From Marivivens niveibacter (GTDB taxonomy: Bacteria > Pseudomonadota > Alphaproteobacteria > Rhodobacterales > Rhodobacteraceae), in NCBI RefSeq assembly GCF_002150005.2, contig NZ_MSPP01000005.1, positions 1 to 64,000 on the forward strand: a stretch of 64,000 nt of DNA, given 5' to 3'. This document shows, in pieces, positions 1 to 64,000 of this stretch. The notes beneath the pieces were generated by a model, which saw only the letters and a list, made by a program, of their open reading frames with translations, was not told the origin of the DNA and did no database searches. Each line of letters begins with the position of its first letter. Position 1 is the first letter of the stretch. The position numbers and the translations under genes were made by a program.

Positions 1-777
1 GCCTGTGATCCTGAACAGCGGATCGATTGGCTGCGCGCGGTGGATGCCTATTGCGCACGCCCTGATGATCAGGACGCCAAACCGACCGACGGTCAGGTGA
101 TCGGCGCCGTTCAACGCGCGACCGACGACAGCGCGATTGCCATGTGCGCAGCGGGCACCATGCCAGGCGCATTGAAACTGCTGTGGCAGCCCAGCCAAGG
201 CGGATACCACATGGAATACGGCTATAGCTGCATGGGCTACGAGGTCGCTGGCGCATTGGGCATCAAACTGGCCGCGCCAGAGCGTGACGTGATCTGCTTT
301 GTCGGGGATGGATCGTATATGATGGCGAATGCGGAACTGGCGACGGCCGTCATGCGCCGCATTCCGTTCACCGTCGTTCTGACCGACAACCGCGGTTACG
401 GCTGTATCAACCGCCTGCAAACCATGGGCTGCGGCGGCGAGCCGTTCAACAACATGTACGTTGATTGCAACGTCGAGGTTCAGCCAGAAATCGACTATGT
501 CATGCACGCTGCATCGATGGGCGCGCATGCGGTCAAAGCGGCGAACACCGACCAGCTCGAGGCCGAGATCAAGGCGGCGCGGACCCGCAACATCCCAACC
601 GTGATCGTCATCGACACAATCGCCAAAGACTTCCCCGGCACCGGTATCGAAACCACCGCAGGCGAACACGGATACTTCTGGGACGTCGCCGTACCACAAG
701 TCTCCGAACGTCAAAAACAACGCGACCGCTTCGCCGAATACCTAAACCAAATCTCTAATCAATCGCTGGCTAATTAA
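1..777 (+). CDS. iolD: 3D-(3,5/4)-trihydroxycyclohexane-1,2-dione hydrolase, C-terminal part
   Basis: The reading frame is open to the left edge, so this is the 3' part of a longer gene; about 258 residues are visible. They form the thiamine-diphosphate-binding domain: a GDGSYMMAN stretch fits the GDG...N cofactor motif, followed by VVLTDNRGYGCI. The family opens the ring of trihydroxycyclohexane-dione to 5-deoxy-glucuronate in cytosolic myo-inositol catabolism. The genes immediately downstream are iolE and iolB, which make the substrate and use the product of this enzyme, so the assignment is strong. A stop at 775-777 lies 10 bases before iolE, consistent with one operon. An internal ATG at 40 is not a real start. 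Confidence 0.93.
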   Translation, partial: ACDPEQRIDWLRAVDAYCARPDDQDAKPTDGQVIGAVQRATDDSAIAMCAAGTMPGALKLLWQPSQGGYHMEYGYSCMGYEVAGALGIKLAAPERDVICFVGDGSYMMANAELATAVMRRIPFTVVLTDNRGYGCINRLQTMGCGGEPFNNMYVDCNVEVQPEIDYVMHAASMGAHAVKAANTDQLEAEIKAARTRNIPTVIVIDTIAKDFPGTGIETTAGEHGYFWDVAVPQVSERQKQRDRFAEYLNQISNQSLAN

Positions 778-787
778 GGACAGACCC

Positions 788-1699
788 ATGATCCAATTCG
801 GCACAAACCCCATTGCATGGGCCAATGACGACGACCAATCCATCGGCGCGGATATACCGACGTCTCGCATTCTAAAAGAGGCGGGCCACCTGATCGGTTT
901 TGACGGGATCGAGAACGGTCACCGCTGGCCGCAGGACGACCCCGAAGCCCTGCGCAGCCTCCTGGCAGATTATGATCTGAAATTTATCTCGGGGTGGCAT
1001 TCGTTGAATGTACTGGCCAATTCGATTGACGATGAGAAGGCCGCGATCCAGTCGCATCTGGATAAATTGAAACACAACGGTTGCACCGTTTGCATCGCCT
1101 GTGAGACATCCAACACCATTCAGGGCCAGCCAAAACCTCTGTCCGAACGCCCAGTTTTGGACGCGGCGGGGATGACTGATTTTGCGAACCGCGTCGAGGA
1201 AATCGCCGCCTATTGCGCCGATCAGGGCATCGATCTGGTCTATCACCATCACATGGGCACGGTCGTGCAAAGCCCCGAAGATATAGACGCCTTTATGGCA
1301 GCCACGGCCGTAGCGGGCGGCAAAACCAAACTGCTGTTTGATGCGGGCCATTGTTATTTTGGCGGTGGCGATCCCGAAACCGTGCTGCGCAAACATGTAG
1401 ACCGCGTGCGCCATTTCCACGCGAAAAATGTGCGCCCTGCCGTTCGCGCCCGCGTTGAGGACGAAGGCTGGTCGTTCATGGACGGCGTTCGTGGGTCGGT
1501 GTTCACCGTGCCTGGCGACCAAGAGGGCGGGGTCGAGTTCACGCCGCTTTTGCAGATCCTCAAGGATGCGGGCTATGACGGTTGGATTGTAATCGAGGCC
1601 GAACAGGACCCCGACATCCGCAACCCGCTGATGTATCAGACGCTGGGCCTGCACACATTGAAACGGATCGCCCGCGATGTCGGGTTGATCCCTGCTTGA
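788..1699 (+). CDS. iolE: myo-inosose-2 dehydratase
   Basis: The 303-residue protein begins MIQFGTNPIAWANDD and has the TIM-barrel features of the xylose-isomerase-like IolE family, including YHHHMGT, DAGHCYFGG and HFHAKNVR, which carry likely metal ligands. IolE dehydrates scyllo-inosose to trihydroxycyclohexane-dione, the substrate of IolD just upstream. An AAGGA ribosome-binding site sits 9 bases before the ATG. Gene order iolD-iolE-iolB with a 10-base gap supports an operon. The length is normal for the family. Confidence 0.95.
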   Translation: MIQFGTNPIAWANDDDQSIGADIPTSRILKEAGHLIGFDGIENGHRWPQDDPEALRSLLADYDLKFISGWHSLNVLANSIDDEKAAIQSHLDKLKHNGCTVCIACETSNTIQGQPKPLSERPVLDAAGMTDFANRVEEIAAYCADQGIDLVYHHHMGTVVQSPEDIDAFMAATAVAGGKTKLLFDAGHCYFGGGDPETVLRKHVDRVRHFHAKNVRPAVRARVEDEGWSFMDGVRGSVFTVPGDQEGGVEFTPLLQILKDAGYDGWIVIEAEQDPDIRNPLMYQTLGLHTLKRIARDVGLIPA

Positions 1700-1710
1700 T
1701 CGGATCAGTT

Positions 1711-2505
1711 ATGGCAGATCTTCTGAAAAACCCGTTCGGTACACATGGCAAAGTCCACGAAATCACCCCGCAGTCTGCGGGGTGGCGCTATGTTGGATTT
1801 TCGCTGTACCGTTTGCGCGCAGGTGAAACCATTGCCGAGGCAACTGGTTCGAACGAGGCCATTTTGGTCATGGTCGAAGGCAAAGCCACGATCAACGCAG
1901 CTGGTGAAAACTGGGGCGAATTGGGCGAGCGGATGAACGTCTTTGAAAAGACGCCGCCGCACTGCCTATATGTGCCAAATGACGAAAACTGGGATGCGAC
2001 AGCGACCACGGATTGCACCATCGCGGTCTGTCTGGCCCCTGGGAAATCCGGCCACAAGGCCCGCAAAATCGGACCCGACGGCATCACCCTGACCCAGCGC
2101 GGCGAAGGCGTGAACACGCGCTACATCAACAACATTGCGATGGAAAATGAAGATTATTGCGACAGCCTTCTGGTGACCGAAGTCTTCACCCCCGCTGGTC
2201 ACTGGTCGTCGTTCCCAAGCCACCGCCATGACGAAGATGATTTCCCAAACATCACCTATCTGGAAGAAACCTATTACCATCGGATCAACGCCGAGGGGGG
2301 GTGGGGCATTCAGCGCGTCTACACCGACGATCTGACCCTGAACGAAACCATGGCCGTTTATGACGGCGACGTCGTCTGCGTCCCGCGTGGTCACCACCCC
2401 TGCGGAGCCCCTCACGGGTTCGAGATGTACTATCTAAACGTCATGGCAGGACCTCTGCGCAAATGGCGTTTCATCGCCGCCCCTGAAGTCGAACATTTGA
2501 TGTAA
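1711..2505 (+). CDS. iolB: 5-deoxy-glucuronate isomerase
   Basis: This 264-residue protein is chosen to start at the ATG at 1711 (MADLLKNPFG), 11 bases after the iolE stop. The frame stays open upstream but overlaps iolE and shows no IolB-like sequence there. It is a two-cupin IolB: the second cupin carries SHRHDEDD and the C-terminal PRGHHPCGAPHG, providing metal-binding histidines. IolB isomerises 5-deoxy-glucuronate to 2-deoxy-5-keto-gluconate in the cytosolic inositol pathway. The next steps (iolC, iolJ) are not in the window. Confidence 0.94.
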   Translation: MADLLKNPFGTHGKVHEITPQSAGWRYVGFSLYRLRAGETIAEATGSNEAILVMVEGKATINAAGENWGELGERMNVFEKTPPHCLYVPNDENWDATATTDCTIAVCLAPGKSGHKARKIGPDGITLTQRGEGVNTRYINNIAMENEDYCDSLLVTEVFTPAGHWSSFPSHRHDEDDFPNITYLEETYYHRINAEGGWGIQRVYTDDLTLNETMAVYDGDVVCVPRGHHPCGAPHGFEMYYLNVMAGPLRKWRFIAAPEVEHLM

Positions 2506-2523
2506 ACCAAAAGTGGAATACAA

Positions 2524-3303
2524 ATGACTCAATCTTTCCAATTAGCGGCCTGCGCGGAAATGCTGTGGCAGGACAAACCAATTGAATGGCGTGCGGCGCG
2601 ACTAACCGAACGTGGTTTGGGCGTCGGGCTGTGGAACTACCCTGATCATGATCTATCCTCGCTAGAGGCTGTTGGCGCGAATTATACTATCATGAACGGA
2701 TATCTGCAGGGCCGTTTAACGGATGCAGAGGGCGCCGAAACATTGATCGCATCTGCACGTGAAACTGCGCAGGTCGGTAAACGATTGGGAGTGGACCGAC
2801 TGAATCTGCACGGCACGGGTCTGGGTGATGGGGGTATCCCGATCCCTCAGCATGGTGTTTTTGCCCCAGGGATGATGCAACGTGCCCGTGATACGTTGCA
2901 CCGCATTTGCGATATGGCCGAGGAAGAGGGCGTCGTGTTTACGCTCGAAAACCTGAACCCATGGGATCACCCAGGATGTCCGTTCGGGTCCACTGCTGAT
3001 GTCTTGGAATTGGTTTCCACCGTGAATCGTCCGCAATTGCGGATTAATCTGGATCTATATCACACGCAAATCGGCGAAGGCGATCTAACTCGCTGGTGCG
3101 AAGCCTGTTTGCCTTGGATCGGGGAAATACAGGTTGCCGATAATCCGGGGCGATGCGAGCCGGGCACCGGAGAGATCAATTATGCCGGTGTTGCGCGCGC
3201 TTTGCATAAAATGGGTTATACTGGCCCGGTCGCGATGGAGGCCTGGGCCGCAAATGACAGTGATGCCGCCCTGGATGTGTTTGTTGCGGCGTTCACTCTA
3301 TGA
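2524..3303 (+). CDS. hydroxypyruvate isomerase-like TIM-barrel sugar isomerase/epimerase
   Basis: The 259 residues form an AP-endonuclease-2-like TIM barrel. Candidate metal ligands are in NLHGTG (about residue 97), FTLENLNPWDH (about 139), NLDLYHTQ (about 178) and AMEAW near the C-terminus. The fold and length match the Hyi/OtnI group, which interconvert hydroxypyruvate and tartronate semialdehyde or related short keto-sugars. It lies 18 bases after iolB, so it is probably co-transcribed with the inositol genes, but no established inositol step needs it here. It overlaps the end of the convergent arsJ by 11 bases. The substrate is not decided by the sequence. Confidence 0.75.
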   Translation: MTQSFQLAACAEMLWQDKPIEWRAARLTERGLGVGLWNYPDHDLSSLEAVGANYTIMNGYLQGRLTDAEGAETLIASARETAQVGKRLGVDRLNLHGTGLGDGGIPIPQHGVFAPGMMQRARDTLHRICDMAEEEGVVFTLENLNPWDHPGCPFGSTADVLELVSTVNRPQLRINLDLYHTQIGEGDLTRWCEACLPWIGEIQVADNPGRCEPGTGEINYAGVARALHKMGYTGPVAMEAWAANDSDAALDVFVAAFTL

Positions 3304-4555
3304 TTGGGTCTTGAGCCGACAGGCGGCCCGATGTGAGGGCCGCCAGTAGTACCATGATAGCCGCTGTTGCCATGACCAATGTCAGCCCGCCGATTTGGTA
3401 GGTCAAACCAGACAACAGTGTGCCGATAAGGCGCCCACCTGCGTTGGCCATGTAGTAAAAACCGACGTCCATCGTTACACGTTCTGATTTTGAAAATGCG
3501 AGAATTAGATAGGAATGAAGCGACGAATTGACGGCGAAAATTGCGCCAAATACCAGCAATCCAAAAACCAATGTCACCGTCAGCCACATTTGTGGGGCAG
3601 GGGATAGCGCGAGTGCGATTGTTAGCGCGGCAGGTACGAAAAACAGTGCGAATGCCCACGCTCTTGCGGCACGGATCAATTCGGTTTCAGGCCTTTGGGC
3701 TGCGCGTAGGATTTTAGGCGCTGCTGCCTGTACAACTCCATAGAGTATGATCCAAACTGCCATAAATGTGCCGATCATGAAAAAAGCAGTGCGATTGCCT
3801 GCCTCGGACCCATTAGACAAAACCGCGTAGAAATAGATCGGGATACCGACGACAAACCAAACGTCTCGTGCGCCGAACAGGAATACGCGGGCTGCGGAAA
3901 GCCAGTTTACATTCGCGGACTTCGAAAAAACGTCCGAAAATTTTGTGCCCTTTTTGCCCTTTGGCAGACCGGGTGGCATGAACAGGACGACAGCGATGAG
4001 GATTGCCCCTGCCGCGATGGCCATTGTTAAAACGGCCCCGTCAAATCCTGCCACAGCCAACAGTGCGGCCCCGATTAAAAAACCAAACCCTTTGACTGCG
4101 TTTTTTGAACCCGTCAGGATAGCGACCCAGCGAAATAGCCCGCCATCGGCTGATGGAGCCAAAAGCTTTACGGCTGATTTCGACGACATCTTTGCTAGAT
4201 CTTTGGCGACCCCCGATAGACCCTGAACACACATTACGAATGCGACCGATGCGGCAATAGTCCAACTGGGGTCTAATTGGGCCAGCGCGACAAGCGCGAT
4301 GACTTGTAACCCTAGGCCTGCATAGAGTGTCGACGTCAGGCCAAACCGCTGTGCGATCCAGCCGGCTGTTAGGTTGGTCACCATCCCTGCGATTTCGTAT
4401 AGGATAAACAGATATGCCAATTGCACCGCGCTGAAACCCAGCGTGTGAAAATGCAGCAAAACCAGCATCCGCAGCGCACCATCAGTCAGCATAAACGCCC
4501 AATAGGCGGCAGTGACCGCGATGTAGGCGGACATTCCTTGGGGTTGGGTTGTCAC
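3293..4555 (-). CDS. arsJ: ArsJ, 1-arseno-3-phosphoglycerate efflux MFS permease
   Basis: This is a 12-helix major-facilitator protein of 420 residues with the ArsJ-like segments FILYEIAGM and [17 protein letters not shown]. ArsJ exports 1-arseno-3-phosphoglycerate made by the dedicated GAPDH, so that arsenate leaves the cell as an organoarsenical. The start is a GTG at 4555 whose GTGA overlaps the stop of the GAPDH gene; 18 further codons upstream are open but lie inside GAPDH. This coupling and the GAPDH partner make the assignment secure. The gene ends tail-to-tail with the isomerase gene at 3303 without a visible terminator. Confidence 0.92.
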
Positions 4556-5550
4556 AGCGATGCCCCAACCATGCGTGCCACGTCGATCAAACGATGTGCG
4601 TAGCCCCATTCGTTATCGTACCACGCGTAAACCTTTAGCTGGGTGCCATTGATCACCATTGTTGATAGCGCGTCGATAATCGATGATCGTGCATCGTTCG
4701 TGTAATCAGTCGACACCAATGGCCGCGTTTCATAGCCCAAGATACCCTTGAGTGTGCCATTGGCGGCAGTTTCGAACGCCGCATTTACGTCTTCGACTGT
4801 CACGGGACGATCTAATTCAAAAACGCAGTCTGTCAGCGATGCATTCAGCAACGGCACACGCACAGCGTGACCGTTCAGACGGCCCTTTAGTTCGGGATAG
4901 ATCAACGTAATCGCTGTTGCGGATCCCGTTGTTGTTGGGATTAGCGAATTGAGGGCAGAGCGGGCGCGGCGCAAATCCTTGGCTGGGCGATCTACGATGG
5001 TCTGGGTGTTGGTGACATCATGGATGGTCGTAATCGATCCGTGTTTGATCCCAAAGGTTTCGTGAATAACCTTGACCACAGGAGCAATGCAGTTGGTCGT
5101 ACACGATGCAGCAGTGACGATGCGATGGGCGGCTGGATCGTAAATGTCATGGTTTACGCCATAAACGATGTTGGCTGCGTTCCCATCTTTGACGGGAGCA
5201 GAGACCACAACCTTTTTCACGCCTGCGTCGAAATACGGGGCGATCGCGGCCTCGGTTTTGAAGACACCGGTGCAGTCGATCACAACATCGACACTATCCA
5301 GTGGCAGGTCTGAAATGTTTTTCGTGCCCACAAACGGTAGCCGCGTCCCATTGATCGTCACGCTGTCTGCGTCATGTGCAAATTCGGCATCCCAACGGCC
5401 ATGAACAGTGTCGAATTCCAATAGATGCGCATGTATTTCCGGATCGCCAACGGCATCGTTGATCCATGCGATTTTGGCACCGCTTTCGATAAGGGGTTTT
5501 AGGGCGAGTTTGCCAATTCGTCCCAATCCGTTCAATGCGTAGGTAGTCAT
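4552..5550 (-). CDS. gapdh: ArsJ-associated glyceraldehyde-3-phosphate dehydrogenase
   Basis: The 332-residue protein has the NAD-binding start [12 protein letters not shown], the catalytic-cysteine motif [11 protein letters not shown] and the C-terminal [11 protein letters not shown] typical of phosphorylating GAPDH. In ars operons with arsJ this paralogue uses arsenate in place of phosphate to form unstable 1-arseno-3-phosphoglycerate, which ArsJ exports. Its ATG overlaps the stop of the ArsR-ArsC gene (ATGA) and its own stop overlaps the arsJ start (GTGA), so the three genes are translated as a coupled unit. The arsenic role is inferred from this context; the catalytic motifs alone would fit glycolysis. 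Confidence 0.92.
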
Positions 5551-6365
5551 GTTCGCGCCTCTTGGCTGATGCGGCCAATATCGTCGATTGATCTTTGGAT
5601 CGCGACACGGCCAAGGTTTTCTAGATCAATAGCTGTGAAATGTTCGATGCGATGCTTGATCGCGTCATAGGTTTGATAGAAGGCGTCGCCTTCGGCGTCT
5701 TTTACAGGGTCGGGCAGGCCCCAATGTCCAGTGATTGGATTGCCGTTCCAGGCGCGGCATTCTTCATTTGCGGCGTGATCGCAGACGGTGAAAATAAAAT
5801 CGAATTTTAACGCCTTATCTTCGGTCAAGTCGCTGATATGATTGGGTTTTAGACTGATAATGTCGTGCCCTTTATCGCGTAGGACTTTCAGTGCAATAGG
5901 ATTGATCTGCGATTTGGGCTGAGTTCCGGCTGAGTAAACGTTGAACCTATCAGCCTGGGTGTTTCGCAGAATAGATTCCGCAAATATGGAACGCGCTGAA
6001 TTGCCTGTGCAGACAAATAGCACGTTAAATTTGCGCTGCTTAGGCAGAGCGTTTTCCTCTAAAAACGGGAGGCAGATATCAGCGCGACCACGGCAGCAAT
6101 CGCTGAAAAGATAATCGAATAGATGTCGCGCTGTTGTCATATCGACCGCGTATAGCAGCGATGTTCCAGCCCGTTGTTGGATCACGAGCCCCGTCCGCAT
6201 CAAAGCCGAAAGATAGGTAGAGGCGGTACTGGCTTTTATCCCCAAGGCCGATGCGATTTCGCCAGCTGGAACATGGTCAGGATACCTCCGCATCAGCAAT
6301 CGAAAGATTGCTAATCTTTGAGGATGACCAAGTGTTGTCAGTTGGCTGGGATAATCTTTTTCCAT
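5547..6365 (-). CDS. arsRC: ArsR repressor - arsenate reductase (ArsC) fusion
   Basis: Two domains are fused in 272 residues. Residues 1-100 form an ArsR-type winged helix ending in a cysteine set (Cys90, Cys91, Cys98) that could sense As(III). Residues 112-250 are a low-molecular-weight-phosphatase-type arsenate reductase: the P-loop CTGNSARS begins at Cys119, and Cys195 and Cys203 (CDHAANEEC) match the redox cysteine pair of the thioredoxin-coupled ArsC group. The protein would both repress the operon and reduce As(V). No clear ribosome-binding site precedes the ATG, whose codon lies inside an inverted repeat. The stop overlaps the GAPDH start by 4 bases. Confidence 0.93.
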
Positions 6366-6388
6366 ATTTCACGAATTAATGAAATATG
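6363..6388 (-). promoter_or_regulatory. probable ArsR operator overlapping the arsRC start codon
   Basis: A perfect 9-base inverted repeat, CATATTTCA and TGAAATATG, is separated by 8 bases. The left arm contains the complement of the arsRC ATG. Palindromes of this kind are bound by ArsR-family repressors, so autoregulation is likely. The overlap with the start codon means that bound repressor could block initiation of transcription or a leaderless transcript. Confidence 0.6.
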
Positions 6389-6473
6389 ATGAAAATGCCA
6401 AATGAAAGTTTTATGACAAGTCAGCCGACGGCGCGTCATCTATTACAAACTTCGGTCGCAAAACCAAAAGGCG

Positions 6474-6497
6474 CACGCACGCTAGATTGCATGCGTG
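6474..6497 (-). terminator. possible terminator-like hairpin
   Basis: Arms CACGCA and TGCGTG are separated by 12 bases. On the minus strand they are followed shortly by TTTTGGTTTT. The hairpin lies between the arsRC promoter and the CheB-CheR gene end and could stop transcription entering from the right. The stem is short, so this is tentative. Confidence 0.3.
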
Positions 6498-6562
6498 GCT
6501 ATCGATGGCTGGCGTTCATGCTGTCGTCTGTCATAAGGGTGAATCAGGTTTAAGTGATTGAC

Positions 6563-9145
6563 TTACGTTATACTTTCGATGGCTTCCCCTGCGAAAATAT
6601 AGCTAAAGCGGTTGGATTCTGACTGTGTCGATTTGTGAATATAGCGACACTTTATTTCCAACTGTTTGCCTTTGAGTTCGCCCTTTGCCACGCAATCGGT
6701 TTCAGTAATCCGCGCTTGGTTTGCCAAATCTTCCAACGATACGAAGTCCAATTTTTGACCGACGTTAGCGATTGGGCGATTCACATCCTGTGGTTCGAAC
6801 CCCATCAGTTGGCCCATGCGTCCACTGAACCGAATGATGTTGTGATCTTCGTCTGTAAACAAACAGGCAGCGCCAATAATTTCTAATAGGATCTCTGTGT
6901 CCTGCGCGGCTTCGATGATTAATTCAATCTTACGTTCATGCTCTGCCGAGACAGACAGCAGCTCTTCGTTGACCGCTTGTAGTTCTTCGTTGGACGCTTG
7001 CAGCTCTTCGTTCGATGCCTGCAATTCCTCGTTGGATGCTTGCAGTTCTTCATTCGACGCTTGGAGTTCCTCTGCGTTTGTTTCTAGCCTTTCGGTGACG
7101 AACTGTAGGCTCTCTTCGGTTAGTCGCAGATCGCGGGTCAATTCGTTGATGCGGGCGTTTAGAATATCACGATCAGCTTCCGCAGAAGAAAGATGTTCAA
7201 CGTGATGTTTTTGATCATCTGCTTCTTCTGTTTCCGACGTGAGGCTAAACGTCGCTAGAACGGGGCGCGAGGACTGAGTGGTCGTTCCTAAGGCTTCAAT
7301 TGTTAGGTTAAAATCGCTTGCAACACCTTCTTCATTCGTGAGCTGAATTCTACGGCGGTATGGTTCCAAATCGTGCTTACGAATTCGCTCCAACGCGATG
7401 TTGATGAAATACTGCAAATCGGGGTGAACGATTTCAGACACACGCCAATTTGCCAGATTGCTTTTGGTGTCGATATACATGCCTGCCGAACCAAACCACG
7501 TCAGCACGTCACCGTCCGTATCGACAAGGATCGACGATGGCGCATAGCGTTTTAAAAGCGCGTCATAGCCGGCGATCAGTTTGTTTCGAGTGTATTCGCG
7601 TGATGCGGCGTCAACACGGTATTCATTTTCAACAGGCGCTGGACGTGATGCCAAGGCGCGTTGTTGAATATGCTGGTTCCTACTGCGTTCATTGACTTGC
7701 ATAGCTTTAAATGCAGGTCCTGAATTGGAAAATAGGGTGCTGCTGCGGCGGCGGTTGTCACTATTTTTTCGGAATATGCGCCATTTGCTACTCAGTTCGT
7801 CGAACTCACCAGAATAGGTGCTCAGATTTTCGGACGGTCCTAACAATAGAAAACCGTTCTTTTCCAAACCGAAGGTAAACCTAGACAGCAGTTGCTCTTG
7901 AGCGGTTGATCCAAGATAAATCATCATGTTGCGGCATGATATCAAATCTATCCGCATGAAGGGCGCATTACTAATTGCATTGTGTCGTGAAAAAATGATT
8001 TTTTGTCTAATCGCGTTTTTGATCGTGAATCCAGAATTCGTTTCGTCGAAATACCGTTGGCGAATTTCTTTGGGTAATTTTTTTAACTGTTTTTTTGAAT
8101 ACGAACCTGCCGATGCAATATCGATCGCAGGCTGGAAAATATCTGTTGCGATTATGCGGAAATTCAAAGGCGCTTTGTTTTCATGAAGCGTTTCGGCAAA
8201 ATCAATTGCTATAGAGTACGCTTCTTCGCCGGTTGCGCAGGCCGGAACCCAGATCCGGATATCTTCTCCGGACTTAATTTTTTCAACTAAAGATGGGTAA
8301 ACAATTTCTTTTAGCAGATCGAAACATTCAGGATCGCGGAAGAATTCCGTTACGCCAATTAACAGATCGCTGTATAAATCACGCAGCGCAATGGGATCTT
8401 TTTTTAGTTGCAAAAGCAACTCATTATCATCTTTGGCGCCGGTAATTTCACGCCGGCGTTGAATGCGGCGAAGAATTGTACGTTCTTTGTAGTGGGAAAA
8501 ATCTATCCCGTGCTCAGTTTCGATTAAGTTGAAGATCTCTTTCAGTGGATTGACGTTGGTTGCAGCCAAATCTTGATTTTGAAGTTTTTCGATACCACTG
8601 TCGATCAATGCAGGCAATTCGTTTGCAGAACCAGTGATGGCCGTAGGGCATTCTTTCAACGTCGCTTGTGGCATAGCGTCGAATTCGGCTTCTTTAGGAG
8701 TTTGCGTGAAAATAATGCCGCCAGATTTTTGCAAAACGGCTGCGCCTTTTGATCCATCTGACCCTGTGCCCGACAATATTACCCCGACCGCAGGTCGATT
8801 GCCGCTGTAAGCAAGGGACCGAAAGAAATGATCAATTGGTAACCTGGGGATATCATCGTTTTGCGTGTATGGCACCAATTTGAAGCAATCATCAATCAAT
8901 TCGATATGGAAGGATGGTGAATTGAGGTAGATCGTGCCGGGCTCTAACCTGTCACCATCTTGGATCTTTTTGATTTTTAGCGCTGATTGACGGCCCAAAA
9001 GTTCGTCCATCAGCGAGTTGTAGCCAGGTGACAAGTGTTGGATGATGACATAGCAATTTTTTGTGTCTGGCTCCATGCCATGAAAGAAGTGTTCAAGCGG
9101 TTTTAATCCGCCTGCTGACGTACCAATTGCTACAACCGCAACCAT
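6563..9145 (-). CDS. CheB-CheR-PAS hybrid chemoreceptor methylesterase/methyltransferase
   Basis: About 860 residues. The N-terminal CheB domain has the triad serine in GTSAGG, a histidine in IIQHLSPGYNS and an aspartate in SGTGSDGSKG. A CheR methyltransferase follows (about 200-475; IRIWVPACATGEEAYSIA and DLISCRNMMIYL are SAM-binding signatures). Then come a PAS-like region, a coiled coil built on the heptad ELQASNE (about 660-730) and a C-terminal PAS. No kinase domain follows. The ATG at 9145 (MVAVVAIGTSAGG) is preferred because GGTGGA lies 5 bases upstream; a GTG three codons earlier lacks such a site. No chemoreceptor or flagellar genes lie nearby, so it may serve a non-chemotaxis pathway. 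Confidence 0.88.
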   Translation of the reverse strand: MVAVVAIGTSAGGLKPLEHFFHGMEPDTKNCYVIIQHLSPGYNSLMDELLGRQSALKIKKIQDGDRLEPGTIYLNSPSFHIELIDDCFKLVPYTQNDDIPRLPIDHFFRSLAYSGNRPAVGVILSGTGSDGSKGAAVLQKSGGIIFTQTPKEAEFDAMPQATLKECPTAITGSANELPALIDSGIEKLQNQDLAATNVNPLKEIFNLIETEHGIDFSHYKERTILRRIQRRREITGAKDDNELLLQLKKDPIALRDLYSDLLIGVTEFFRDPECFDLLKEIVYPSLVEKIKSGEDIRIWVPACATGEEAYSIAIDFAETLHENKAPLNFRIIATDIFQPAIDIASAGSYSKKQLKKLPKEIRQRYFDETNSGFTIKNAIRQKIIFSRHNAISNAPFMRIDLISCRNMMIYLGSTAQEQLLSRFTFGLEKNGFLLLGPSENLSTYSGEFDELSSKWRIFRKNSDNRRRSSTLFSNSGPAFKAMQVNERSRNQHIQQRALASRPAPVENEYRVDAASREYTRNKLIAGYDALLKRYAPSSILVDTDGDVLTWFGSAGMYIDTKSNLANWRVSEIVHPDLQYFINIALERIRKHDLEPYRRRIQLTNEEGVASDFNLTIEALGTTTQSSRPVLATFSLTSETEEADDQKHHVEHLSSAEADRDILNARINELTRDLRLTEESLQFVTERLETNAEELQASNEELQASNEELQASNEELQASNEELQAVNEELLSVSAEHERKIELIIEAAQDTEILLEIIGAACLFTDEDHNIIRFSGRMGQLMGFEPQDVNRPIANVGQKLDFVSLEDLANQARITETDCVAKGELKGKQLEIKCRYIHKSTQSESNRFSYIFAGEAIESIT
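6962..7068 (-). repeat. 21-bp tandem repeat encoding ELQASNE heptads
   Basis: Four to five diverged 21-base units within the CheB-CheR gene encode successive ELQASNE heptads ending in ELQAVNEELLSV. The heptad periodicity predicts a parallel coiled coil linking the enzymatic half to the C-terminal PAS domain. The units differ at many third codon positions, so the array is old and under protein-level selection. Confidence 0.8.
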
Positions 9146-9316
9146 GCGTTCCACCCAATGATTATGTTTTGAAGATTATGCCAATTTTAACGGTAATAAG
9201 CAATGAAACTGTTGTTCATTATCTAGACCCGTAAGGCGTTTTTCGATAGGTATATGACGGAAAAGGCGGTAGTTTAGAGCTGCGCGATTGCGAACGGTTC
9301 AGGGGGACCATCCGGC

Positions 9317-9700
9317 ATGGCAAAAATTTTAGTCTGTGATGATAATCCTTTGTTTTTAAAGGTTATGTCAGGAAGCCTGAAAGACATGGGGTTTGGTGTT
9401 CAGTGTTATGAGAAAAGCGATGATTTTATCGCTGAACTCACACAGCAATTTTACGATATCGCAATCATTGATATGATCATGCCACATGGTGGTGGGGTCC
9501 AGCTCACACACCGAACCAAAGCGGCATCGCCTGATACAAAGATCGTCGTCTGTACAGGCCAAGCGGAGTTGCTGTCTTCCCCGATTATGGAAGTCGGTAT
9601 GCGTTCGGCAGATGCCAAGATCAGCAAGGATATAGACCCAGGTGAATTGCAAATCTTGCTAGAAGATTTGATTTCGCCGGCGGCATCAGCCGAAACGTAA
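9317..9700 (+). CDS. single-domain response regulator (CheY-like receiver)
   Basis: A stand-alone receiver of 127 residues. The acidic pocket is CDDN near residue 8, the phosphoacceptor is Asp52 (IIDMIMP), the switch threonine is Thr80 (VVCTG), and Lys101 or Lys104 is the conserved lysine. There is no output domain, so it should act by protein contact or as a phosphate shuttle. AGGGGGA lies 9 bases before the ATG. It is divergent from the CheB-CheR hybrid and convergent with a second receiver gene, so a role with those signalling proteins is likely but unproven. Confidence 0.85.
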   Translation: MAKILVCDDNPLFLKVMSGSLKDMGFGVQCYEKSDDFIAELTQQFYDIAIIDMIMPHGGGVQLTHRTKAASPDTKIVVCTGQAELLSSPIMEVGMRSADAKISKDIDPGELQILLEDLISPAASAET

Positions 9701-9715
9701 GCCTAGCACTTTCTT

Positions 9716-9728
9716 GGCCTTTGAGGCC
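9716..9728. terminator. weak hairpin between convergent receiver genes
   Basis: GGCCT and AGGCC form a perfect 5-base stem with a 3-base loop, located between two convergent stop codons. The T-run is poor, so a terminator role is uncertain. Confidence 0.25.
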
Positions 9729-9737
9729 GAACAGGCT

Positions 9738-10109
9738 TCATGCATATGGTTTGGCAGTTTGGGTCGATAAGATCGTTTCAACAACCTTTGCAATCTGACG
9801 ACGTGGTGTTGTTTTTGGCATAACATGTGATCCTGCCAAATCGTCAGGCAAAGTGGTGGTTTCATATCCAGTGAAAAAGACATACGGAATGTCTAGTTTC
9901 CTGATTTCGCGGGCGAAATCATAGGACCGTTCTGTTGCCCCCAGATTGATGTCTAACAGCGCTATTGAGGGTTTGTCCTTGGCCAAAAGCGACCGCGCCT
10001 GATCTTGTGTTGCGGCTGTACCAACAACATGAAAACCTGCGCGAACCAAGGTCGCTTCTAATAGGTCTGCGATTAGGGCTTCGTCTTCTAAAATTAGTAC
10101 ACTCTGCAT
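9738..10109 (-). CDS. single-domain response regulator, partner of the HWE kinase
   Basis: The 123 residues form a receiver domain: LEDE at residues 7-10, phosphoacceptor Asp53 (LLDINLG), Thr in FFTGYE, and a lysine in MPKTTPRR. No output domain is present. The gene lies 40 bases downstream of the HWE histidine kinase on the same strand, with AGGAGG about 9 bases before the ATG, so it is the likely phosphorylation target of that kinase. Receivers of this LLDINLG type are common partners of HWE/HisKA_2 kinases. Confidence 0.85.
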   Translation of the reverse strand: MQSVLILEDEALIADLLEATLVRAGFHVVGTAATQDQARSLLAKDKPSIALLDINLGATERSYDFAREIRKLDIPYVFFTGYETTTLPDDLAGSHVMPKTTPRRQIAKVVETILSTQTAKPYA

Positions 10110-10149
10110 TGATCAACCCCTCCTTGATTGGTGTTCGATGCGATACTTG

Positions 10150-12318
10150 TTAATCGTCTGATTGCTTCGTTATCTTTATTAGTGGAATGACGAATTGATA
10201 CGAAATGCCGTCGTCAGTGAAATTCCGTTCTACACGTCCACCAAGTTGTCGTTCGATAGTTGAATGGATCACTTGTGTTCCAGCGCCTTTGTGATCGGAG
10301 TCTTTGGTTCCGATGACATTTGATTCAGTCCAGTTAATGATCAGGTCATCGGACGTTTGTGACCAGTTTACATTTAGAATGCCGCTCTGAACACTGAGCG
10401 CGCCGTATTTGATCGCGTTGGTGGTTAGTTCGTGGATAACGAGGGCAATCACTTGAACGCCTTTAACGTCCAGATCAAAACGGGTTTGATCAATCCTGAT
10501 GCGATCGGAATTTACATCCGCAAAAGGCGAAATTTCTGCTGCAACTATATCGTAGACTGTTGCCCCATTCCATTTCGTACCAGCCAGTATCGAATGGGTA
10601 CGGCCCAACATACTTAACCGGTCTTCAAACGTATCTAAGAAATCATCGATATTGTCGGTATGCTGACTGGTTAGGAATGCAATCGAGTTGATAAGCGCAA
10701 TGATGTTTTTGACGCGGTGATCTAATTCTTCGGAAATGGTTTTGTTCAACACCTCGGTTTTTTTGCGTTCGTCGATATTTAGGGCGACGATATAAAAACC
10801 AGGATGTCCATCTTGGCGACGGTTCGCCTGGAGCAAGTAATAATTGTCCTCGCCTCCGGGAACGGGGATCAACGCTTCGCAAGACGTTGTGGTGTCATCA
10901 TTATAAAACAGGTTGCGGCGCAAACGGGCAGCCGCTTCATGCCCAAAGATGTCTGAGACACTGGTTTCACCAACATCTAACTGGTTCACCCCGAGTTGTT
11001 CAAAAGCTTCGTTCACCTGAAGAAACGTAAAGTTTTCATCGGTAATCCCAACCAATATGGGTAGGCCGCCGACTAGGTCGCGATAATGGCGTTCATTTTC
11101 TGCCAACTCTGCCTGAACCATAGCGGTACGTAGAGCGGTGCCCGCGATAGCGGCCATGCCTTCTATTGCGCTGATCTGGGTCGGGAGGACGGTTTTCAAA
11201 GTTTTAGAGTACATGACAATAGCGCCACGTACCGCACTTTTGCGTCCTATCCGGCAGACAAAACAGTGTTCTTCTGCTGCCGAAGTCCAGAAATTTGAAG
11301 GGCTTTCTATCGTATCGTTGTCAGGGTTTACCTTGACCACTGTATAGGAATGGTTGGCAGCTGTTAGTTCTGTTTGTCCGATACCATAGGCACGGCTTTT
11401 ACCAATAACCCCTTCTGGCCATTTTGTGCCTGCTGCTAAAATGCCGCGTTTTTGGTCCTGATCGAATAGAACGATACCAACCCGACAATCGGAAAACATT
11501 GTTCCCAAATAGTCGCAGATGCTTTGCAGGGCTGCGGTTGGGTTATCGCTTAGGCCGATCATGGCATAACTCTTGGCCAGCTCAGCGTGAGCAGCGAGAA
11601 ACTGTTGTCGCTCTATTTCGTTCTGCGCGGCTGTAACGTCCATTTTCAAAAAGATGGAAAAGCCGTCATCTTTTTGTTCGATCTGTCGAATAAACTGCGT
11701 GCCCTGCATGGGAATGCGGCGTGTTATCGAACGGTTTCCTTTTTGCACACGGTCGAGGTCAGCCAGCAGATCGGGGCCTAGCCGGTCTGAATTATTCTCG
11801 GTCAGGCGGCTATTCGTTAATAATTTGGCATAGGTTTTTTCTAGCATTGAAGAGCCAGTGACGGATGTAACCGTGTGATCTTGATCTACGTGTATTACTA
11901 GAAAATATAATCGCTCGAGAGTGGGTTGATCATCTTTGCCTGCAGGGATCGTATCCATATGCCACTGGGCGATCTGTCGAAACGTCACCAAAACGCGTTC
12001 ATCTGGCAACGAGGAGATTTTTCGGGCCTTAAGGAATGTATTAGCGAATTGCTGCGTTGCCGAGTGACCTTTGAAGGCGTTAGTGGCCATTTCTTGAACG
12101 AAGGTTGCTGTGCTGCTGTTTAAAAACTGGTCTAGTGGACAAGGGAGCGAGGGGGCGTCATTCCTCCAAAGCTGGATAATTGTTCCATGTGCTTCCAGAA
12201 CGCGCATACGCCGATCAACAATAATGGCAGCCGGCGATTCATAGCCCAGCAAAATGTTCTCGATGCTCATTTCCGAGCGTCGATTGTTTACGTACATTTT
12301 GCTCAATCCAAGATTCAT
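10150..12318 (-). CDS. HWE-family sensor histidine kinase with PAS and GAF domains
   Basis: A 722-residue soluble kinase. A PAS-like N-terminus (about 20-120) is followed by a second PAS-like segment, a GAF domain (about 250-400) and a PAS domain (about 405-520). The HWE kinase core starts with the phosphoacceptor motif LDHRVKNI (His534), then the N-box ALVIHELTTNAIKYGA with its histidine near 629, and WTE near 663, the residues that name the family. HWE kinases often sense light or general stress and signal to single-domain receivers; the receiver gene 40 bases downstream fits. No chromophore cysteine can be assigned by eye. GAGGAG precedes the ATG. Confidence 0.87.
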   Translation of the reverse strand: MNLGLSKMYVNNRRSEMSIENILLGYESPAAIIVDRRMRVLEAHGTIIQLWRNDAPSLPCPLDQFLNSSTATFVQEMATNAFKGHSATQQFANTFLKARKISSLPDERVLVTFRQIAQWHMDTIPAGKDDQPTLERLYFLVIHVDQDHTVTSVTGSSMLEKTYAKLLTNSRLTENNSDRLGPDLLADLDRVQKGNRSITRRIPMQGTQFIRQIEQKDDGFSIFLKMDVTAAQNEIERQQFLAAHAELAKSYAMIGLSDNPTAALQSICDYLGTMFSDCRVGIVLFDQDQKRGILAAGTKWPEGVIGKSRAYGIGQTELTAANHSYTVVKVNPDNDTIESPSNFWTSAAEEHCFVCRIGRKSAVRGAIVMYSKTLKTVLPTQISAIEGMAAIAGTALRTAMVQAELAENERHYRDLVGGLPILVGITDENFTFLQVNEAFEQLGVNQLDVGETSVSDIFGHEAAARLRRNLFYNDDTTTSCEALIPVPGGEDNYYLLQANRRQDGHPGFYIVALNIDERKKTEVLNKTISEELDHRVKNIIALINSIAFLTSQHTDNIDDFLDTFEDRLSMLGRTHSILAGTKWNGATVYDIVAAEISPFADVNSDRIRIDQTRFDLDVKGVQVIALVIHELTTNAIKYGALSVQSGILNVNWSQTSDDLIINWTESNVIGTKDSDHKGAGTQVIHSTIERQLGGRVERNFTDDGISYQFVIPLIKITKQSDD

Positions 12319-12603
12319 GAGTCTCCTCGATTTGCAATCTTAGCGTTTTTGATTTGCGGCATATGCCACACTAAATTGAAGTCAGTTGACCCCTGCTTGA
12401 CAGAAAATGCCCAAATGGCAGCATTAGATTACTCTAATGATACTTGAATTGCTGCTGGAAAGTTTCAATGATCGATTGAAGTATCAAGCTGACTCTTTCG
12501 GTGATCTATATATACAAAAGTATATTTACTGGCCGTTTTGCTGAAGCCCGGGGTTGTTTGACCCATTTTTGCGACGTTTCTATCATTACAAGGATCGCGT
12601 TAA

Positions 12604-14715
12604 ATGTCAGGTATGATGACGCATAAAACCAAAAAGGTCGTTCGCGATTGGTGGCTATATCTATTGGGTATCGGCCTTGCGTCAGCGATTGGTCTAGTTG
12701 TGCTTTTTGCAATGCATGAAAATGATAACCAACGCCGTTTATTTTCGACCGAGATTACCCAAATCGATGATGCGGTTATCGATCTGCAAAATCAGCTAGG
12801 TTATGGTGGATTCATCCATAATTTTAAAAACGCTGTCCTTAGGCCTTCTGAGAAAGACAGATACTTGGCCGACCTTACGTTTAATGTTGACCAAATTATG
12901 CAGGCAATCGCACGTCTAGAGGCGAATTTTCCTGAGTTGGAGCAGCCACTTGTCGATTTGGTCGCCACCCTAAATGAATATGCAGAAAATGCAGAATTGT
13001 TGTCGAACTTAGATTATTCAGACCCTCTGGTTGCTGACCGTCTGGTGCGCGTGTCCGATGATGATGCGATTTCATCTTTGCTTGTGCTGTTAGAACAGCG
13101 TCGAAAACATACACAGGCTGCTTATGAAGAGTTGGTCTCTAGATCCAACACCTTGTACCTCAGTTTTGTGACGCTGGTCGTTGTGATGATCTTTTTGACT
13201 GGCGCGCAGTATTTTCAATTCCGAAATCGGCGAAATTTCTTCCGCTATACGGCGCGGATGAACGCCATTGCGGGCTTGTTGATTGAACGTACAGGTTCTG
13301 CAATTTTGCAGTTAGATTCACAGGGGAATGTGATTTTGGCCAACGAAAAAGCCAAAACGGATTTCGGTTTCCTGATTGACGATGACATGACCGCCGAAGA
13401 AGCAATTTTGCTAAGTATTCCCGATGTAAAAGTCGGCGATGGCATGTGGACTGCGTTCTCTGGTGGGGCGGTTCATGATCAGGTCGTGTCGTATAACTTT
13501 CCTGATGGGAGCTTTCGTCACCTGCGCATATTTTCCGCGCCGATTGCAGGCATGGATGGCGCAGACACAACAATTGTCCAGCTAACGGATATTACATCGA
13601 TTGTTTCGTCCGAACAGGCCAATCAGCGTACGCGTATGGTATATACGATCGGTCATCTGGCCCGAGGTATCGTGCATGATTTCAGAAACGTAATCGGTAT
13701 TTTGCGGATTTCTTTGAAATCTATCGAACGTCGAATTGATGATACCGATACTAGGGAAATGATTGAAAATGCGCGCGAAGCGTTGGATGTGGGTTCCGGC
13801 TTGGCTGACCGATTGTTGAACTTTTCAAAATCCGGTGGCTACGGCGAAAGAGATACGTTTGGTCTGGCGACGCTACTGAGTGAGCTAGAAAAAATGGGCG
13901 CTCAGATTTTGGAAGGGCATGGAGTGATTGTTCTAGACAATCCGTTCCCTGACGCCCGCATCTCGGGCAACTACAACTCTTTGTTGGCTGCTTTGATCAA
14001 CCTCGTTGTTAATGCGCAGCAAGAGTTTGAACGAACGTCGAAAACCGATGGTTTGGTGCGCATCAGTGTGACGTTGTCGACAACGATTTTTGGTTCGCCG
14101 TCTTGGAATATTGTCGTGGCGGATAACGGTGAAGGTTTCCCACCTGAATTACTGTCGTCTAACAGCGTTGGAAAAACCACAAAAACTGGCGGGTTTGGAG
14201 TGGGTCTGCAAGTGGTCAAAGCGTTGGCTGCTGAAATGGCTGGGCAATATGAGGTGAAAAATAATGACAGCGGCGGCGCAACGATTTCTTTGAATTTGCC
14301 AGCTGCGATCGATCCGTCAGAACAATTAGATCAATACGCTCCTAGTCGCGAGGAGACGTTGGTATTGGTCGAGGATCACGACTACATCGCGGCGCCTTTT
14401 AAACGTGGTTGCCAACGGTTGGGTATCAATTTTGTTCACTATACCAAAGCCTCGGACGCTTTGGCGAACCTACCGAATATTCGCGTTGATTTTTTGATTA
14501 CGGACTTTGATCTGGCCGAAGAAAAATCAGGTTACGATGTTGTCGCATGGGCCAAAGCGAATTTGCCGGATACCCCCATTGTCGTGTTTACCAAAGCGGA
14601 TCCTCACATGCTGCCGTCAATTCGGGCGCTTGATGTACCGATAATCAACAAGGCAGAGTCCGCATATAAACTGCAGCAAATGATCGAAGAAAAATTTGCG
14701 ACCGACAGTTTTTAA
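12604..14715 (+). CDS. membrane-bound hybrid histidine kinase with C-terminal receiver
   Basis: A 703-residue hybrid kinase. Transmembrane helices at about 17-38 and 180-200 flank a periplasmic sensor region that matches no domain I can name. A PAS segment follows (about 220-330), then a HisKA-like phosphoacceptor at His358 (ARGIVHDFRN), an ATPase domain with DNGEGFPPELL and GGFGVGLQVV, and a receiver whose acceptor is Asp634 (LITDFDL). The gene stands alone, with no transcription-factor partner next to it. It is divergent from the HWE kinase, with about 285 bases between them. Confidence 0.86.
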   Translation: MSGMMTHKTKKVVRDWWLYLLGIGLASAIGLVVLFAMHENDNQRRLFSTEITQIDDAVIDLQNQLGYGGFIHNFKNAVLRPSEKDRYLADLTFNVDQIMQAIARLEANFPELEQPLVDLVATLNEYAENAELLSNLDYSDPLVADRLVRVSDDDAISSLLVLLEQRRKHTQAAYEELVSRSNTLYLSFVTLVVVMIFLTGAQYFQFRNRRNFFRYTARMNAIAGLLIERTGSAILQLDSQGNVILANEKAKTDFGFLIDDDMTAEEAILLSIPDVKVGDGMWTAFSGGAVHDQVVSYNFPDGSFRHLRIFSAPIAGMDGADTTIVQLTDITSIVSSEQANQRTRMVYTIGHLARGIVHDFRNVIGILRISLKSIERRIDDTDTREMIENAREALDVGSGLADRLLNFSKSGGYGERDTFGLATLLSELEKMGAQILEGHGVIVLDNPFPDARISGNYNSLLAALINLVVNAQQEFERTSKTDGLVRISVTLSTTIFGSPSWNIVVADNGEGFPPELLSSNSVGKTTKTGGFGVGLQVVKALAAEMAGQYEVKNNDSGGATISLNLPAAIDPSEQLDQYAPSREETLVLVEDHDYIAAPFKRGCQRLGINFVHYTKASDALANLPNIRVDFLITDFDLAEEKSGYDVVAWAKANLPDTPIVVFTKADPHMLPSIRALDVPIINKAESAYKLQQMIEEKFATDSF

Positions 14716-14732
14716 GGTTTCATAGTTTTAGA

Positions 14733-15170
14733 CTAGCTGTGGTGATTTTGGCAGTGGCTGCAGGATTTTGGGTGAACGTCTGCGATTGTGGTTTCACGCA
14801 ATCGTTCAACAAGGTTTGTTTCGATATCATCCAAAACTTCGGTAACGCGCGATTGTAGGCCTTCTTCGACATGGCACTGCGCGGTCTGATAACCGTCCGT
14901 ATTTCCCGCAACGATGCGTTCTTCTAATGCCAAATAAACGTCAGCCAGTGTGATGGATTCAGCAGGCTTGGCCAATCTCCAGCCGCCAGAATGACCCTTT
15001 TCAGACGATAGTAGACCTGCTTCGCGCAACTTTCCTAACACCCTGCGCACAACGACAGGGTTCGTTCCTGCGTGATCGGCAATATCGGCAGACGTGCGCA
15101 TGGAATTGGGGTCGCTGGCCATATGGCCAAGCGTATGAAGGGCAAGTGAAAGGCGGCTGTTTCGCTTCAT
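14733..15170 (-). CDS. Rrf2-family transcriptional regulator
   Basis: The 145-residue protein has the Rrf2 winged helix at its N-terminus (LSLALHTLGHMA, then NPVVVRRVLGKLREAGLL and GGWRLAKP). Cysteines occur near residue 98 and in a C-terminal SCSHCQNHH segment. Rrf2 proteins such as IscR and NsrR bind Fe-S clusters, but the usual three closely spaced cysteines are not present; the terminal CxxC plus histidines could instead bind a metal ion. The gene is divergent from a metal-homeostasis operon whose shared upstream region holds inverted repeats. Metal sensing is an inference from this layout. Confidence 0.82.
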   Translation of the reverse strand: MKRNSRLSLALHTLGHMASDPNSMRTSADIADHAGTNPVVVRRVLGKLREAGLLSSEKGHSGGWRLAKPAESITLADVYLALEERIVAGNTDGYQTAQCHVEEGLQSRVTEVLDDIETNLVERLRETTIADVHPKSCSHCQNHHS

Positions 15171-15197
15171 GTCGGGCTCTATCTATTGTCGAAATAA

Positions 15198-15218
15198 ATG
15201 TAACATTGATAGTTGCAT
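15198..15218. promoter_or_regulatory. candidate operator for the Rrf2 regulator
   Basis: ATGTAAC and GTTGCAT form an inverted repeat with one mismatch and a 7-base spacer, in the gap between the Rrf2 gene and the GTPase operon. A dyad between divergent genes is the usual place for an autoregulated operator. No footprint-type evidence is available from sequence. Confidence 0.4.
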
Positions 15219-15227
15219 TAATCTAGT

Positions 15228-15240
15228 AACTACGTAAGTT
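15228..15240. promoter_or_regulatory. second small dyad upstream of the GTPase operon
   Basis: AACT and AGTT flank ACGTA. This lies 10 bases after the first dyad and 34 bases before the ATG at 15275. It may be a second regulator site or chance. Confidence 0.25.
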
Positions 15241-15274
15241 GCGTGAACGTTGCTTTGCCAGTTGGAGATTCTGG

Positions 15275-16480
15275 ATGTCAGATAATCGATTGCCCGTTAC
15301 CGTCCTGTCCGGCTTTTTAGGTGCCGGAAAGACGACGCTACTGAACCGCGTTCTAAATAACCGTGCGGGGCTGCGTGTTGCGGTCATTGTCAATGACATG
15401 TCAGAGGTGAACATTGACGCCGATCTGGTGCGCGCAGATACCGAACTGTCCAGAACGGACGAAACGCTCGTTGAAATGTCGAATGGATGTATCTGCTGCA
15501 CATTGCGCGATGATTTATTGTCCGAAGTGCGCCGGCTCGCTGCCGAGCGGCGTTTTGATTACCTTTTGATCGAAAGCACTGGCATTTCGGAACCACTGCC
15601 CGTCGCGGCGACTTTTGATTTCCGTGATGAATATGGACAAAGCCTGTCTGACGTTGCCCGATTGGATACCATGGTGACTGTGGTTGATGCTGCCAACCTA
15701 CTGCGCGACTATTCTAGCCACGATTTTCTGCGCGACCGCGGCGAAGTTTTGGGCGAAGAGGATGAACGCACTTTGGTTCATTTGCTAACCGATCAAATTG
15801 AATTTGCCGATGTGGTGATCCTGAACAAGGTTGCTAATGCGACAAACGCACAAGTGGATGCGGCCCTAAAAATCATCCGTAGTCTGAATGCCGATGCCAA
15901 AATCATCCAGACAAACCATTCCGATGTTGACCCTCAACAGGTTCTGAATACGGGTCTGTTTGATTTTGAAAAGGCGCATGAGCATCCGATGTGGGCAAAG
16001 GAACTATATGGATTTGCGGATCATGTTCCTGAAACCGAAGAATATGGTGTGGCGTCCTATGTGTATCGTGGGCGGCAGCCATTTATCCCAGAAAAGATAC
16101 TGGCGGTTCTGAACGACGACATGCCTGGTGTAATCCGTGCAAAAGGACATTTCTGGATCGCGACGCGACCCGAATGGGTCGCAGAATTTTCACTGGCTGG
16201 CGCGTTATCTAGTGTCAAACCCATCGGTACATGGTGGGCTTCTGTCCCCAAAGATCGATGGCCAGACCATGAATCTGCTGGTGATTATCTCAAACAACAT
16301 TGGGTAGAACCATGGGGCGACCGACGTCAGGAATTGGTGTTTATCGGATCTGGCATTGATTGGCCCGCACTGAAAGCACGGCTAGACGCGTGCCTTGTTC
16401 CTTTGGTTGTGGCCGCCGGACCAAAGGCGTTGCCCTTGGACTTGCCTGACCCATTCCCAGGATGGAGGAATGCAGCATGA
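15275..16480 (+). CDS. COG0523 (CobW/ZNG1-type) metallochaperone GTPase
   Basis: 401 residues. The N-terminal G domain has the Walker [14 protein letters not shown] and the CxCC metal-binding motif [12 protein letters not shown]; the guanine-specificity motif is probably ILNKV. A CobW C-terminal domain follows (about residues 270-390). Proteins of this group deliver zinc or other metals to target enzymes. The ATG at 15275 is chosen because TTGGAG lies about 8 bases upstream; a TTG 12 codons earlier lacks support. It leads an operon with a DUF6525 gene and is close to DUF1007 and NicO genes, which supports metal homeostasis. Confidence 0.87.
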
Positions 16481-16749
16481 ACCGGAATTTAGGGCAAACC
16501 AGCCTGCGCCGCAGACGGCGCAACGGCGACCCCATGAGCAGCTTTGACGCGTTGCCGGCACCGGTGCGCCATTGGGTATCTCAAGCGGCGCTCCCTTGGT
16601 CGCCGGCTTCTGTTCGACGTATTTGGTCGAAATCTAGGGCCAAGGGGTTATCGGATGATGATGTGATTGTCGTGCTGGGCGAAGCTGAAGCGCGGACATT
16701 GACCAAGGACAAACATTCGACCGCATCATTATTAGCCGCCAAGTCATAA
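16477..16749 (+). CDS. DUF6525 family protein
   Basis: A 90-residue basic protein starting [19 protein letters not shown] and containing [19 protein letters not shown], the hallmark of a small family I know as DUF6525 in Rhodobacterales. The ATG overlaps the stop of the GTPase gene (ATGA) and GGAGG lies about 9 bases upstream; another in-frame ATG at 16462 has no such site. The function is unknown. Translational coupling to a metallochaperone GTPase suggests a shared process. Confidence 0.75.
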
Positions 16750-16890
16750 TCGGCTTGTGACGAGCCGACGTCATATCGGCGTTAGTTCGCAAAAGGACTA
16801 AATGGGGGCTGTGACTGGTCGGGATTTGCTGTAAAAATCGCCATGAAAACATTGGCAAATCTGTTGGGTCAAGAAAGCGAATAACGGCGT

Positions 16891-17565
16891 ATGATACATG
16901 GACTCACACACCGTGCCCGCATGGCGATCTATGGACCGTTGATGTGTCTGGTCGCAGCTACGTTTGCTGGTCCTGTGGTTGCGCACCCGCATGTCTTTGT
17001 CGATGGCGGCGTCGACTTTGTCGTCGAAAACGATCAACTTGCGGCTTTGCGTGTAACGTGGGTCTACGACGAATTTGAAACGCTATACATTTTGTCATCG
17101 CATGATCTATCGCTGAATTTGAACGGCGGTCTAGGCGAAGAAGATCGAGCCGCACTAGAGCAATATCGCAGTGATTGGCCTAGTGATTTTGATGGGTCAG
17201 CGCATTTGAAAATCGACAACCAACAGATTGCGTTACAATGGCCGACAGGACTAAAGGCGGATGTATTGGATGGTCGGTTAAAGATTACCTTTACCCGCGA
17301 ATTGCAACAGACGGTTCCGGCGTCAGACTTGGCGGCCAGCGTTGCATTCTATGAATCCACCTACTTTTTTGCCTTTTCCATCACGCAAACGCCGGAAATT
17401 TTTGGTAGTAGCAGCGCGTGTTCCGCCGAGGTTATAAAGCACGATCCTACTGAACAAGATGAACAGGTGCAGGCGGCGCTAGCGAAATTGAGCCGCGAAG
17501 AAACATCTTCGATAGCTAACGTCGGCGCGTTATTCGCAGACAGGATCGAATTGAAATGCGATTAG
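16891..17565 (+). CDS. DUF1007 family periplasmic protein
   Basis: 224 residues with an N-terminal signal peptide ending near VVAHPH. Mature DUF1007 proteins begin with HPHVFVDG, as here, and such N-terminal histidines suit metal binding. Its C-terminus overlaps the start of a NicO-family transporter by 10 bases, so the two are probably co-translated and work together in nickel, cobalt or zinc handling at the inner membrane. The 141-base gap after the DUF6525 gene leaves open whether one promoter serves all four genes. Confidence 0.8.
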   Translation: MIHGLTHRARMAIYGPLMCLVAATFAGPVVAHPHVFVDGGVDFVVENDQLAALRVTWVYDEFETLYILSSHDLSLNLNGGLGEEDRAALEQYRSDWPSDFDGSAHLKIDNQQIALQWPTGLKADVLDGRLKITFTRELQQTVPASDLAASVAFYESTYFFAFSITQTPEIFGSSSACSAEVIKHDPTEQDEQVQAALAKLSREETSSIANVGALFADRIELKCD

Positions 17566-18449
17566 CCCTGTTTCTAATTGCTGTTGTTGTCGTGGCAATC
17601 AGTACGATCCATTTTGTTGATCTGGCGCGGTTGTCGTATTGGGCGATTGATGCACAGCGAGCGTTCCAAAACCAAATGGCGGGCGCGATCCGTGCGCTAA
17701 AGTCTGGCGAAGTGGGTGCTTATGCTACGCTATGCGGCGCGCCCGCTGCATATGGTTTTGTGCATGCATTGGGTCCCGGTCACGGAAAATATCTAATTGG
17801 TGGGGTGGGGCTCGGGTCATCTGTTCCAATGTCAAAATTGATCGGCTTGGCGACGGTCTCCAGCCTGGCGCAGAGCGTTTGGGCTATCGTTCTGGTATTC
17901 GGAGGGTTTGCGATTGTCAAAGCCTCTGCGCAGCAATTGACCACAATGGCAGAGGAGTATCTGGCACCTATCAGTTACCTTGCTATTGCGGGTATAGGGG
18001 TGGTGTTTATCTGGCGGGGTTTAAAAACAGCTTGGCAGGTGGGTTTGACGCGCCACGATCAACACGAACACGCCTGTGAACAACATTGCAATTGCGCAGC
18101 GCATGGCCCGACGCCTGATCAGGTCAACGGCGTTCAATCGATCCGCGAAGCGATAGGGTTGGTAATCAGTATTGCCATTCGGCCCTGTACGGGCGCGATT
18201 TTCTTGCTCGTGATTGCATGGCAGATGGAACTTGCCATGGCAGGTGCGGTTGCCGTTATTGCAATGGGTTTGGGTACAGCAACGTTGACATCCATCGTTG
18301 CTGTATCCAGCGTCTTCGCCCGAAACCTTGCCGTGCTGTCGATAGGCCATCATCCGCGGTGGGGGTTGATCATGCCTGGTGTCCAAATGTGTTCGGGTAT
18401 TGTAATCGCCGCCGTCAGTCTTAGCCTTCTGGGCATTAGACTGGGTTAG
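17556..18449 (+). CDS. NicO-family nickel/cobalt (or zinc) transporter
   Basis: A 297-residue membrane protein with about six to seven helices. It has the family motif HALGPGHGKYLIGG and SIAIRPCTGAIFLL, and a histidine/cysteine-rich cytosolic loop near residues 165-185 (RHDQHEHACEQHCNCAAHG) likely to bind metal. The family includes RcnA-type exporters and importers. Partner DUF1007 is directly upstream with overlapping frames. Metal specificity and direction cannot be read from the sequence. It ends tail-to-tail with the DMT exporter gene. Confidence 0.83.
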   Translation: MRLALFLIAVVVVAISTIHFVDLARLSYWAIDAQRAFQNQMAGAIRALKSGEVGAYATLCGAPAAYGFVHALGPGHGKYLIGGVGLGSSVPMSKLIGLATVSSLAQSVWAIVLVFGGFAIVKASAQQLTTMAEEYLAPISYLAIAGIGVVFIWRGLKTAWQVGLTRHDQHEHACEQHCNCAAHGPTPDQVNGVQSIREAIGLVISIAIRPCTGAIFLLVIAWQMELAMAGAVAVIAMGLGTATLTSIVAVSSVFARNLAVLSIGHHPRWGLIMPGVQMCSGIVIAAVSLSLLGIRLG

Positions 18450-19357
18450 CGAGTTTTGCTAAGTGATCCACGCTTCGGTCTTGCCACGATTGCCCCAGTT
18501 AGAATCAAAGGCACAGCGAACACAAAAGACCATGTCGGGATTTCTGCGAACACAAGGAAACCCAAGATGACTGCCCAAAAAATAGATAGGTATTCGAACG
18601 GTGCCAGTGCGGCCGCGTCAGCGTGACCAAAGGACATCGTCATCAAAATCTGAGCAACCCCACCCAATAGTCCCGCGCCAATAAGCAAAACCAGTATGTC
18701 GAAGTCCGGCCAAACCCAACCAAATGGCCATGTGATCAGCCCAGCTACTGTGCACGAGACAGCGAACCAGAATGCGACTGTTCCGGCCCTTTCGCCTGCG
18801 TTAGTTAGCCTGCGTACAAAGATCAACGCAATCGCCGTTAGGATCGCGCTGGCTATTCCAAATGCGATACCGAAAATCGTCGATGATGGGAAAACGCCGA
18901 CAAACGCGGGAACGCAGAATACGGCGGCACCAGAAAGGCCGAGTGTAACGGCTGCGATCCGTCGTTGTGTTAGCTTTTCGCCCAGCACCCACCATGCCAA
19001 TAGCGCAAGGATCACGGGTGCGAGGTACGATAGCATATTCGCCTCTGCCAAGGGCAATATACGGATCGTCGCAAAGGCCGTGAACATAGCGCCCACACCA
19101 GCCAAGCAGCGCCAAAAATATCCTAAGGGACGATTGGTATTTAACCCGTCTGGCCATGCGCCTTGCCACCACAAAAAGGCGACCAGCGGGATGAGTGCCA
19201 CAGCGGATCGAAAAAATACGATTTCACCCAGTGGCACTTTTGTCCCGATGGCTTTGATGCAGACCGCCATCAACGCAAAAGCAAGCGTCGAGGCGATGCG
19301 CAAAAGAATTCCAAGCCGTTCGTTTCCCAATGAGGTCGCCTGCCTATTGCGCTGCAA
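18446..19357 (-). CDS. DMT-family (EamA) transporter
   Basis: Ten hydrophobic helices in two EamA repeats make this a drug/metabolite-superfamily permease of about 300 residues. Motifs such as FFRSAVALIPL and PLAEANMLSYLAPVILALLAWWVLGE are typical. The substrate is unknown. The longest frame begins at a TTG (19357) overlapping the ABC ATPase gene by 14 bases; a second TTG at 19330 has AGGCGA a few bases upstream and could be the true start. The position downstream of the FecBCD-type genes may be co-transcription rather than function. Confidence 0.75.
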   Translation of the reverse strand: MQRNRQATSLGNERLGILLRIASTLAFALMAVCIKAIGTKVPLGEIVFFRSAVALIPLVAFLWWQGAWPDGLNTNRPLGYFWRCLAGVGAMFTAFATIRILPLAEANMLSYLAPVILALLAWWVLGEKLTQRRIAAVTLGLSGAAVFCVPAFVGVFPSSTIFGIAFGIASAILTAIALIFVRRLTNAGERAGTVAFWFAVSCTVAGLITWPFGWVWPDFDILVLLIGAGLLGGVAQILMTMSFGHADAAALAPFEYLSIFWAVILGFLVFAEIPTWSFVFAVPLILTGAIVARPKRGSLSKTR

Positions 19358-20108
19358 AGCGGATATGCGGCGCCGCGTCCTCTGCGCCCATCGTGATTTC
19401 TGCTGATACCCGAAATACGTCCCTTAATAGCGCCGGTGTAAGTACCTCTGCTGGTGTGCCGCAGGCCCGAATTTCACCGCTTTCCAACACCACGATCCGA
19501 TCGCAAAACATCGCGGCGAGGTTCAGATCATGCAGTGCGATAATCGATGTCAGGTCCAATGCGCGGACCATCCGCAGAATTTCGATTTGATGGTGAATGT
19601 CTAGATGATTTGTAGGTTCATCCAGAAACATGACCTGTGGTTCTTGGGCCAGCGCGCGGGCAATATGAACCCGCTGACGTTCGCCGCCCGATAGCGTTTG
19701 CCACGGCTGCCTGCGCCGCGTTGCCATATCGACCCTGTCCAGCGCCTGATTAACGGCGTTGTCGTCGGCCTCTGTCCAACCGGCAAGAGCGGAGCGGTGC
19801 GGTGTGCGCCCCAGTCTTATCACATCATTCACGGTGACGTTGGTATCGGTTGCCGCGCTTTGCTGTACGAACGCCAATTCACGCGACAACGCCTTGCGTG
19901 GAATCTGTGCAATGTTTTTGCCGTTGATTTCGACCGTGCCAGACGCTGGTTTTTTCAAACCCGCCAACAGACGCAGAAGGGATGATTTACCTGATCCATT
20001 TGGACCGATCAGTCCAACGGTTTCACCCTTGGCGACATGCAGGGACACATCGCGGACAATGGGTTTGCGCTTTACGCCCCAAATTAGGTTTTGCGCTTTT
20101 ACCGTCAT
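19344..20108 (-). CDS. FecE-type ABC transporter ATP-binding protein
   Basis: A 254-residue ATPase with Walker A GPNGSGKSS, signature LSGGERQRV and Walker B VMFLDEPTNHLD, all typical of the iron-chelate / cobalamin importer class. Its ATG overlaps the permease stop (ATGA). Together with the permease and binding protein upstream it forms a complete importer. No TonB-dependent receptor is visible nearby. Confidence 0.88.
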   Translation of the reverse strand: MTVKAQNLIWGVKRKPIVRDVSLHVAKGETVGLIGPNGSGKSSLLRLLAGLKKPASGTVEINGKNIAQIPRKALSRELAFVQQSAATDTNVTVNDVIRLGRTPHRSALAGWTEADDNAVNQALDRVDMATRRRQPWQTLSGGERQRVHIARALAQEPQVMFLDEPTNHLDIHHQIEILRMVRALDLTSIIALHDLNLAAMFCDRIVVLESGEIRACGTPAEVLTPALLRDVFRVSAEITMGAEDAAPHIRFAAQ

Positions 20109-21142
20109 ATCTGCGGCCTCGCGCGGTAGAGGATGATCGCAAAGAAGGGCACGCCGACAAGCGCCGTGACGACCCCGATCGGAACGGTTTGTTGGGTCGC
20201 AATCATCCGCGACGCGATGTCAGCGATAACCATAAAAACGGCGCCGATCATGGCGCTGGCGGGCAATAACCGCATATGCATCGGGCCGACGACGTAGCGC
20301 GCTGCATGGGGCACAACCAAACCGACAAAGCCGATGGCACCAACCATGCTGACGATCGTGGCGGTCAACAGCGCTGTGACGCCAAATAGAACCAAACGGA
20401 TACGCGCGACAGGCACGCCCAATGCAGCTGCGTCTTCGTCGCCAAATGTGAAAGCGTCAAGTGATCGCGCCATAAGAATGCAAATGGTCAGGCATACGAT
20501 AACAACGATGCCCAGTAGGTAAAAATCGGGCCAGCGGACGCCTCCAAAACTGCCCAAAAGCCAGAACATAACGTCGCGCGCCTGTTGGGCGTTTCCCGAT
20601 GTGGTCACGATGTAAGAGGTCAGCGCATTGAATAATTGCGATGCGGCTACCCCTGCAAGGATCGTATGGTTTGGCCCGCTGGTTGCGCCGTTTGACAACA
20701 GCGCAACCAAGGCAAACGCGGCAAAAGCCCCTGCAAATGCGCCTAGCGACAGAGACAGGCTGCCCGCGCCTATACCCAAAACGATCACACAAACAGCGCC
20801 CGTTGATGCGCCCGCAGAGACACCCAATACAAACGGTTCAGCCAACGCGTTTCGCAATAGCGCCTGCAAGATAGCACCACACAGCGCAAGGCCAGCGCCC
20901 GCAAGCGCAGCGATCAGTGCACGGCTTAGTCGAAGATTCCAAACCACGCTTTGTTCAATTGGGGGGATCTCTGCCTTGGTCAGGCCAAGTTCATTAGTGA
21001 CTGACAAAAAGACGGTTTTTACGGGAATATTATAATCGCCAATCGCCGCTGCGGCAGCAACGGCGAACATCAGGACGATTACGCTGATAAACAAAAAGAG
21101 GGCGAGGCGCGAAGCCCCACCCTCCATCGCATTGGATGACAT
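20105..21142 (-). CDS. FecCD-family ABC transporter permease
   Basis: 345 residues with about ten helices, including the family-typical LRLSRALIAALAGAGLALCGAILQ and VGLVVPHAAR stretches. FecCD permeases form homodimers that import siderophores, haem or cobalamin from the periplasm. Start and stop overlap those of the neighbouring binding protein (TAATG) and ATPase (ATGA), so the three subunits are coupled. The specific ligand is not shown by the sequence. Confidence 0.88.
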   Translation of the reverse strand: MSSNAMEGGASRLALFLFISVIVLMFAVAAAAAIGDYNIPVKTVFLSVTNELGLTKAEIPPIEQSVVWNLRLSRALIAALAGAGLALCGAILQALLRNALAEPFVLGVSAGASTGAVCVIVLGIGAGSLSLSLGAFAGAFAAFALVALLSNGATSGPNHTILAGVAASQLFNALTSYIVTTSGNAQQARDVMFWLLGSFGGVRWPDFYLLGIVVIVCLTICILMARSLDAFTFGDEDAAALGVPVARIRLVLFGVTALLTATIVSMVGAIGFVGLVVPHAARYVVGPMHMRLLPASAMIGAVFMVIADIASRMIATQQTVPIGVVTALVGVPFFAIILYRARPQI

Positions 21143-22146
21143 TATTCCAGGTCCATTGCCTTGATTTGTTCGGCCACTTGTTCAGCGCCGTAGATGGTAC
21201 GAATGCTTGGGTTCATCGATGCACCCGCCATAACAGCGATGCGGCCGTTTTTGATCGCATCCATTTGGCTGACGGTTTCATCGGATGTTAGGAACTCGAT
21301 TTTGTTTTCCGCGGTGTCCAGATCCCAGCGGTTACGATCAACTTGCGCGGCAACGAAAATAGTTGGGTTAGTAGCCATGATGCCTTCCCATCCCAGTGCG
21401 GGCCAATCTGCATCGGTCTGGATAGCGTTAGAGCCGCCCAGCAGGTCTGCGATGTAACCAGATGGTCCTTTGCCGCCGCCCAGATAGGCGTCATCTTCTG
21501 GCGATGGGCTCGAGAACCAGAAAACAAAAGTCAGGTCTTCGTCTTGGCCAAATTCTGCGCGCAGAGCGGCTTCGCGTGCTTTGAAGTCTTCGATTAAGGC
21601 TTGTCCACGATCCGCAACGTCGAAAATGCGGGAAAGATCGTCGATCTCTTGATACAGCAGGTCCATGCTCCACAGCTCGTCACGAGACCCATAAGCATCG
21701 CCGCCATCTAGAGTGGTCGAACACGCCGAAGGCGACAGGTAGGTGGGAATGCCAAGGTCTTCGAAATCCGAACGCTTCGCCACTTTGCTGTCGGGGCCAA
21801 GCAATGTGGTCAGCATTGCTGCAACAAAATCCGGTTGTTTCGAAAGAACGCTTTCTAGCGTTGGGAATTCGACGGTTAGTACCTCAACCTTGTCGTTTGC
21901 TTCTTTCAGGTCGTCTAGAACGGCGTTCGGCCAAAATGCACTAGCTGCCATGCGATCTTCTAGACCCAACAGCAGCATGATTTCCGCACTGTTCTGGCCT
22001 AGTGCGACTGCGTTTTGTGGCGCCTGTTCAAAGGTTACGATTTGGCCGCAGTTTTCAATGGTCAGCGGGTAATCTGTAGCCAAGGCAGCTGTGACGGATA
22101 GCATAACAGCCGTCGTAGCCGCAGCGAAAAGTGATGAGCGAGACAT
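21142..22146 (-). CDS. periplasmic binding protein of a FecBCD-type importer
   Basis: 334 residues with a signal peptide ending at about LATDYPL and a class III (FecB/BtuF-like) binding fold. Segments such as LGLEDRMAASAFWPN and PDFVAAMLTTLLG fit the family. Three cysteines are present in the mature part. The region before the ATG does not show a ribosome-binding site, which is odd for the first gene of an operon. No cobalamin riboswitch signature was seen in the 200 bases upstream. The ligand (iron chelate, cobalamin or metallophore) stays open. Confidence 0.83.
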   Translation of the reverse strand: MSRSSLFAAATTAVMLSVTAALATDYPLTIENCGQIVTFEQAPQNAVALGQNSAEIMLLLGLEDRMAASAFWPNAVLDDLKEANDKVEVLTVEFPTLESVLSKQPDFVAAMLTTLLGPDSKVAKRSDFEDLGIPTYLSPSACSTTLDGGDAYGSRDELWSMDLLYQEIDDLSRIFDVADRGQALIEDFKAREAALRAEFGQDEDLTFVFWFSSPSPEDDAYLGGGKGPSGYIADLLGGSNAIQTDADWPALGWEGIMATNPTIFVAAQVDRNRWDLDTAENKIEFLTSDETVSQMDAIKNGRIAVMAGASMNPSIRTIYGAEQVAEQIKAMDLE

Positions 22147-22348
22147 GGGAGGAGTCCATTTCTGATTTATTTAGTCGGGTATGGACTACAGTCGAGCCGG
22201 GGAAGATTCAAGAGTATTTTTGTCGGGAATTAGAGGGCGGCTTTTTGCTATCCGCCCCGCTAATTTATTCCCGCGCATATCCAATCGCAGGCATTAGGGT
22301 TTTAACCTCGATGCTGGAACTAAAGCGAGGAGCGAACCCCTCAGAAAT

Positions 22349-23089
22349 TTATACGGCTTCCGAAAGGTCGTTGTTCACTGTCGTATGTTCAGCAACGTCC
22401 AGCCAAAGCTGATCGATTTGATCTATTACCCTCTGGTCAAATTGGTGCTCAACCTTCCAGTAACGTCCATCTGGAACCATGTAGTTTGCAGATGCTTCAG
22501 CATTTAGCGCGCGTTCGATGAGGCTGCTTTGAAATTCCATCGGTCGTACAGAGTTTAGGTTTTTGTAGGTCGCGCGCGGATAGATAAGACGACTGCTAGG
22601 CGCATCCGATAGATTCACCATTGCGCAGTTCGACTGAGCAGCGAGTGCCAAAAGTCGCGCCGATTTAGCTTCTAGCGATCGAAGTGTGATGTCTTGGCGC
22701 AGTGGGTCAGCCGTACCTTTGCCATAGAAATGTGTAGGTCCCGTGCTGGGATAAATCATATCACATCCGATCATAGCTATGACGCGTGGCTTGAGCGCGG
22801 CGAGTGCCCAGTAAGCTGCGGTAAAGGCCATTGTGCCTCCGGCATAAACAAACCCACCGACTTGGTTCTGCAACGGCACATAATCCTTTGCTCCGACAAT
22901 TTTTTGATCGGTTTTAAACACCCTTGGGCGCCGATCTATGGGGAAATCCTCGGGGTGAATAAGATAGTCCCAATCGGGTCGTACGCGCCATGCATTGTTG
23001 ATCGCAACGATGTTGTGGGACGGATTGCGGCGCCACTCGATCGACTTGAGCGCTCCGGGTCCGGAACCGAGAATAATAACGACGCACAC
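22349..23089 (-). CDS. conserved hypothetical protein with N-terminal Rossmann-like motif
   Basis: 246 residues starting at a GTG (23089) with GGAG 8 bases upstream. The N-terminus VVIILGSGPGALKS resembles a nucleotide-sugar or dinucleotide-binding loop, followed by IVAINNAWRVRPDWDYLIHPEDFP and AMIGCDMIYPSTGPTHFYG. The pattern recalls DUF115/sialyltransferase-like proteins that act on surface glycans, but I cannot place it in a family. It has no signal peptide or membrane helix. It stands alone upstream of the FecBCD-type genes with about 200 bases between them. Confidence 0.6.
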   Translation of the reverse strand: MCVVIILGSGPGALKSIEWRRNPSHNIVAINNAWRVRPDWDYLIHPEDFPIDRRPRVFKTDQKIVGAKDYVPLQNQVGGFVYAGGTMAFTAAYWALAALKPRVIAMIGCDMIYPSTGPTHFYGKGTADPLRQDITLRSLEAKSARLLALAAQSNCAMVNLSDAPSSRLIYPRATYKNLNSVRPMEFQSSLIERALNAEASANYMVPDGRYWKVEHQFDQRVIDQIDQLWLDVAEHTTVNNDLSEAV

Positions 23090-23248
23090 GGCTTATTCTC
23101 CAATTTGACATGACTGTGCTCGGGTGGAGATAGGGCAAACCAAGGGTGTAGCAATTGAAATCTGCCCCCAATCGTTGGTTCTGGTGCGATTAGGTCATTT
23201 TGTCACTTTGTCTGAATTCGACGCGCGCTTTGATTTTTATTTTGATGA

Positions 23249-23773
23249 CTAGTCTGAACCGAAACGGAAACTGCGCGTCGTGGCATGCCCTAACGTCCAG
23301 ACCCGACATTCGATGGAATAAAGGTCTGGTTCGTTTTTCAACAGGGTCAGCAGGTTGCCCGATTTTTCGATGATCGGCAAAATTTGTGGGTGATACAGGT
23401 GTTCGTCGCGTTCCAATGTCACTTTGGTGTCGTCGGCTACGGTCACTCGGGTGAAATCGTGCGTTTTGACGTGTGTTCGAATGGATTTGGCCAGCAAAAC
23501 ACCGCTAGAGCCGCTTTCATCAGCCAGTCGATAGCGCAGATAGCGGTTTACCGTGATGTCCAAATCATCGTTAGTCGCGTTCAGAATTGGTAAATACAGG
23601 CCGCCATCGTCGCCTATTTCGATTTGCCCGATGCTAGTTTCCCAATTTGTATTTTTCGATTGGGGCGAGGCCTCAGCTCGGTTGCGATTGAACAGGTAAA
23701 TGCCTGCGCTAAAGGTGATCATGATCAGCACGAAAACCCATGAGGGATTTAGATTTTCAAAAATCAAAAACAT
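23249..23773 (-). CDS. hypothetical membrane-anchored protein
   Basis: 174 residues with one N-terminal transmembrane helix (about residues 10-28) and a soluble, probably beta-rich remainder. No family was recognised. The frame has normal codon use and an ATG, and no competing gene covers it, so it is likely real. It ends 159 bases before the start of the preceding unknown gene on the same strand. Confidence 0.5.
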   Translation of the reverse strand: MFLIFENLNPSWVFVLIMITFSAGIYLFNRNRAEASPQSKNTNWETSIGQIEIGDDGGLYLPILNATNDDLDITVNRYLRYRLADESGSSGVLLAKSIRTHVKTHDFTRVTVADDTKVTLERDEHLYHPQILPIIEKSGNLLTLLKNEPDLYSIECRVWTLGHATTRSFRFGSD

Positions 23774-24106
23774 GGATGCGAATGTGGCCGATTTTGGACC
23801 CGTTGTCTTGGTCTCAGTTCCGTAATCAAATTAGGGGAGATAGGCAAAGCGTCTAATCCTTTTTGCGGCGGCATTTGGGCCTTTTTGCGGATCAATACCT
23901 TAGTACACTGCGTGAACAGGGCGTCGCAGAAATGATGGTGTGCGTATATTCTGGGTGCGATTGAGACCTAATCCACGCAGAGCTATTCGGGTGGCAGTCA
24001 AGTTATAGGCGAACTTTGGAATTTCCTCGCGTCATTTGGCGGCTGAAGGGTTGTAAGCAATCCCCGTTGTTACTGAAATAGCGGAAAACCACGAAAACTG
24101 ATTGCT
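23774..24106. other. intergenic stretch without a recognised gene
   Basis: These 333 bases separate two divergent genes and should hold both promoters. No open frame with recognisable protein content, no RNA gene and no strong palindrome was seen. Confidence 0.5.
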
Positions 24107-25171
24107 ATGCAAAAAACCATGAAAGCTATCGTCACCACAGGAAACGGTGGCTACGACAAACTAGAATGGCGCGAGGTGCCATTACCCGATGTTGGCATCG
24201 GCGATGTTCTAATTCGTGTGACTGCTGCTGGCGTGAACAATACCGAAATCAATACGCGTTTAGGCTGGTATTCGTCGTCGGTCAGAGACGCGACAAGCGA
24301 TACCTCAGATATTCAAACGCGGTCCGATGGCGGCTGGAACGCTGCGACTCCTTTCCCGTTTATTCAAGGCACCGACTGCTGCGGCGAAATCGTAATGGCC
24401 GGATCTGCGGTGGATCAGGGACGAATTGGGGAACGGGTCATCGTCCGATCTTGTATGCGTCCAAATGGTTTTGAACAGCCCGACAATATCTGGTTAGGTT
24501 CAGATTTCGACGGTGCGTTCGCACAATATGTGGCCGTTCCCGCAACCGAAGCGTTCGCAGTTCAGTGTGACTGGACCGATGCCGAGCTTGCCTCGATTCC
24601 ATGCGCGTATGGAACAGCGGAAAACATGGTTGAACGCGCAGGCGTTCGGCAGGGCATGACTGTGTTGGTCCCTGGCGCGTCAGGCGGCGTTGGGTCCGCG
24701 ATCATTCAATTGGTCAAACGGCGCGGGGCGAAGGCTATCGCGATTACGAGCCGTGAAAAAATCACGGATATTCGTAACTTGGGCGCTGATTTGGTGTTAA
24801 CGCGCGACGATGATCTGTTGGCAACGCTAGGAGAAGGCAAAGCCGATGTTGTCATCGACAATGTCGGCGGCGCGGGCTTTCCAAACATGCTCAAAGTGTT
24901 GAAACGCGGCGGACGATACGCGACCTCGGGCGCAATTGCTGGTCCCATCGTAGAGCTAGACATGCGTGATATGTACCTCAAAGATATCACGCTGATCGGG
25001 TGCACGGGATGGGATGCCGCGGTTTTTCCCAATCTCATCTCGTATATTGAGGCGGGTGAAATTCGGCCACTGGTTGCGGCCACTTATCCGCTGCAGGATA
25101 TTGTGCAGGCGCAAAAGGACTTCAGCGCGAAATCCCATGTTGGCAAATTTGTTTTGATACCACCGCAGTGA
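24107..25171 (+). CDS. zinc-type MDR alcohol dehydrogenase / quinone oxidoreductase family protein
   Basis: 354 residues of the medium-chain dehydrogenase/reductase superfamily: an N-terminal GroES-like domain with TAAGVNNTEIN, and a Rossmann domain with VLVPGASGGVGSAIIQLVKRRGAKAIAI. Catalytic zinc ligands are not evident, so a quinone-oxidoreductase-type enzyme using NADPH is more likely than a zinc alcohol dehydrogenase. The first ATG (24107) lacks a clear ribosome-binding site; the ATG at 24119 (MKAIV) is an alternative. The gene is transcribed alone and ends at a hairpin. Confidence 0.8.
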   Translation: MQKTMKAIVTTGNGGYDKLEWREVPLPDVGIGDVLIRVTAAGVNNTEINTRLGWYSSSVRDATSDTSDIQTRSDGGWNAATPFPFIQGTDCCGEIVMAGSAVDQGRIGERVIVRSCMRPNGFEQPDNIWLGSDFDGAFAQYVAVPATEAFAVQCDWTDAELASIPCAYGTAENMVERAGVRQGMTVLVPGASGGVGSAIIQLVKRRGAKAIAITSREKITDIRNLGADLVLTRDDDLLATLGEGKADVVIDNVGGAGFPNMLKVLKRGGRYATSGAIAGPIVELDMRDMYLKDITLIGCTGWDAAVFPNLISYIEAGEIRPLVAATYPLQDIVQAQKDFSAKSHVGKFVLIPPQ

Positions 25172-25175
25172 TTAA

Positions 25176-25201
25176 AGGGCGGCGCAGATGGGCGCCGCCC
25201 T
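25176..25201. terminator. bidirectional terminator hairpin
   Basis: GGGCGGCGC and GCGCCGCCC form a perfect 9-base GC stem with a 6-base loop, flanked by AAA on the left and TTATTTT a few bases to the right. It lies between the convergent MDR gene and the dehydrogenase gene. Confidence 0.6.
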
Positions 25202-25209
25202 GCGTTATT

Positions 25210-26082
25210 TTACGATTTCAGGAACAAGTCGTAGATTTCTGGAACGTTGCCTTGGCCCATGCCGGCATCAAATGCGTTTTGCAGATTGTTTGACGTGGCT
25301 TCGGCGATTGTTGAACGTGTTTCTAGATCTTTGGTCATTTCAACAAAGTAACGCAGATCTTTGTTTGCGTTTGCGATGGAAAAGCCCAAATCACTTACGC
25401 CATCGACCGCGTAGTTTTTGCAAAACTGCATGAACGGCGAATTCGATGGACCGGTGGACATAATCTGAAATAGCTGTCTGCGGTCAACGCCTGCTTTCTC
25501 GGCCACGGCAAAAGCTTGGGACATGGTGCAGACTGTTGTCATACCCATAAAGTTATTGATCAGCTTGGTTGTGTGACCTGCGCCCAATTCACCAAGGTAG
25601 AAAACATTTTCGCCAAGGATATCCAGAACGGGTTTCACTTTGGCAAAATCGGCATCATCACCGGCGGCCATGATGTTCAGCAGACCGTCCTTTGCGTGGG
25701 CTGGCGTGCGGCCCAGAGGGGCGTCTACCATGCCTGCACCTTTGGCCGTCAGATCAGCGCCAATTTTGCGCGTGGACGCCGGAATAGAGGTGCCAAAGTC
25801 GATCACAACACTGCCCGGTTGAACACCGGCCAAGATGCCATCGTCGGCATACATGATGCTTTCGACTACTTCGGACGTTGTTAGGCACAACATGATGATA
25901 TTGCACTGTTCTGCCAGATCTTTTGGGGATTTCGCCTCGGTTGCGCCGCGAGCGACCACAGCTGCAACAGCGTCAGCATTCAGATCCATCACTACCGGTT
26001 TGAAACCGTTTTTCTGTAGGCATTCGACCATGTTGCTGCCCATTAGGCCAAGGCCGATAAAGCCGATTTTTGTGGGGGCCAT
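25210..26082 (-). CDS. 3-hydroxyisobutyrate dehydrogenase-family reductase, last gene of the TRAP operon
   Basis: 290 residues. The start at 26082 (MAPTKIGFIGLGLMG) has GAGGAG 9 bases upstream; a longer open frame runs back into the next gene. The Rossmann motif GFIGLGLMGSNM and the catalytic-lysine region TTKLINNF mark the beta-hydroxyacid dehydrogenase family. The usual APVSGG substrate loop is replaced by APLGRTPAHAKDG. Relatives include tartronate semialdehyde reductase and the Vibrio DehR reductase of unsaturated uronate (DEH). It lies in the TRAP operon, whose promoter carries the same operator as the alginate genes, so a uronate or short hydroxyacid substrate is plausible. Confidence 0.78.
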   Translation of the reverse strand: MAPTKIGFIGLGLMGSNMVECLQKNGFKPVVMDLNADAVAAVVARGATEAKSPKDLAEQCNIIMLCLTTSEVVESIMYADDGILAGVQPGSVVIDFGTSIPASTRKIGADLTAKGAGMVDAPLGRTPAHAKDGLLNIMAAGDDADFAKVKPVLDILGENVFYLGELGAGHTTKLINNFMGMTTVCTMSQAFAVAEKAGVDRRQLFQIMSTGPSNSPFMQFCKNYAVDGVSDLGFSIANANKDLRYFVEMTKDLETRSTIAEATSNNLQNAFDAGMGQGNVPEIYDLFLKS

Positions 26083-26105
26083 TTTGTGTCTCCTCGTAAC
26101 GATAC

Positions 26106-26531
26106 TTAGGGGTTTTGTGCGGCCCATTCGCGGGCTGCTGTTTGTGCGATTTCGCGATCTTGGTCCGGCGTGCCAGAGCTGACTCCGATTGCGCCGATCA
26201 CGGTGTCCGCGTGGAAAATAGGAATGCCGCCTGCGATGATCATGAAACGGCCATTCGCAGCCGTCCAAACCCCATAGGCGGGTTGCCCGGGTTGGGCCGC
26301 GTTGGCTAATTCATGGGTTCCTTTGCGGGTGCTGGCGGCGGTGAAGGCTTTGTCGATCGCGATTTCGGCGCTGGACGCTTTGGCGCCCTCCATGCGTTCG
26401 AATGCGATCAGGTCGCCCGCCTCATCGCAAATCGCAATGCACACAGGCACATTCATTTCGGTTGCTGCCTGACGTGCGGCCGCAAGGATTGTGCGGGCGT
26501 CGTCGATATCGGCCCGTTGGATGGTTTTCAT
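26106..26531 (-). CDS. GlcG/HbpS-like protein
   Basis: 141 residues with the family pattern MNVPVCIAICDEAGDLIAFERMEGA, then AGGIPIF and GAIGVSSGTPDQD. GlcG/HbpS-type proteins are small octamers, sometimes haem-binding, often encoded with glycolate or hydroxyacid catabolism. It sits between dctM and the HIBDH-like gene with gaps of about 25 bases, so it is part of the operon. AAGGAG precedes the ATG. The role is unknown. Confidence 0.75.
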   Translation of the reverse strand: MKTIQRADIDDARTILAAARQAATEMNVPVCIAICDEAGDLIAFERMEGAKASSAEIAIDKAFTAASTRKGTHELANAAQPGQPAYGVWTAANGRFMIIAGGIPIFHADTVIGAIGVSSGTPDQDREIAQTAAREWAAQNP

Positions 26532-26556
26532 GACTACTCCTTTGATGTCAGGCGGC

Positions 26557-27840
26557 TTAACCGCCCAACAGATTTGGTAGAGTGAGAGAAATTGCAGGTA
26601 CGAAAGTGATGAGCATCAACGCTGCAAAGATCGCTAGGTAGAATGGCCAGATTGTTCTGACGGCTTTTTCCATCGGCAAATTGCCGACCGCACAGCCAAC
26701 GAACAGACACGAACCAACTGGCGGCGTGCATAAACCAAGCCCAAGGTTCACCAACAAGATCATACCGAATTGTAGTGGATCGACGCCGATGCCAACGGCT
26801 ACTGGTAAAAAGATCGGAGTGCAGATCAAGATCAACGCAGCCATATCCATGATCATACCCAGCACCAGTAAGACGATGTTGATCATCAACAGGATCATGA
26901 TGGGGTTGCTGCTGATGCCCGTCATGGTTTCGATCATTAACGAAGGCACCTGATAGAATGTCAGCATATAGGCAAACGCACCCGCGCAGGCGATCAGAAC
27001 CATCACCATCGACGTGGTTTTAACCGAAGATTTCACCGCGATTTTGAAACTTTCCCACGTAAGAGCGCGATAAACGACCAAGGTGACGATGAATGCATAG
27101 ATTGCGCCAAATGCACCGGATTCCGTAACGGTAAAGATGCCGGACAGAACACCGCCCACGATAATCACAGCGGTCAAAAGGCCCGGAATTGCGCCGAAAA
27201 ACGCTATGGCCAGCGCGGTCCAGCCTGGGAATTGTTCCGCTTGATAACCGCGGCGGACGGCGATGATGTATGACACGATGGCCAAACAGACGCACATCAA
27301 AATGCCTGGCACCACGCCTGCCAAGAACAGTTTGGACACGGAAATGCCACCACCTGCCGCGATTGCGAAAATGATCATGTTGTGGCTGGGCGGAATAATG
27401 ATGCCCGCAATCGACGATGTGACTGTCACGTTCACCGCATAGTCCGCGTCATACCCTTTGTCCTTCATTACAGGAACAAGGATCGACCCCAACGCAGAGA
27501 TGTCCGCAATCGCGGAACCGGATATGCCGCCGAACAACATTGATGAAAATACATTCACAATGCCCAATCCACCGCGCACAGCGCCGACTGCAGCCGAAGC
27601 AAACCGAACCAACCGCGCGGCGATGCCGCCATGGAACATCAGTTCGCCCGCAAAAATAAAAAACGGAATCGCCATTAGCGAAAACACGTTGATGCCTGAA
27701 ATGATCCGTTGAACGCCGACCATAAGGGGCAGGCCTTCGAACCAGAACGCCGCAAGAGACGCGATGCCAAGAGCAAAGGCAACTGGCGTGCCTAAGATAA
27801 CCGCGAATGCGAATATCCCTAACAGAACTGCTAGTCCCAT
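26557..27840 (-). CDS. dctM: TRAP transporter large permease (DctM)
   Basis: 427 residues with about twelve hydrophobic helices, the normal size for the large TRAP subunit. Typical segments include SGSAIADISALGSILVP, IIIPPSHNMIIFA and LGLCTPPVGSCLFVG. It moves carboxylates with sodium ions after delivery by the DctP protein. It lies 11 bases after dctQ, with AAGGA before its ATG. Confidence 0.9.
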   Translation of the reverse strand: MGLAVLLGIFAFAVILGTPVAFALGIASLAAFWFEGLPLMVGVQRIISGINVFSLMAIPFFIFAGELMFHGGIAARLVRFASAAVGAVRGGLGIVNVFSSMLFGGISGSAIADISALGSILVPVMKDKGYDADYAVNVTVTSSIAGIIIPPSHNMIIFAIAAGGGISVSKLFLAGVVPGILMCVCLAIVSYIIAVRRGYQAEQFPGWTALAIAFFGAIPGLLTAVIIVGGVLSGIFTVTESGAFGAIYAFIVTLVVYRALTWESFKIAVKSSVKTTSMVMVLIACAGAFAYMLTFYQVPSLMIETMTGISSNPIMILLMINIVLLVLGMIMDMAALILICTPIFLPVAVGIGVDPLQFGMILLVNLGLGLCTPPVGSCLFVGCAVGNLPMEKAVRTIWPFYLAIFAALMLITFVPAISLTLPNLLGG

Positions 27841-27851
27841 TTTATTCTTCC

Positions 27852-28379
27852 TTATTCGATGCTGTCTGCACGCTCGTCACGACCGATGAGGACTCGGATT
27901 ATGTGACCGATAGAAAACAGTAAAATCAGCCCGCCCATGATGGTTAGAGGCAGCGAACGGTAACCTTCGCTAATGCCGATCAAGGGGATCATGGTGTTCC
28001 ATTTGAACATCGTAAGTTGGGCGCCATAGACCACCAAAACCACGCCAAACACAGCCATCATTGTGTCGGTCAGTAGCACCATAACTGTGCGAACCTGCGT
28101 TGGTACGACAAAGCGAAATGCCACCACTGACAGATGCGTATGTTCGCGGACACCAACGGCCGCGCCTAGAAACGCGATCAACATGATGAGTAGTAGCGAA
28201 TATTGTTCGACCCATGTCGGCGTCGCATTCAATACGTAGCGGCCAAAAACCAGCCACCCGAACATGATTGTCATCAATACTAGGGCGACACCCGTTACGA
28301 CGCGGCAAATCCACACGATGCCGTCAAATAGTTTGTCCATGGCCGATAGTGCCGCTGGCACGTCTGATTTATCTACCAT
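27852..28379 (-). CDS. dctQ: TRAP transporter small permease (DctQ)
   Basis: 175 residues with four transmembrane helices, the DctQ architecture. Conserved features include FGRYVLNATPTWVEQYS and the helix LIMLIAFLGAAVGVREHTHLSV. It pairs with DctM to form the membrane part of the importer. AAGGAT precedes the ATG, directly after a stable hairpin that separates it from the dctP gene. Confidence 0.88.
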   Translation of the reverse strand: MVDKSDVPAALSAMDKLFDGIVWICRVVTGVALVLMTIMFGWLVFGRYVLNATPTWVEQYSLLLIMLIAFLGAAVGVREHTHLSVVAFRFVVPTQVRTVMVLLTDTMMAVFGVVLVVYGAQLTMFKWNTMIPLIGISEGYRSLPLTIMGGLILLFSIGHIIRVLIGRDERADSIE

Positions 28380-28397
28380 GATTTATCCTTTCATAAT

Positions 28398-28426
28398 CGG
28401 CACTGCCGAGGTTACAGGCAGTGCCG
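28398..28426 (-). terminator. intra-operon hairpin after the TRAP binding-protein gene
   Basis: CGGCACTGCC and GGCAGTGCCG form a perfect 10-base stem with a 9-base loop, 12 bases after the dctP stop and before the dctQ ribosome-binding site. No T-run follows, so it is more likely to protect the upstream message or act as a partial attenuator that lowers permease expression than to terminate fully. Confidence 0.6.
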
Positions 28427-28438
28427 ACCGGTCAATGG

Positions 28439-29416
28439 TTATTCAGTCGCTTGCGCGATTTCGACCAATGTACGCATGTCTGGATTTGCAGCTAGATAGT
28501 CATCGTAAACAGACACCATTGCAGCCTGAAACGGGCCTTTGTCTGCGATTTCATTCACCGCAACACCAGCGGCTTCTACCTCTGCGCGGGCCTCTGCGGA
28601 TTGGACGGCCCACAGTTCGCGCTGGTACATGGCGGCCTCTTCTGCGGCACCGCGGACGGCGTCCTGCATCTCTGGCGATAAGGCGTTGAAGTTCGCGGTG
28701 TTAACGCAGATGCATTCAGGAATGATCAGGTGTTCCGACAGCGAATAGTTGGACGTAACTTCGTAGTGGGCGACGTTTTTGAACGAAGGGAAATTGTTTT
28801 CCGCACCGTCTACAACGCCGGTTTTCAGGGATTGATACACCTCGCCAAACGCCATCGGAGAAGGGTTGCCGCCCATCGCGGAAATCATTGCTGTGTAAAG
28901 ATCATTGTTCATCACGCGGATCTTTAGGCCAGCAACGTCTTCGGGCGCGTTAATTTCTTTTTGGGTGTAAAAGGAACGCGCGCCAGCATCGAAATATGCC
29001 AGTGGCAAAATACCCGCGTCCGCCATCGCGGCCGAGACGATTTCACCAGCTTCGCCGTCCAAAACGCGGAACATGTGCGGGACGTCTTTAAAGATGAAAG
29101 GCAGCGATACCAGGTTTGCTTCTTTCACGATCGGACCAATCGGGCCCAAGTTAAAGTTGCCAACATCGATCGCGCCCAATTGAACCTGTTCCAGTGCGTC
29201 AGGCTGGGATCCCAAAACGCCGCCATGATAAACAGAGATTTCCAGCTCGCCGCCAGTCGCCTCGGCGGCGAGTTCGGCAAAACGGTCCATTGCGGCGGTG
29301 TTCGGGTGGCCATCGCTATGGATGTTCCATGCGCGCCAAGTTTCAGCGCCAGCAGCTGTACCCATCAGTAGCGCGGCGGTTGCAGATGCCATCACGAATT
29401 TCATTTTAATCGACAT
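28439..29416 (-). CDS. dctP: TRAP transporter solute-binding protein (DctP)
   Basis: 325 residues with a signal peptide (MSIKMKFVMASATAALL, cleavage near AGAETW). The DctP signatures are GLKIRVMNN, with the carboxylate-binding arginine, and TGVVDGAENNFPSF. The ATG at 29416 has GGGAGGA 5 bases upstream; a longer frame exists but adds no signal sequence. The binding protein decides the substrate. Its place in a promoter with the alginate-type operator suggests a uronate or related sugar acid, which is an inference. Confidence 0.9.
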   Translation of the reverse strand: MSIKMKFVMASATAALLMGTAAGAETWRAWNIHSDGHPNTAAMDRFAELAAEATGGELEISVYHGGVLGSQPDALEQVQLGAIDVGNFNLGPIGPIVKEANLVSLPFIFKDVPHMFRVLDGEAGEIVSAAMADAGILPLAYFDAGARSFYTQKEINAPEDVAGLKIRVMNNDLYTAMISAMGGNPSPMAFGEVYQSLKTGVVDGAENNFPSFKNVAHYEVTSNYSLSEHLIIPECICVNTANFNALSPEMQDAVRGAAEEAAMYQRELWAVQSAEARAEVEAAGVAVNEIADKGPFQAAMVSVYDDYLAANPDMRTLVEIAQATE

Positions 29417-29543
29417 ATCATCCTCCCTATGTGTCGAAATCGGCCAATTGACGAAACGCCATAGCACGCTCAACTTCTCCTTATCGATTGTGCTACATCA
29501 GCCGGTCATGGTGGAATTTTCACCAATCTGGGCACATAAGGTT

Positions 29544-29557
29544 ACTAGTATACCAGT
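29544..29557. promoter_or_regulatory. GntR-type operator between the TRAP and dehydrogenase operons
   Basis: ACTAGTATACCAGT is the exact reverse complement of the operator at 48415-48428 beside the alginate gntR gene. It lies about 130 bases from both divergent start codons. On the minus strand it sits just after TTGACT, a good -35 box for the TRAP operon, so bound repressor would block that promoter. TGGTATACCA-type sites are known for FCD-type GntR regulators of hexuronate use such as UxuR/ExuR. Confidence 0.7.
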
Positions 29558-29690
29558 TAAGTCAATACCTAAAATTTGCTAACTTTCGTACCTTCAATCT
29601 CAGCTTAGCCTCAGCACATATTTGCATCGTTTCTCATTGCAGGTCGGATTTGCGACGGTCGTCCTAACGCAGAAAATTTTGGGACACGTT

Positions 29691-30650
29691 ATGAAGATCG
29701 GTTTCGTAGGGCTGGGAAATGTTGGTGGCAAACTGTGTGGCAGTTTGTTGCGCAATGGTAATGATGTCAGTGTGTTAGACCTGAATCCTGCTCTTGTTGC
29801 GGAATTCGTGGCCAAAGGTGCAACAGCTGTTTCAACTCCGGCAGAGTTGATGGATCGGTGTGATGTCGTGATCACCTGTCTGCCATCACCGGCGGCGTGC
29901 AAGGCTGTTTTGACTGATATGTTGCCGACAGTTACGCCGGGCAAAATCTGGCTGGAAATGTCGACAACCGACCACGCGGCGATGATGGAGCACGCGAAAA
30001 TGGTCCAAGAACGCGGCGGATTGGCCGTCGATTGTCCCGTTTCTGGCGGCTGTCACCGTGCGGATACCGGCAATATTTCAATTTTTGCCGGATGTGACCG
30101 CGGAACATTCGAAACTGTTCTGCCAATTTTGAAAACGTTGGGTCGCCGCGTCTTGCACACAGGTGATGTTGGTACGGCATCGATTTTGAAAGTCGTGACA
30201 AACTACCTTGCGACCGCCAATTTGGTGTCCGTCTGCGAAGCCTTGGTCACATCCAAAGCCGCTGGTATGGACATGAACGTCGCCTACGAGGCGATCAAAA
30301 TTTCATCAGGGACATCCTTTGTCCATGAAACGGAATCGCAGGTAATTTTGAATGGATCGCGCGACATTTCATTCACGATGGATTTGGTCGCAAAAGACAT
30401 TGGCCTGTTTCAATCCATTGCCGATGCGGCCAACGTGCCGTTGGAAATTTCACCGCTGCTGAACCAAATTTTCAAAGATGGACAGGAACGGTACGGCCCG
30501 CGTGAACTATCGCCTAACATCATTCGCAGGCTAGAAGATGCGACTGGATTAGACATTCGAGCCCCAGGCTTCCCGCCCGAAATGATCGATGACGAACCCG
30601 AGGAACAAGGCTACGAGGTCGTTCCACAAGGTAAGGCAGCGGTCTTATGA
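29691..30650 (+). CDS. beta-hydroxyacid dehydrogenase (3-HIBDH/GarR family)
   Basis: 319 residues starting at the ATG at 29691 (MKIGFVGLGNVGG); the 23 open codons before it carry no conserved sequence. The protein shows the NAD(P) loop GFVGLGNVGGKL, the substrate loop DCPVSGG and the catalytic lysine in ASILKVVTNYL. Members reduce or oxidise short hydroxyacids such as tartronate semialdehyde, L-threonate or DEH. It is followed with an ATGA overlap by an aldolase gene, a pairing known from four-carbon sugar-acid pathways. Confidence 0.8.
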   Translation: MKIGFVGLGNVGGKLCGSLLRNGNDVSVLDLNPALVAEFVAKGATAVSTPAELMDRCDVVITCLPSPAACKAVLTDMLPTVTPGKIWLEMSTTDHAAMMEHAKMVQERGGLAVDCPVSGGCHRADTGNISIFAGCDRGTFETVLPILKTLGRRVLHTGDVGTASILKVVTNYLATANLVSVCEALVTSKAAGMDMNVAYEAIKISSGTSFVHETESQVILNGSRDISFTMDLVAKDIGLFQSIADAANVPLEISPLLNQIFKDGQERYGPRELSPNIIRRLEDATGLDIRAPGFPPEMIDDEPEEQGYEVVPQGKAAVL

Positions 30651-31396
30651 AATTGCCGGCAGCGAATATCGAACACTGGGCCGAACGGGTTGAAATGGCT
30701 GCGGCGTTTCAATGGACCGCCCGCCTGAATATGCACGAAGCGGTGGCAAATCATTTCAGTTTGGTAGTCAACGATGATGGGTCCCAATTTCTGATCAACC
30801 CTAACCAAAAGCACTTTGCGACGATCAAAGCGTCTGATTTGTTGCTGCTGGACGCGCATGATCCAGATGTTTTGAACCGCCCCGATGCACCTGATTTGAC
30901 CGCTTGGGGGCTACATGGGGCCATTCATCGACGTTGCCCGCATGCGCGATGCGTTATGCATGTGCATTCCATGTTTTCAACGGTATTGGCCTGTCTTGCG
31001 GACAGTCGTTTGCCACCAATCGACCAGAACACGGCTACGTTTTTCAATCGACTGGTTGTCGACGAAAACTTTGGCGGTTTAGCGCTAGAGGACGAAGGCG
31101 AACGCTGCGCCGCGCTTTTGACGGATCCGAAAGCCAAAGTCATGGTGATGGGCAATCACGGCGTAATGGTTTTGGGCGATAGCGTGGCCGATGCGTTCAA
31201 CCGTTTGTATTATTTTGAACGCGCCGCGGAAACCTACATTCGCGCGCTGCAAACAGGGCAACCCCTGCGCATCATACCCGATGACGTTGCCGAAGCGACC
31301 GCGCTGGAACTGGAAAATTATCCAGGGCAAGCCGACGCACATTTGGCTGCTATTTGCCAGATCTTGGATTCTGAACACTCGAACTATGCGACTTAG
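30647..31396 (+). CDS. class II aldolase/adducin family protein
   Basis: 249 residues of the class II aldolase family. The zinc-binding histidines are probably those of CVMHVHSMFST, with a further histidine in GNHGVMVLGDSVADAFNRLYY. The start overlaps the dehydrogenase stop (ATGA). Enzymes here cleave or decarboxylate phosphorylated sugars and sugar acids; others act on free substrates. With a GarR-like dehydrogenase upstream, a sugar-acid pathway is plausible, but the kinase expected for a threonate-type route is absent. Confidence 0.8.
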   Translation: MKLPAANIEHWAERVEMAAAFQWTARLNMHEAVANHFSLVVNDDGSQFLINPNQKHFATIKASDLLLLDAHDPDVLNRPDAPDLTAWGLHGAIHRRCPHARCVMHVHSMFSTVLACLADSRLPPIDQNTATFFNRLVVDENFGGLALEDEGERCAALLTDPKAKVMVMGNHGVMVLGDSVADAFNRLYYFERAAETYIRALQTGQPLRIIPDDVAEATALELENYPGQADAHLAAICQILDSEHSNYAT

Positions 31397-31418
31397 TTTC
31401 GTCAAATAGGTGACTAAC

Positions 31419-32537
31419 ATGCCTGATATTTCTGTAACTCTTGGACCAAAGGGACTGACATTAACGTCACCCGATGGCGAGTTTTATCTAAACTATTGCT
31501 GGCTACGTGATGCCTGTAGCAGCTGCATCGATCCGCAAACGCGCGAACGTATTTTTGACGTCGCTTCGTTAGAACAGCTACCAACCGCAAAAGAGGCTTG
31601 GGTCGATGGAAACTTTCTGTATGTCGACTGGGCTGCCGAAGACCTGATTTCTAAAATCTCTTTCAGCCAATTGAACGGAGCCGAGGCGACCGATCCGGCG
31701 GCCTTGCCGAAAAACCTGTGGTATGGTGATTTTCTACCGCGTATCAAACAGTTCCGCCAAAGTGATGTGCTATCGGATGATGCCGCGCGGGCCGAATTGT
31801 GCCGTGCCCTGATCGAAGATGGCATCTCAATCGTCACCGAAATGGATAACGATGACGACAGTTTGCCCCGGCTGGTGAATGCGATTGGCCCAATCACCCC
31901 GTCTGCCGAAGGTCTGTTTTTCGATGTACAGGTCGAGATTGACCCGACAAACCTTGCGTTTACGGCGGGGCCATTGGAAATGCACACCGATTTGCCCGGC
32001 GAAGAAACGGCCCCCGGGGTGCAATTTTTGCACTGCATGGCAAATTCCGTCGAAGGCGGATTATCGTTGTTCCTAGACGGCGCCGCTGCTGCCGAAACCT
32101 TGCGCGCCGAAGACCCTGACGCGTTTGATATCCTGTCCACCTATGACATCCCGTTTTTTTATCGACATAACAATTGGGACTACCGCGCACATCAGCGCGT
32201 GATCGAATTGGATACCGCAGGTCGCGTAACGGGGGTCACGATATCTCAGCACTTGCAGGACAATTTCGATCTGCCCCAGCATGTTCTGGATTATTACTAT
32301 CCCGCGTTCATTAAGTTTCTAAAGCTGCTGCAAGAGGACCGGTTCCTAATCCGATTTAAATCTCAGGCTGGAAACTGCGTGATTTTTGATAACCACCGAA
32401 TTGTCCACGGCCGCGAAGGATACGTTGCTGATAGCGGAAAACGGCATATGCGCGGGTGCTATACTGATCGCGGTGCATTGCGCAGTACCTATCGTGTTCT
32501 GGCGCGGAAATTGGCCAGTCAAAACCAATCCGTATAA
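31419..32537 (+). CDS. gamma-butyrobetaine hydroxylase-like TauD/TfdA dioxygenase
   Basis: 372 residues. The N-terminal DUF971-like domain carries YCWLRDACSSC, whose cysteines bind zinc in gamma-butyrobetaine dioxygenases. The TauD-type catalytic domain follows, with the iron ligands HTD (GPLEMHTDLPGEE) and the distal histidine in RIVHGREGY. The ATG at 31419 has AGGTGA 6 bases upstream; a GTG three codons earlier is less likely. It is the third gene of a dehydrogenase/aldolase operon, an unusual partner for this Fe(II)/2-oxoglutarate oxygenase. The substrate is unknown; carnitine genes are not present. Confidence 0.83.
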   Translation: MPDISVTLGPKGLTLTSPDGEFYLNYCWLRDACSSCIDPQTRERIFDVASLEQLPTAKEAWVDGNFLYVDWAAEDLISKISFSQLNGAEATDPAALPKNLWYGDFLPRIKQFRQSDVLSDDAARAELCRALIEDGISIVTEMDNDDDSLPRLVNAIGPITPSAEGLFFDVQVEIDPTNLAFTAGPLEMHTDLPGEETAPGVQFLHCMANSVEGGLSLFLDGAAAAETLRAEDPDAFDILSTYDIPFFYRHNNWDYRAHQRVIELDTAGRVTGVTISQHLQDNFDLPQHVLDYYYPAFIKFLKLLQEDRFLIRFKSQAGNCVIFDNHRIVHGREGYVADSGKRHMRGCYTDRGALRSTYRVLARKLASQNQSV

Positions 32538-32544
32538 CGGCACC

Positions 32545-33435
32545 CTAATGTGACAGCGTTTCTGCGATATCGCTGACCGCCTGCATAACCTTGGTCATGC
32601 GGGCGGAAATGATTTTGTTTTTGCGCGTAATCAGCCGAAGTTCACGGAATATAGGTTTTACTACATTCGCAATCCGAATTCGGTCCAATTGCGCATAGGC
32701 CATGACTCCACTGCGCGGAAGAATTGTGTAACCAATACCCGCGGCCACTGGCATGAGGATTTGGCCAATCTGATTTATGTAGCTGCGTTTGTTGAGCCGA
32801 TCTGCCCCCGCATATTCATCCGCAAAATTCTGCATAAACAGCATGTCCGCGTACCGTTGGGCGTCAGGGTGTTCGATGATGCCGATGCTCTCTAACTCGG
32901 CAAAAGTGGGGGTTGGGCTGCAGTCATGTGGGACGATCAGGCACAATTCTTCGGTGCCTATGATTTTGGAATGTAGCCTTGGGTGTTCAATCGGGGATGC
33001 GACGATCCCCATGTCAAATGTGTCGTCCAAAACACCTATTAGAATTGCGTTTTCGGGCGCTGCCTCAATTTCGATCGACAATTGGGGCGCCGCCTGCATC
33101 AAATGTATCGCGCGTGGATAAGCAAGCATGGCAAAACTGCCCGAGCAGGCCAGCTGTACCCGACCGATATCGGGATCATCCATACCGATCATTTCACGTA
33201 GCTGAGTTTCCTGCAGCCGGCGTTTGATGCCCATTTCATGCACCGCAACCCCCGCTGGGGTTAAAATAAACGATTTTCCATCTTGGACGATCAAGCGCTG
33301 ACCCAGCTGCTGTTCTAATTTGCGCAACTGTTGGGACACACCCGGTTGGGTCATGTTCAGACGCTCTGCGGCGCGAGTAAAATGGCCTTCTTCGGCCAAT
33401 ACAGTAAAGGTTTCGATCCAAGTCGCGTTCAGCAC
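32545..33435 (-). CDS. LysR-family transcriptional regulator
   Basis: 296 residues with the LysR winged helix at residues 1-60 (ETFTVLAEEGHFTRAAERLNMTQ and VSQQLRKLE) and an effector domain. The start codon is GTG. It is divergent from a VOC-family gene, and a perfect ATAAC-N5-GTTAT dyad containing T-N11-A lies 5 bases upstream, a normal autoregulatory site. Its stop is 7 bases from the convergent dioxygenase gene, which may or may not be a target. Confidence 0.87.
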   Translation of the reverse strand: MLNATWIETFTVLAEEGHFTRAAERLNMTQPGVSQQLRKLEQQLGQRLIVQDGKSFILTPAGVAVHEMGIKRRLQETQLREMIGMDDPDIGRVQLACSGSFAMLAYPRAIHLMQAAPQLSIEIEAAPENAILIGVLDDTFDMGIVASPIEHPRLHSKIIGTEELCLIVPHDCSPTPTFAELESIGIIEHPDAQRYADMLFMQNFADEYAGADRLNKRSYINQIGQILMPVAAGIGYTILPRSGVMAYAQLDRIRIANVVKPIFRELRLITRKNKIISARMTKVMQAVSDIAETLSH

Positions 33436-33439
33436 GGTG

Positions 33440-33454
33440 ATAACGTATTGTTAT
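33440..33454. promoter_or_regulatory. LysR-type box between lysR and the VOC gene
   Basis: ATAAC and GTTAT form a perfect 5-base dyad with a 5-base spacer and include the T-N11-A pattern of LysR binding sites. It lies directly upstream of the LysR GTG and about 80 bases before the VOC gene. Confidence 0.55.
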
Positions 33455-33532
33455 GTAATTCAGTACATATGATAATTTCATATTCTTACAGGTCAGGTCT
33501 ACACCCAATTCATAAAATGAATGGAGCTAACT

Positions 33533-34030
33533 ATGACCCAATTCCCGCGAACATTTTCGCACATCGGCCTGTCTGTCCCAGATGTAGAGGCCGCCGTTAA
33601 ATTCTATGCAGACGTTATGGGGTTTTACGTTCTCATGCCCCCCAGCGTCGTGACCGAAGACGATAGCGCGATTGGTCAAATGTGTACGGATGTGTTCGGC
33701 CCTAACTGGAAAAAACTGTCGATTGCCCATCTTTCGACAGGTGACGGCATCGGGATCGAATTATTTGAATTTAATGACAATTTTGCGCCCGATGAAAACT
33801 TTGCCTTTCGTCGCCACGGCACTTTCCATTTTGCCATTCAGGACCCAAATCCCGAAGCCTTAGTCGAAAAAATTGTCGCCGCAGGTGGCAAACAGCGGAT
33901 GCCTATTCGTGAATATTTTCCAGGCGAAAAACCATATCGGATGGTCTACGTCGAAGATCCGTTTGGAAATATCTTTGAATTGTATAGCCACAGCTATGAA
34001 TTGACCTATTCGGCAGGTTCATACGCCTAA
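33533..34030 (+). CDS. VOC (glyoxalase) family protein
   Basis: 165 residues forming two vicinal-oxygen-chelate modules: TFSHIGLSVPDVEAAVKFYADVMGF, then HGTFHFAIQDPNPEALVEKI and YVEDPFGNIFELYSH. Probable metal ligands are His in SHIGL, Glu in GIELFEF, His in FHFAI and Glu in FELYSH. The ATG at 33533 has GGAG 8 bases upstream; an ATG four codons earlier includes that site. It is divergent from the LysR gene and likely controlled by it. The substrate is unknown; lyase or dioxygenase chemistry are both possible. Confidence 0.8.
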   Translation: MTQFPRTFSHIGLSVPDVEAAVKFYADVMGFYVLMPPSVVTEDDSAIGQMCTDVFGPNWKKLSIAHLSTGDGIGIELFEFNDNFAPDENFAFRRHGTFHFAIQDPNPEALVEKIVAAGGKQRMPIREYFPGEKPYRMVYVEDPFGNIFELYSHSYELTYSAGSYA

Positions 34031-34033
34031 ATA

Positions 34034-34067
34034 TAAAAACGCCGCCCTGTTTCGGACGGCGTTTTTT
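34034..34067. terminator. bidirectional rho-independent terminator
   Basis: AAAAACGCCG and CGGCGTTTTTT flank a GC-rich hairpin between the convergent VOC and aldehyde dehydrogenase genes. The A-run on one side and T-run on the other allow termination in both directions. Confidence 0.85.
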
Positions 34068-34069
34068 GT

Positions 34070-35497
34070 TTATTTTTGGAACGGAGCGCGGACCTTGAGT
34101 TCTTGATAGTCCTCAAGGCCGTAAATGCCGCCTTCGCGTCCGATCCCTGATTTTTTATATCCGCCAAAGGGGGATCCGTAATCGGACCCGCGGCCGTTGA
34201 TCGCAATGACGCCCGCCCGCAAACGTCGCGCCACGCGTTCGGCACGCTCAGCGTCGCCTGTCTGAATATAAGCGGCCAAACCATATTCTGTGTCGTTCGC
34301 GATCTGGATTGCGTCCTCTTCAGTATCAAAAGGAATGATAACCAAAACCGGACCAAAGATTTCTTCGCGCGCGATACGCATGTCGTTTGTCACGTCAGAA
34401 AAAATCGTCGGGCGGACATACCATCCGTTTTCTAGCCCTGTTGGTTTTCCCAAACCGCCAGCAAGCAAAGTCGCGCCTTCGTCAATGCCGATCTGAATCA
34501 TCTTTTGAATGCGGTCATATTGGATTTGATCGAACACGGGGCCAATGTGGTCGCCGGGCAGGGACGGGTCATCCACCTTTTGCGCATCGGCGGCAGCTTT
34601 GGCCAAATCCAGAACCTGATCATAGCAGCTGCGTTCGACCAAAAGGCGCGTCGGCGCGTTGCATGACTGCCCCGAATTGTCGAAACAATTAGTGACGCTT
34701 TCGGCGATACGTTTTTCCAAATCACAATCCGCAAACACCAGATTAGGTGATTTGCCGCCCAATTCCAAAGTCACCTTTTTGATTGTGTCGGCGGCGTCTT
34801 TAGACACTTGAACGCCTGCGCGGGTGGAACCTGTAAAGGACATCATCGCAATATCCGGATGGCGGGACATCGCGGCGCCCACTGTCGGACCATCGCCGTG
34901 AACCAAGTTAAAGACGCCAGCAGGATACCCAGCGGCATCCACAATTTCGGCATAGATTTGTGCAGAAAGAGGCGTGTGTTCGGATGGTTTTAGGACGCAG
35001 GTCGATCCCGTCGCCAAAGCAGGAACAACCTTAAGCGCGATCTGATTAATCGGCCAATTCCATGGCGTGATCATGCCAATGACACCAATGGGTTCGCGCG
35101 ACAGGATATCACCATTCGGCAAAGTTTGTTGTTCGGCCTGATCCTTAAGCGCTGCGATGAACGATTGCAGATGTCCGATGCCGCTATCTGCCTGTACATC
35201 ATACGACATGGTCGTAGGGGCGCCCATTTCTGCGGTGATTGCATCTGCCAAGTCCTGCTGACGCCGTTTTGTTTCGGACAAAAGATTGTCCAATAGGGCC
35301 AAACGTTCCTCTTTCGTCGTCATTGAAAATGTTTCAAAGGCTTGCTTTGCCGCTGCAACGGCGCGGTCGACATCCCCGATTTGCCCCATGTACAAAGTGC
35401 CGATTTGCGAATTATGCGCAGGGTTCATGATGGGCATTGTGTCATCACCAATCGGTTTGACCCATTCGCCGCCGATGTAAAATTTGTCTATATTCAT
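34070..35497 (-). CDS. NAD(P)-dependent aldehyde dehydrogenase
   Basis: 475 residues of the ALDH superfamily with the catalytic cysteine at 279 (NSGQSCNAP), the general base Glu245 (TLELGGKSPN), the TPWNWP segment and the NAD-binding FTGSTRAG. It oxidises an aldehyde to an acid in the cytosol. It is the last gene of an operon with an enolase-superfamily enzyme and a GMC oxidoreductase, which together suggest oxidation of a sugar or polyol to a sugar acid followed by dehydration or cycloisomerisation. The specific substrate is not readable. Confidence 0.88.
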   Translation of the reverse strand: MNIDKFYIGGEWVKPIGDDTMPIMNPAHNSQIGTLYMGQIGDVDRAVAAAKQAFETFSMTTKEERLALLDNLLSETKRRQQDLADAITAEMGAPTTMSYDVQADSGIGHLQSFIAALKDQAEQQTLPNGDILSREPIGVIGMITPWNWPINQIALKVVPALATGSTCVLKPSEHTPLSAQIYAEIVDAAGYPAGVFNLVHGDGPTVGAAMSRHPDIAMMSFTGSTRAGVQVSKDAADTIKKVTLELGGKSPNLVFADCDLEKRIAESVTNCFDNSGQSCNAPTRLLVERSCYDQVLDLAKAAADAQKVDDPSLPGDHIGPVFDQIQYDRIQKMIQIGIDEGATLLAGGLGKPTGLENGWYVRPTIFSDVTNDMRIAREEIFGPVLVIIPFDTEEDAIQIANDTEYGLAAYIQTGDAERAERVARRLRAGVIAINGRGSDYGSPFGGYKKSGIGREGGIYGLEDYQELKVRAPFQK

Positions 35498-35515
35498 CTA
35501 TCTGTTCACTGTGCT

Positions 35516-36724
35516 TTAGGGGATTACGGGATCAGGGGACATGGTGAGGTGCAGTTCATCCCCTGTGTATGGGTTTGCAGCGATTGCATCGTCGTCCAGT
35601 TCAACGCCCAAACCCGGCGCATCGGACGGGATGACATATCCGTTTTCCCATTCAATGCTGGTTTTCAGGCAGGACATATAAGCCCCTGTGAACGTCCCGA
35701 TGCTTTCCAAAATCAGGAAATTGGGGCTTGCGGTTGCGACGTGAATATTGGCCGCTGCGACTACTGGTCCGCAGTACAAATGGGGTGCTATTTGCGCCTG
35801 CCTTGTTTGAGCGATACCGGCGATTTTGCGGGCTTCTAATATGCCGCCCACGCGTCCCAGATTCATCTGGATGATTGACGCGCCACCGGTTTCGATCAAA
35901 CGCGCAAATTCATGTTTGGTGCACAGCCGTTCGCCAGCCGCAATCGGAACAGATGTAAACCGCGCAATCTCGGCCATGTCCGCTGGGTTTTCGGGTGTTG
36001 TCGGTTCTTCGAACCACAGTGGGTCATATGGCTCTAACCGGCGGGCCATACGTTTGGCGCCCGACACTGTGAATTGGCCATGGGTCCCGAATAATAGGTC
36101 AGCGCGGTTGCCGACTGCCTCTCGGATACGTTTGCAGAATTGTTCAGAACGATCCAGATCCTCTAAGCGGGGTTGATGACCATCATAAACAGAGTACGGA
36201 CCAGCAGGGTCGAATTTGACGGCGGTAAAGCCTTGATCAACGGCCAATAGCGCAGCTTCGGCGGCCAGATCAGCATCATTGTAAACATTTGGCGCATCAG
36301 GGTCGGGATACACGTCGCCTTGGGCGGGATATAAATACGTGTAGCTGCGCAGACGATCATGCACGCGGCCACCGATCAGCTGATATACGGGTTGATCTGC
36401 AGCTTTGCCAATGATGTCCCAACAGGCCATTTCCAACCCGCTAAGAACACCCATGACAGTGACATCGGGCCGCTGTGTAAACCCTGCGCCATAGGCGCGG
36501 TGCCACAGCTTTTCGATATGATGTGGGTCCGCATCATGAAAATGGCGGCCAAACATATCTTTGGCCATGGCGCAGACGATATCGGGGCCAAAGGTTGCGT
36601 TATATATCTCGCCAACGCCCGTAATTCCGCAGCGGGTCGTGAGGCGCACAAAGATGAAATACCGTCCACCGTGTCGCGGTGGGGGATTTCCGAATACAAA
36701 AGTTTCGATCGTCTCTAACTGCAT
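35516..36724 (-). CDS. enolase-superfamily (mandelate racemase/muconate lactonizing) sugar-acid enzyme
   Basis: 402 residues. The N-terminal capping domain (to about 125) is followed by a TIM barrel. Metal ligands are expected from WFEEPTTPEN and AAGERLCTK, but the usual aspartate on the third strand is not evident: the sequence there is LLFGTHGQFT. A lysine occurs in AVKFDPAG. Relatives dehydrate or cycloisomerise sugar acids such as galactonate, mannonate or galactarolactone. It lies 11 bases from the GMC gene and 18 from the ALDH gene, so it is part of a three-gene operon. The reaction cannot be assigned. Confidence 0.8.
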   Translation of the reverse strand: MQLETIETFVFGNPPPRHGGRYFIFVRLTTRCGITGVGEIYNATFGPDIVCAMAKDMFGRHFHDADPHHIEKLWHRAYGAGFTQRPDVTVMGVLSGLEMACWDIIGKAADQPVYQLIGGRVHDRLRSYTYLYPAQGDVYPDPDAPNVYNDADLAAEAALLAVDQGFTAVKFDPAGPYSVYDGHQPRLEDLDRSEQFCKRIREAVGNRADLLFGTHGQFTVSGAKRMARRLEPYDPLWFEEPTTPENPADMAEIARFTSVPIAAGERLCTKHEFARLIETGGASIIQMNLGRVGGILEARKIAGIAQTRQAQIAPHLYCGPVVAAANIHVATASPNFLILESIGTFTGAYMSCLKTSIEWENGYVIPSDAPGLGVELDDDAIAANPYTGDELHLTMSPDPVIP

Positions 36725-36735
36725 TTGCGATCCTT

Positions 36736-38322
36736 TTAGATTTGGTCGGCCAACATCATTTCAGTGGCGCGCATCGCAACCATCATCGTCGGGCCATTTG
36801 TATTGCCTGAGGTTACAGACGGAAAAACAGATGCATCAATCACGCGCAGACCGCGCACCCCATGAACGCGGCACCGCGGGTCAATGACCGAAGTACGCGG
36901 ATCCGTTCCCATGCGGCAGGTCGATGTCGGATGAAAAACGGTGGACGCACGGTTTCTGAAATCATCCAGCGCCTCCGCATCAGTTTCGGGCAATCTGTCG
37001 ATGGGCGCAGTTGTGACATCCAGCAACGGACGCACATCTGCAATTTTTCGTATGATAGACACAGCTTTGACTGCTGCCGTTTGATCCGTATCCGACGACA
37101 AAGAATGCGGCAAAATTTTCGGAGCCGTTGCCGGATCAGATGAAACCAACCTGATCTGGCCACGGCTTTGGGGGCGACATTGTTGCGCGCTTATTAAATA
37201 GCCCGGCTTTCCGTCGACCTTTAGTTTGCCGTTGGGTCCGATCGAATAGGACATTGGATTACAGTAAATCTGCATATCGGGCCAATCTAGGGACTGATCC
37301 GATTTGACGTATCCGCCGACTTGATTGACGGGCACGGACAAGGCGCCGTTGCGTCGAACAACATATTTTGCCGCCTCGAACACCCGTGGAGCGATCTGGC
37401 CCAAGATATTGTTGAGCGTCGGTGACTTTGCCCTGAATTGATAATTTATTGCCAAATGGTCCTGTAGATTTTGACCGACATTTGGTTGGTCATGGATCAG
37501 TTTGATCCCTTTATCTTTGATTTGATCGGCCGGTCCGACCCCCGACAGCATCAGAAGTTTGGGCGAATTCACGGCCCCAGCGGATAGCACAATTTCCGAA
37601 TTCGCGCGGGCACGGAATGTTTGCGCCCCGACGCGGTATTCAATCCCTTTTGCCCGCCCGTTTGAAATGACGATCCGCTCAACAATCGCATTAGCGACAC
37701 AGGTGATATTTGGACGTTTCAACGCCGGACGCAAAAACGCATCAGCGGCGGAAAACCGAAACCCGTTTTTGACGGTCGACTGATAAAAACCAATACCTTC
37801 GCTTGTCAGCGTGCTGGGGTCTTCGACGATGGGCCATCCCATGTGGGTCGCTGCCGTCAAAAAGGTTTTGGAAAACGGATTCATCTGATCGCTTAGGTTC
37901 GAAACACAGACCGGATTATCTGTATGCTCTGCGATCCGTTTTTCCATCTTGGCAAAGGCAGGTTCGACATCGGACCAGGCCCAACCGGTTGCGCCTGACT
38001 GTGCCCAGCCGTCGTAATCAACGGGCAAACCGCGCATATAGGCCATCGCGTTGATGGAACTGGAACCGCCAATGACGCGCCCACGGGGCCAATAGATCGA
38101 CCGGCCGTGCAGACCGTCGTCAGGTTCGGTGTGATAATTCCAATTCAGCTTTTTGTTCTGAAAATTAACGGCATAGCCTATGGGCACTTTGATCCATAGG
38201 TTGCGATCCTGTTTCCCAGCCTCGACCAACAGAACGCTGTATTTGCCGCTGCGGGACAAACCCTCGGCGACGGCACAACCGGCGGAACCAGCGCCGACAA
38301 CGATAAAATCAAATTGTGCCAT
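36736..38322 (-). CDS. GMC-family oxidoreductase (FAD-dependent alcohol dehydrogenase)
   Basis: 528 residues with the N-terminal FAD loop DFIVVGAGSAGCAVAEGL, the GMC signature GRVIGGSSSINAMAYMRG and the C-terminal signature TVFHPTSTCRMGTD, which places the conserved catalytic histidine. The family oxidises alcohol groups of choline, sugars, polyols or alkanols and passes electrons to the respiratory chain or oxygen. It is the first gene of the GMC / enolase-superfamily / ALDH operon and is divergent from a LysR gene that probably controls it. Confidence 0.88.
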   Translation of the reverse strand: MAQFDFIVVGAGSAGCAVAEGLSRSGKYSVLLVEAGKQDRNLWIKVPIGYAVNFQNKKLNWNYHTEPDDGLHGRSIYWPRGRVIGGSSSINAMAYMRGLPVDYDGWAQSGATGWAWSDVEPAFAKMEKRIAEHTDNPVCVSNLSDQMNPFSKTFLTAATHMGWPIVEDPSTLTSEGIGFYQSTVKNGFRFSAADAFLRPALKRPNITCVANAIVERIVISNGRAKGIEYRVGAQTFRARANSEIVLSAGAVNSPKLLMLSGVGPADQIKDKGIKLIHDQPNVGQNLQDHLAINYQFRAKSPTLNNILGQIAPRVFEAAKYVVRRNGALSVPVNQVGGYVKSDQSLDWPDMQIYCNPMSYSIGPNGKLKVDGKPGYLISAQQCRPQSRGQIRLVSSDPATAPKILPHSLSSDTDQTAAVKAVSIIRKIADVRPLLDVTTAPIDRLPETDAEALDDFRNRASTVFHPTSTCRMGTDPRTSVIDPRCRVHGVRGLRVIDASVFPSVTSGNTNGPTMMVAMRATEMMLADQI

Positions 38323-38492
38323 GATCGAATTGGGCCCGTATTAGTACGCGGCCATGTCAACAAAGCCGTGGCCGAACCACAATCAATAGGATTTGCACCT
38401 AAGGGTCAGATAACTTTGAAACGCTTCAGGCTTGCCCCGATGGGGATCACTGCCCATTGTAACGTGACCGTTGCGCGAAACAGGAGGCCCCC

Positions 38493-39401
38493 GTGCGTTT
38501 GCCACATCTAGCATGGTTGCGCGCATTCGAAGCAGCCGCACGACACAGCAGTTTTTCCGATGCCGCTGGCGAATTGCACCTGACACCTGCGGCTGTCAGT
38601 CAACAAATCCGTCTTTTGGAACAGCATCTGGGCGTTCAACTGTTCAAACGTTTGCCGCGAGGTGTTGAATTGACAGACTTGGGGCAGGCCTATGCGTTGC
38701 CCATCCGCAGGTCATTTACCGACATGCAAAGCGCAACAGAGTCGTTGTTCACGGTTCGCAGACAACGAAAAATCCGTATCCGCGCCTCTATCAGTTACGC
38801 GACCTTGATCCTTGCGCCGAGGCTACATGAATTTCGGGCGATGTATCCCGACATCGAAATCGAACTGACCACCGCCGTTTGGTCCGACCGCATGGATGTT
38901 GATGGCATAGATTTCGATGTCAGGTACGGCCGCGGCCAATGGCTCGAGGCTGACATAATTTCACTAGGTCAAGAGAACGCAGTGTTGGTGTGCAGCCCAC
39001 AGAACAAAATTGATGGACACGACACAGGGGTCGCGTTGGCGGCGCAGCTGGGGGCGGGGGTCGTGCAAATTATTGGCTCCGAAACCGAATGGGGCCGTCT
39101 GATCGACCATCATGAAATAGATATGCCTAATCTACCTATTTTGATGAAGGTGGATTCATCGCTGGTTGCGTTGCAATCCGTAGTGTTCGGCCAAGGAACC
39201 GCCCTGATTTTCGAAAGCTTGGCACAGCCGTTCATTGATCGCGGCGAATTGGTTGTTGCCGCCGATCTGTCTTTTCCGATCGACGACAATTATTATCTGG
39301 TGTCCCGCGATGGCGTTTCCCAAAATCCGGAACTGGCCGCATTTCAGGAATGGATTCAATCCATCTCGGTCGCTTTCGCCACCAATGCGCCGCGCGACTG
39401 A
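38493..39401 (+). CDS. LysR-family regulator (GcvA-like)
   Basis: 302 residues with a winged helix at 1-60 (LPHLAWLRAFEAAARHSSF and LTPAAVSQQIRLLE) and the GcvA-like start of this subfamily. The start is GTG at 38493 with AGGAGG 6 bases upstream. It is divergent from the GMC operon, its likely target; the 170-base gap should hold both promoters. Its end overlaps the convergent kdgK gene by 46 bases, so transcription of the two could interfere. Confidence 0.87.
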   Translation: MRLPHLAWLRAFEAAARHSSFSDAAGELHLTPAAVSQQIRLLEQHLGVQLFKRLPRGVELTDLGQAYALPIRRSFTDMQSATESLFTVRRQRKIRIRASISYATLILAPRLHEFRAMYPDIEIELTTAVWSDRMDVDGIDFDVRYGRGQWLEADIISLGQENAVLVCSPQNKIDGHDTGVALAAQLGAGVVQIIGSETEWGRLIDHHEIDMPNLPILMKVDSSLVALQSVVFGQGTALIFESLAQPFIDRGELVVAADLSFPIDDNYYLVSRDGVSQNPELAAFQEWIQSISVAFATNAPRD

Positions 39402-40279
39402 ACAACCCGCGCAGCCAATTCGGCACCGCCTTTGATTGCCCATTCGATGTCCCCAGATCCAAATCGCGCCAAAAACCCAGCGTTAAAACTGTCGCCTGCG
39501 GCGGTGGTATCTGTGACTTCGGTGATCGGTGCGACGGGGTATTCCCCGCTGTGCCCATTGTGTTCAAATAAAACAGGATCAGGTCCATTTTTCACGATGA
39601 CAGTCGGAATGCCCAGTGCCTTGTAACGGTTCAGCGTAGCCATTGGGTTTTCGTCGTGAAACCATTCGGCCTCGTCTTCGAAAGATGGCAAAACGATCGT
39701 GCTAACCGCTGCGCCTTGCATGATAGCCGATGTCATTGCATCAGCCGTTTCCCACAACCGAGGCCGCAAATTCGGGTCAAATACAATTGTTTTGCCTGCC
39801 TCTTTGGCCGTTTTCAAAGCCGCCAGAAAACCCTGCCGCGATTTGTCGGGCAAGATCGCTAGCGTAATTCCTGAAAAATAGATGACATCGTTTTCAGAAA
39901 ATGCCGTCGCCAGTTTTTGTGGATCGTCTGCGAGCTTTTTCGCCGCGGATTGGCCACGCCAGTAATGAAAACTGCGTTCACCGTTTTGCAGCGAAATCAT
40001 GTACATGCCGATAGTCTGGTTTTCCAAATGCTGCACATAGTTTTCTTTGATGCCGGACTGCGCAAACAGGTCCATCATCTGGCGGCTTAGGCTGTCGTCA
40101 CCAATCGCCGTCAAAAACGAAACATCCGTATCCGGCGACAAACGCGCCAGATACCAAGATGTGTTAAACGCATCACCCGCAAAGCCTAGACGATATTCAC
40201 CGTCTTGGGCTGTTGGCGATAATTCAGCCATACATTCGCCGATTGCTAAAAATCGGTTTTGGGGCAGGGGGCTGGTCAT
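39356..40279 (-). CDS. kdgK: 2-dehydro-3-deoxygluconate (KDG) kinase
   Basis: 307 residues of the PfkB sugar-kinase family. The start at 40279 (MTSPLPQNRFLAIGECMAEL) forms an ATGA overlap with kdgF; further upstream codons lie inside kdgF. The C-terminal PfkB signature TDTTAAGDSFNAGFLARF carries the catalytic aspartate, and GFAGDAFNTSWYLARL the sugar-binding loop. KDG kinase makes KDPG, which an aldolase (not in the window) splits to pyruvate and glyceraldehyde 3-phosphate. As last gene of the alginate operon it completes the route from unsaturated uronate. Confidence 0.9.
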   Translation of the reverse strand: MTSPLPQNRFLAIGECMAELSPTAQDGEYRLGFAGDAFNTSWYLARLSPDTDVSFLTAIGDDSLSRQMMDLFAQSGIKENYVQHLENQTIGMYMISLQNGERSFHYWRGQSAAKKLADDPQKLATAFSENDVIYFSGITLAILPDKSRQGFLAALKTAKEAGKTIVFDPNLRPRLWETADAMTSAIMQGAAVSTIVLPSFEDEAEWFHDENPMATLNRYKALGIPTVIVKNGPDPVLFEHNGHSGEYPVAPITEVTDTTAAGDSFNAGFLARFGSGDIEWAIKGGAELAARVVQSRGALVAKATEMD

Positions 40280-40587
40280 AGAAAATCGTCGCGGCGCGGC
40301 GTGAATGAATCGATCAGCACACCAGGCTCTAGGCAGATACAACCGTGGGTCATTCCTGACGGAATAACAAAGCTATCTCCAGCCGCGACGATCTTTTCCT
40401 CTTTGCCCAAAGTGAAACGGAACTTGCCGCTTTTGACGTAGGTCGATTGGACATGTGGATGGTCGTGCAGCGCGCCCTCTGCGCCGGATTCTTCGAAACG
40501 GAATTCAACCACCATCAAATCAGGATGATCCGACAGCACCTGACGGGTCACATCTTGGGACGTTGGAATAATTGGGAATTGAGCCAT
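40276..40587 (-). CDS. kdgF: KdgF-type cupin, unsaturated uronate linearising enzyme
   Basis: A 103-residue single cupin. Metal ligands fit the KdgF pattern: His41, His43 and Gln47 in LHDHPHVQSTYV, and His81 in GMTHG. KdgF speeds the ring opening of 4,5-unsaturated uronate, released by alginate or pectin lyases, to the linear ketose. It lies between the SDR gene and kdgK in the alginate operon, exactly where that step is needed. The stop overlaps the kdgK start. Confidence 0.88.
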   Translation of the reverse strand: MAQFPIIPTSQDVTRQVLSDHPDLMVVEFRFEESGAEGALHDHPHVQSTYVKSGKFRFTLGKEEKIVAAGDSFVIPSGMTHGCICLEPGVLIDSFTPRRDDFL

Positions 40588-40603
40588 TCGTTTTCTCTTT
40601 GTC

Positions 40604-41344
40604 TTATGAAAACAGCGTACCGCCGTTTATGTCGATATTTGTACCAGTCATAAAACCGGACTGATCGGTTGCTAAGAACGCAACCAAATTTGCGATATCC
40701 TGTGGGACACCTTGGCGTTTCAAAGGCGTTGCTGCTTCGACGTTGCGACGCACTTCGTCTTTTGTGTGTACATTGTGAAAATCGGTATCGATCATGCCGG
40801 GGCAAATGCCGTTTACACGAATTTCTGGCCCCAGTTCTTTGGCCAAGCCACGTGTCATCGCCATGACCGCACCTTTGGATGTGGCATAGGGTACAGCACC
40901 AGGTCCGCCGCCATCGCGGCCGGCTTGGCTCGCGATATTAACGATGGTGCCGGTTTTCATGTGCGATAGGCAGGCGCGAGTCATCAGGAACATGCTGGTC
41001 AAATTCAGATCCATCACCGTGTTCCAATGTTCTAGCGACATTTCAGTGATCTTTTGGCGCGCAACAAGGCCGCCAGTATTGTTCACCAAAACATCGATGG
41101 AACCGAATTCTTTGACGGCCAAATTAACAACCTTGTCCACGCCTTCTTGCGTATTCAGGTCAGCTTGAACCGCAATAGCTTGCCCGCCGAATTTGGCGAC
41201 TTCACCGATGGTATCATGCGCAGATGCGGCGCTGGAAAAATAATTGATGATGACATTGGCACCCAAGCGGGCCAATTCGACTGCACAGGCCCGCCCAATA
41301 TCGCGGCCGCCACCTGTGACGATTGCAGTTTTACCCTTTAGCAT
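40604..41344 (-). CDS. SDR-family reductase, probable DEH (unsaturated uronate) reductase
   Basis: 246 residues of a classical short-chain dehydrogenase: cofactor loop TGGGRDIGRA, the NNTGG variant of NNAG, catalytic Ser in NIASQAG and Tyr/Lys in YATSKGAV. In alginate pathways an SDR (A1-R of Sphingomonas) reduces 4-deoxy-L-erythro-5-hexoseulose uronate (DEH) to KDG. Genes for the lyase lie on one side and for KdgF and KDG kinase on the other, so this role fits well, though 3-oxoacyl reductases look similar. AAGGA precedes the ATG. Confidence 0.83.
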   Translation of the reverse strand: MLKGKTAIVTGGGRDIGRACAVELARLGANVIINYFSSAASAHDTIGEVAKFGGQAIAVQADLNTQEGVDKVVNLAVKEFGSIDVLVNNTGGLVARQKITEMSLEHWNTVMDLNLTSMFLMTRACLSHMKTGTIVNIASQAGRDGGGPGAVPYATSKGAVMAMTRGLAKELGPEIRVNGICPGMIDTDFHNVHTKDEVRRNVEAATPLKRQGVPQDIANLVAFLATDQSGFMTGTNIDINGGTLFS

Positions 41345-41365
41345 AATCGTTCCTTTTTAACCGTT

Positions 41366-43684
41366 TTAAGTGTTTGCCAGTTTTTTCATGACCACTTTGA
41401 AGGTGTGTTCTTCGGGGTCGGTGAAATACAGGTCGGCGTCATAGCCCTGGTCGTCCATGAAATGGAAAATCCGCTTTGGCGTTTCCAATTTATACGGCAC
41501 CAGTAATGTCGCGATGCGATGCCGTGTTGATGCAGGGTAGCGGGCCACCATGCATGTACTTTGTGGCAGGTCTTGGATTTCGTCGGGGTTCACATCAGGA
41601 AAACCGGTGAATTGCGTGAACTCTGGTTTGCCAGCCTCTGACCAGACGCATTGGCCATAGAAACCCGCCCGTTCGCCCGCGTTTTTGAACGACGTTTTAC
41701 CCAGCTCGAACCGATTATTTGCGTGCAGCAACCAGTCGATGGTCACCGGAGTTTCGGCGTCGATTTTGTCGACGATGACAAAGTAGCTGTTTCTAACGAA
41801 ATAGATTTCGCGCTCGGCCAATGTGACTTCGGGGGACAGGCTTTGGTAAGCGGCTGTTGCGTCCCCACGGATATAGCTGTGATCGGCAAATTCTTCGGCG
41901 GCCAAAATTTTACCTGTGGCGCGCATAGCCCGAGATTTGTCTTTCTCAGCATATTGGCCTTTGCCATTGATCAAAATGGCGTTTTTGGAACGAGTCTGAC
42001 GACGCCACTGACGGTGCATGGACGAATTGAACGCAACATAGTGACCAGATTGGATCGCCAGATCTTCGCCGTATGCCGCCAAACAAAACGCGTTTTGGTC
42101 GCCGTGACTGTGACTGATCGACCCGTACTGAGATGATTTGAACACAAACTGAATGTGGTTATCAGGGTCTGCCATTGCGTGCTGAATACCGACCCAGCCG
42201 ATACCGCGGAAATGGCGCAGTCCGCCCGACGGTTGGGTAGCTTCGACGACAGGGAAATCGGTTTGGAATACCATTTCGTCGAAATTCGTGTCCCACCAGC
42301 CCCAATTGTAGAAAGCCATTTCAGTGCCCGGATTCAGGCGCAGGTTTTCATCGCAATACCACTGATATTCACCTTTGCCCGTCACACCTGCAAACTGGCG
42401 CATGTTGAGACCGGTTTTGATGCACGGCAGATCGCCCTGTGTGCTGTCATCGCCAAATGTCGCGCGGCGTGTGTTTGGCGCCTTGCAGAACAGTGGGAAA
42501 TCACCCGTATTTTGAAAAAACGGACGATCGTACAGATTGATACCTGTGTAGGATTTCAAACGGTTGGCGGCATCGATCAGATAGGCCATGCCCATCATCC
42601 AATAGTTGGTGCCTTCGGCCCAACCACCGTCTGCATCGCCCCAAGGCGAATAGACCGTCGATAGAAACTCGATGCAGTAATTCAGCCAATCGCGAACTTC
42701 GTCGTTTTCATCTTCACCCAACAAAGCAATGCACGCAGGCACGATCGTTAAGGATACGGAACGAACAGCATGGCTGTCGTACGGAAAGAGGTGAATTTTC
42801 GCATTAACGATGGCGTGCTCTGCGATATCGCGGGTGCGGGTCAGCAGGACGTCGCGAACCTTGGTGCGTTCATCATCCGATAGTTCGTCGTATAGCCAGT
42901 CAAATCCCCAGGATAGGGCATTTGTCACGCGATAGGCCCATTCATCGGTATAAGACCGAGAAGTTACGCCCATCGGATCCCATGATGCGATTTCTAACAA
43001 CCATTCCTTGGCGCGCTGGGTCATGTCCGCATTGCTGGTCACGCGCCCACCAATGGCTAGGTGACGGACGGCGTACCATGCTTCTTGCAGATCGATATAG
43101 GTTTGCCGCCAGACTGGCGCGACGCGTTGGTGATTTGGATATCCTGCGGGTTCCCGCATCACATCGCGATCCATCCACGGCAAAACCGATTTTTCGTAGA
43201 ACGTCGACCAACTATAGGCCTCTGGATCATTGCTAACGGTTTCGGTGAATCCGTCCAATCGGTCAGAGGTCATCCACAAGCGGGGATGCGCCGTCGAAGC
43301 GTTTTCAAAACGTTTGTCGCGCCCAACCAGCGGAGTTTGGGGCAAACCTGGCGTGATTTCAAAACTACGTGTCTGGCTCCATTCAGTGGTCGGTTCGCCC
43401 GCATCATCACAAACGGCATATGACCAATAATGAACCCCGTCTTTGAAATACTGGTCTGGTGTGAAGAAATTCAAAGGCAGTTTTGAAAATTCCTGCGTCT
43501 TTGCAGGCGCAAATTCTGGATCTGACGACACACGTAGGACATACAGCGCGTCGTCATCGATCACCGGCAACCATGTAAACCTAGGTGGGTTTTCTGCGAC
43601 ATCGGTGTCTTTGGTCGGGCTATAATCGATCGTTAGACGACCAGCTTTGGGTTCATCTAGTTTGTACAAAGTATCGGCGAGCAT
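41366..43684 (-). CDS. PL15 exolytic oligoalginate lyase
   Basis: 772 residues, close in length and sequence style to the Agrobacterium exo-alginate lyase Atu3025 (PL15). It has an N-terminal beta domain (TENPPRFTW-like start), an alpha/alpha barrel with FPYDSHAVRS and WAEGTNYWMMGMAYL, and a C-terminal heparinase II/III-like beta domain with SISHSHGDQNAF. These hold the expected catalytic His and Tyr. No signal peptide is seen, so it should act in the cytosol on imported oligomers. The ATG at 43684 is chosen with AGGAC 6 bases before it; a GTG 19 codons earlier lies in a hairpin. Confidence 0.9.
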   Translation of the reverse strand: MLADTLYKLDEPKAGRLTIDYSPTKDTDVAENPPRFTWLPVIDDDALYVLRVSSDPEFAPAKTQEFSKLPLNFFTPDQYFKDGVHYWSYAVCDDAGEPTTEWSQTRSFEITPGLPQTPLVGRDKRFENASTAHPRLWMTSDRLDGFTETVSNDPEAYSWSTFYEKSVLPWMDRDVMREPAGYPNHQRVAPVWRQTYIDLQEAWYAVRHLAIGGRVTSNADMTQRAKEWLLEIASWDPMGVTSRSYTDEWAYRVTNALSWGFDWLYDELSDDERTKVRDVLLTRTRDIAEHAIVNAKIHLFPYDSHAVRSVSLTIVPACIALLGEDENDEVRDWLNYCIEFLSTVYSPWGDADGGWAEGTNYWMMGMAYLIDAANRLKSYTGINLYDRPFFQNTGDFPLFCKAPNTRRATFGDDSTQGDLPCIKTGLNMRQFAGVTGKGEYQWYCDENLRLNPGTEMAFYNWGWWDTNFDEMVFQTDFPVVEATQPSGGLRHFRGIGWVGIQHAMADPDNHIQFVFKSSQYGSISHSHGDQNAFCLAAYGEDLAIQSGHYVAFNSSMHRQWRRQTRSKNAILINGKGQYAEKDKSRAMRATGKILAAEEFADHSYIRGDATAAYQSLSPEVTLAEREIYFVRNSYFVIVDKIDAETPVTIDWLLHANNRFELGKTSFKNAGERAGFYGQCVWSEAGKPEFTQFTGFPDVNPDEIQDLPQSTCMVARYPASTRHRIATLLVPYKLETPKRIFHFMDDQGYDADLYFTDPEEHTFKVVMKKLANT

Positions 43685-43714
43685 AGGTCGTCCTAATGCA
43701 AAAATGTCAGAAAA

Positions 43715-43744
43715 TGCGTGGCCGAGGATGGACTCGGCCACGCA
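43715..43744 (-). terminator. strong hairpin after the AlgQ-like gene
   Basis: A perfect 12-base inverted repeat (TGCGTGGCCGAG with its complement, 6-base loop) lies 17 bases after the binding-protein stop and 30 bases before the PL15 start. On the minus strand it is followed by TTTTCTGACATTTTT. It may partly terminate transcription or protect the upstream message, so that the binding protein is made in excess of the enzymes downstream. Confidence 0.7.
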
Positions 43745-43761
43745 CGTGGCTAATCCGTTGA

Positions 43762-45324
43762 TCAGCCGTATTGGCGCGCGTACGCCGAGTTCATGACTTC
43801 AAGGACTTTCTGGTAGCCCATGTTGTTCAATGTCTCGATGTAGTCGGACCAATCCTGTTCGATATCACCAGAACCCAAAATCCACGCCTGTTGACGTTCC
43901 AGCATGTAGGTCTGGATCGTTGGCCAATAGCGGTCGTAGATTTCTTGTTCGTCTTTGGTAAAGGCGACGCCTAGGAACTGATCCACCAACAAATCTTGGG
44001 TGTCATATAGTTCAATGCCGTCACGCGCGGCTTGGGCAGTCCACTGCCATTCGTAACGGTAATCTTGTGGGTAACCACGATAGATTTGTGCGCCTTCCAG
44101 ATACATTTGGCTGTTCACAGCCGTGTCAGAATTCAGAACCTCGTCCGTAAAGACCGGCTCTCCGTCGACCATGTTCCAGGTTTTGCCTTCGACACCAAAG
44201 TTTGCCAGCAGCGCTCCTTCTTCTGAGAAGAAATAGTCGAAGTATTTGATGGTTTCGACAGGGTTTTCATTGGCATAGGTGATCGCCCAGCCATCTGGTT
44301 TGATTGGAATGCGGCGATGTTCTTCCATGCGGACGCCACCAGCGGATTCAGGCGGTAGGAACGGAATAAAGTTGAAACCGTCGACCTTGTCCGCAAGCGC
44401 CGCGTTATAACCAGATGTCGATGCGAACCAATCGTGGGTCATACCGCCTAGGTTTTCACCCAACAAATAGTCACGCGACGATGATCCACGCGTGAAAATT
44501 TCGGCGTCGATCAGGCCTTCGGCATACCATTTCGCCAGATTGGCCATACCGTTACGATAGGCATCTTGGGCATAGGGGTGCGCAATGGTGTTTTCCGCGG
44601 TGATAAAGAAATCGTGGTACGTATCCGAACCCGAGGTACGGGCATCCCACAGGGTCATCAGGCGCAGCACTTCTTCCCAATCTCGGGCAAAGTAGGGCAC
44701 TTCGTCTGCCTGACCGTTGCCGTTCGGATCGTTGTCACGGAAAGCGACTAGAACATTATATAGTTCGTCAACGTTGTTTGGCGTTTCCAGACCCAGCGCA
44801 TCCAGCCAGTCCTGACGAACGAACCACGCACGGCCATATTTGCCGTCTGGCAGGTACGGGATGTAATAGTAATTGCCGTCATAGGCGGAAATCGCAGCCT
44901 GAAGCCCAGGGTGTTCATCCCAGAAACGTTGAATGTTTGGTGCATGTTCAGCAACCAGATCATTCAGCGGCACAAACGCGCCCTCTGGACCGTATTGGTT
45001 GACCGGTTGTTTGATACGGTTGCCACCAACGATGTCAGGCAAATCACCACTGGCCAGCAACAGGTTCATGGCTTCGTTGTTGTCTTTGGTGTTGCGACCC
45101 GAAGTTTGGTCAATCAGATGAATGTTGGTGCGTTCGCGGGCGAATTCCTCGACCGGGTACAGCACGGATGTGTCACCACCTGGGCCATAGCCTTGCGCGC
45201 GCGGCCAGTGCATGTGAACCGTTAGTTCCAGTGGTTCGTCAACGATTGGCAAATCTTGCGCCATGACAGGCGCGGTCATTGCTGTCGTCGCCAGCATGGC
45301 CATTGGTAAAGTCAAAATTCGCAT
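43762..45324 (-). CDS. algQ: AlgQ-like alginate oligosaccharide-binding protein
   Basis: 520 residues with a signal peptide ending near VMAQD. The mature start ELTVHMHWPRA, the segment LLLASGDLPDIVGGN, the calcium loop DNDPNGNGQADEVP and LGGMTHDWFAST match the Sphingomonas A1 AlgQ1/AlgQ2 proteins, which bind alginate oligomers and deliver them to AlgM1M2SS. Such long family-1 binding proteins are diagnostic of this transporter type. The ATG at 45324 has GGGAGGA upstream; 11 further open codons lack a signal sequence. It follows algM2 by 29 bases. Confidence 0.92.
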   Translation of the reverse strand: MRILTLPMAMLATTAMTAPVMAQDLPIVDEPLELTVHMHWPRAQGYGPGGDTSVLYPVEEFARERTNIHLIDQTSGRNTKDNNEAMNLLLASGDLPDIVGGNRIKQPVNQYGPEGAFVPLNDLVAEHAPNIQRFWDEHPGLQAAISAYDGNYYYIPYLPDGKYGRAWFVRQDWLDALGLETPNNVDELYNVLVAFRDNDPNGNGQADEVPYFARDWEEVLRLMTLWDARTSGSDTYHDFFITAENTIAHPYAQDAYRNGMANLAKWYAEGLIDAEIFTRGSSSRDYLLGENLGGMTHDWFASTSGYNAALADKVDGFNFIPFLPPESAGGVRMEEHRRIPIKPDGWAITYANENPVETIKYFDYFFSEEGALLANFGVEGKTWNMVDGEPVFTDEVLNSDTAVNSQMYLEGAQIYRGYPQDYRYEWQWTAQAARDGIELYDTQDLLVDQFLGVAFTKDEQEIYDRYWPTIQTYMLERQQAWILGSGDIEQDWSDYIETLNNMGYQKVLEVMNSAYARQYG

Positions 45325-45353
45325 AGTTTCCTCCCTGTTGCGAATGTTGAGGT

Positions 45354-46235
45354 TCATTCCTTCACTCCTCCCAGCAGGATGCCCTTGCTGAAATATTTTT
45401 GTAGGAATGGGTAAATCAGGACGATCGGTATGATCGAACAGACGATGATCGACGCGGTGACGGTTTCGACCGAATAGGACGCGTTCAGTAGAGATGTTGC
45501 GAATTCTTCGTCATCTGACAGTTCAGCAATCACCTTGCGTAGGTATACCTGCAGCGGAATTTTTTCTTCGTCTTGCAGCAGAACCATGGCCCAAAAGAAC
45601 CCGTTCCAACGCGATACGATACAGAACAACGCGACAGTTGCGATCGCAGGTTTCGACAGAGGCACATAGACGCGCCACAGAACCTGAAATTCATTTGCGC
45701 CATCCATCCGCGCGGCTTCTTCGAAACTTTGCGGAATACCTTCGAAAAAGTTGCGCAACAGGATGATGTTGAAACCACTTACGGCAAAGCCGATGATGAT
45801 GCCGAAATAGCTGTCCAGCAGACCCAGATCCCGCATGTTCAAAAAGAACGGGATCAAACCTGCGTGGAACCACATCGTAAAAGCGACCATCAGGTTCCAA
45901 AACCTGCGACCATACAGTTGCGGACGCGACAACGCATAGGCACCTGGAATGATCAGGATCAGACTCATCAGGGTACCAAAGATGGTATAGATGAACGTGT
46001 TTTTGTAGCTGATCCAGAACTGCGGCTCGCTTAGCACTTTGGAATAGGCTTCCAGAGTAAAGCCAACCGGCGTCAAGATGACGTTGCCTGCTCTGGCTTC
46101 GAAACCTGCGCTCATCGACAACGAAGTGATGTAGATGAACGGATAGAGCGTCGACAGTGCGAACAATCCGATCAGGACCATGTTGGTGATGACGAATAGT
46201 TTGTCACCGCGCGAATACAGATTCATGTTTGCCAT
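45354..46235 (-). CDS. algM2: AlgM2-like ABC transporter permease
   Basis: 293 residues with six helices and the EAA loop for ATPase contact (FEEAARMDGANEFQVLWRVYVPLSKP). It forms the membrane channel with AlgM1. A run of G (GGGGGG) lies 8 bases before the ATG, and algM1 ends 12 bases upstream. Assignment to alginate rests on the AlgQ-like partner and the lyase downstream. Confidence 0.9.
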   Translation of the reverse strand: MANMNLYSRGDKLFVITNMVLIGLFALSTLYPFIYITSLSMSAGFEARAGNVILTPVGFTLEAYSKVLSEPQFWISYKNTFIYTIFGTLMSLILIIPGAYALSRPQLYGRRFWNLMVAFTMWFHAGLIPFFLNMRDLGLLDSYFGIIIGFAVSGFNIILLRNFFEGIPQSFEEAARMDGANEFQVLWRVYVPLSKPAIATVALFCIVSRWNGFFWAMVLLQDEEKIPLQVYLRKVIAELSDDEEFATSLLNASYSVETVTASIIVCSIIPIVLIYPFLQKYFSKGILLGGVKE

Positions 46236-46247
46236 GATGTGCCCCCC

Positions 46248-47246
46248 TTACCAAAGCGACGTACGCGAGAAGCGTTTGGAAATTGCGTTGGCGGTCATAA
46301 CCAGAATGAAAGCAACGACAGCATTGAATAGACCTGCGGCAGCTGCGAAATCGTATTGGCCACCTTGCAGACCTTGGCGGTAGATAAAGGTGTTCACGAC
46401 ATCTGCGGTCGAATAGGTCGCTGGCTGGTACAGCAGGATGATCATCTCGAACGACACCTCTAGGATGTTACCGATGCGGATGATCAGCATGATGATGATG
46501 GTCGGCAGGATCGACGGCAGCGTGATTTTCCACATCATTTGCCAACGAGACGCACCATCGACGACAGCGCTTTCATACAGCGTGGGCGAAACGCCCGCGA
46601 TCGCGGCCAGATAGACGATTGATTGGAAACCTGCCTCTTGCCAAATGCCTGTTCCGATAAAGATCGGACGGAACCATTCGGGGCGCGTTAGGAAATACAC
46701 GGAATCCACGCCGAACCATCCAAGGATCGTATTCACGATACCTGCCGACGGCGAAAATGCGGTTATGACGATACCTGCGATAATCACCGAAGAGATGAAA
46801 TGCGGCAGATACACGATCGTCTGCGTGGTCTTTTTGAACTTTTGGCTCAAGACTTCGTTGAACATTAGCGCCAGCAAAATGGGCACCGGAAATCCAAACA
46901 ACAGCCCATAGGCACTAATGATCAGCGTGTTTTTCACCGCACGTAGGAATTGATCATTGCTGAAAAGCGTCTGGAAATGTTCAAAGCCGATCCAAGGGCT
47001 GTTCGCGACGCCTTTGAAAATCGAATAGTCTTTGAACGCTATCTGCAGGCCGTACATAGGTTTGTACAGAAACACGATCAGCCAAACGACCATTGGCAGC
47101 AGCATGATATACAGCTGCCATTCGCGTTTCAGGTGATCACCAACGCGCTGGATTTGTGCGGCGCGACGTTCGCGCACAGACTCTTTCGCGTTTACAACCA
47201 GTGTTTCTGTTGCAGGCGATCCGGCGGTGTCGAAATCGCTGCTCAT
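46248..47246 (-). CDS. algM1: AlgM1-like ABC transporter permease
   Basis: 332 residues with about six helices after a charged cytosolic N-terminus, like AlgM1 and LplB-type permeases. The EAA loop is YESAVVDGASRWQMMWKITLP. Its ATG overlaps the stop of the ATPase gene (ATGA), so the subunits are coupled. It works with AlgM2, AlgS and AlgQ to import alginate oligomers. Confidence 0.9.
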   Translation of the reverse strand: MSSDFDTAGSPATETLVVNAKESVRERRAAQIQRVGDHLKREWQLYIMLLPMVVWLIVFLYKPMYGLQIAFKDYSIFKGVANSPWIGFEHFQTLFSNDQFLRAVKNTLIISAYGLLFGFPVPILLALMFNEVLSQKFKKTTQTIVYLPHFISSVIIAGIVITAFSPSAGIVNTILGWFGVDSVYFLTRPEWFRPIFIGTGIWQEAGFQSIVYLAAIAGVSPTLYESAVVDGASRWQMMWKITLPSILPTIIIMLIIRIGNILEVSFEMIILLYQPATYSTADVVNTFIYRQGLQGGQYDFAAAAGLFNAVVAFILVMTANAISKRFSRTSLW

Positions 47247-48346
47247 TGGGCTTTGCCCTGGCCTAACAACGCGCGGCCGGATTCTGCGTCGAACACACGG
47301 ATCATTTCAGGTGGGACCGTAAACGCGCCGACATTTTCCAAACGGTTGGACGACGTCATCGTCTCAGTGCGAATGACAAATGGCTTGTCTTGTAGCGTGG
47401 CGTGTAACAACGCCTCCGACCCCAAAGTTTCGATCAAATCAACAGTGATCGGCACTGCGCCTTTGGTGCCTGTTGGCTGTGGAACCGCAAATTCAGGACG
47501 GATGCCAATGATAATTTTTTCACCGACACAGTTTTGCAGCTCAGGCAGTCGTCGCAGCGGAACCTGCGCAGACCCAACAATAGCAATCGGACCAGAGTCA
47601 GAGGCACCTACTGTCGCCTCGACCATATTCATTGGGGGCGATCCCAAAAATTCGGCCACGAATGTATTTGCAGGATATTGGAACAGCTCCATCGGGGTGC
47701 CGACCTGTTCGATACGGCCGTCGTGCATAACAACAATCCGGTCCGCCAGCGTCATCGCCTCGACTTGATCGTGGGTCACGTAGATAGAGGTTACGCCCAA
47801 ACGTTTGTGCAAACGTTTGATTTCAGCGCGCATTTGCGTGCGCAATTTAGCGTCTAGGTTCGACAACGGTTCGTCGAATAGGAAAACCTTTGGCTGACGC
47901 ACAATCGCGCGGCCCATTGCGACACGTTGGCGTTGGCCACCCGACAAATCCGCTGGACGGCGCTTTAGATAATCGGTCAGACCCAAGATGCCTGCGACTT
48001 CTTCGACCGAAGATGCGATTTTTTCTTTGCTTTCTTTCCGAATGCGCAGACCAAAACCAATGTTATCTTCGACGTTCAAATGCGGATACAGCGCGTAGTT
48101 TTGGAAAACCATCGCCACATCGCGGTCTTTTGGCGCAATGCGGTTTACGACGCGGTCGTCGATTTTCAGCGACCCACCAGAGATTTCCTCTAGTCCTGCG
48201 ATCATCCGCAAGGTTGTCGATTTTCCGCAGCCCGATGGGCCGACTAGAACGACAAATTCTTTTTCTTGAACCTCTAGATCAATGCCGTGGACAACCTGAA
48301 AACCACCATAAGCTTTCGTAATGCCCTCGAGATTTACGCCCGACAT
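47243..48346 (-). CDS. algS: AlgS-like ABC transporter ATP-binding protein
   Basis: 367 residues of the MalK/UgpC class: Walker A GPSGCGKST, signature LSGGQRQRV, Walker B VFLFDEPLSNLD, then a C-terminal regulatory OB domain. The start at 48346 (MSGVNLEGITKAYGG) has GGGAGGGG just upstream; 13 further open codons are not conserved. It is the first gene of the alginate operon and is divergent from gntR, with two operator palindromes between them. MalK-type ATPases can serve several importers. Confidence 0.9.
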   Translation of the reverse strand: MSGVNLEGITKAYGGFQVVHGIDLEVQEKEFVVLVGPSGCGKSTTLRMIAGLEEISGGSLKIDDRVVNRIAPKDRDVAMVFQNYALYPHLNVEDNIGFGLRIRKESKEKIASSVEEVAGILGLTDYLKRRPADLSGGQRQRVAMGRAIVRQPKVFLFDEPLSNLDAKLRTQMRAEIKRLHKRLGVTSIYVTHDQVEAMTLADRIVVMHDGRIEQVGTPMELFQYPANTFVAEFLGSPPMNMVEATVGASDSGPIAIVGSAQVPLRRLPELQNCVGEKIIIGIRPEFAVPQPTGTKGAVPITVDLIETLGSEALLHATLQDKPFVIRTETMTSSNRLENVGAFTVPPEMIRVFDAESGRALLGQGKAQ

Positions 48347-48414
48347 GGCCCCTCCCCAAATGCGCAGGCGCGATAGCGGCTGCAAAATGTTTGATTGATT
48401 CGTTTCTCCCGCAA

Positions 48415-48428
48415 ACTGGTATACTAGT
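48415..48428. promoter_or_regulatory. GntR operator 1 (alg operon / gntR)
   Basis: ACTGGTATACTAGT is a near-perfect palindrome (one mismatched pair). The identical 14 bases occur inverted at 29544-29557, and a one-base variant at 55666-55679. It contains the FCD-GntR core TGGTATAC. It lies 69 bases before algS. Confidence 0.75.
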
Positions 48429-48435
48429 AATATAT

Positions 48436-48447
48436 CTGGTATACCAG
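48436..48447. promoter_or_regulatory. GntR operator 2 (alg operon / gntR)
   Basis: CTGGTATACCAG is a perfect 12-base palindrome. Its centre is 20 bases, about two helical turns, from the centre of operator 1, so two repressor dimers could bind on one face of the DNA. Confidence 0.75.
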
Positions 48448-48609
48448 TTTAAATTATGCTATTGCATATCCGAGGAGTTCTTGACCCAGGGTCAGATTCA
48501 GAAAATAAACCATTGATTGATCCGGAATGGGCCAAGGTTAGCCCTGCACCGGATCAGTTAAAAACATGCCGCGATGCCACTTGCGCGCATGTCGAGGAGG
48601 ACGACGCAA

Positions 48610-49299
48610 ATGGCCCAGCAACATCAGATGAGTGAACGACGAACCAGCGTTGACGAAATTTTTGATTATCTGAACGACGAAATTCTGTCGCTGCGACTGC
48701 TACCAGGGGACAAACTGTCCGAAGCTGAAGTCGCCGCCAGTTTCGGCGTTTCGCGTCAACCTGTGCGCGATGCCTTTAGCCGTTTGGCGATTAAAGATTT
48801 GATCGTCGTTCGTCCGCAACGTGCCACTGTGGTCAAACGGTTTTCCGTACGTGAAATTACGAAATCGCGCTTTGTCCGGTCCGCCATTGAAAAAGAGGTG
48901 CTTCGCCGTGCGGCCGCTTTGTGCAATGCTACACACGCGGACCAGTTAGATGCTGCAATCGCCGAACAGACACGCTGCATGGATGGCGGTGATTTTGATA
49001 AATTTGGCCAGTTGGATTACGATTTCCACAAATTGATCTGCGATATCGCAAACGCTGATTTTGCCTTTGATGTGATCCAAGCGGAAAAATCCAAAGTTGA
49101 TCGCCTATGCGTTCTAGGTTTGTCGAAAGAAGACAGAATGCCAGAACTGTTGAGCGATCATTCCTCCATAGCCGAGGCCATCAAAGCCAACGATCCTGAT
49201 CGTGCGGTAGAGTTCGGCATGAAACACCTGTCGCGTTTGGATGAAACCATCGAGGCCATCCAGAAAAAGAACGCAAATTATTTCGAACCTTACGAATAA
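48610..49299 (+). CDS. FCD-type GntR regulator of alginate/uronate use
   Basis: 229 residues with a GntR winged helix (residues 10-75; VDEIFDYLNDEIL and FGVSRQPVRDAFSRL) and an FCD effector domain whose metal-site residues fit D-x3-H (LDYDFHKLI) plus later histidines (DHSSIAEAI, KHLSRL). The ATG at 48610 has GAGGAGG 9 bases upstream. FCD regulators of hexuronate genes bind TGGTATACCA-like sites, and two such sites lie in the shared gap with the alg operon. The ligand is probably a uronate or KDG. It likely represses its own gene, the alg operon and the distant sites. Confidence 0.85.
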   Translation: MAQQHQMSERRTSVDEIFDYLNDEILSLRLLPGDKLSEAEVAASFGVSRQPVRDAFSRLAIKDLIVVRPQRATVVKRFSVREITKSRFVRSAIEKEVLRRAAALCNATHADQLDAAIAEQTRCMDGGDFDKFGQLDYDFHKLICDIANADFAFDVIQAEKSKVDRLCVLGLSKEDRMPELLSDHSSIAEAIKANDPDRAVEFGMKHLSRLDETIEAIQKKNANYFEPYE

Positions 49300-49384
49300 A
49301 CGTCAATTTCAGCTTTTTGTATTTCTTAAATTCGCAGTCTCAATGGGCTGCAGGAACGGCTGATTTTGCCGTGATGGTGTCCCT

Positions 49385-50731
49385 ATGGCCGGTCCAAATC
49401 AGACCCCGAAAAACAAAGATGTTTTAAACTTGGCATGGCCCATGACGGTCAAAGCCATCATGCTACATGGCACTGTTGTCATTGATACTTTGCTTGTCGC
49501 GCCTTTGGGCGAAGCTGCATTGGCCGCGATGGCCCTAGCCACCGCCGTGGCAGGGTTTGTTCTGGGCATCATCCTTGCGATCGCGAATGCACTACAAATT
49601 CGCGTTGCGCAGGCGAAAGGAACGGCCGATCAGAATTTCATCAGAAGCACATTCTGGATTGGGATTGGCATCAATATCTGCGTCGGCCTATCCGGCCTCC
49701 TCACCATTCTGATATTTGGCGACGACGTTATACATATCATGGCGCAAGTCCCAGATTTGAACGCCATGGCGAACGACTACCTATCGATCTTCGTCATCGT
49801 GATCCTAGGCGAAGCATTAGGGCAAGCGCTGTCCAGTTATTTCAACGGGCTGGGCAACACTCGATTGCCAATGTTCAGCTATTTATTGTCTGTGCCCGTG
49901 AACATCATCGCAAGCCTGATTTTCATTCACGGGGTCGGGTTTGTACCTGAATTCGGGATCAAGGGCGCGGCAATCGGCAGTGCAATCGCGGTCAGCGCCC
50001 AAGCCATATTTTTAGCAATCTGCGCCTATAGATCTCAGACTTCTCTGCCAGATGTTTGGCATCACGGTAGCGTCGCCAACGCATTATCGCGACACATGAA
50101 ATTTGCTTTGCCGATTGTCGTAACCTTTGTCAGCGCCGCCTTTGCCACTCATATTTGCACGCTGATATATGCAAAAATGGCCCTGAATGATTTCGCCGCT
50201 CTTGCCATCATTTCACCTTGGATCATGGTCGCGGGCACCATCGGGATGCAATGGGCCCAAGCTTCTGGCATAATTGTCGCGCATATGTTGGGGCAGGGCG
50301 CAGATGCCGATGACCTGAACCGTTTCTTGAAACAGGCATGGTTTGGCGCTGCGGGGTGTGCAATCTTTGTGGCGCTTACGTTTGGGGGTATGTGTCTGTT
50401 GGTAGACGTTTTTTACCCCAGTCTGACCGAAGAAACGCTCCGTCTGCTGATCGCCTTTCTACCAATTCTAGTCCTGCTACCGTTTCCCAAAGGTTCAAAC
50501 GCGATGTGCGGCAACACGCTGCGCGCAGCGGGCGATACGATCGCGGTCATGCACATCTTTGTCTGGTCGCAATGGTTATTTCGCGTGCCCGCGACGGCGC
50601 TGTTTATACTAGTTTGGGATTTAAACGCCGTGTGGGTACTGTCGATCCAACTGATCGAAGAGGTGATGAAATTTCCGCTGTTTCACAGACGGTTTCTATA
50701 TAGTGACTGGCGTTCGGGCCGACTACTTTAG
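49385..50731 (+). CDS. MATE-family efflux transporter
   Basis: 448 residues with twelve helices and the MATE pattern: AWPMTVKAIMLHGTVVIDTLLVAPLGEAALAAMALA at the start and a second half with LRAAGDT. These exporters use sodium or proton gradients to expel cationic drugs or metabolites. It follows gntR by 85 bases and could be co-transcribed, though no link with alginate is known. Its end overlaps the convergent TetR gene by 4 bases. Confidence 0.85.
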   Translation: MAGPNQTPKNKDVLNLAWPMTVKAIMLHGTVVIDTLLVAPLGEAALAAMALATAVAGFVLGIILAIANALQIRVAQAKGTADQNFIRSTFWIGIGINICVGLSGLLTILIFGDDVIHIMAQVPDLNAMANDYLSIFVIVILGEALGQALSSYFNGLGNTRLPMFSYLLSVPVNIIASLIFIHGVGFVPEFGIKGAAIGSAIAVSAQAIFLAICAYRSQTSLPDVWHHGSVANALSRHMKFALPIVVTFVSAAFATHICTLIYAKMALNDFAALAIISPWIMVAGTIGMQWAQASGIIVAHMLGQGADADDLNRFLKQAWFGAAGCAIFVALTFGGMCLLVDVFYPSLTEETLRLLIAFLPILVLLPFPKGSNAMCGNTLRAAGDTIAVMHIFVWSQWLFRVPATALFILVWDLNAVWVLSIQLIEEVMKFPLFHRRFLYSDWRSGRLL

Positions 50732-51318
50732 GCCGCTAGCGCCCGAATATCCGCGGCTAGATCACTGCAAAGTTCGCGCATATGATCTGCGTTTGTCATA
50801 CGCTGAGCCTGAATTTTTAAACCAAAAATATATGTCTGCAAACGGCGGGCGATCCGCGCGGTATCGGTGTTCGCTGGCAGTTCTGATTTTTCGACTGCGC
50901 GCCCCAGTGCGTAAACCAGTTGTTGTTCAATTTCGCCCAGATGTGCGACGACCACATTACGGATTTCGGTGTTGGCGGGCAGCTCTAATACCGATTTGAC
51001 CAGCATGCAGGCCGTCGAAGGCCGATCACAGGGCGCCAAATCGGACAGTTCATTAATATAGTCCGCCAAAGCACCAAGAGGCGATGCCGCAGTATCGATC
51101 CGTTTCCGCAAATCTGCAGCCATACGTGTCGCGTATTGATCTAGCGCCTCGTTGAACAACGCCTCTTTGCTGCGAAAGGCCGCATAGATGGAGCCCGGGC
51201 GCATCTGCAGCGCGTTCTCTAAATCCTTTAACGATGTCGCGTGATACCCTTTGACCCAAAACAAGGTCATCGCCGCATCCAACGCAGCATCACGATCATA
51301 TTCTACCGTCCGAGCCAT
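50728..51318 (-). CDS. TetR-family regulator
   Basis: 196 residues with a TetR helix-turn-helix near residues 10-55 (LDAAMTLFWVKGYHATSLKDLENALQMRPGSIYAAFRSKEAL) and a helical ligand domain. The ATG at 51318 (MARTVEYDRD) begins the conserved part; 29 open codons before it run into the operator region. It is divergent from an AhpD-like gene, and two related palindromes lie between them. Confidence 0.85.
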   Translation of the reverse strand: MARTVEYDRDAALDAAMTLFWVKGYHATSLKDLENALQMRPGSIYAAFRSKEALFNEALDQYATRMAADLRKRIDTAASPLGALADYINELSDLAPCDRPSTACMLVKSVLELPANTEIRNVVVAHLGEIEQQLVYALGRAVEKSELPANTDTARIARRLQTYIFGLKIQAQRMTNADHMRELCSDLAADIRALAA

Positions 51319-51366
51319 AGGACATATATCGGCATCCTCCACTCTAATGCAAAGCTCAATGCATTT

Positions 51367-51382
51367 TTGAGCGATCACTTTT
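51367..51382. promoter_or_regulatory. TetR operator, imperfect copy
   Basis: TTGAGCGATCACTTTT matches the perfect palindrome at 51390-51405 in 13 of 16 bases. Its centre is 23 bases from the perfect copy, a spacing seen for paired TetR dimers. Confidence 0.5.
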
Positions 51383-51389
51383 TTATTAT

Positions 51390-51405
51390 TTGAGTGATCA
51401 CTCAA
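51390..51405. promoter_or_regulatory. TetR operator, perfect palindrome
   Basis: TTGAGTGATCACTCAA is a perfect 16-base palindrome between the TetR gene and the divergent AhpD-like gene, 46 bases before the latter. Position and symmetry indicate the binding site of the adjacent TetR protein. Confidence 0.7.
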
Positions 51406-51451
51406 TAATTGTCATATGAAGTCCGAACACTGTTTTCAAAGGACCATACAG

Positions 51452-52015
51452 ATGACAAAATTCGAACGCTTTGACGCAACGACCGCACCAGCCGACGCGC
51501 TACCTTTGATTGAGAAATCAGAAAAAGCCTTTGGCCGACTACCTGGTCTGCACGCCGTGATGGCCGGATCGCCAGCCCTACTAGAAGGCTATCAAGTGCT
51601 GCATGGTCTGTTTGCGGAAAAAACCGCATTCGATGCAGACGAAAAGACCGTCGTTTGGCAGACAATTAACGTTTATCACGAATGCCACTACTGCGTGCCT
51701 GCCCATACCGGAATCGCAAAGATGATGGGCGTTAGCGATGAAATTTCCAACGCACTGCGTGATGAAACACCTTTGCCGACTGAAAAACTAGAAGCGCTGC
51801 GCACCTTTACGTTGGCAATGCTGGACACCCGCGGAAACCCGACCGAAGCCGCGTTTGATGCGTTTTTTGCTGCGGGTTACGAACAACGCCATGTGTTGGA
51901 TATTATTCTGGGCCTCGCTCAAAAGGTCATGAGCAACTACACCAATCATGTGGCCCAAACACCCGTCGATGAAGTGATGCAAAAGTTCAATTGGACACCC
52001 GTATCCAAACGCTGA
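51452..52015 (+). CDS. AhpD-like / carboxymuconolactone decarboxylase family protein
   Basis: 187 residues of the AhpD-like alpha-helical fold with the redox-active CxxC in YHECHYCVPAHTG. Such proteins act as alkylhydroperoxide or disulfide reductases. The ATG at 51452 has AAGGA 9 bases upstream; a longer open frame starts inside the operator region. It is under a divergent TetR gene, so it is probably induced by a reactive or hydrophobic compound. It ends before a strong hairpin. Confidence 0.83.
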   Translation: MTKFERFDATTAPADALPLIEKSEKAFGRLPGLHAVMAGSPALLEGYQVLHGLFAEKTAFDADEKTVVWQTINVYHECHYCVPAHTGIAKMMGVSDEISNALRDETPLPTEKLEALRTFTLAMLDTRGNPTEAAFDAFFAAGYEQRHVLDIILGLAQKVMSNYTNHVAQTPVDEVMQKFNWTPVSKR

Positions 52016-52055
52016 ATTGTTTCGATGCGAATTGTCTAGCCGCATCGGAACAAGG

Positions 52056-52079
52056 TGGGGTGATCGAATGATCACCCCA
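52056..52079 (+). terminator. terminator hairpin after the AhpD-like gene
   Basis: TGGGGTGATC and GATCACCCCA form a perfect 10-base stem with a 4-base loop, followed by TTTT on the plus strand. It overlaps the stop codon of the convergent uxuA gene, so it may serve both genes. Confidence 0.75.
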
Positions 52080-53289
52080 TTTTCCCAAATTGCGAATGTG
52101 TCAGCGCGGCCTGTATCCCGCGCAACTCTGCCAACCCTTTTAGTCGACCGATTGCGGGATAACCCGGCTGAGTAGGGCGACCATGATCATCCAAAATGTT
52201 CTGCCCATGATCAGGCCGATACGGAATTGACCAATCACAACGGCCAGCAGCGATACGTTGACTTTCCTGCCTTGCGACGGCCGCCATTAATCCGACCATA
52301 TCAGTGCCGCCGGTCAAATGTTCTGCCTCATGAAAACTGCCGACGATGTCCGTCGTTTCCAATTGGACATTTCGCAGATGTAGGAAATGAACCCGATCGC
52401 CCCATCGGTCCATCATTCCAATCACATCATTGTCTGAACGCGCGCCCAACGACCCAGAACATAACGTTATTCCATTGGACCGCAGATCAACCGCATTCAT
52501 AATATGTGCATAGTCTGCCTCGGTCGACATGACACGAGGCAATCCCAGCAGCGGAAACGGTGGATCATCAGGATGACAGCACAAACGCACGCCGACCTTT
52601 TTGGCGAATGGCGCGACCTCGGACAGGAAATCGATCAAGTGCGAACGGAGTTTATCCGCAGAAATCCCGTCGTAGGTCGCTAGCCGTTCACGAACATCAT
52701 CCAACGTCAGGTTTTCTGCCGCCCCAGGCAGGCCAGTCACAATGCTAGAGGAGAGCTGTTTGCGTTGCACGTCGGACATTGATTGAAACCGTTCGCCGGC
52801 CTGATGATAGACCGTATCATCGAAATCGTCGGTCGCCGCGTCGCGCTGCAAGATAAACAGATCGAACGCAGCGAAATCGATCAAATCAAACCGCATGCAG
52901 GTCGCACCGGTTTTTAGGCGGTAATTCAGATCCGTACGGGTCCAATCCAAAACCGGCATGAAATTATAACAGACCGTTTCGATCCCTGCGGTTTTCAAGT
53001 TCTGAAGGCTTTCACAATACGCACGAATATGGGCGCGAAAATTGCCTGACTGTCTTTTGATATCTTCGGATACAGGCAGGCTTTCGACTACATCCCAAGA
53101 CAATCCAGACGGATCGCCATTTTGCATCACTGCGATCTGCTGTTGTCGTTTGCGAATTTCATCAATCGGCCACGTCGCTCCGGGTGGCAAATGGTGCAGG
53201 GCGGTCACAACGCCCTGAACGCCCGCTTGCACCATATCGTCGATCGAAACGGGATCGTTCGGACCGAACCAACGCCACGTTTGTTTCAT
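52072..53289 (-). CDS. uxuA: mannonate dehydratase
   Basis: 405 residues matching UxuA: N-terminus MKQTWRWFGPNDPV, the TALHHLPPG segment, and metal-site motifs including CCHPDDPPF, CSGSLGAR and HFLHLRNV. UxuA dehydrates D-mannonate to KDG, the same intermediate as the alginate route, and KDG kinase is encoded in the nearby operon. It lies downstream of the PL7 lyase gene with only 27 bases between the T-tract of that gene's terminator and its own ATG, so it is probably reached by read-through. AGGA precedes the ATG. Confidence 0.92.
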   Translation of the reverse strand: MKQTWRWFGPNDPVSIDDMVQAGVQGVVTALHHLPPGATWPIDEIRKRQQQIAVMQNGDPSGLSWDVVESLPVSEDIKRQSGNFRAHIRAYCESLQNLKTAGIETVCYNFMPVLDWTRTDLNYRLKTGATCMRFDLIDFAAFDLFILQRDAATDDFDDTVYHQAGERFQSMSDVQRKQLSSSIVTGLPGAAENLTLDDVRERLATYDGISADKLRSHLIDFLSEVAPFAKKVGVRLCCHPDDPPFPLLGLPRVMSTEADYAHIMNAVDLRSNGITLCSGSLGARSDNDVIGMMDRWGDRVHFLHLRNVQLETTDIVGSFHEAEHLTGGTDMVGLMAAVARQESQRIAAGRCDWSIPYRPDHGQNILDDHGRPTQPGYPAIGRLKGLAELRGIQAALTHSQFGKMG

Positions 53290-53316
53290 CTTCAGTTCCT
53301 AAATTGAAAAAACCAA

Positions 53317-53354
53317 AAAACCTGCCCTCACACCAACATGCGCGGGCAGGTTTT
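53317..53354 (-). terminator. rho-independent terminator of the PL7 lyase gene
   Basis: AAAACCTGCCC and GGGCAGGTTTT form an 11-base stem with a 16-base loop, followed on the minus strand by TTTTTTGGTTTTTT. It lies directly after the lyase stop codon. Confidence 0.8.
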
Positions 53355-53355
53355 G

Positions 53356-55620
53356 TTAATTTTCGATCACGTCGATGCGGACATTTGTAAAATCAATCCC
53401 GTTGTCCGCAGTATTGGGATCCTTGGACGAACCAAAGGTTTTGGAATTCACATGGAACGCCAGCATTCCGATATTTTCCAAACCGGTATCAGGGTCAGCG
53501 ACCGCAAAGGTCGATACCAAAACGCCATCTTGGTACAGTTCACCAGCGACCGTCAGGCCATCATCATCGCGCGTCACCGAAATGACCCCTGTGTAGGCGG
53601 TATTGGGACGGAACTCGTATGGATCACCACCGCGTCCAATTTTACTATAGCCTTTGGTCGTACCCAAAAGCCGACCTTGGGTATCCACGTTGTGTCGCAG
53701 CACAGAAATTGCTGATTGCGTCGCATCGGTCATGCCAACATCGAACGCGATCATGTAGCCAGGCAAACCATCGTATAATGGTTGGGGTCGGCTGGACGAC
53801 GCCGACAAATCCGCGCGCAGTTGCTCGCGCCCCAAGGTATCAAACAATCCAATACGAAACGCAGAGTCGCGGTCGGTGCCTATTGTTTCTGGTGTCACAA
53901 AATCAAAACGGGATTGAAGTGTTTGCCCAACGGCCAGTCTTTGAGGTTCAAACACCGTTCGAATGCCGCGCCCCGACGTACCAGACACCAAACCCAGACT
54001 GTCTTGCCCAACTTCGATTGCAGCGCTGGTCGTCGTTGTCCACCAATTCACATCAGTTGCATCGGCACCATCGTCGCGGCCGCCATCCGTAAAGCTATCG
54101 TCAAAAATGACCCCAGCCGTCGCCATCGGCACGTCAACTGGTGCGCTATTGATCGGTTCAGCCCCACCTTCATGTGCAGGTGGTTCGTCGTGTTCGTAGT
54201 CCAGCGCAAAGAACGTCACCCGATCAAAATCACGTGCCGGATCGGGGCTCGAGTTGTTTTGCGAATAGGCACCGGCCTTAAAGAACATGAACTCATCAGC
54301 GACGCTAAACCCACTGTTGCGCATATCGAACGGCTCGGATTCAACAACCGACCCGTCATCGCGGATGATTTTCACGTATAGCATCGGAATAATGGCATCG
54401 CCTTCGGCTAAGCCGTCAACTTTGATTTCATAAGAGAACACTTCATCCAGCGCGATTCCGTCATCTGGATTTGGGGCCCAATTTGCACGCGACCCGATGA
54501 TTTCCACCCACTGTTCTGGCCCAGTTGCAGGTTCATGCGCAAAGTAAATCGAACCAAATTTATTCTGAGGCAGCTTGCGATAGTACAACCGAATGGGTTC
54601 ATCGTCTTTTGCGTGGATCTGGCCGATAATCACCCGTCCAATTTGGCTATCGATGCCCTGACGGGTAACTTGATTAACGGACAAAGTCGCTCTCATCACG
54701 CCATCAACACCGCCCGCTGCAGCCTGCGCTTCGATCGGAGCAGAAGAGAAAACCCAGTTGTTTTGATTTGGATAGCCCCCATCGACACGGGTTGCGATCG
54801 TTTCGTCGCCAGCGCGCAGCATACCGCGCAGTTCCGTTCGGGAATAGTTTGTGTTCGCCGATGTTTTCGCGCCGTTTGTCGTTGAAATAAAAACCATTCC
54901 GCCCGTCGCAGGGTCCGTAAAGAAATAGCGCGGATCCGTCCAACCAGCGGCCAGTTCGTTTTCATAGACACTGTCCGATTTTCCATCGGCGTTATCATCT
55001 GCGGGTGTGGTGACATACCAACCTGTCAGATCAAAATTCATTGCAGGCGCAACAGTAGGGTCTAGGCCGAACATACCGCCTGCACTGCGGCGCGGTGTCA
55101 GAACTGGTGTAATGGGTGCTTCAACGGATTCTCCACAGCCAACCACATTGATTTCAACAATCGAATTCCACGCGTTGGATTCATTTCCGTCGCCCAATAT
55201 GCGCACATATTGCGCGACCATCGGGGACAGATCGTAACGTTCAAATTCCAAGGTCTGACCGCTTGTTTCCCCAAAAGGGCGTACAGCAGTATAGCTTTGT
55301 CCATCTTCGGACATTTCGATAGAAAACGTGCTTTTGCGGCTGTCCCCTTTGTACCAAGCCACGTCCAATGCGGATACAGTCTGCTGCGCGCCTAGGTCCA
55401 ATACGATCGATCTTGGCGCCCCCTGTGATTCACTTGACCAGCGGGAATCCGGATCGAAATCACCATCTATAGTGTTCTCTGGACCATGGGTTTCTTCGTA
55501 GAAACCTTCGTCAGTCGCGGACACGATCGTCAGATTTCTAACGTTGTCGCAGCTTTGCGCAAATGACGGGGACGCGATGGTACAACCCAGCACAGCCCCC
55601 AAAAGTGGATACAACTTCAA
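53356..55620 (-). CDS. secreted PL7 alginate lyase with F5/8-type carbohydrate-binding module
   Basis: 754 residues with a signal peptide (to about AQS). Residues 24-163 form an F5/8 type C / CBM32-like module closed by Cys24 and Cys162. The PL7 domain (about 190-475) has the three signatures RTELR (261-265), QIH (334-336) and FFKAGAYSQ (446-454). A third beta-sandwich domain (about 500-754) resembles LamG/concanavalin folds. The enzyme should cut alginate outside the cell. The start is TTG at 55620, supported by AGGGAGG 8 bases upstream. A GntR operator lies 46 bases before it. Confidence 0.92.
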   Translation of the reverse strand: MKLYPLLGAVLGCTIASPSFAQSCDNVRNLTIVSATDEGFYEETHGPENTIDGDFDPDSRWSSESQGAPRSIVLDLGAQQTVSALDVAWYKGDSRKSTFSIEMSEDGQSYTAVRPFGETSGQTLEFERYDLSPMVAQYVRILGDGNESNAWNSIVEINVVGCGESVEAPITPVLTPRRSAGGMFGLDPTVAPAMNFDLTGWYVTTPADDNADGKSDSVYENELAAGWTDPRYFFTDPATGGMVFISTTNGAKTSANTNYSRTELRGMLRAGDETIATRVDGGYPNQNNWVFSSAPIEAQAAAGGVDGVMRATLSVNQVTRQGIDSQIGRVIIGQIHAKDDEPIRLYYRKLPQNKFGSIYFAHEPATGPEQWVEIIGSRANWAPNPDDGIALDEVFSYEIKVDGLAEGDAIIPMLYVKIIRDDGSVVESEPFDMRNSGFSVADEFMFFKAGAYSQNNSSPDPARDFDRVTFFALDYEHDEPPAHEGGAEPINSAPVDVPMATAGVIFDDSFTDGGRDDGADATDVNWWTTTTSAAIEVGQDSLGLVSGTSGRGIRTVFEPQRLAVGQTLQSRFDFVTPETIGTDRDSAFRIGLFDTLGREQLRADLSASSSRPQPLYDGLPGYMIAFDVGMTDATQSAISVLRHNVDTQGRLLGTTKGYSKIGRGGDPYEFRPNTAYTGVISVTRDDDGLTVAGELYQDGVLVSTFAVADPDTGLENIGMLAFHVNSKTFGSSKDPNTADNGIDFTNVRIDVIEN

Positions 55621-55665
55621 CTCAACATCCTCCCTGATGTTCCTCTCCAGAGCTGATAATTGTCG

Positions 55666-55679
55666 ACTAGTATCCCAGT
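55666..55679. promoter_or_regulatory. GntR operator upstream of the PL7 lyase gene
   Basis: ACTAGTATCCCAGT differs by one base from the operator at 29544-29557. On the minus strand it follows TTGCCA, a plausible -35 box, and reads in the same direction relative to transcription as the TRAP copy. Confidence 0.68.
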
Positions 55680-55692
55680 TGGCAAGAAAATA

Positions 55693-55724
55693 GTGAACAC
55701 CACACCAAGACGGCGGGTGTTCAC
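55693..55724 (-). terminator. terminator of the MDR gene
   Basis: GTGAACACC and GGTGTTCAC form a perfect 9-base stem with a 14-base loop, followed on the minus strand by TATTTTCTT. It separates the MDR gene from the PL7 promoter. Confidence 0.65.
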
Positions 55725-55773
55725 GTTCTAAAAGCTCAATGAAATCAGGGTAGGGCGGTTCCCTGAACTATGC

Positions 55774-56886
55774 TCAATCCCATGGCGTAACGAGGTATTT
55801 TTCACCGGTGCGCATGGTTTTGTAATCCATCACCGCATCCTTACTGAGCATTTCCTCAAGGTTAACACGTTCTTTGTAATGGCTCGCAAAAGTGGTTGTT
55901 AGGCCATCGCGTACGCGTTGACGCATCCGCATGACCGTTTCCTGACCCACTGACTGAAGGAATGGGAACAACAGCCAGCCGGACAGGGTCCAACCGAACC
56001 CATAGCTGGGCGTCAAAATCGTCGCGCCAGTATCAAGTCGTCCATAAATGAACATGCGTTTTTGCTGGTTCGATCCATAGCGCGAAAACTCGGTCATTTG
56101 TTCGATTGCGACGCGCTCCATAGCTTTGAAAGCTGTATCAACGGATTGCCCGCCGCCAATGGGATCAAACCCATAAAAGGCGCCAGTTTCGCGGATCGCT
56201 TCGGTCAATTGCCCCATGAAATTATCACCAGCAGAGTTGACCACATGTGTCGCGCCCAGCCCCTTGAGCAGATCAACGTGTTCATCATTGCGGACGATAT
56301 TCACCAGCCCGATATCATCCTCTTTGCAAATGCGGGTCAGCATTTGACCTAGGTTCGAGGCGCCAACCGTATGCAATATCGCGCTTTGACCGTCGGCCTT
56401 TGCATTCTCGACAAAGCCTAGGGCCGTCATCGGATTCACAAAGGCGCTGGCACCTTGCTCAGCAGTATAGTCACCCAGCGGCAAACACATCTGTGCATCA
56501 ACCAGACAGTATTGGCTATACGCATTGCCTGGCACACAAGACACTCGCGTTCCAACTAACGCCTGCGCAGCATCACTTTCACCCGCCGCAATAACAGTGC
56601 CCGCACCTTCGTTACCCGCGGGCAATTTTAGACCATGACGCGATTTCATTGCCGCATTCACGGGCGCAGGCATTTGCGCAACGAACTTGCCCGGTGTGTA
56701 AACCGCAGATTCCATATCCGCGCCACCAACAAGGATCGCAAGGTCAGACGGATTAATCGGCGCTGCCTCCATCCGAACCAGCACCTGATTACCGACAGGA
56801 TCCGCAAACTGCACATCCTCCAATTCAACAGTCAAAGTGCCGTTCGCTTCCAAAGTGGTAAAAAGTTGTTTTCCAGTAGTGGCCAT
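55774..56886 (-). CDS. MDR-family zinc-binding-type dehydrogenase
   Basis: 370 residues of the medium-chain dehydrogenase superfamily. The GroES-like domain (about 20-150) lacks the catalytic zinc cysteines; the Rossmann part is atypical, with AILHTVGASNLGQML. A trans-2-enoyl reductase or quinone-reductase activity is possible. AGGA precedes the ATG by 8 bases. The gene is transcribed alone: a terminator follows, and 242 bases separate it from the TetR gene upstream. Confidence 0.8.
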   Translation of the reverse strand: MATTGKQLFTTLEANGTLTVELEDVQFADPVGNQVLVRMEAAPINPSDLAILVGGADMESAVYTPGKFVAQMPAPVNAAMKSRHGLKLPAGNEGAGTVIAAGESDAAQALVGTRVSCVPGNAYSQYCLVDAQMCLPLGDYTAEQGASAFVNPMTALGFVENAKADGQSAILHTVGASNLGQMLTRICKEDDIGLVNIVRNDEHVDLLKGLGATHVVNSAGDNFMGQLTEAIRETGAFYGFDPIGGGQSVDTAFKAMERVAIEQMTEFSRYGSNQQKRMFIYGRLDTGATILTPSYGFGWTLSGWLLFPFLQSVGQETVMRMRQRVRDGLTTTFASHYKERVNLEEMLSKDAVMDYKTMRTGEKYLVTPWD

Positions 56887-57128
56887 TGTTTAGTCCTATG
56901 ACGAAATTTATTTCGCTGGAAACTAAACCTGTCAGTTTAGAAGTCACGATGTCAAACTGACCAACGACGCTACGGCAACATCACATCTGTGTCACCGCAC
57001 CCTTAGCCATTCAGATTTATTTTATAATGTAGATTATGTAAAATTTTGGTCAAAATATTGCCGCCACGCTTGATGTAAAATTGGTTTATTTTAGGGGCGT
57101 TTATTAACGACACCGCGAAAAGCCTAGT

Positions 57129-57746
57129 TTAAATATTCAGACCTTCATGGAGCGCGACTATTGCCTGTTCAATAACGTTCTCGCCGACCTTCTCTGGTTG
57201 GAGCAAACTGTTTAATTCGAGCATCGTCAAACCATGAATTTGTGCCCAACAAGCTGTGGCTTGACCCTTTAAAGGTCGCTCTCGTACTTGACCCTCTTGT
57301 TGGCCCTGTTCGATTAATTTGACTGCAAAGTCGAATGTTTTCAGCGCCCGAGGATCAAGGTGGGCCGAAATTGTGCCGAATTCCCCGCCAAACATGAGAC
57401 GGTAAAGTGACGGATTTTGCCGCGCAAAGTCGATATAAGCCGCCGCCGCTGCAAAGAACTTTGATCTAAAACCTTCGGGCGCAACTTGCACACTATTGTC
57501 GAGCGCCGCCGTCAATTGATCAAACCCAACAAGTGCCATTTCTGTAAGGAGCGCAGCCTTATCCTCAAAATGTTTATAAGGGGCCGAATGGCTCACGCCG
57601 GCGCGCCGCGCGACCGCACGGAGGGTAAAATTCACCCCGGCTGGCTCTGCCAACATGGTCATTGCGGTATCCAGGATCACCCGCCGAAGATCACCGTGAT
57701 GATATCGTTTCTTTTCCTGTGCGGTCATGTCTATCCCAATCGCCAT
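57129..57746 (-). CDS. TetR/AcrR-family regulator with WHG-type C-terminus
   Basis: 205 residues: the TetR DNA-binding region lies near residues 12-60 (KKRYHHGDLRRVILDTAMTML and RRAGVSHSAPYKHFEDKAALL) and a TetR_C-type helical domain follows. The KRYHHGDLR start is typical of a large TetR subgroup. The first ATG (57746) and one six codons later (57728) are both possible. It is divergent from the aldehyde dehydrogenase operon, with two similar palindromes between them. Confidence 0.85.
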   Translation of the reverse strand: MAIGIDMTAQEKKRYHHGDLRRVILDTAMTMLAEPAGVNFTLRAVARRAGVSHSAPYKHFEDKAALLTEMALVGFDQLTAALDNSVQVAPEGFRSKFFAAAAAYIDFARQNPSLYRLMFGGEFGTISAHLDPRALKTFDFAVKLIEQGQQEGQVRERPLKGQATACWAQIHGLTMLELNSLLQPEKVGENVIEQAIVALHEGLNI

Positions 57747-57755
57747 CAGCGTTCA

Positions 57756-57772
57756 TGTTGACATCGTCTACA
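57756..57772. promoter_or_regulatory. TetR operator copy 1
   Basis: TGTTGAC-N3-GTCTACA is an inverted repeat with one mismatch, 10 bases upstream of the TetR ATG. It repeats 37 bases away. Confidence 0.65.
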
Positions 57773-57792
57773 TGAAGCCCTAGCTACGCACA

Positions 57793-57809
57793 AGTTGACA
57801 CTGTCTACA
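57793..57809. promoter_or_regulatory. TetR operator copy 2
   Basis: AGTTGAC-N3-GTCTACA repeats copy 1 in the same orientation, ending 14 bases before the ATG of the aldehyde dehydrogenase gene and just before its ribosome-binding site. Confidence 0.65.
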
Positions 57810-57823
57810 TGGAGGGAGCGGAA

Positions 57824-59263
57824 ATGAAGGACACATGCGAAGTCGGCAACGACATCAACCCAGAGGCTGATGTTGCCAAAATGCTCGACCTGCAGCGAAC
57901 GGCGTATTTACGCGATGGTGTGCCAAACTTAGCATCTCGGCGTGCTGACCTTGCACGTCTGCGTGCCCTTCTTGTTGAAAACCGACGTTCAATCGAAAAG
58001 GCTGTCGCCGAAGATTTTGGTCACCGTTCGCACCATGAAACCGCGCTCATGGAGCTCGTGCCGACCATCAATGGCATCGATTACCTGTCTAAGAACCTGC
58101 ACCGATTTATGTCACCGGAACGGCGGCAGGTATCGGCCCTATTGCGAATGGCGCACGCCAACGTCGTTTATCAGCCACTTGGCGTTGTAGGTGTCATCTC
58201 GCCATGGAATTATCCGGTTAATCTTGCGTTGATGCCTCTTGCCACCGCATTGGCTGCTGGCAACAGAGTGATGTTGAAACCATCAGAACTCACACCAAAA
58301 ACAAGTGCATTAATAGAACAGCTCCTTGCTCGCGCATTCGAACCCGAACAGGTCGCCGTCGTGAACGGTGATGCGGAAGTGGCAAAAGCGTTTAGCGCGC
58401 TGCCGTTTGATCATCTGATGTTCACCGGCAGCACCAAGGTCGGCCGCACGGTGATGCGTGCCGCGAGTGCCAATCTGACTCCCGTAACGCTCGAGCTTGG
58501 GGGCAAATCACCAGCAGTCATCAGCCGCGGTGCAGTCGACGCAATAACCGCGCGGCGCATCGCCTACGGCAAGTTAGCTAATGCAGGCCAAACCTGTGTC
58601 GCGCCAGATTATGTGCTGGTTCATCAAGACGATGTTGAGGATTTTGCAACTGCGTTTGAGACCGCCACATCACGGATTTATCCCGCTGGACCAAACAGCG
58701 ACGACTACAGCACCATCATAAGCGATGCGCACTTCAACCGCCTCAATGGTTTGGTCGAGGATGCAAAGACAAAGGGGGCCCGTGTCGTAACCGTTGGTCA
58801 TGCCCCCGCAGACGCGGCTCAGCGTAAACGAACCATCGCGCCTACACTGATCTTGAACCCGAGCGTTGATATGGACGTGATGCAAGAGGAAATCTTTGGC
58901 CCGATCCTGCCTGTCATAACGTACCAAACTATAGATGAGGCCATTGCCTTCATCAACGCTCGGCCAAGGCCTCTTGCGCTGTATTGGTTTGGCCCTGCAG
59001 GCAAGGCCCGAGATCGCGTCCTAGCCGAAACAACATCAGGAAATGTCGGTATAAACAGCACGATCCTCCATGTTGCACAGGATGATTTACCCTTTGGCGG
59101 TGTCGGGGAAAGCGGGATCGGCGCATACCACGGAATCGAAGGCTTTCGCAGGTTTAGCCATGCCAAAGGCATATATTCTCAAGGCCGATGGAACCTTGCC
59201 GATATGGCCATGGCGCCCTTTGGCAAGATCGCAAACCAGCTACTCAAATTCATGCTTCGATAA
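57824..59263 (+). CDS. coniferyl-type aldehyde dehydrogenase
   Basis: 479 residues of the ALDH superfamily, with catalytic Cys258 (NAGQTCVAPDYVL), base Glu224 (TLELGGKSPAV) and the membrane-proximal type C-terminus ARYHGIEGF-like (AYHGIEGFRRFSHAKG). This subgroup includes coniferyl aldehyde and fatty aldehyde dehydrogenases. The ATG at 57824 has GGAGGG upstream; an ATG five codons earlier overlaps the operator. It leads an operon with an SDR and an alpha/beta hydrolase, probably for a hydrophobic aldehyde. Confidence 0.87.
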   Translation: MKDTCEVGNDINPEADVAKMLDLQRTAYLRDGVPNLASRRADLARLRALLVENRRSIEKAVAEDFGHRSHHETALMELVPTINGIDYLSKNLHRFMSPERRQVSALLRMAHANVVYQPLGVVGVISPWNYPVNLALMPLATALAAGNRVMLKPSELTPKTSALIEQLLARAFEPEQVAVVNGDAEVAKAFSALPFDHLMFTGSTKVGRTVMRAASANLTPVTLELGGKSPAVISRGAVDAITARRIAYGKLANAGQTCVAPDYVLVHQDDVEDFATAFETATSRIYPAGPNSDDYSTIISDAHFNRLNGLVEDAKTKGARVVTVGHAPADAAQRKRTIAPTLILNPSVDMDVMQEEIFGPILPVITYQTIDEAIAFINARPRPLALYWFGPAGKARDRVLAETTSGNVGINSTILHVAQDDLPFGGVGESGIGAYHGIEGFRRFSHAKGIYSQGRWNLADMAMAPFGKIANQLLKFMLR

Positions 59264-59287
59264 CGCGACATTCAGGGAGGAGACACC

Positions 59288-60127
59288 ATGACGCAGATTA
59301 AAGACTGCACAGCGTTGATTACGGGCGGGGCTTCTGGCATCGGCCTATTGATGGGGCAGATGCTATTGGAACGTGGCGCAAAACGTCTGATCGTTTGGGA
59401 TGCCAATCCAGAAAATATTGAAACCGCTAGAACATCACTCGCCCCATTTGGGCGAGTCGACTTTGACCGTATCGATGTTGCCGACACAGAGGCTGTCATT
59501 TCCGCTCTATCGCGGCTAAAAGCGGACGGGGTCGCGATAGACCTGCTGATCAACAATGCGGGCATCGTGGTTGGCAAACCTTTCCTCGAACACACACACG
59601 CTGATATTGACCGAACGCTGACAATCAACACAGGGGCGCTGATGCACCTGACGCGCGCTCTGCTACCTGAAATGACTGCCCGTGGACGTGGGCATGTTGT
59701 TAATATCGCTTCAGCGGCGGCGCTGGTGTCAAATCCAAATATGAGTGTCTATGCCGCGAGTAAGTGGGCCGTAACCGGCTGGTCCGATTCCTTGCGCCAA
59801 GAATTAGAGCGGACAGAAACGGGCGTACGCGTGACAACGGTTCTGCCCTATTATATCCACACCGGAATGTTCGACGGTGTTCGCTCTCGTATCATCCCAA
59901 TCCTACAACCAAAGAACGTCGCGAGTCGTATTCTACGCGCAGTGGAAAAGGATGCAGTGTTCCTCCACATGCCCACGATCGTGCGTTTTTTGCCTCTCTT
60001 GCGTGGTCTTCTACCCACGCGAGCATTGGACTTTGTCCTAAACCGCATCTTTGGCGTTGCGAGCAGCATGGATAATTTTCAGGGTCGCATACAAACTTCG
60101 CAAGACACCAAAGGCAGTCACCGGTGA
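59288..60127 (+). CDS. SDR-family oxidoreductase
   Basis: 279 residues of a classical short-chain dehydrogenase: TGGASGIG near residue 13, NNAG, catalytic Ser in NIASAAA and Tyr/Lys in YAASKWAV. The long C-terminus with a hydrophobic segment (IVRFLPLLRGLLP) is like that of retinol-dehydrogenase-type or lipid SDRs. GGGAGGAG precedes the ATG. It may form the aldehyde used by the upstream dehydrogenase. Its stop overlaps the next gene start (GTGA). Confidence 0.85.
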   Translation: MTQIKDCTALITGGASGIGLLMGQMLLERGAKRLIVWDANPENIETARTSLAPFGRVDFDRIDVADTEAVISALSRLKADGVAIDLLINNAGIVVGKPFLEHTHADIDRTLTINTGALMHLTRALLPEMTARGRGHVVNIASAAALVSNPNMSVYAASKWAVTGWSDSLRQELERTETGVRVTTVLPYYIHTGMFDGVRSRIIPILQPKNVASRILRAVEKDAVFLHMPTIVRFLPLLRGLLPTRALDFVLNRIFGVASSMDNFQGRIQTSQDTKGSHR

Positions 60128-61080
60128 AGACCCTCAAGTTTCTAGGTTTGGGCGTTGTTTTCCTTTTGATATTAAGCGCCGCAACAACCCAAGCGGCCCG
60201 TATCTGGATCGAAGCGCGTGTTCCCCAAGACGGAACGCGCATCGACGTTGGAGGCACCCGCCTGCATGTCCTCGACCGTGGAGAGGGCCCCATTATTGTC
60301 CTCATCCACGGATTGATGGGACAAATGCGAAACTTTGCACCCGAACTGATTGATGCGTTGTCGAAGGATCACCGCGTCATACTCGTCGACAGACCAGGTT
60401 CGGGCTATTCCGACCCACTGCCCGCAGGCGCAAACGGTATCGCCTCACAAGCCGACTTGATCGCGTCTCTTATCGAACAAATGGAACTCGAAAAACCTAC
60501 AGTCGTCGGGCATTCCCTCGGGGGTGCGGTGGCAATTTCCCTCGCGCTTGACCACCCGAATTCCGTTGGATCACTCGCGTTGATAGCGCCTGCTACTCGC
60601 CCCCGATCCGAGGCGAATTCGACATTCGGCCCGCTTGCAATCGAACCTGCCCCACTTCGGCGCGCGATTTCGCTCACCTTTGGCACGCCTTTCGGGCTAG
60701 CGATTTTCGAACGTTCTGCAGCAGCGCTGTTTGCTCCTGAACCATTGCCGGCGGACTTTGCAACGGCCGGAGGCGGCCTCCTCTCGCTCCGCCCTGAAAA
60801 CTACATCGCGGGGAGCAACGATATAAAAAGCCTTCGCGATGCGCTTGCCGATTTGCCGACACGATATGGGCAGCTTGAGATGCCAGTGGGTGTCTTATTC
60901 GGGTCAGATGACCAAGTGGTCGATAAGAACTGGAACGGTATTTGGCTCAAGAGCCAGTTGGCAAATGCGACTTATGCCGAAATCGAAGGCGGTCACATGA
61001 TCCCCTTCTCTTCGCCGCAACTAGTGGCAGATTGGATCGCAGCCGTTGCCAACCGGGCCCATAGCAAAACAGCGAACTAA
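60124..61080 (+). CDS. alpha/beta hydrolase with N-terminal membrane anchor
   Basis: 318 residues starting at GTG, overlapping the SDR stop. An N-terminal hydrophobic helix (about 5-24) is a signal anchor or signal peptide. The hydrolase fold has the oxyanion HG in VLIHGLMGQ, the nucleophile Ser in GHSLGG, an Asp in FGSDDQV and His in GGHMIPF. It could be an esterase or lipase feeding alcohols to the SDR and ALDH. The substrate is unknown. Confidence 0.82.
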   Translation: MKTLKFLGLGVVFLLILSAATTQAARIWIEARVPQDGTRIDVGGTRLHVLDRGEGPIIVLIHGLMGQMRNFAPELIDALSKDHRVILVDRPGSGYSDPLPAGANGIASQADLIASLIEQMELEKPTVVGHSLGGAVAISLALDHPNSVGSLALIAPATRPRSEANSTFGPLAIEPAPLRRAISLTFGTPFGLAIFERSAAALFAPEPLPADFATAGGGLLSLRPENYIAGSNDIKSLRDALADLPTRYGQLEMPVGVLFGSDDQVVDKNWNGIWLKSQLANATYAEIEGGHMIPFSSPQLVADWIAAVANRAHSKTAN

Positions 61081-61136
61081 CCCAGTCCGCTGCTGTCTCC
61101 TTTGTCAACTAAACGTCCTCGCAACGCGAGAAAGGG

Positions 61137-61856
61137 TTATGCCGACCGACCGCCCGGTCGTGCAGGCCGACCAAACGCTTTCCTTGCTGTCACAAGGCGC
61201 AAATCTTCTGGGTCCATGCCAATGCTCAGGATCGTTTCGCGGTTGTACCGCGAACGCGCAATTTCGGGGTCGTGCTGGGTGCCCATCAATCGATCAATCC
61301 ATCCCATGCCAAAGCTCACGTGATAGGTGGCTTCGTGATCTTGATAGTGGTGCATCAAGTGCGTCTGCGTGACACGTCGGCCAAACCAGCCCTTGCCAAT
61401 CTTTAGATGAGCAAGAGTGTGGCAGTATTCGTAAAAGGTATAAGCCGAAACCGACCCAACGAATAGAGCAACCGTAGACCACGCCGTCGCAGGCAGCAGC
61501 CCAACGAACGGCCAAAGCACCAAGGAATGAATGGCGACCGAAGCCAAACCAAAGCGCACGGGATACCAATGGTCATCACCTGTGAAGAACTCGGGGTCCG
61601 TCGGAAATTCGTGGTGGCCAATATGTGACCGATACAGCGCGTTGAAAGTCTTCTGATCTTCCGGAGGCTCACGATGCAGCAGGAAACGATGCATCATATA
61701 TTCGACAAAGAACTGCAAAATTACGCCATAGGCGAGCGCCAAGAGCATCCATGGTGTAAATGCGAACACCAGTACGATCAGGCCAGCTAACCATAGAGGT
61801 GCAAGCCTTTGCAGTGTTCCCATCGCAGCAAGTACACGTAGAGTTTCGATCATCAC
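61137..61856 (-). CDS. fatty-acid hydroxylase / sterol desaturase family protein
   Basis: 239 residues with four helices and the histidine clusters of the di-iron membrane hydroxylases: HRFLLH, HIGHHEF, HTLAH and THLMHHYQDHEATYH. Such enzymes hydroxylate or desaturate lipids, sterols or carotenoids in the membrane. GGAGGATAAGTG precedes the ATG. It converges on the ALDH/SDR/hydrolase operon, which would fit processing of a lipid-derived alcohol or aldehyde. Confidence 0.82.
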   Translation of the reverse strand: MMIETLRVLAAMGTLQRLAPLWLAGLIVLVFAFTPWMLLALAYGVILQFFVEYMMHRFLLHREPPEDQKTFNALYRSHIGHHEFPTDPEFFTGDDHWYPVRFGLASVAIHSLVLWPFVGLLPATAWSTVALFVGSVSAYTFYEYCHTLAHLKIGKGWFGRRVTQTHLMHHYQDHEATYHVSFGMGWIDRLMGTQHDPEIARSRYNRETILSIGMDPEDLRLVTARKAFGRPARPGGRSA

Positions 61857-62323
61857 TTATCCTCCCTACCACTACTCAATCCGCCGATGCCCAGTTCGGC
61901 AAGCGGAACGCCACGGCAAGGTGTTCGACACATGGCCTGGCACGGCGATTGGCAAATAGTTACCCAGTAGAGGTCAGCCAAGTCAGCGACCTCTTGAGGC
62001 GCCGAATCCGAGCGACCTTTTTCATCCGACCAGACTACGCGTTCGCGAACTTTCGTTTCGACGTATCGAAAGACTGTGCGCTTACACAGAACTGTTGCGC
62101 AAACAGCCCAACCAAGGCGCCCCGCTAGGTGCTCGGTGCGACCGCGTCATGCGTAACCTCATCGCTGAACACGCCTTTATCAATCTTGACCTTCTATTCT
62201 CAAAAATGAGGGTAAAAGGCGCATGCAAACCTCGGGGCTATTTACTTAGCAAATCATTTTGAATGCTCATACCAACATACATGCGCTACTTTTGACGTGT
62301 CTCTTCCAGCATGCAGTTTGTTT
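61857..62323. other. 467-base stretch without a convincing gene
   Basis: No frame on either strand shows recognisable protein content. A dyad CTTTCG/CGAAAG with an 11-base spacer lies at 62050-62072. The composition and the nearby IS3 element suggest remnants of older insertions, but nothing can be identified. Confidence 0.4.
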
Positions 62324-62557
62324 TTAGTCTGGAACTCCATGTATCGCGTACCTTACTGCTCCTGACTTATTACAAACATCAATCCTTTCGGCACCTAAGC
62401 TCTCAGCAAACTCTATGGCATCTGCCCTGTAAGCAAAGCACATAAAATCACTTTCAGCATTCAGATCTACATGGTCTCCGTTCAAGTCACGAGCTTGTAT
62501 AATCCAGAGAAACCTATCTGGATCATAGCAAATTCTAACTGCATTGGGTTTCGTCAT
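62324..62557 (-). CDS. small hypothetical protein, DUF2188-like pattern
   Basis: 77 residues from the ATG at 62557 (MTKPNAVRICYDPDRF); the frame is open 28 codons further up without a good signal. A beta-rich start and AYRADAIEFAESLG followed by IDVCNKSGAVRYAIHG loosely resemble DUF2188 proteins. No clear ribosome-binding site is visible and the base composition is more AT-rich than its neighbours, suggesting acquired DNA. Its reality is not certain. Confidence 0.4.
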   Translation of the reverse strand: MTKPNAVRICYDPDRFLWIIQARDLNGDHVDLNAESDFMCFAYRADAIEFAESLGAERIDVCNKSGAVRYAIHGVPD

Positions 62558-62657
62558 TTTTTCGATGGCACCATGTCTTTGATCTGAGACTGCTCTACAG
62601 GTAGCAGTTAGACCGCACCCATTCCAATTTCGTGCCAACATGTATTGGTGAAAACAA

Positions 62658-62777
62658 TTAACTCACTTTAAATAATCCAGCCGAGGGAATTGGTTTTGCG
62701 ACCGTTACAATCGGATCAACCAAGAGCGCCTGAACCACTAAATCGCGACTCTTTTGCAGAACAGCCTCTGCGGTCAT
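62658..62777 (-). pseudogene. C-terminal remnant of a GH4-like glycosidase
   Basis: On the minus strand a short frame reads EAVLQKSRDLVVQALLVDP, which resembles the C-terminal helix of family-4 glycosidases (alpha-galactosidase/alpha-glucosidase). It begins directly at the outer edge of the IS3 element and ends at a stop at 62658. The rest of the gene would lie beyond the element or be lost. The match is from memory of the family, not an alignment. Confidence 0.4.
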
Positions 62778-62839
62778 TGAGGTGCTCCTAGATTTGTAGA
62801 AGCTTTGCTTGGTAAATTTGGAACCAAGGAGAAGCGTGA

Positions 62840-63121
62840 ATGTCATCGCAAAATAGGTTTACAGACGAGTTCAGAAGGGATGCCGTGGCTCAGGTCGTTG
62901 AGCGTGGTTATTCGGTCAGTGAGGTCGCTGAGCGTTTAGGTGTGAGCACCAAGTCTCTCTACACTTGGAAGGCACGGTTTTCTCAGCCGGCTATGGCACG
63001 AGAGGCGGAAGCTGATCTGGCTCTGGAACTGCGCCGGATCAAGAAGGAGCTGGCCCGTGTCGCCGAGGAGCGTGATATTCTAAAAAAGGCCGCAGCATAC
63101 TTCGCGCGAGAGTCCCGGTGA
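62840..63121 (+). CDS. IS3-family transposase OrfA
   Basis: 93 residues with a helix-turn-helix ([23 protein letters not shown]) and a C-terminal leucine-zipper-like region ([26 protein letters not shown]), standard for OrfA, which binds the element ends. AAGGAG lies 11 bases before the ATG. The stop overlaps the GTG of orfB (GTGA), and an A AAA AAG slippery site at 63082-63088 could make the OrfAB fusion by a -1 shift. Confidence 0.88.
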
Positions 63122-63996
63122 AGTATGGTTCCATTCGGGCTCACCGGTCCGAGTTTTCGGTCCGCTCGATGTGTCGAGTGCTGATGGTCCATGTCAGTGG
63201 ATTTTATGCCTGGCTCAAAAATCCGCTAAGTAAACGTGCATTGAATGATGCGCGGCAAACAGAACTGTTCCGTCAGGCGTGGACCGACAGCGGCAAGGTT
63301 TATGGCTATCGCAAACTGACCGATGATCTGCGAGATCAAGGGGAACAGGTTTCCGAGAACCGGGTCGCCCGGCTGGCCAGTTTGGCTGGCATTTCAGCGC
63401 AGATTGGATACCGGCGGCGCCCTGGTCGATACGGAGCCACGCCATCTGTGGTCGCCACAAATGCTTTGGATCGGCAATTCAGTGTCGACATGCCTGACCG
63501 AGTCTGGGTCACCGATATCACCTACATCAAGACCCATGAGGGGTGGCTGTATTTATCGGTCGTGATTGATCTGTTTTCGCGGCGCGTGGTTGGATGGTCG
63601 GCGCAACCTCGAATGACGTCCGAACTGGCGTTGTAGGCGCTTTTGACGGCCGTTTGGCGTCGAAAGCCCAAGGCCAAGGTAATGATCCATTCTGATCAGG
63701 GATCGCAATTTACCAGCCGCGAGTGGCAAGCGTTTCTAAACCAGCACAACCTTGAAGCAAGCATGAGTCGAAGGGGGAACTGTCACGATAATGCCGTAGC
63801 AGAGAGTTTCTTTCAGCTCTTGAAGCAGGAGCGGATAAAGCGACGCACCCATCCAACACGCAACGTCGCAAGGTAGGATATCTTCGAATACATCGAGATG
63901 TTCTACAACCCGAGCCGCAAACACACGAACAACGGCATGCAGTCGCCCGTTGACTTTGAAAACAGACAGCTCAAACTGAAAAAGGCAGGTGTCTAG
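63118..63996 (+). pseudogene. IS3-family transposase OrfB with two nonsense codons
   Basis: The frame encodes the integrase-like OrfB with the DDE aspartates in [10 protein letters not shown] and MIHSDQGSQF and the glutamate in NAVAESFF. Two TAG codons interrupt it, at 63634-63636 and 63874-63876, where relatives probably have glutamine or another CAG-like codon. The frame is otherwise intact to its normal end (KKAGV) at 63996. Point mutations without frameshifts indicate recent inactivation. DDE residues lie on both sides of the first stop, so the truncated product cannot be active. Confidence 0.85.
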
Positions 63997-64000
63997 GAAA

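Follow-up and report, generated by a model that had tools for sequence, protein, structure and literature searches.

Predicted operators of a GntR-family regulator at alginate-utilization promoters of Marivivens niveibacter, with a conserved GATTCG element beside one operator pair

The window, by which we mean the whole stretch of 64,000 nucleotides analysed here, carries on its minus strand an alg operon whose first gene encodes an AlgS/UgpC-like ABC ATPase (47243-48385, with the ATG probably at 48346). Two ABC permeases in the positions of AlgM1 (46248-47246) and AlgM2 (45354-46235), recognized by their Pfam domains and by comparison with relatives, are followed by a solute-binding protein resembling AlgQ1/AlgQ2 (43762-45357; match to AlgQ1 with E 2.7e-161) and by an oligoalginate lyase like 3a0o (41366-43741; E 0), which we take to be a PL15 enzyme. 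The operon continues with an SDR reductase that is a candidate DEH reductase by sequence match (40604-41344), a KdgF-like cupin (40276-40587; 8.8e-16 for KdgF, with a plain 'Cupin' entry scoring better) and a PfkB kinase that is a candidate KDG kinase (39356-40342; 251.7 bits against a KdgK model whose cut-off is 400). Divergent from these genes, on the plus strand, lie the gene for a GntR-family regulator with an FCD domain (48574-49299; the start may be 48610) and that for a MATE-family transporter (49385-50731), a frequent neighbour of gntR. In several genera, transporters of this family are often found next to the alginate gntR or the operator (loci L038, L041, L044, L085, L087 and L092).

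Two further operons, also on the minus strand, flank this region at a distance. One encodes a TRAP importer, with the solute-binding protein DctP (28439-29473, by sequence match) and DctQ (27852-28379) and DctM (26557-27840, both by Pfam domains), together with an NAD_binding_2 dehydrogenase (25210-26268) in the same operon. The other begins with a PL7 alginate lyase carrying an F5/8C domain (53356-55620, by sequence match); the UxuA mannonate dehydratase gene downstream of it (52072-53289) is, from gene order and strand, probably co-transcribed with it. Judged by their matches to solved AlgQ, oligoalginate lyase, PL7 and KdgF proteins, the importer and the lyases are alginate genes. Although the TRAP piece is 19 kb distant from the alg locus, it retains an operator, and among 15 relatives' loci that were compared similar DctPQM genes stand in or next to the alginate/GntR locus, with DctM 84-86% identical in five of them. 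These observations are among the reasons why we count the TRAP operon as a member of the putative regulon. In three relatives (L038, L039 and L041) an NAD_binding_2 dehydrogenase gene lies between the SDR and oligoalginate lyase genes. An operon of dehydrogenase, class II aldolase and TauD genes (29622-32537) runs in the opposite direction from the TRAP operon, with a single intergenic region between the two; we did not count it as a member, since its aldolase and TauD genes have no match in any of the 15 loci.

The intergenic region between gntR and alg contains two palindromes, O1 at 48416-48427 (CTGGTATACTAG; ACTGGTATACTAGT when taken as 48415-48428) and O2 at 48436-48447 (CTGGTATACCAG; CTGGTATACCAGT when read over 48436-48448), both given for the plus strand. 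Their centres are 20 bp apart by direct reading of the sequence, and O1 is kept in relatives. An inverted, identical copy of O1 stands ahead of the TRAP operon on the minus strand (operator 29545-29556, within the copy at 29544-29557), and a copy with one change, ACTGGGATACTAGT at 55666-55679, precedes the PL7 gene on the same strand (operator 55667-55678, CTGGGATACTAG). The PL7-gene operator fits the family consensus, CTGGNATACTAGT. An earlier note on this DNA had described these palindromes and both distant copies and had placed all of them between genes, and its description holds in each respect, the intergenic positions having been judged against open reading frames with Pfam domains. Within the window the paired arrangement is confined to the alg/gntR promoter, and the TRAP and PL7 promoters have one site each.

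The regulator matches PF00392 with 65.2 bits and PF07729 with 73.5 bits, both above cut-off, and by these domains is a member of the FadR (FCD) subfamily of the GntR family. The closest curated models, PhnR (82.7 bits) and NanR (70.4 bits), both remain below their cut-offs. The metal- and ligand-binding residues of the FCD domain, a D-x3-H motif and two further histidines, are all present in the window protein; they are at least 90% conserved in 40 close sequences and at least 85% in eight more distant ones. Retention of these residues fits a metal-assisted pocket for an acidic ligand. The earlier note had called the protein an FCD-type GntR and had likened the sites to those bound by UxuR/ExuR-type regulators of hexuronate genes; the FCD-type, FadR-subfamily part stands. 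Membership of UxuR/ExuR is not supported, as the protein scores 18.6 bits against a UxuR model with a cut-off of 442. The form of the sites does agree with the subfamily: CTGGTATACYAG has the GT-AT-AC arrangement of FadR-type operators, and O2 fits both the TKGT and the ACMA box, while the family consensus departs from these boxes in having ACTA on one side. In the cited passages, TKGT/ACMA boxes are described as shared across the FadR subfamily, with a 3-nt centre given for ExuR sites and a 2-nt centre for UxuR sites (PMC4494728). Because the boxes are subfamily-wide and the ExuR centre is of 3 nt, the motif by itself does not indicate hexuronates.

We collected operator arrays from 71 loci (the window, L038-L052 and L084-L138). 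Once duplicates had been left out, along with any cluster no more than 100 nt from the end of its locus, 35 clusters of at least two sites remained, 31 with two sites and four with three. The 39 distances between neighbouring sites are dominated by 20 bp (28 cases), followed by 13 bp (three), 33 bp (two, equal to 13 plus 20) and 21 bp (two), with all others occurring once each; the 8-nt spacers within pairs are variable. Triple arrays with 13-bp plus 20-bp spacing are found in L106, L108 and L116. Since 20 bp is close to two helical turns, this phasing suggests that two dimers would sit on one face of the DNA. A consensus drawn from 84 sites reads [AT]CTGGNATACTAGT, with CTGG on the left in 71 of the 84 and CTAG on the right in 78; these sites were picked by their fit, a choice that by itself makes the fixed positions invariant, and were oriented by the CTGG/CTAG asymmetry.

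How closely the sites follow the regulator can be judged from 394 genomes of the family. A search for the GntR protein gave matches at E up to 1e-45 in 69 of them, and in 39 of these 69 the best match is at least 57% identical. A strict 20-bp tandem pair occurs in 16 of the 394 genomes, every one of them among the 39 (Fisher p 3e-18, with relatedness ignored), and its reversed control in none; 15 of the 16 pairs flank an importer ATPase gene and one an SDR gene. The strict tandem pattern is absent from the other 23 of the 39 genomes. Individual loci were scanned with a score that allows the wobble positions plus one change at position 5 or 8. Among 30 GntR genes of 57% identity or more, the window's own included, 27 have operator sites in the roughly 3.7 kb around them (the 30 loci are a subset of 41 such places); the three loci without a site at the stricter score are L111, L113 and L119, of which L113 has none at the looser score either. 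The proportion falls to two of six loci for GntRs of 42-50% identity and to none of 19 for those of 32-41%, and none of 40 other stretches of the window's own genome has a site.

A search for CTGGNATACTAG in 101 relatives gave 19 matches, 14 at alginate loci and five elsewhere. Eight of the genomes have a GntR of 47% identity or more; the 14 belong to the alginate loci of six of these, and the other two have no match. For the PL7 gene, one other relative (G013) was found in 101 genomes, the window's own included; it has no operator site there, and the best GntR of that genome is 40% identical. With the sole other relative lacking a site, the assignment of the PL7 operator rests on the fit of its sequence.

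The same regulator clade is present on plasmids. A search of a plasmid collection found nine records with a GntR 57-68% identical, from Rhodobacteraceae SC52, Tropicibacter oceani, Paracoccus seriniphilus, Pseudooceanicola algae, Marinovum algicola, Antarctobacter heliothermus, two Jannaschia and Falsirhodobacter algicola, and a scan of named genomes for a close GntR gave one match, Jannaschia rubra. In seven of these plasmid loci, sites are found at gntR or TRAP promoters. Alginate-lyase genes, importer genes or operators adjoin the GntR gene in seven of the nine (L084-L092). Jannaschia W003 has no site in the 182 bases upstream of its GntR match, and Antarctobacter heliothermus, whose 57% identical GntR lies beside TRAP genes, has no consensus site. 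Instead, look-alikes with three mismatches, CTTGTATCCGAG and CTTGTATGCAAG, precede its gntR and its TRAP genes, and both promoters carry a diverged repeat, CTTGTATNCNAGATGNNATACCA (L089, 15880-15903 and 16807-16830), perhaps a co-evolved operator variant. With L113 and Antarctobacter as exceptions, the comparison of orthologous promoters that the earlier note had proposed finds the sites kept beside most orthologous regulators and TRAP genes.

A second conserved sequence accompanies the operators at the alg/gntR promoter. TGATTCG at 48396-48402 (plus strand), 13 nt from O1, fits the GcrA/CcrM-type motif YGAKTCG, and 17 nt after GATTCG a -10-like TATACT (48420-48425, plus strand) lies inside O1, as part of a putative promoter in the gntR direction. 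GATTCG or its inverse CGAATC is found within 60 nt of 28 of the 35 clusters on one side and of two on the other, compared with 1.4% of 60-mers drawn at random from a set of the loci. With the clusters oriented by their CTAG/CTGG asymmetry, the GATTCG-bearing side is that facing the importer gene in alg promoters, and GATTCG is the commonest 6-mer there. Not all clusters stand at importer promoters, and those without GATTCG include TRAP and SDR promoters. Searched as GATTCG-N9-17-CTGGNATACTAG, the combination is present in 16 of the 394 genomes, all within the set of 39 defined above, with none for the control; 15 of the 16 matches are beside an importer ATPase gene. A conserved YGATTCG is seen beside alg/gntR operators in relatives, for example in L084, L085, L088 and L094.

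Two readings of this element can be compared. In the first it is an ordinary -35 variant or the site of another regulator, unrelated to GcrA and CcrM; in the second it brings methylation into the control of the operon. The first reading, to which we give an even chance, draws on the regular geometry of the promoters in the gntR direction. In 18 of the 22 same-orientation cases the distance from GATTCG to the operator is 13 or 14 nt, and in 18 of 22 GATTCG stands 17 or 18 nt ahead of a TATACT-like -10, as a -35 variant might. It gains further from the behaviour of YGATTCG elsewhere: 54 of the 153 genome sites (from 41 stretches, mostly the first of the matches) have no fixed -10 offset. By a crude caller, 24 of these 54 lie outside called ORFs; in the window the same caller puts 72 of 248 positions and 27 of 78 GANTC sites there. 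The window itself is poor in the motif, with one YGATTCG (48396-48402) against 35.5 in shuffles and 80 GANTC against 264, but over the whole genome YGATTCG, with 153 occurrences, is only somewhat below the 204 of its reversed control, and density alone predicts about three per 64 kb. We therefore dropped the depletion in the window as an argument and slightly lowered our estimate of the coupling. Against an ordinary -35 box, the element is inverted to CGAATC in six of the 28 cases, which is unlike such a box, and it fits YGAKTCG in a genome that has gcrA and ccrM-like genes. GcrA is encoded with E 2.9e-48, with a CGAATCG some 100 bp ahead of its gene, and the genome has a single N6_N4 methylase ORF adjoining another ORF; by their sequence features these two are CcrM-like and rnhB-like, respectively.

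Support for the second reading also comes from Caulobacter, where the cited passages give YGAKTCG as the extended motif of GcrA-activated promoters (PMC7987155, reporting Haakonsen 2015), although according to the same passages no extended motif was found in Brevundimonas subvibrioides (PMC7987155). The alg/gntR promoter in Rhodobacterales may combine a substrate-released GntR repressor on phased operators with CcrM/GcrA through a methylatable YGATTCG, in which case replication-linked methylation would gate the induction of alginate catabolism or of its repressor. The modest genome-wide rarity, the lack of a -10 offset and the Brevundimonas exception bring this proposal close to the balance point, and we hold it tentatively, at slightly less than an even chance. 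In the likeness to the GcrA/CcrM promoters of Caulobacter as the cited passages describe them, a GANTC of YGAKTCG type lies in the promoter in both; the GANTC here differs in adjoining predicted operators of a catabolic repressor.

We next consider whether the adjacent GntR is the protein that binds the sites. A different regulator, for instance a paralogous GntR encoded elsewhere, could do so while the adjacent one controls something else. What gives this alternative some weight is a second GntR clade, 42-50% identical, which in several genomes adjoins TRAP genes with an almost identical operator (L039 4339-4998, L041 15972-16664, L199, L205, L207 and L209-L211). With operators so alike at TRAP promoters, assignment is ambiguous where both clades exist, and some genomes may have two regulators that share sites. 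In the genome studied here, however, a search at E up to 1e-20 finds only one GntR from the two clades together, and the strict tandem pairs are confined to genomes with the clade of at least 57% identity. Moreover, in G012, where gntR is apart from the alg operon, sites are present at both places. We regard a different regulator as improbable for these reasons, and return to the adjacent GntR in what follows.

The mode of action can be approached from the layout of the single-operator promoters. The earlier note had pointed to a -35-like TTGNCN ahead of the TRAP and PL7 operators, and these hexamers are indeed there as TTGACT (29560-29565) and TTGCCA (55680-55685). In the TRAP promoter a weak -10-like CCTTAT (29536-29541; three of six letters of TATAAT) follows after 18 nt, and in the PL7 promoter AATTAT (55656-55661; four of six letters) does so at the same distance. 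With the operator directly after the -35 and a -10-like hexamer 18 nt on, the operator would fill the promoter spacer. The arrangement TTGAC-N3-5-CTGGNATACTAG recurs in 15 of the 394 family genomes, with one match for the reversed control. Thirteen of the 15 sites are upstream of DctP or SDR-DctP genes, and the other two adjoin GntR genes of 37% and 27% identity. In an alignment of nine TRAP promoters, TTGAC stands four bases ahead of the operator in six; in the other three the operator is inverted and the TTGAC box is missing at that place. No sharp -10 is seen in the 15 TTGAC promoters, where the weak hexamers fit best at 17-18 nt: at least three letters of TATAAT are matched in eight of the 15 at 17 nt and in four at 18 nt, with means of 2.5 and 2.1 letters, respectively, against a background of 1.2.

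Activation of certain promoters is known for some FadR-subfamily proteins, and the GntR might accordingly be an activator of these operons. The TRAP and PL7 operators are directly downstream of the -35 in the promoter spacer, which is the position of a repressor, and AusR, an alginate GntR, is described in the cited passages as a repressor (PMC8286568). The operator position thus points to repression rather than activation, and we consider activation a shade less probable even than a different binding protein.

The rarity of the motif bears on whether the sites form a set at all. Allowing up to two mismatches, we find 12 operator matches in the window where 2.43 are expected, a number reached in none of 100 shuffles. 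The 3.07-Mb genome (12 contigs) has exact CTGGTATACYAG at three places, all of them in the window and all intergenic, whereas a first-order Markov model of the window predicts 0.05 per genome. Stray hits in unrelated genes had been named in the earlier note as a sign that would speak against the proposal. If exact and one-mismatch forms are taken together there are seven places, of which four are the window sites. The other three (L004, L005 and L007), each a one-mismatch site, all lie within long open frames, and on that account we rejected them as additional members of the regulon. Two mismatches give 162 genome matches on both strands, compared with 706 for the reversed control. Chance or a mobile repeat is a negligible explanation for the similarity of the sites, given 0.05 exact places expected against three found, conservation at orthologous promoters, and retention of the operator and GATTCG amid flanks that differ from genus to genus.

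We conclude that the sites are very probably operators of the GntR protein encoded at 48574-49299, most likely acting as the repressor of a three-operon alginate/uronate regulon; any cell-cycle or methylation input through GATTCG is left out of this estimate. The proposal of one repressor for lyase, importer and TRAP module made in the earlier note gains support, as a prediction, from the genome scan and the conserved promoters. In the model, GntR bound to the O1-O2 pair between the divergent genes would repress the importer-oligoalginate lyase-SDR-KdgF-KdgK operon as well as its own gene. From the single operator just after the -35 it would repress the TRAP-dehydrogenase operon, and from a similarly placed single operator the PL7-UxuA operon, whose membership we infer from the site. 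A small acidic breakdown product of alginate in the FCD pocket would release the protein, candidates being a short oligomer or a product akin to DEH or KDG. GATTCG beside O1 might also make the divergent alg/gntR promoter responsive to the cell cycle or to methylation.

Several known systems resemble this arrangement in part. AlgO is a GntR-type protein that binds upstream of algS, and we know of no TRAP branch, phased operators or GATTCG element for it. It is named in the cited passages as the transcriptional regulator of the alg locus of Sphingomonas sp. A1 (PMC8286568); the likeness is that of a regulator gene in a locus with an AlgSM1M2Q2 importer, comparable with the window importer and its AlgQ-like binding protein. 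AusR of Zobellia galactanivorans (Dudek et al. 2020) is, in the passages cited, a GntR-family protein that represses most alginate-use genes from single, double or triple operators, its binding being blocked by breakdown products (PMC8286568, PMC7874173). By that description the window is alike in having a GntR gene and candidate operators at alginate importer and lyase genes, with one to three predicted operators per promoter in these loci too. The host of AusR is a flavobacterium, in contrast to the alphaproteobacterium with AlgQ-type ABC and TRAP importers considered here. The alginate locus of Vibrio sp. C42 has GntR genes, as here, two of which are reported in the cited passages as induced on alginate (PMC13390454), and it differs in its importer (TTT).

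Likenesses also extend to other FadR-subfamily regulators. UxuR and ExuR of gammaproteobacteria belong to this subfamily, and the 2-nt centre of UxuR sites, as described in part above, is that seen here, but the window protein falls below the UxuR model and its predicted operator is CTGG...CTAG, often in 20-bp arrays. Escherichia coli NanR, which is of the FadR subfamily and among the nearer models, is described in the cited passages as binding with three dimers to an operator of GGTATA repeats (PMC8012715); those are direct repeats, whereas the sites here are palindromes 20 bp apart, sometimes 13 plus 20 bp. The titles and abstract openings surveyed in the open-licence literature show neither a GntR/alginate regulon of these bacteria nor a link between GcrA and alginate. 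Alginate GntR repressors with multiple operators are already known, as AusR illustrates in the passages cited, and coupling to a methylation site would be new. Phased arrays and the placing of the operator behind the -35 at TRAP promoters set the present system apart, as does, most of all, the conserved GANTC element.

The operator consensus and the promoter geometry define a testable alginate regulon for a family of marine alphaproteobacteria, and the consensus predicts pathway genes, among them those of the TRAP importer 19 kb away, which would otherwise seem unrelated. Should the GANTC element be functional, it would place a catabolic operon under epigenetic cell-cycle control and could couple polysaccharide use with replication in single cells. 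Elsewhere in the window (6563-9154), a CheB-CheR-PAS fusion protein is encoded near genes for HWE and hybrid histidine kinases.
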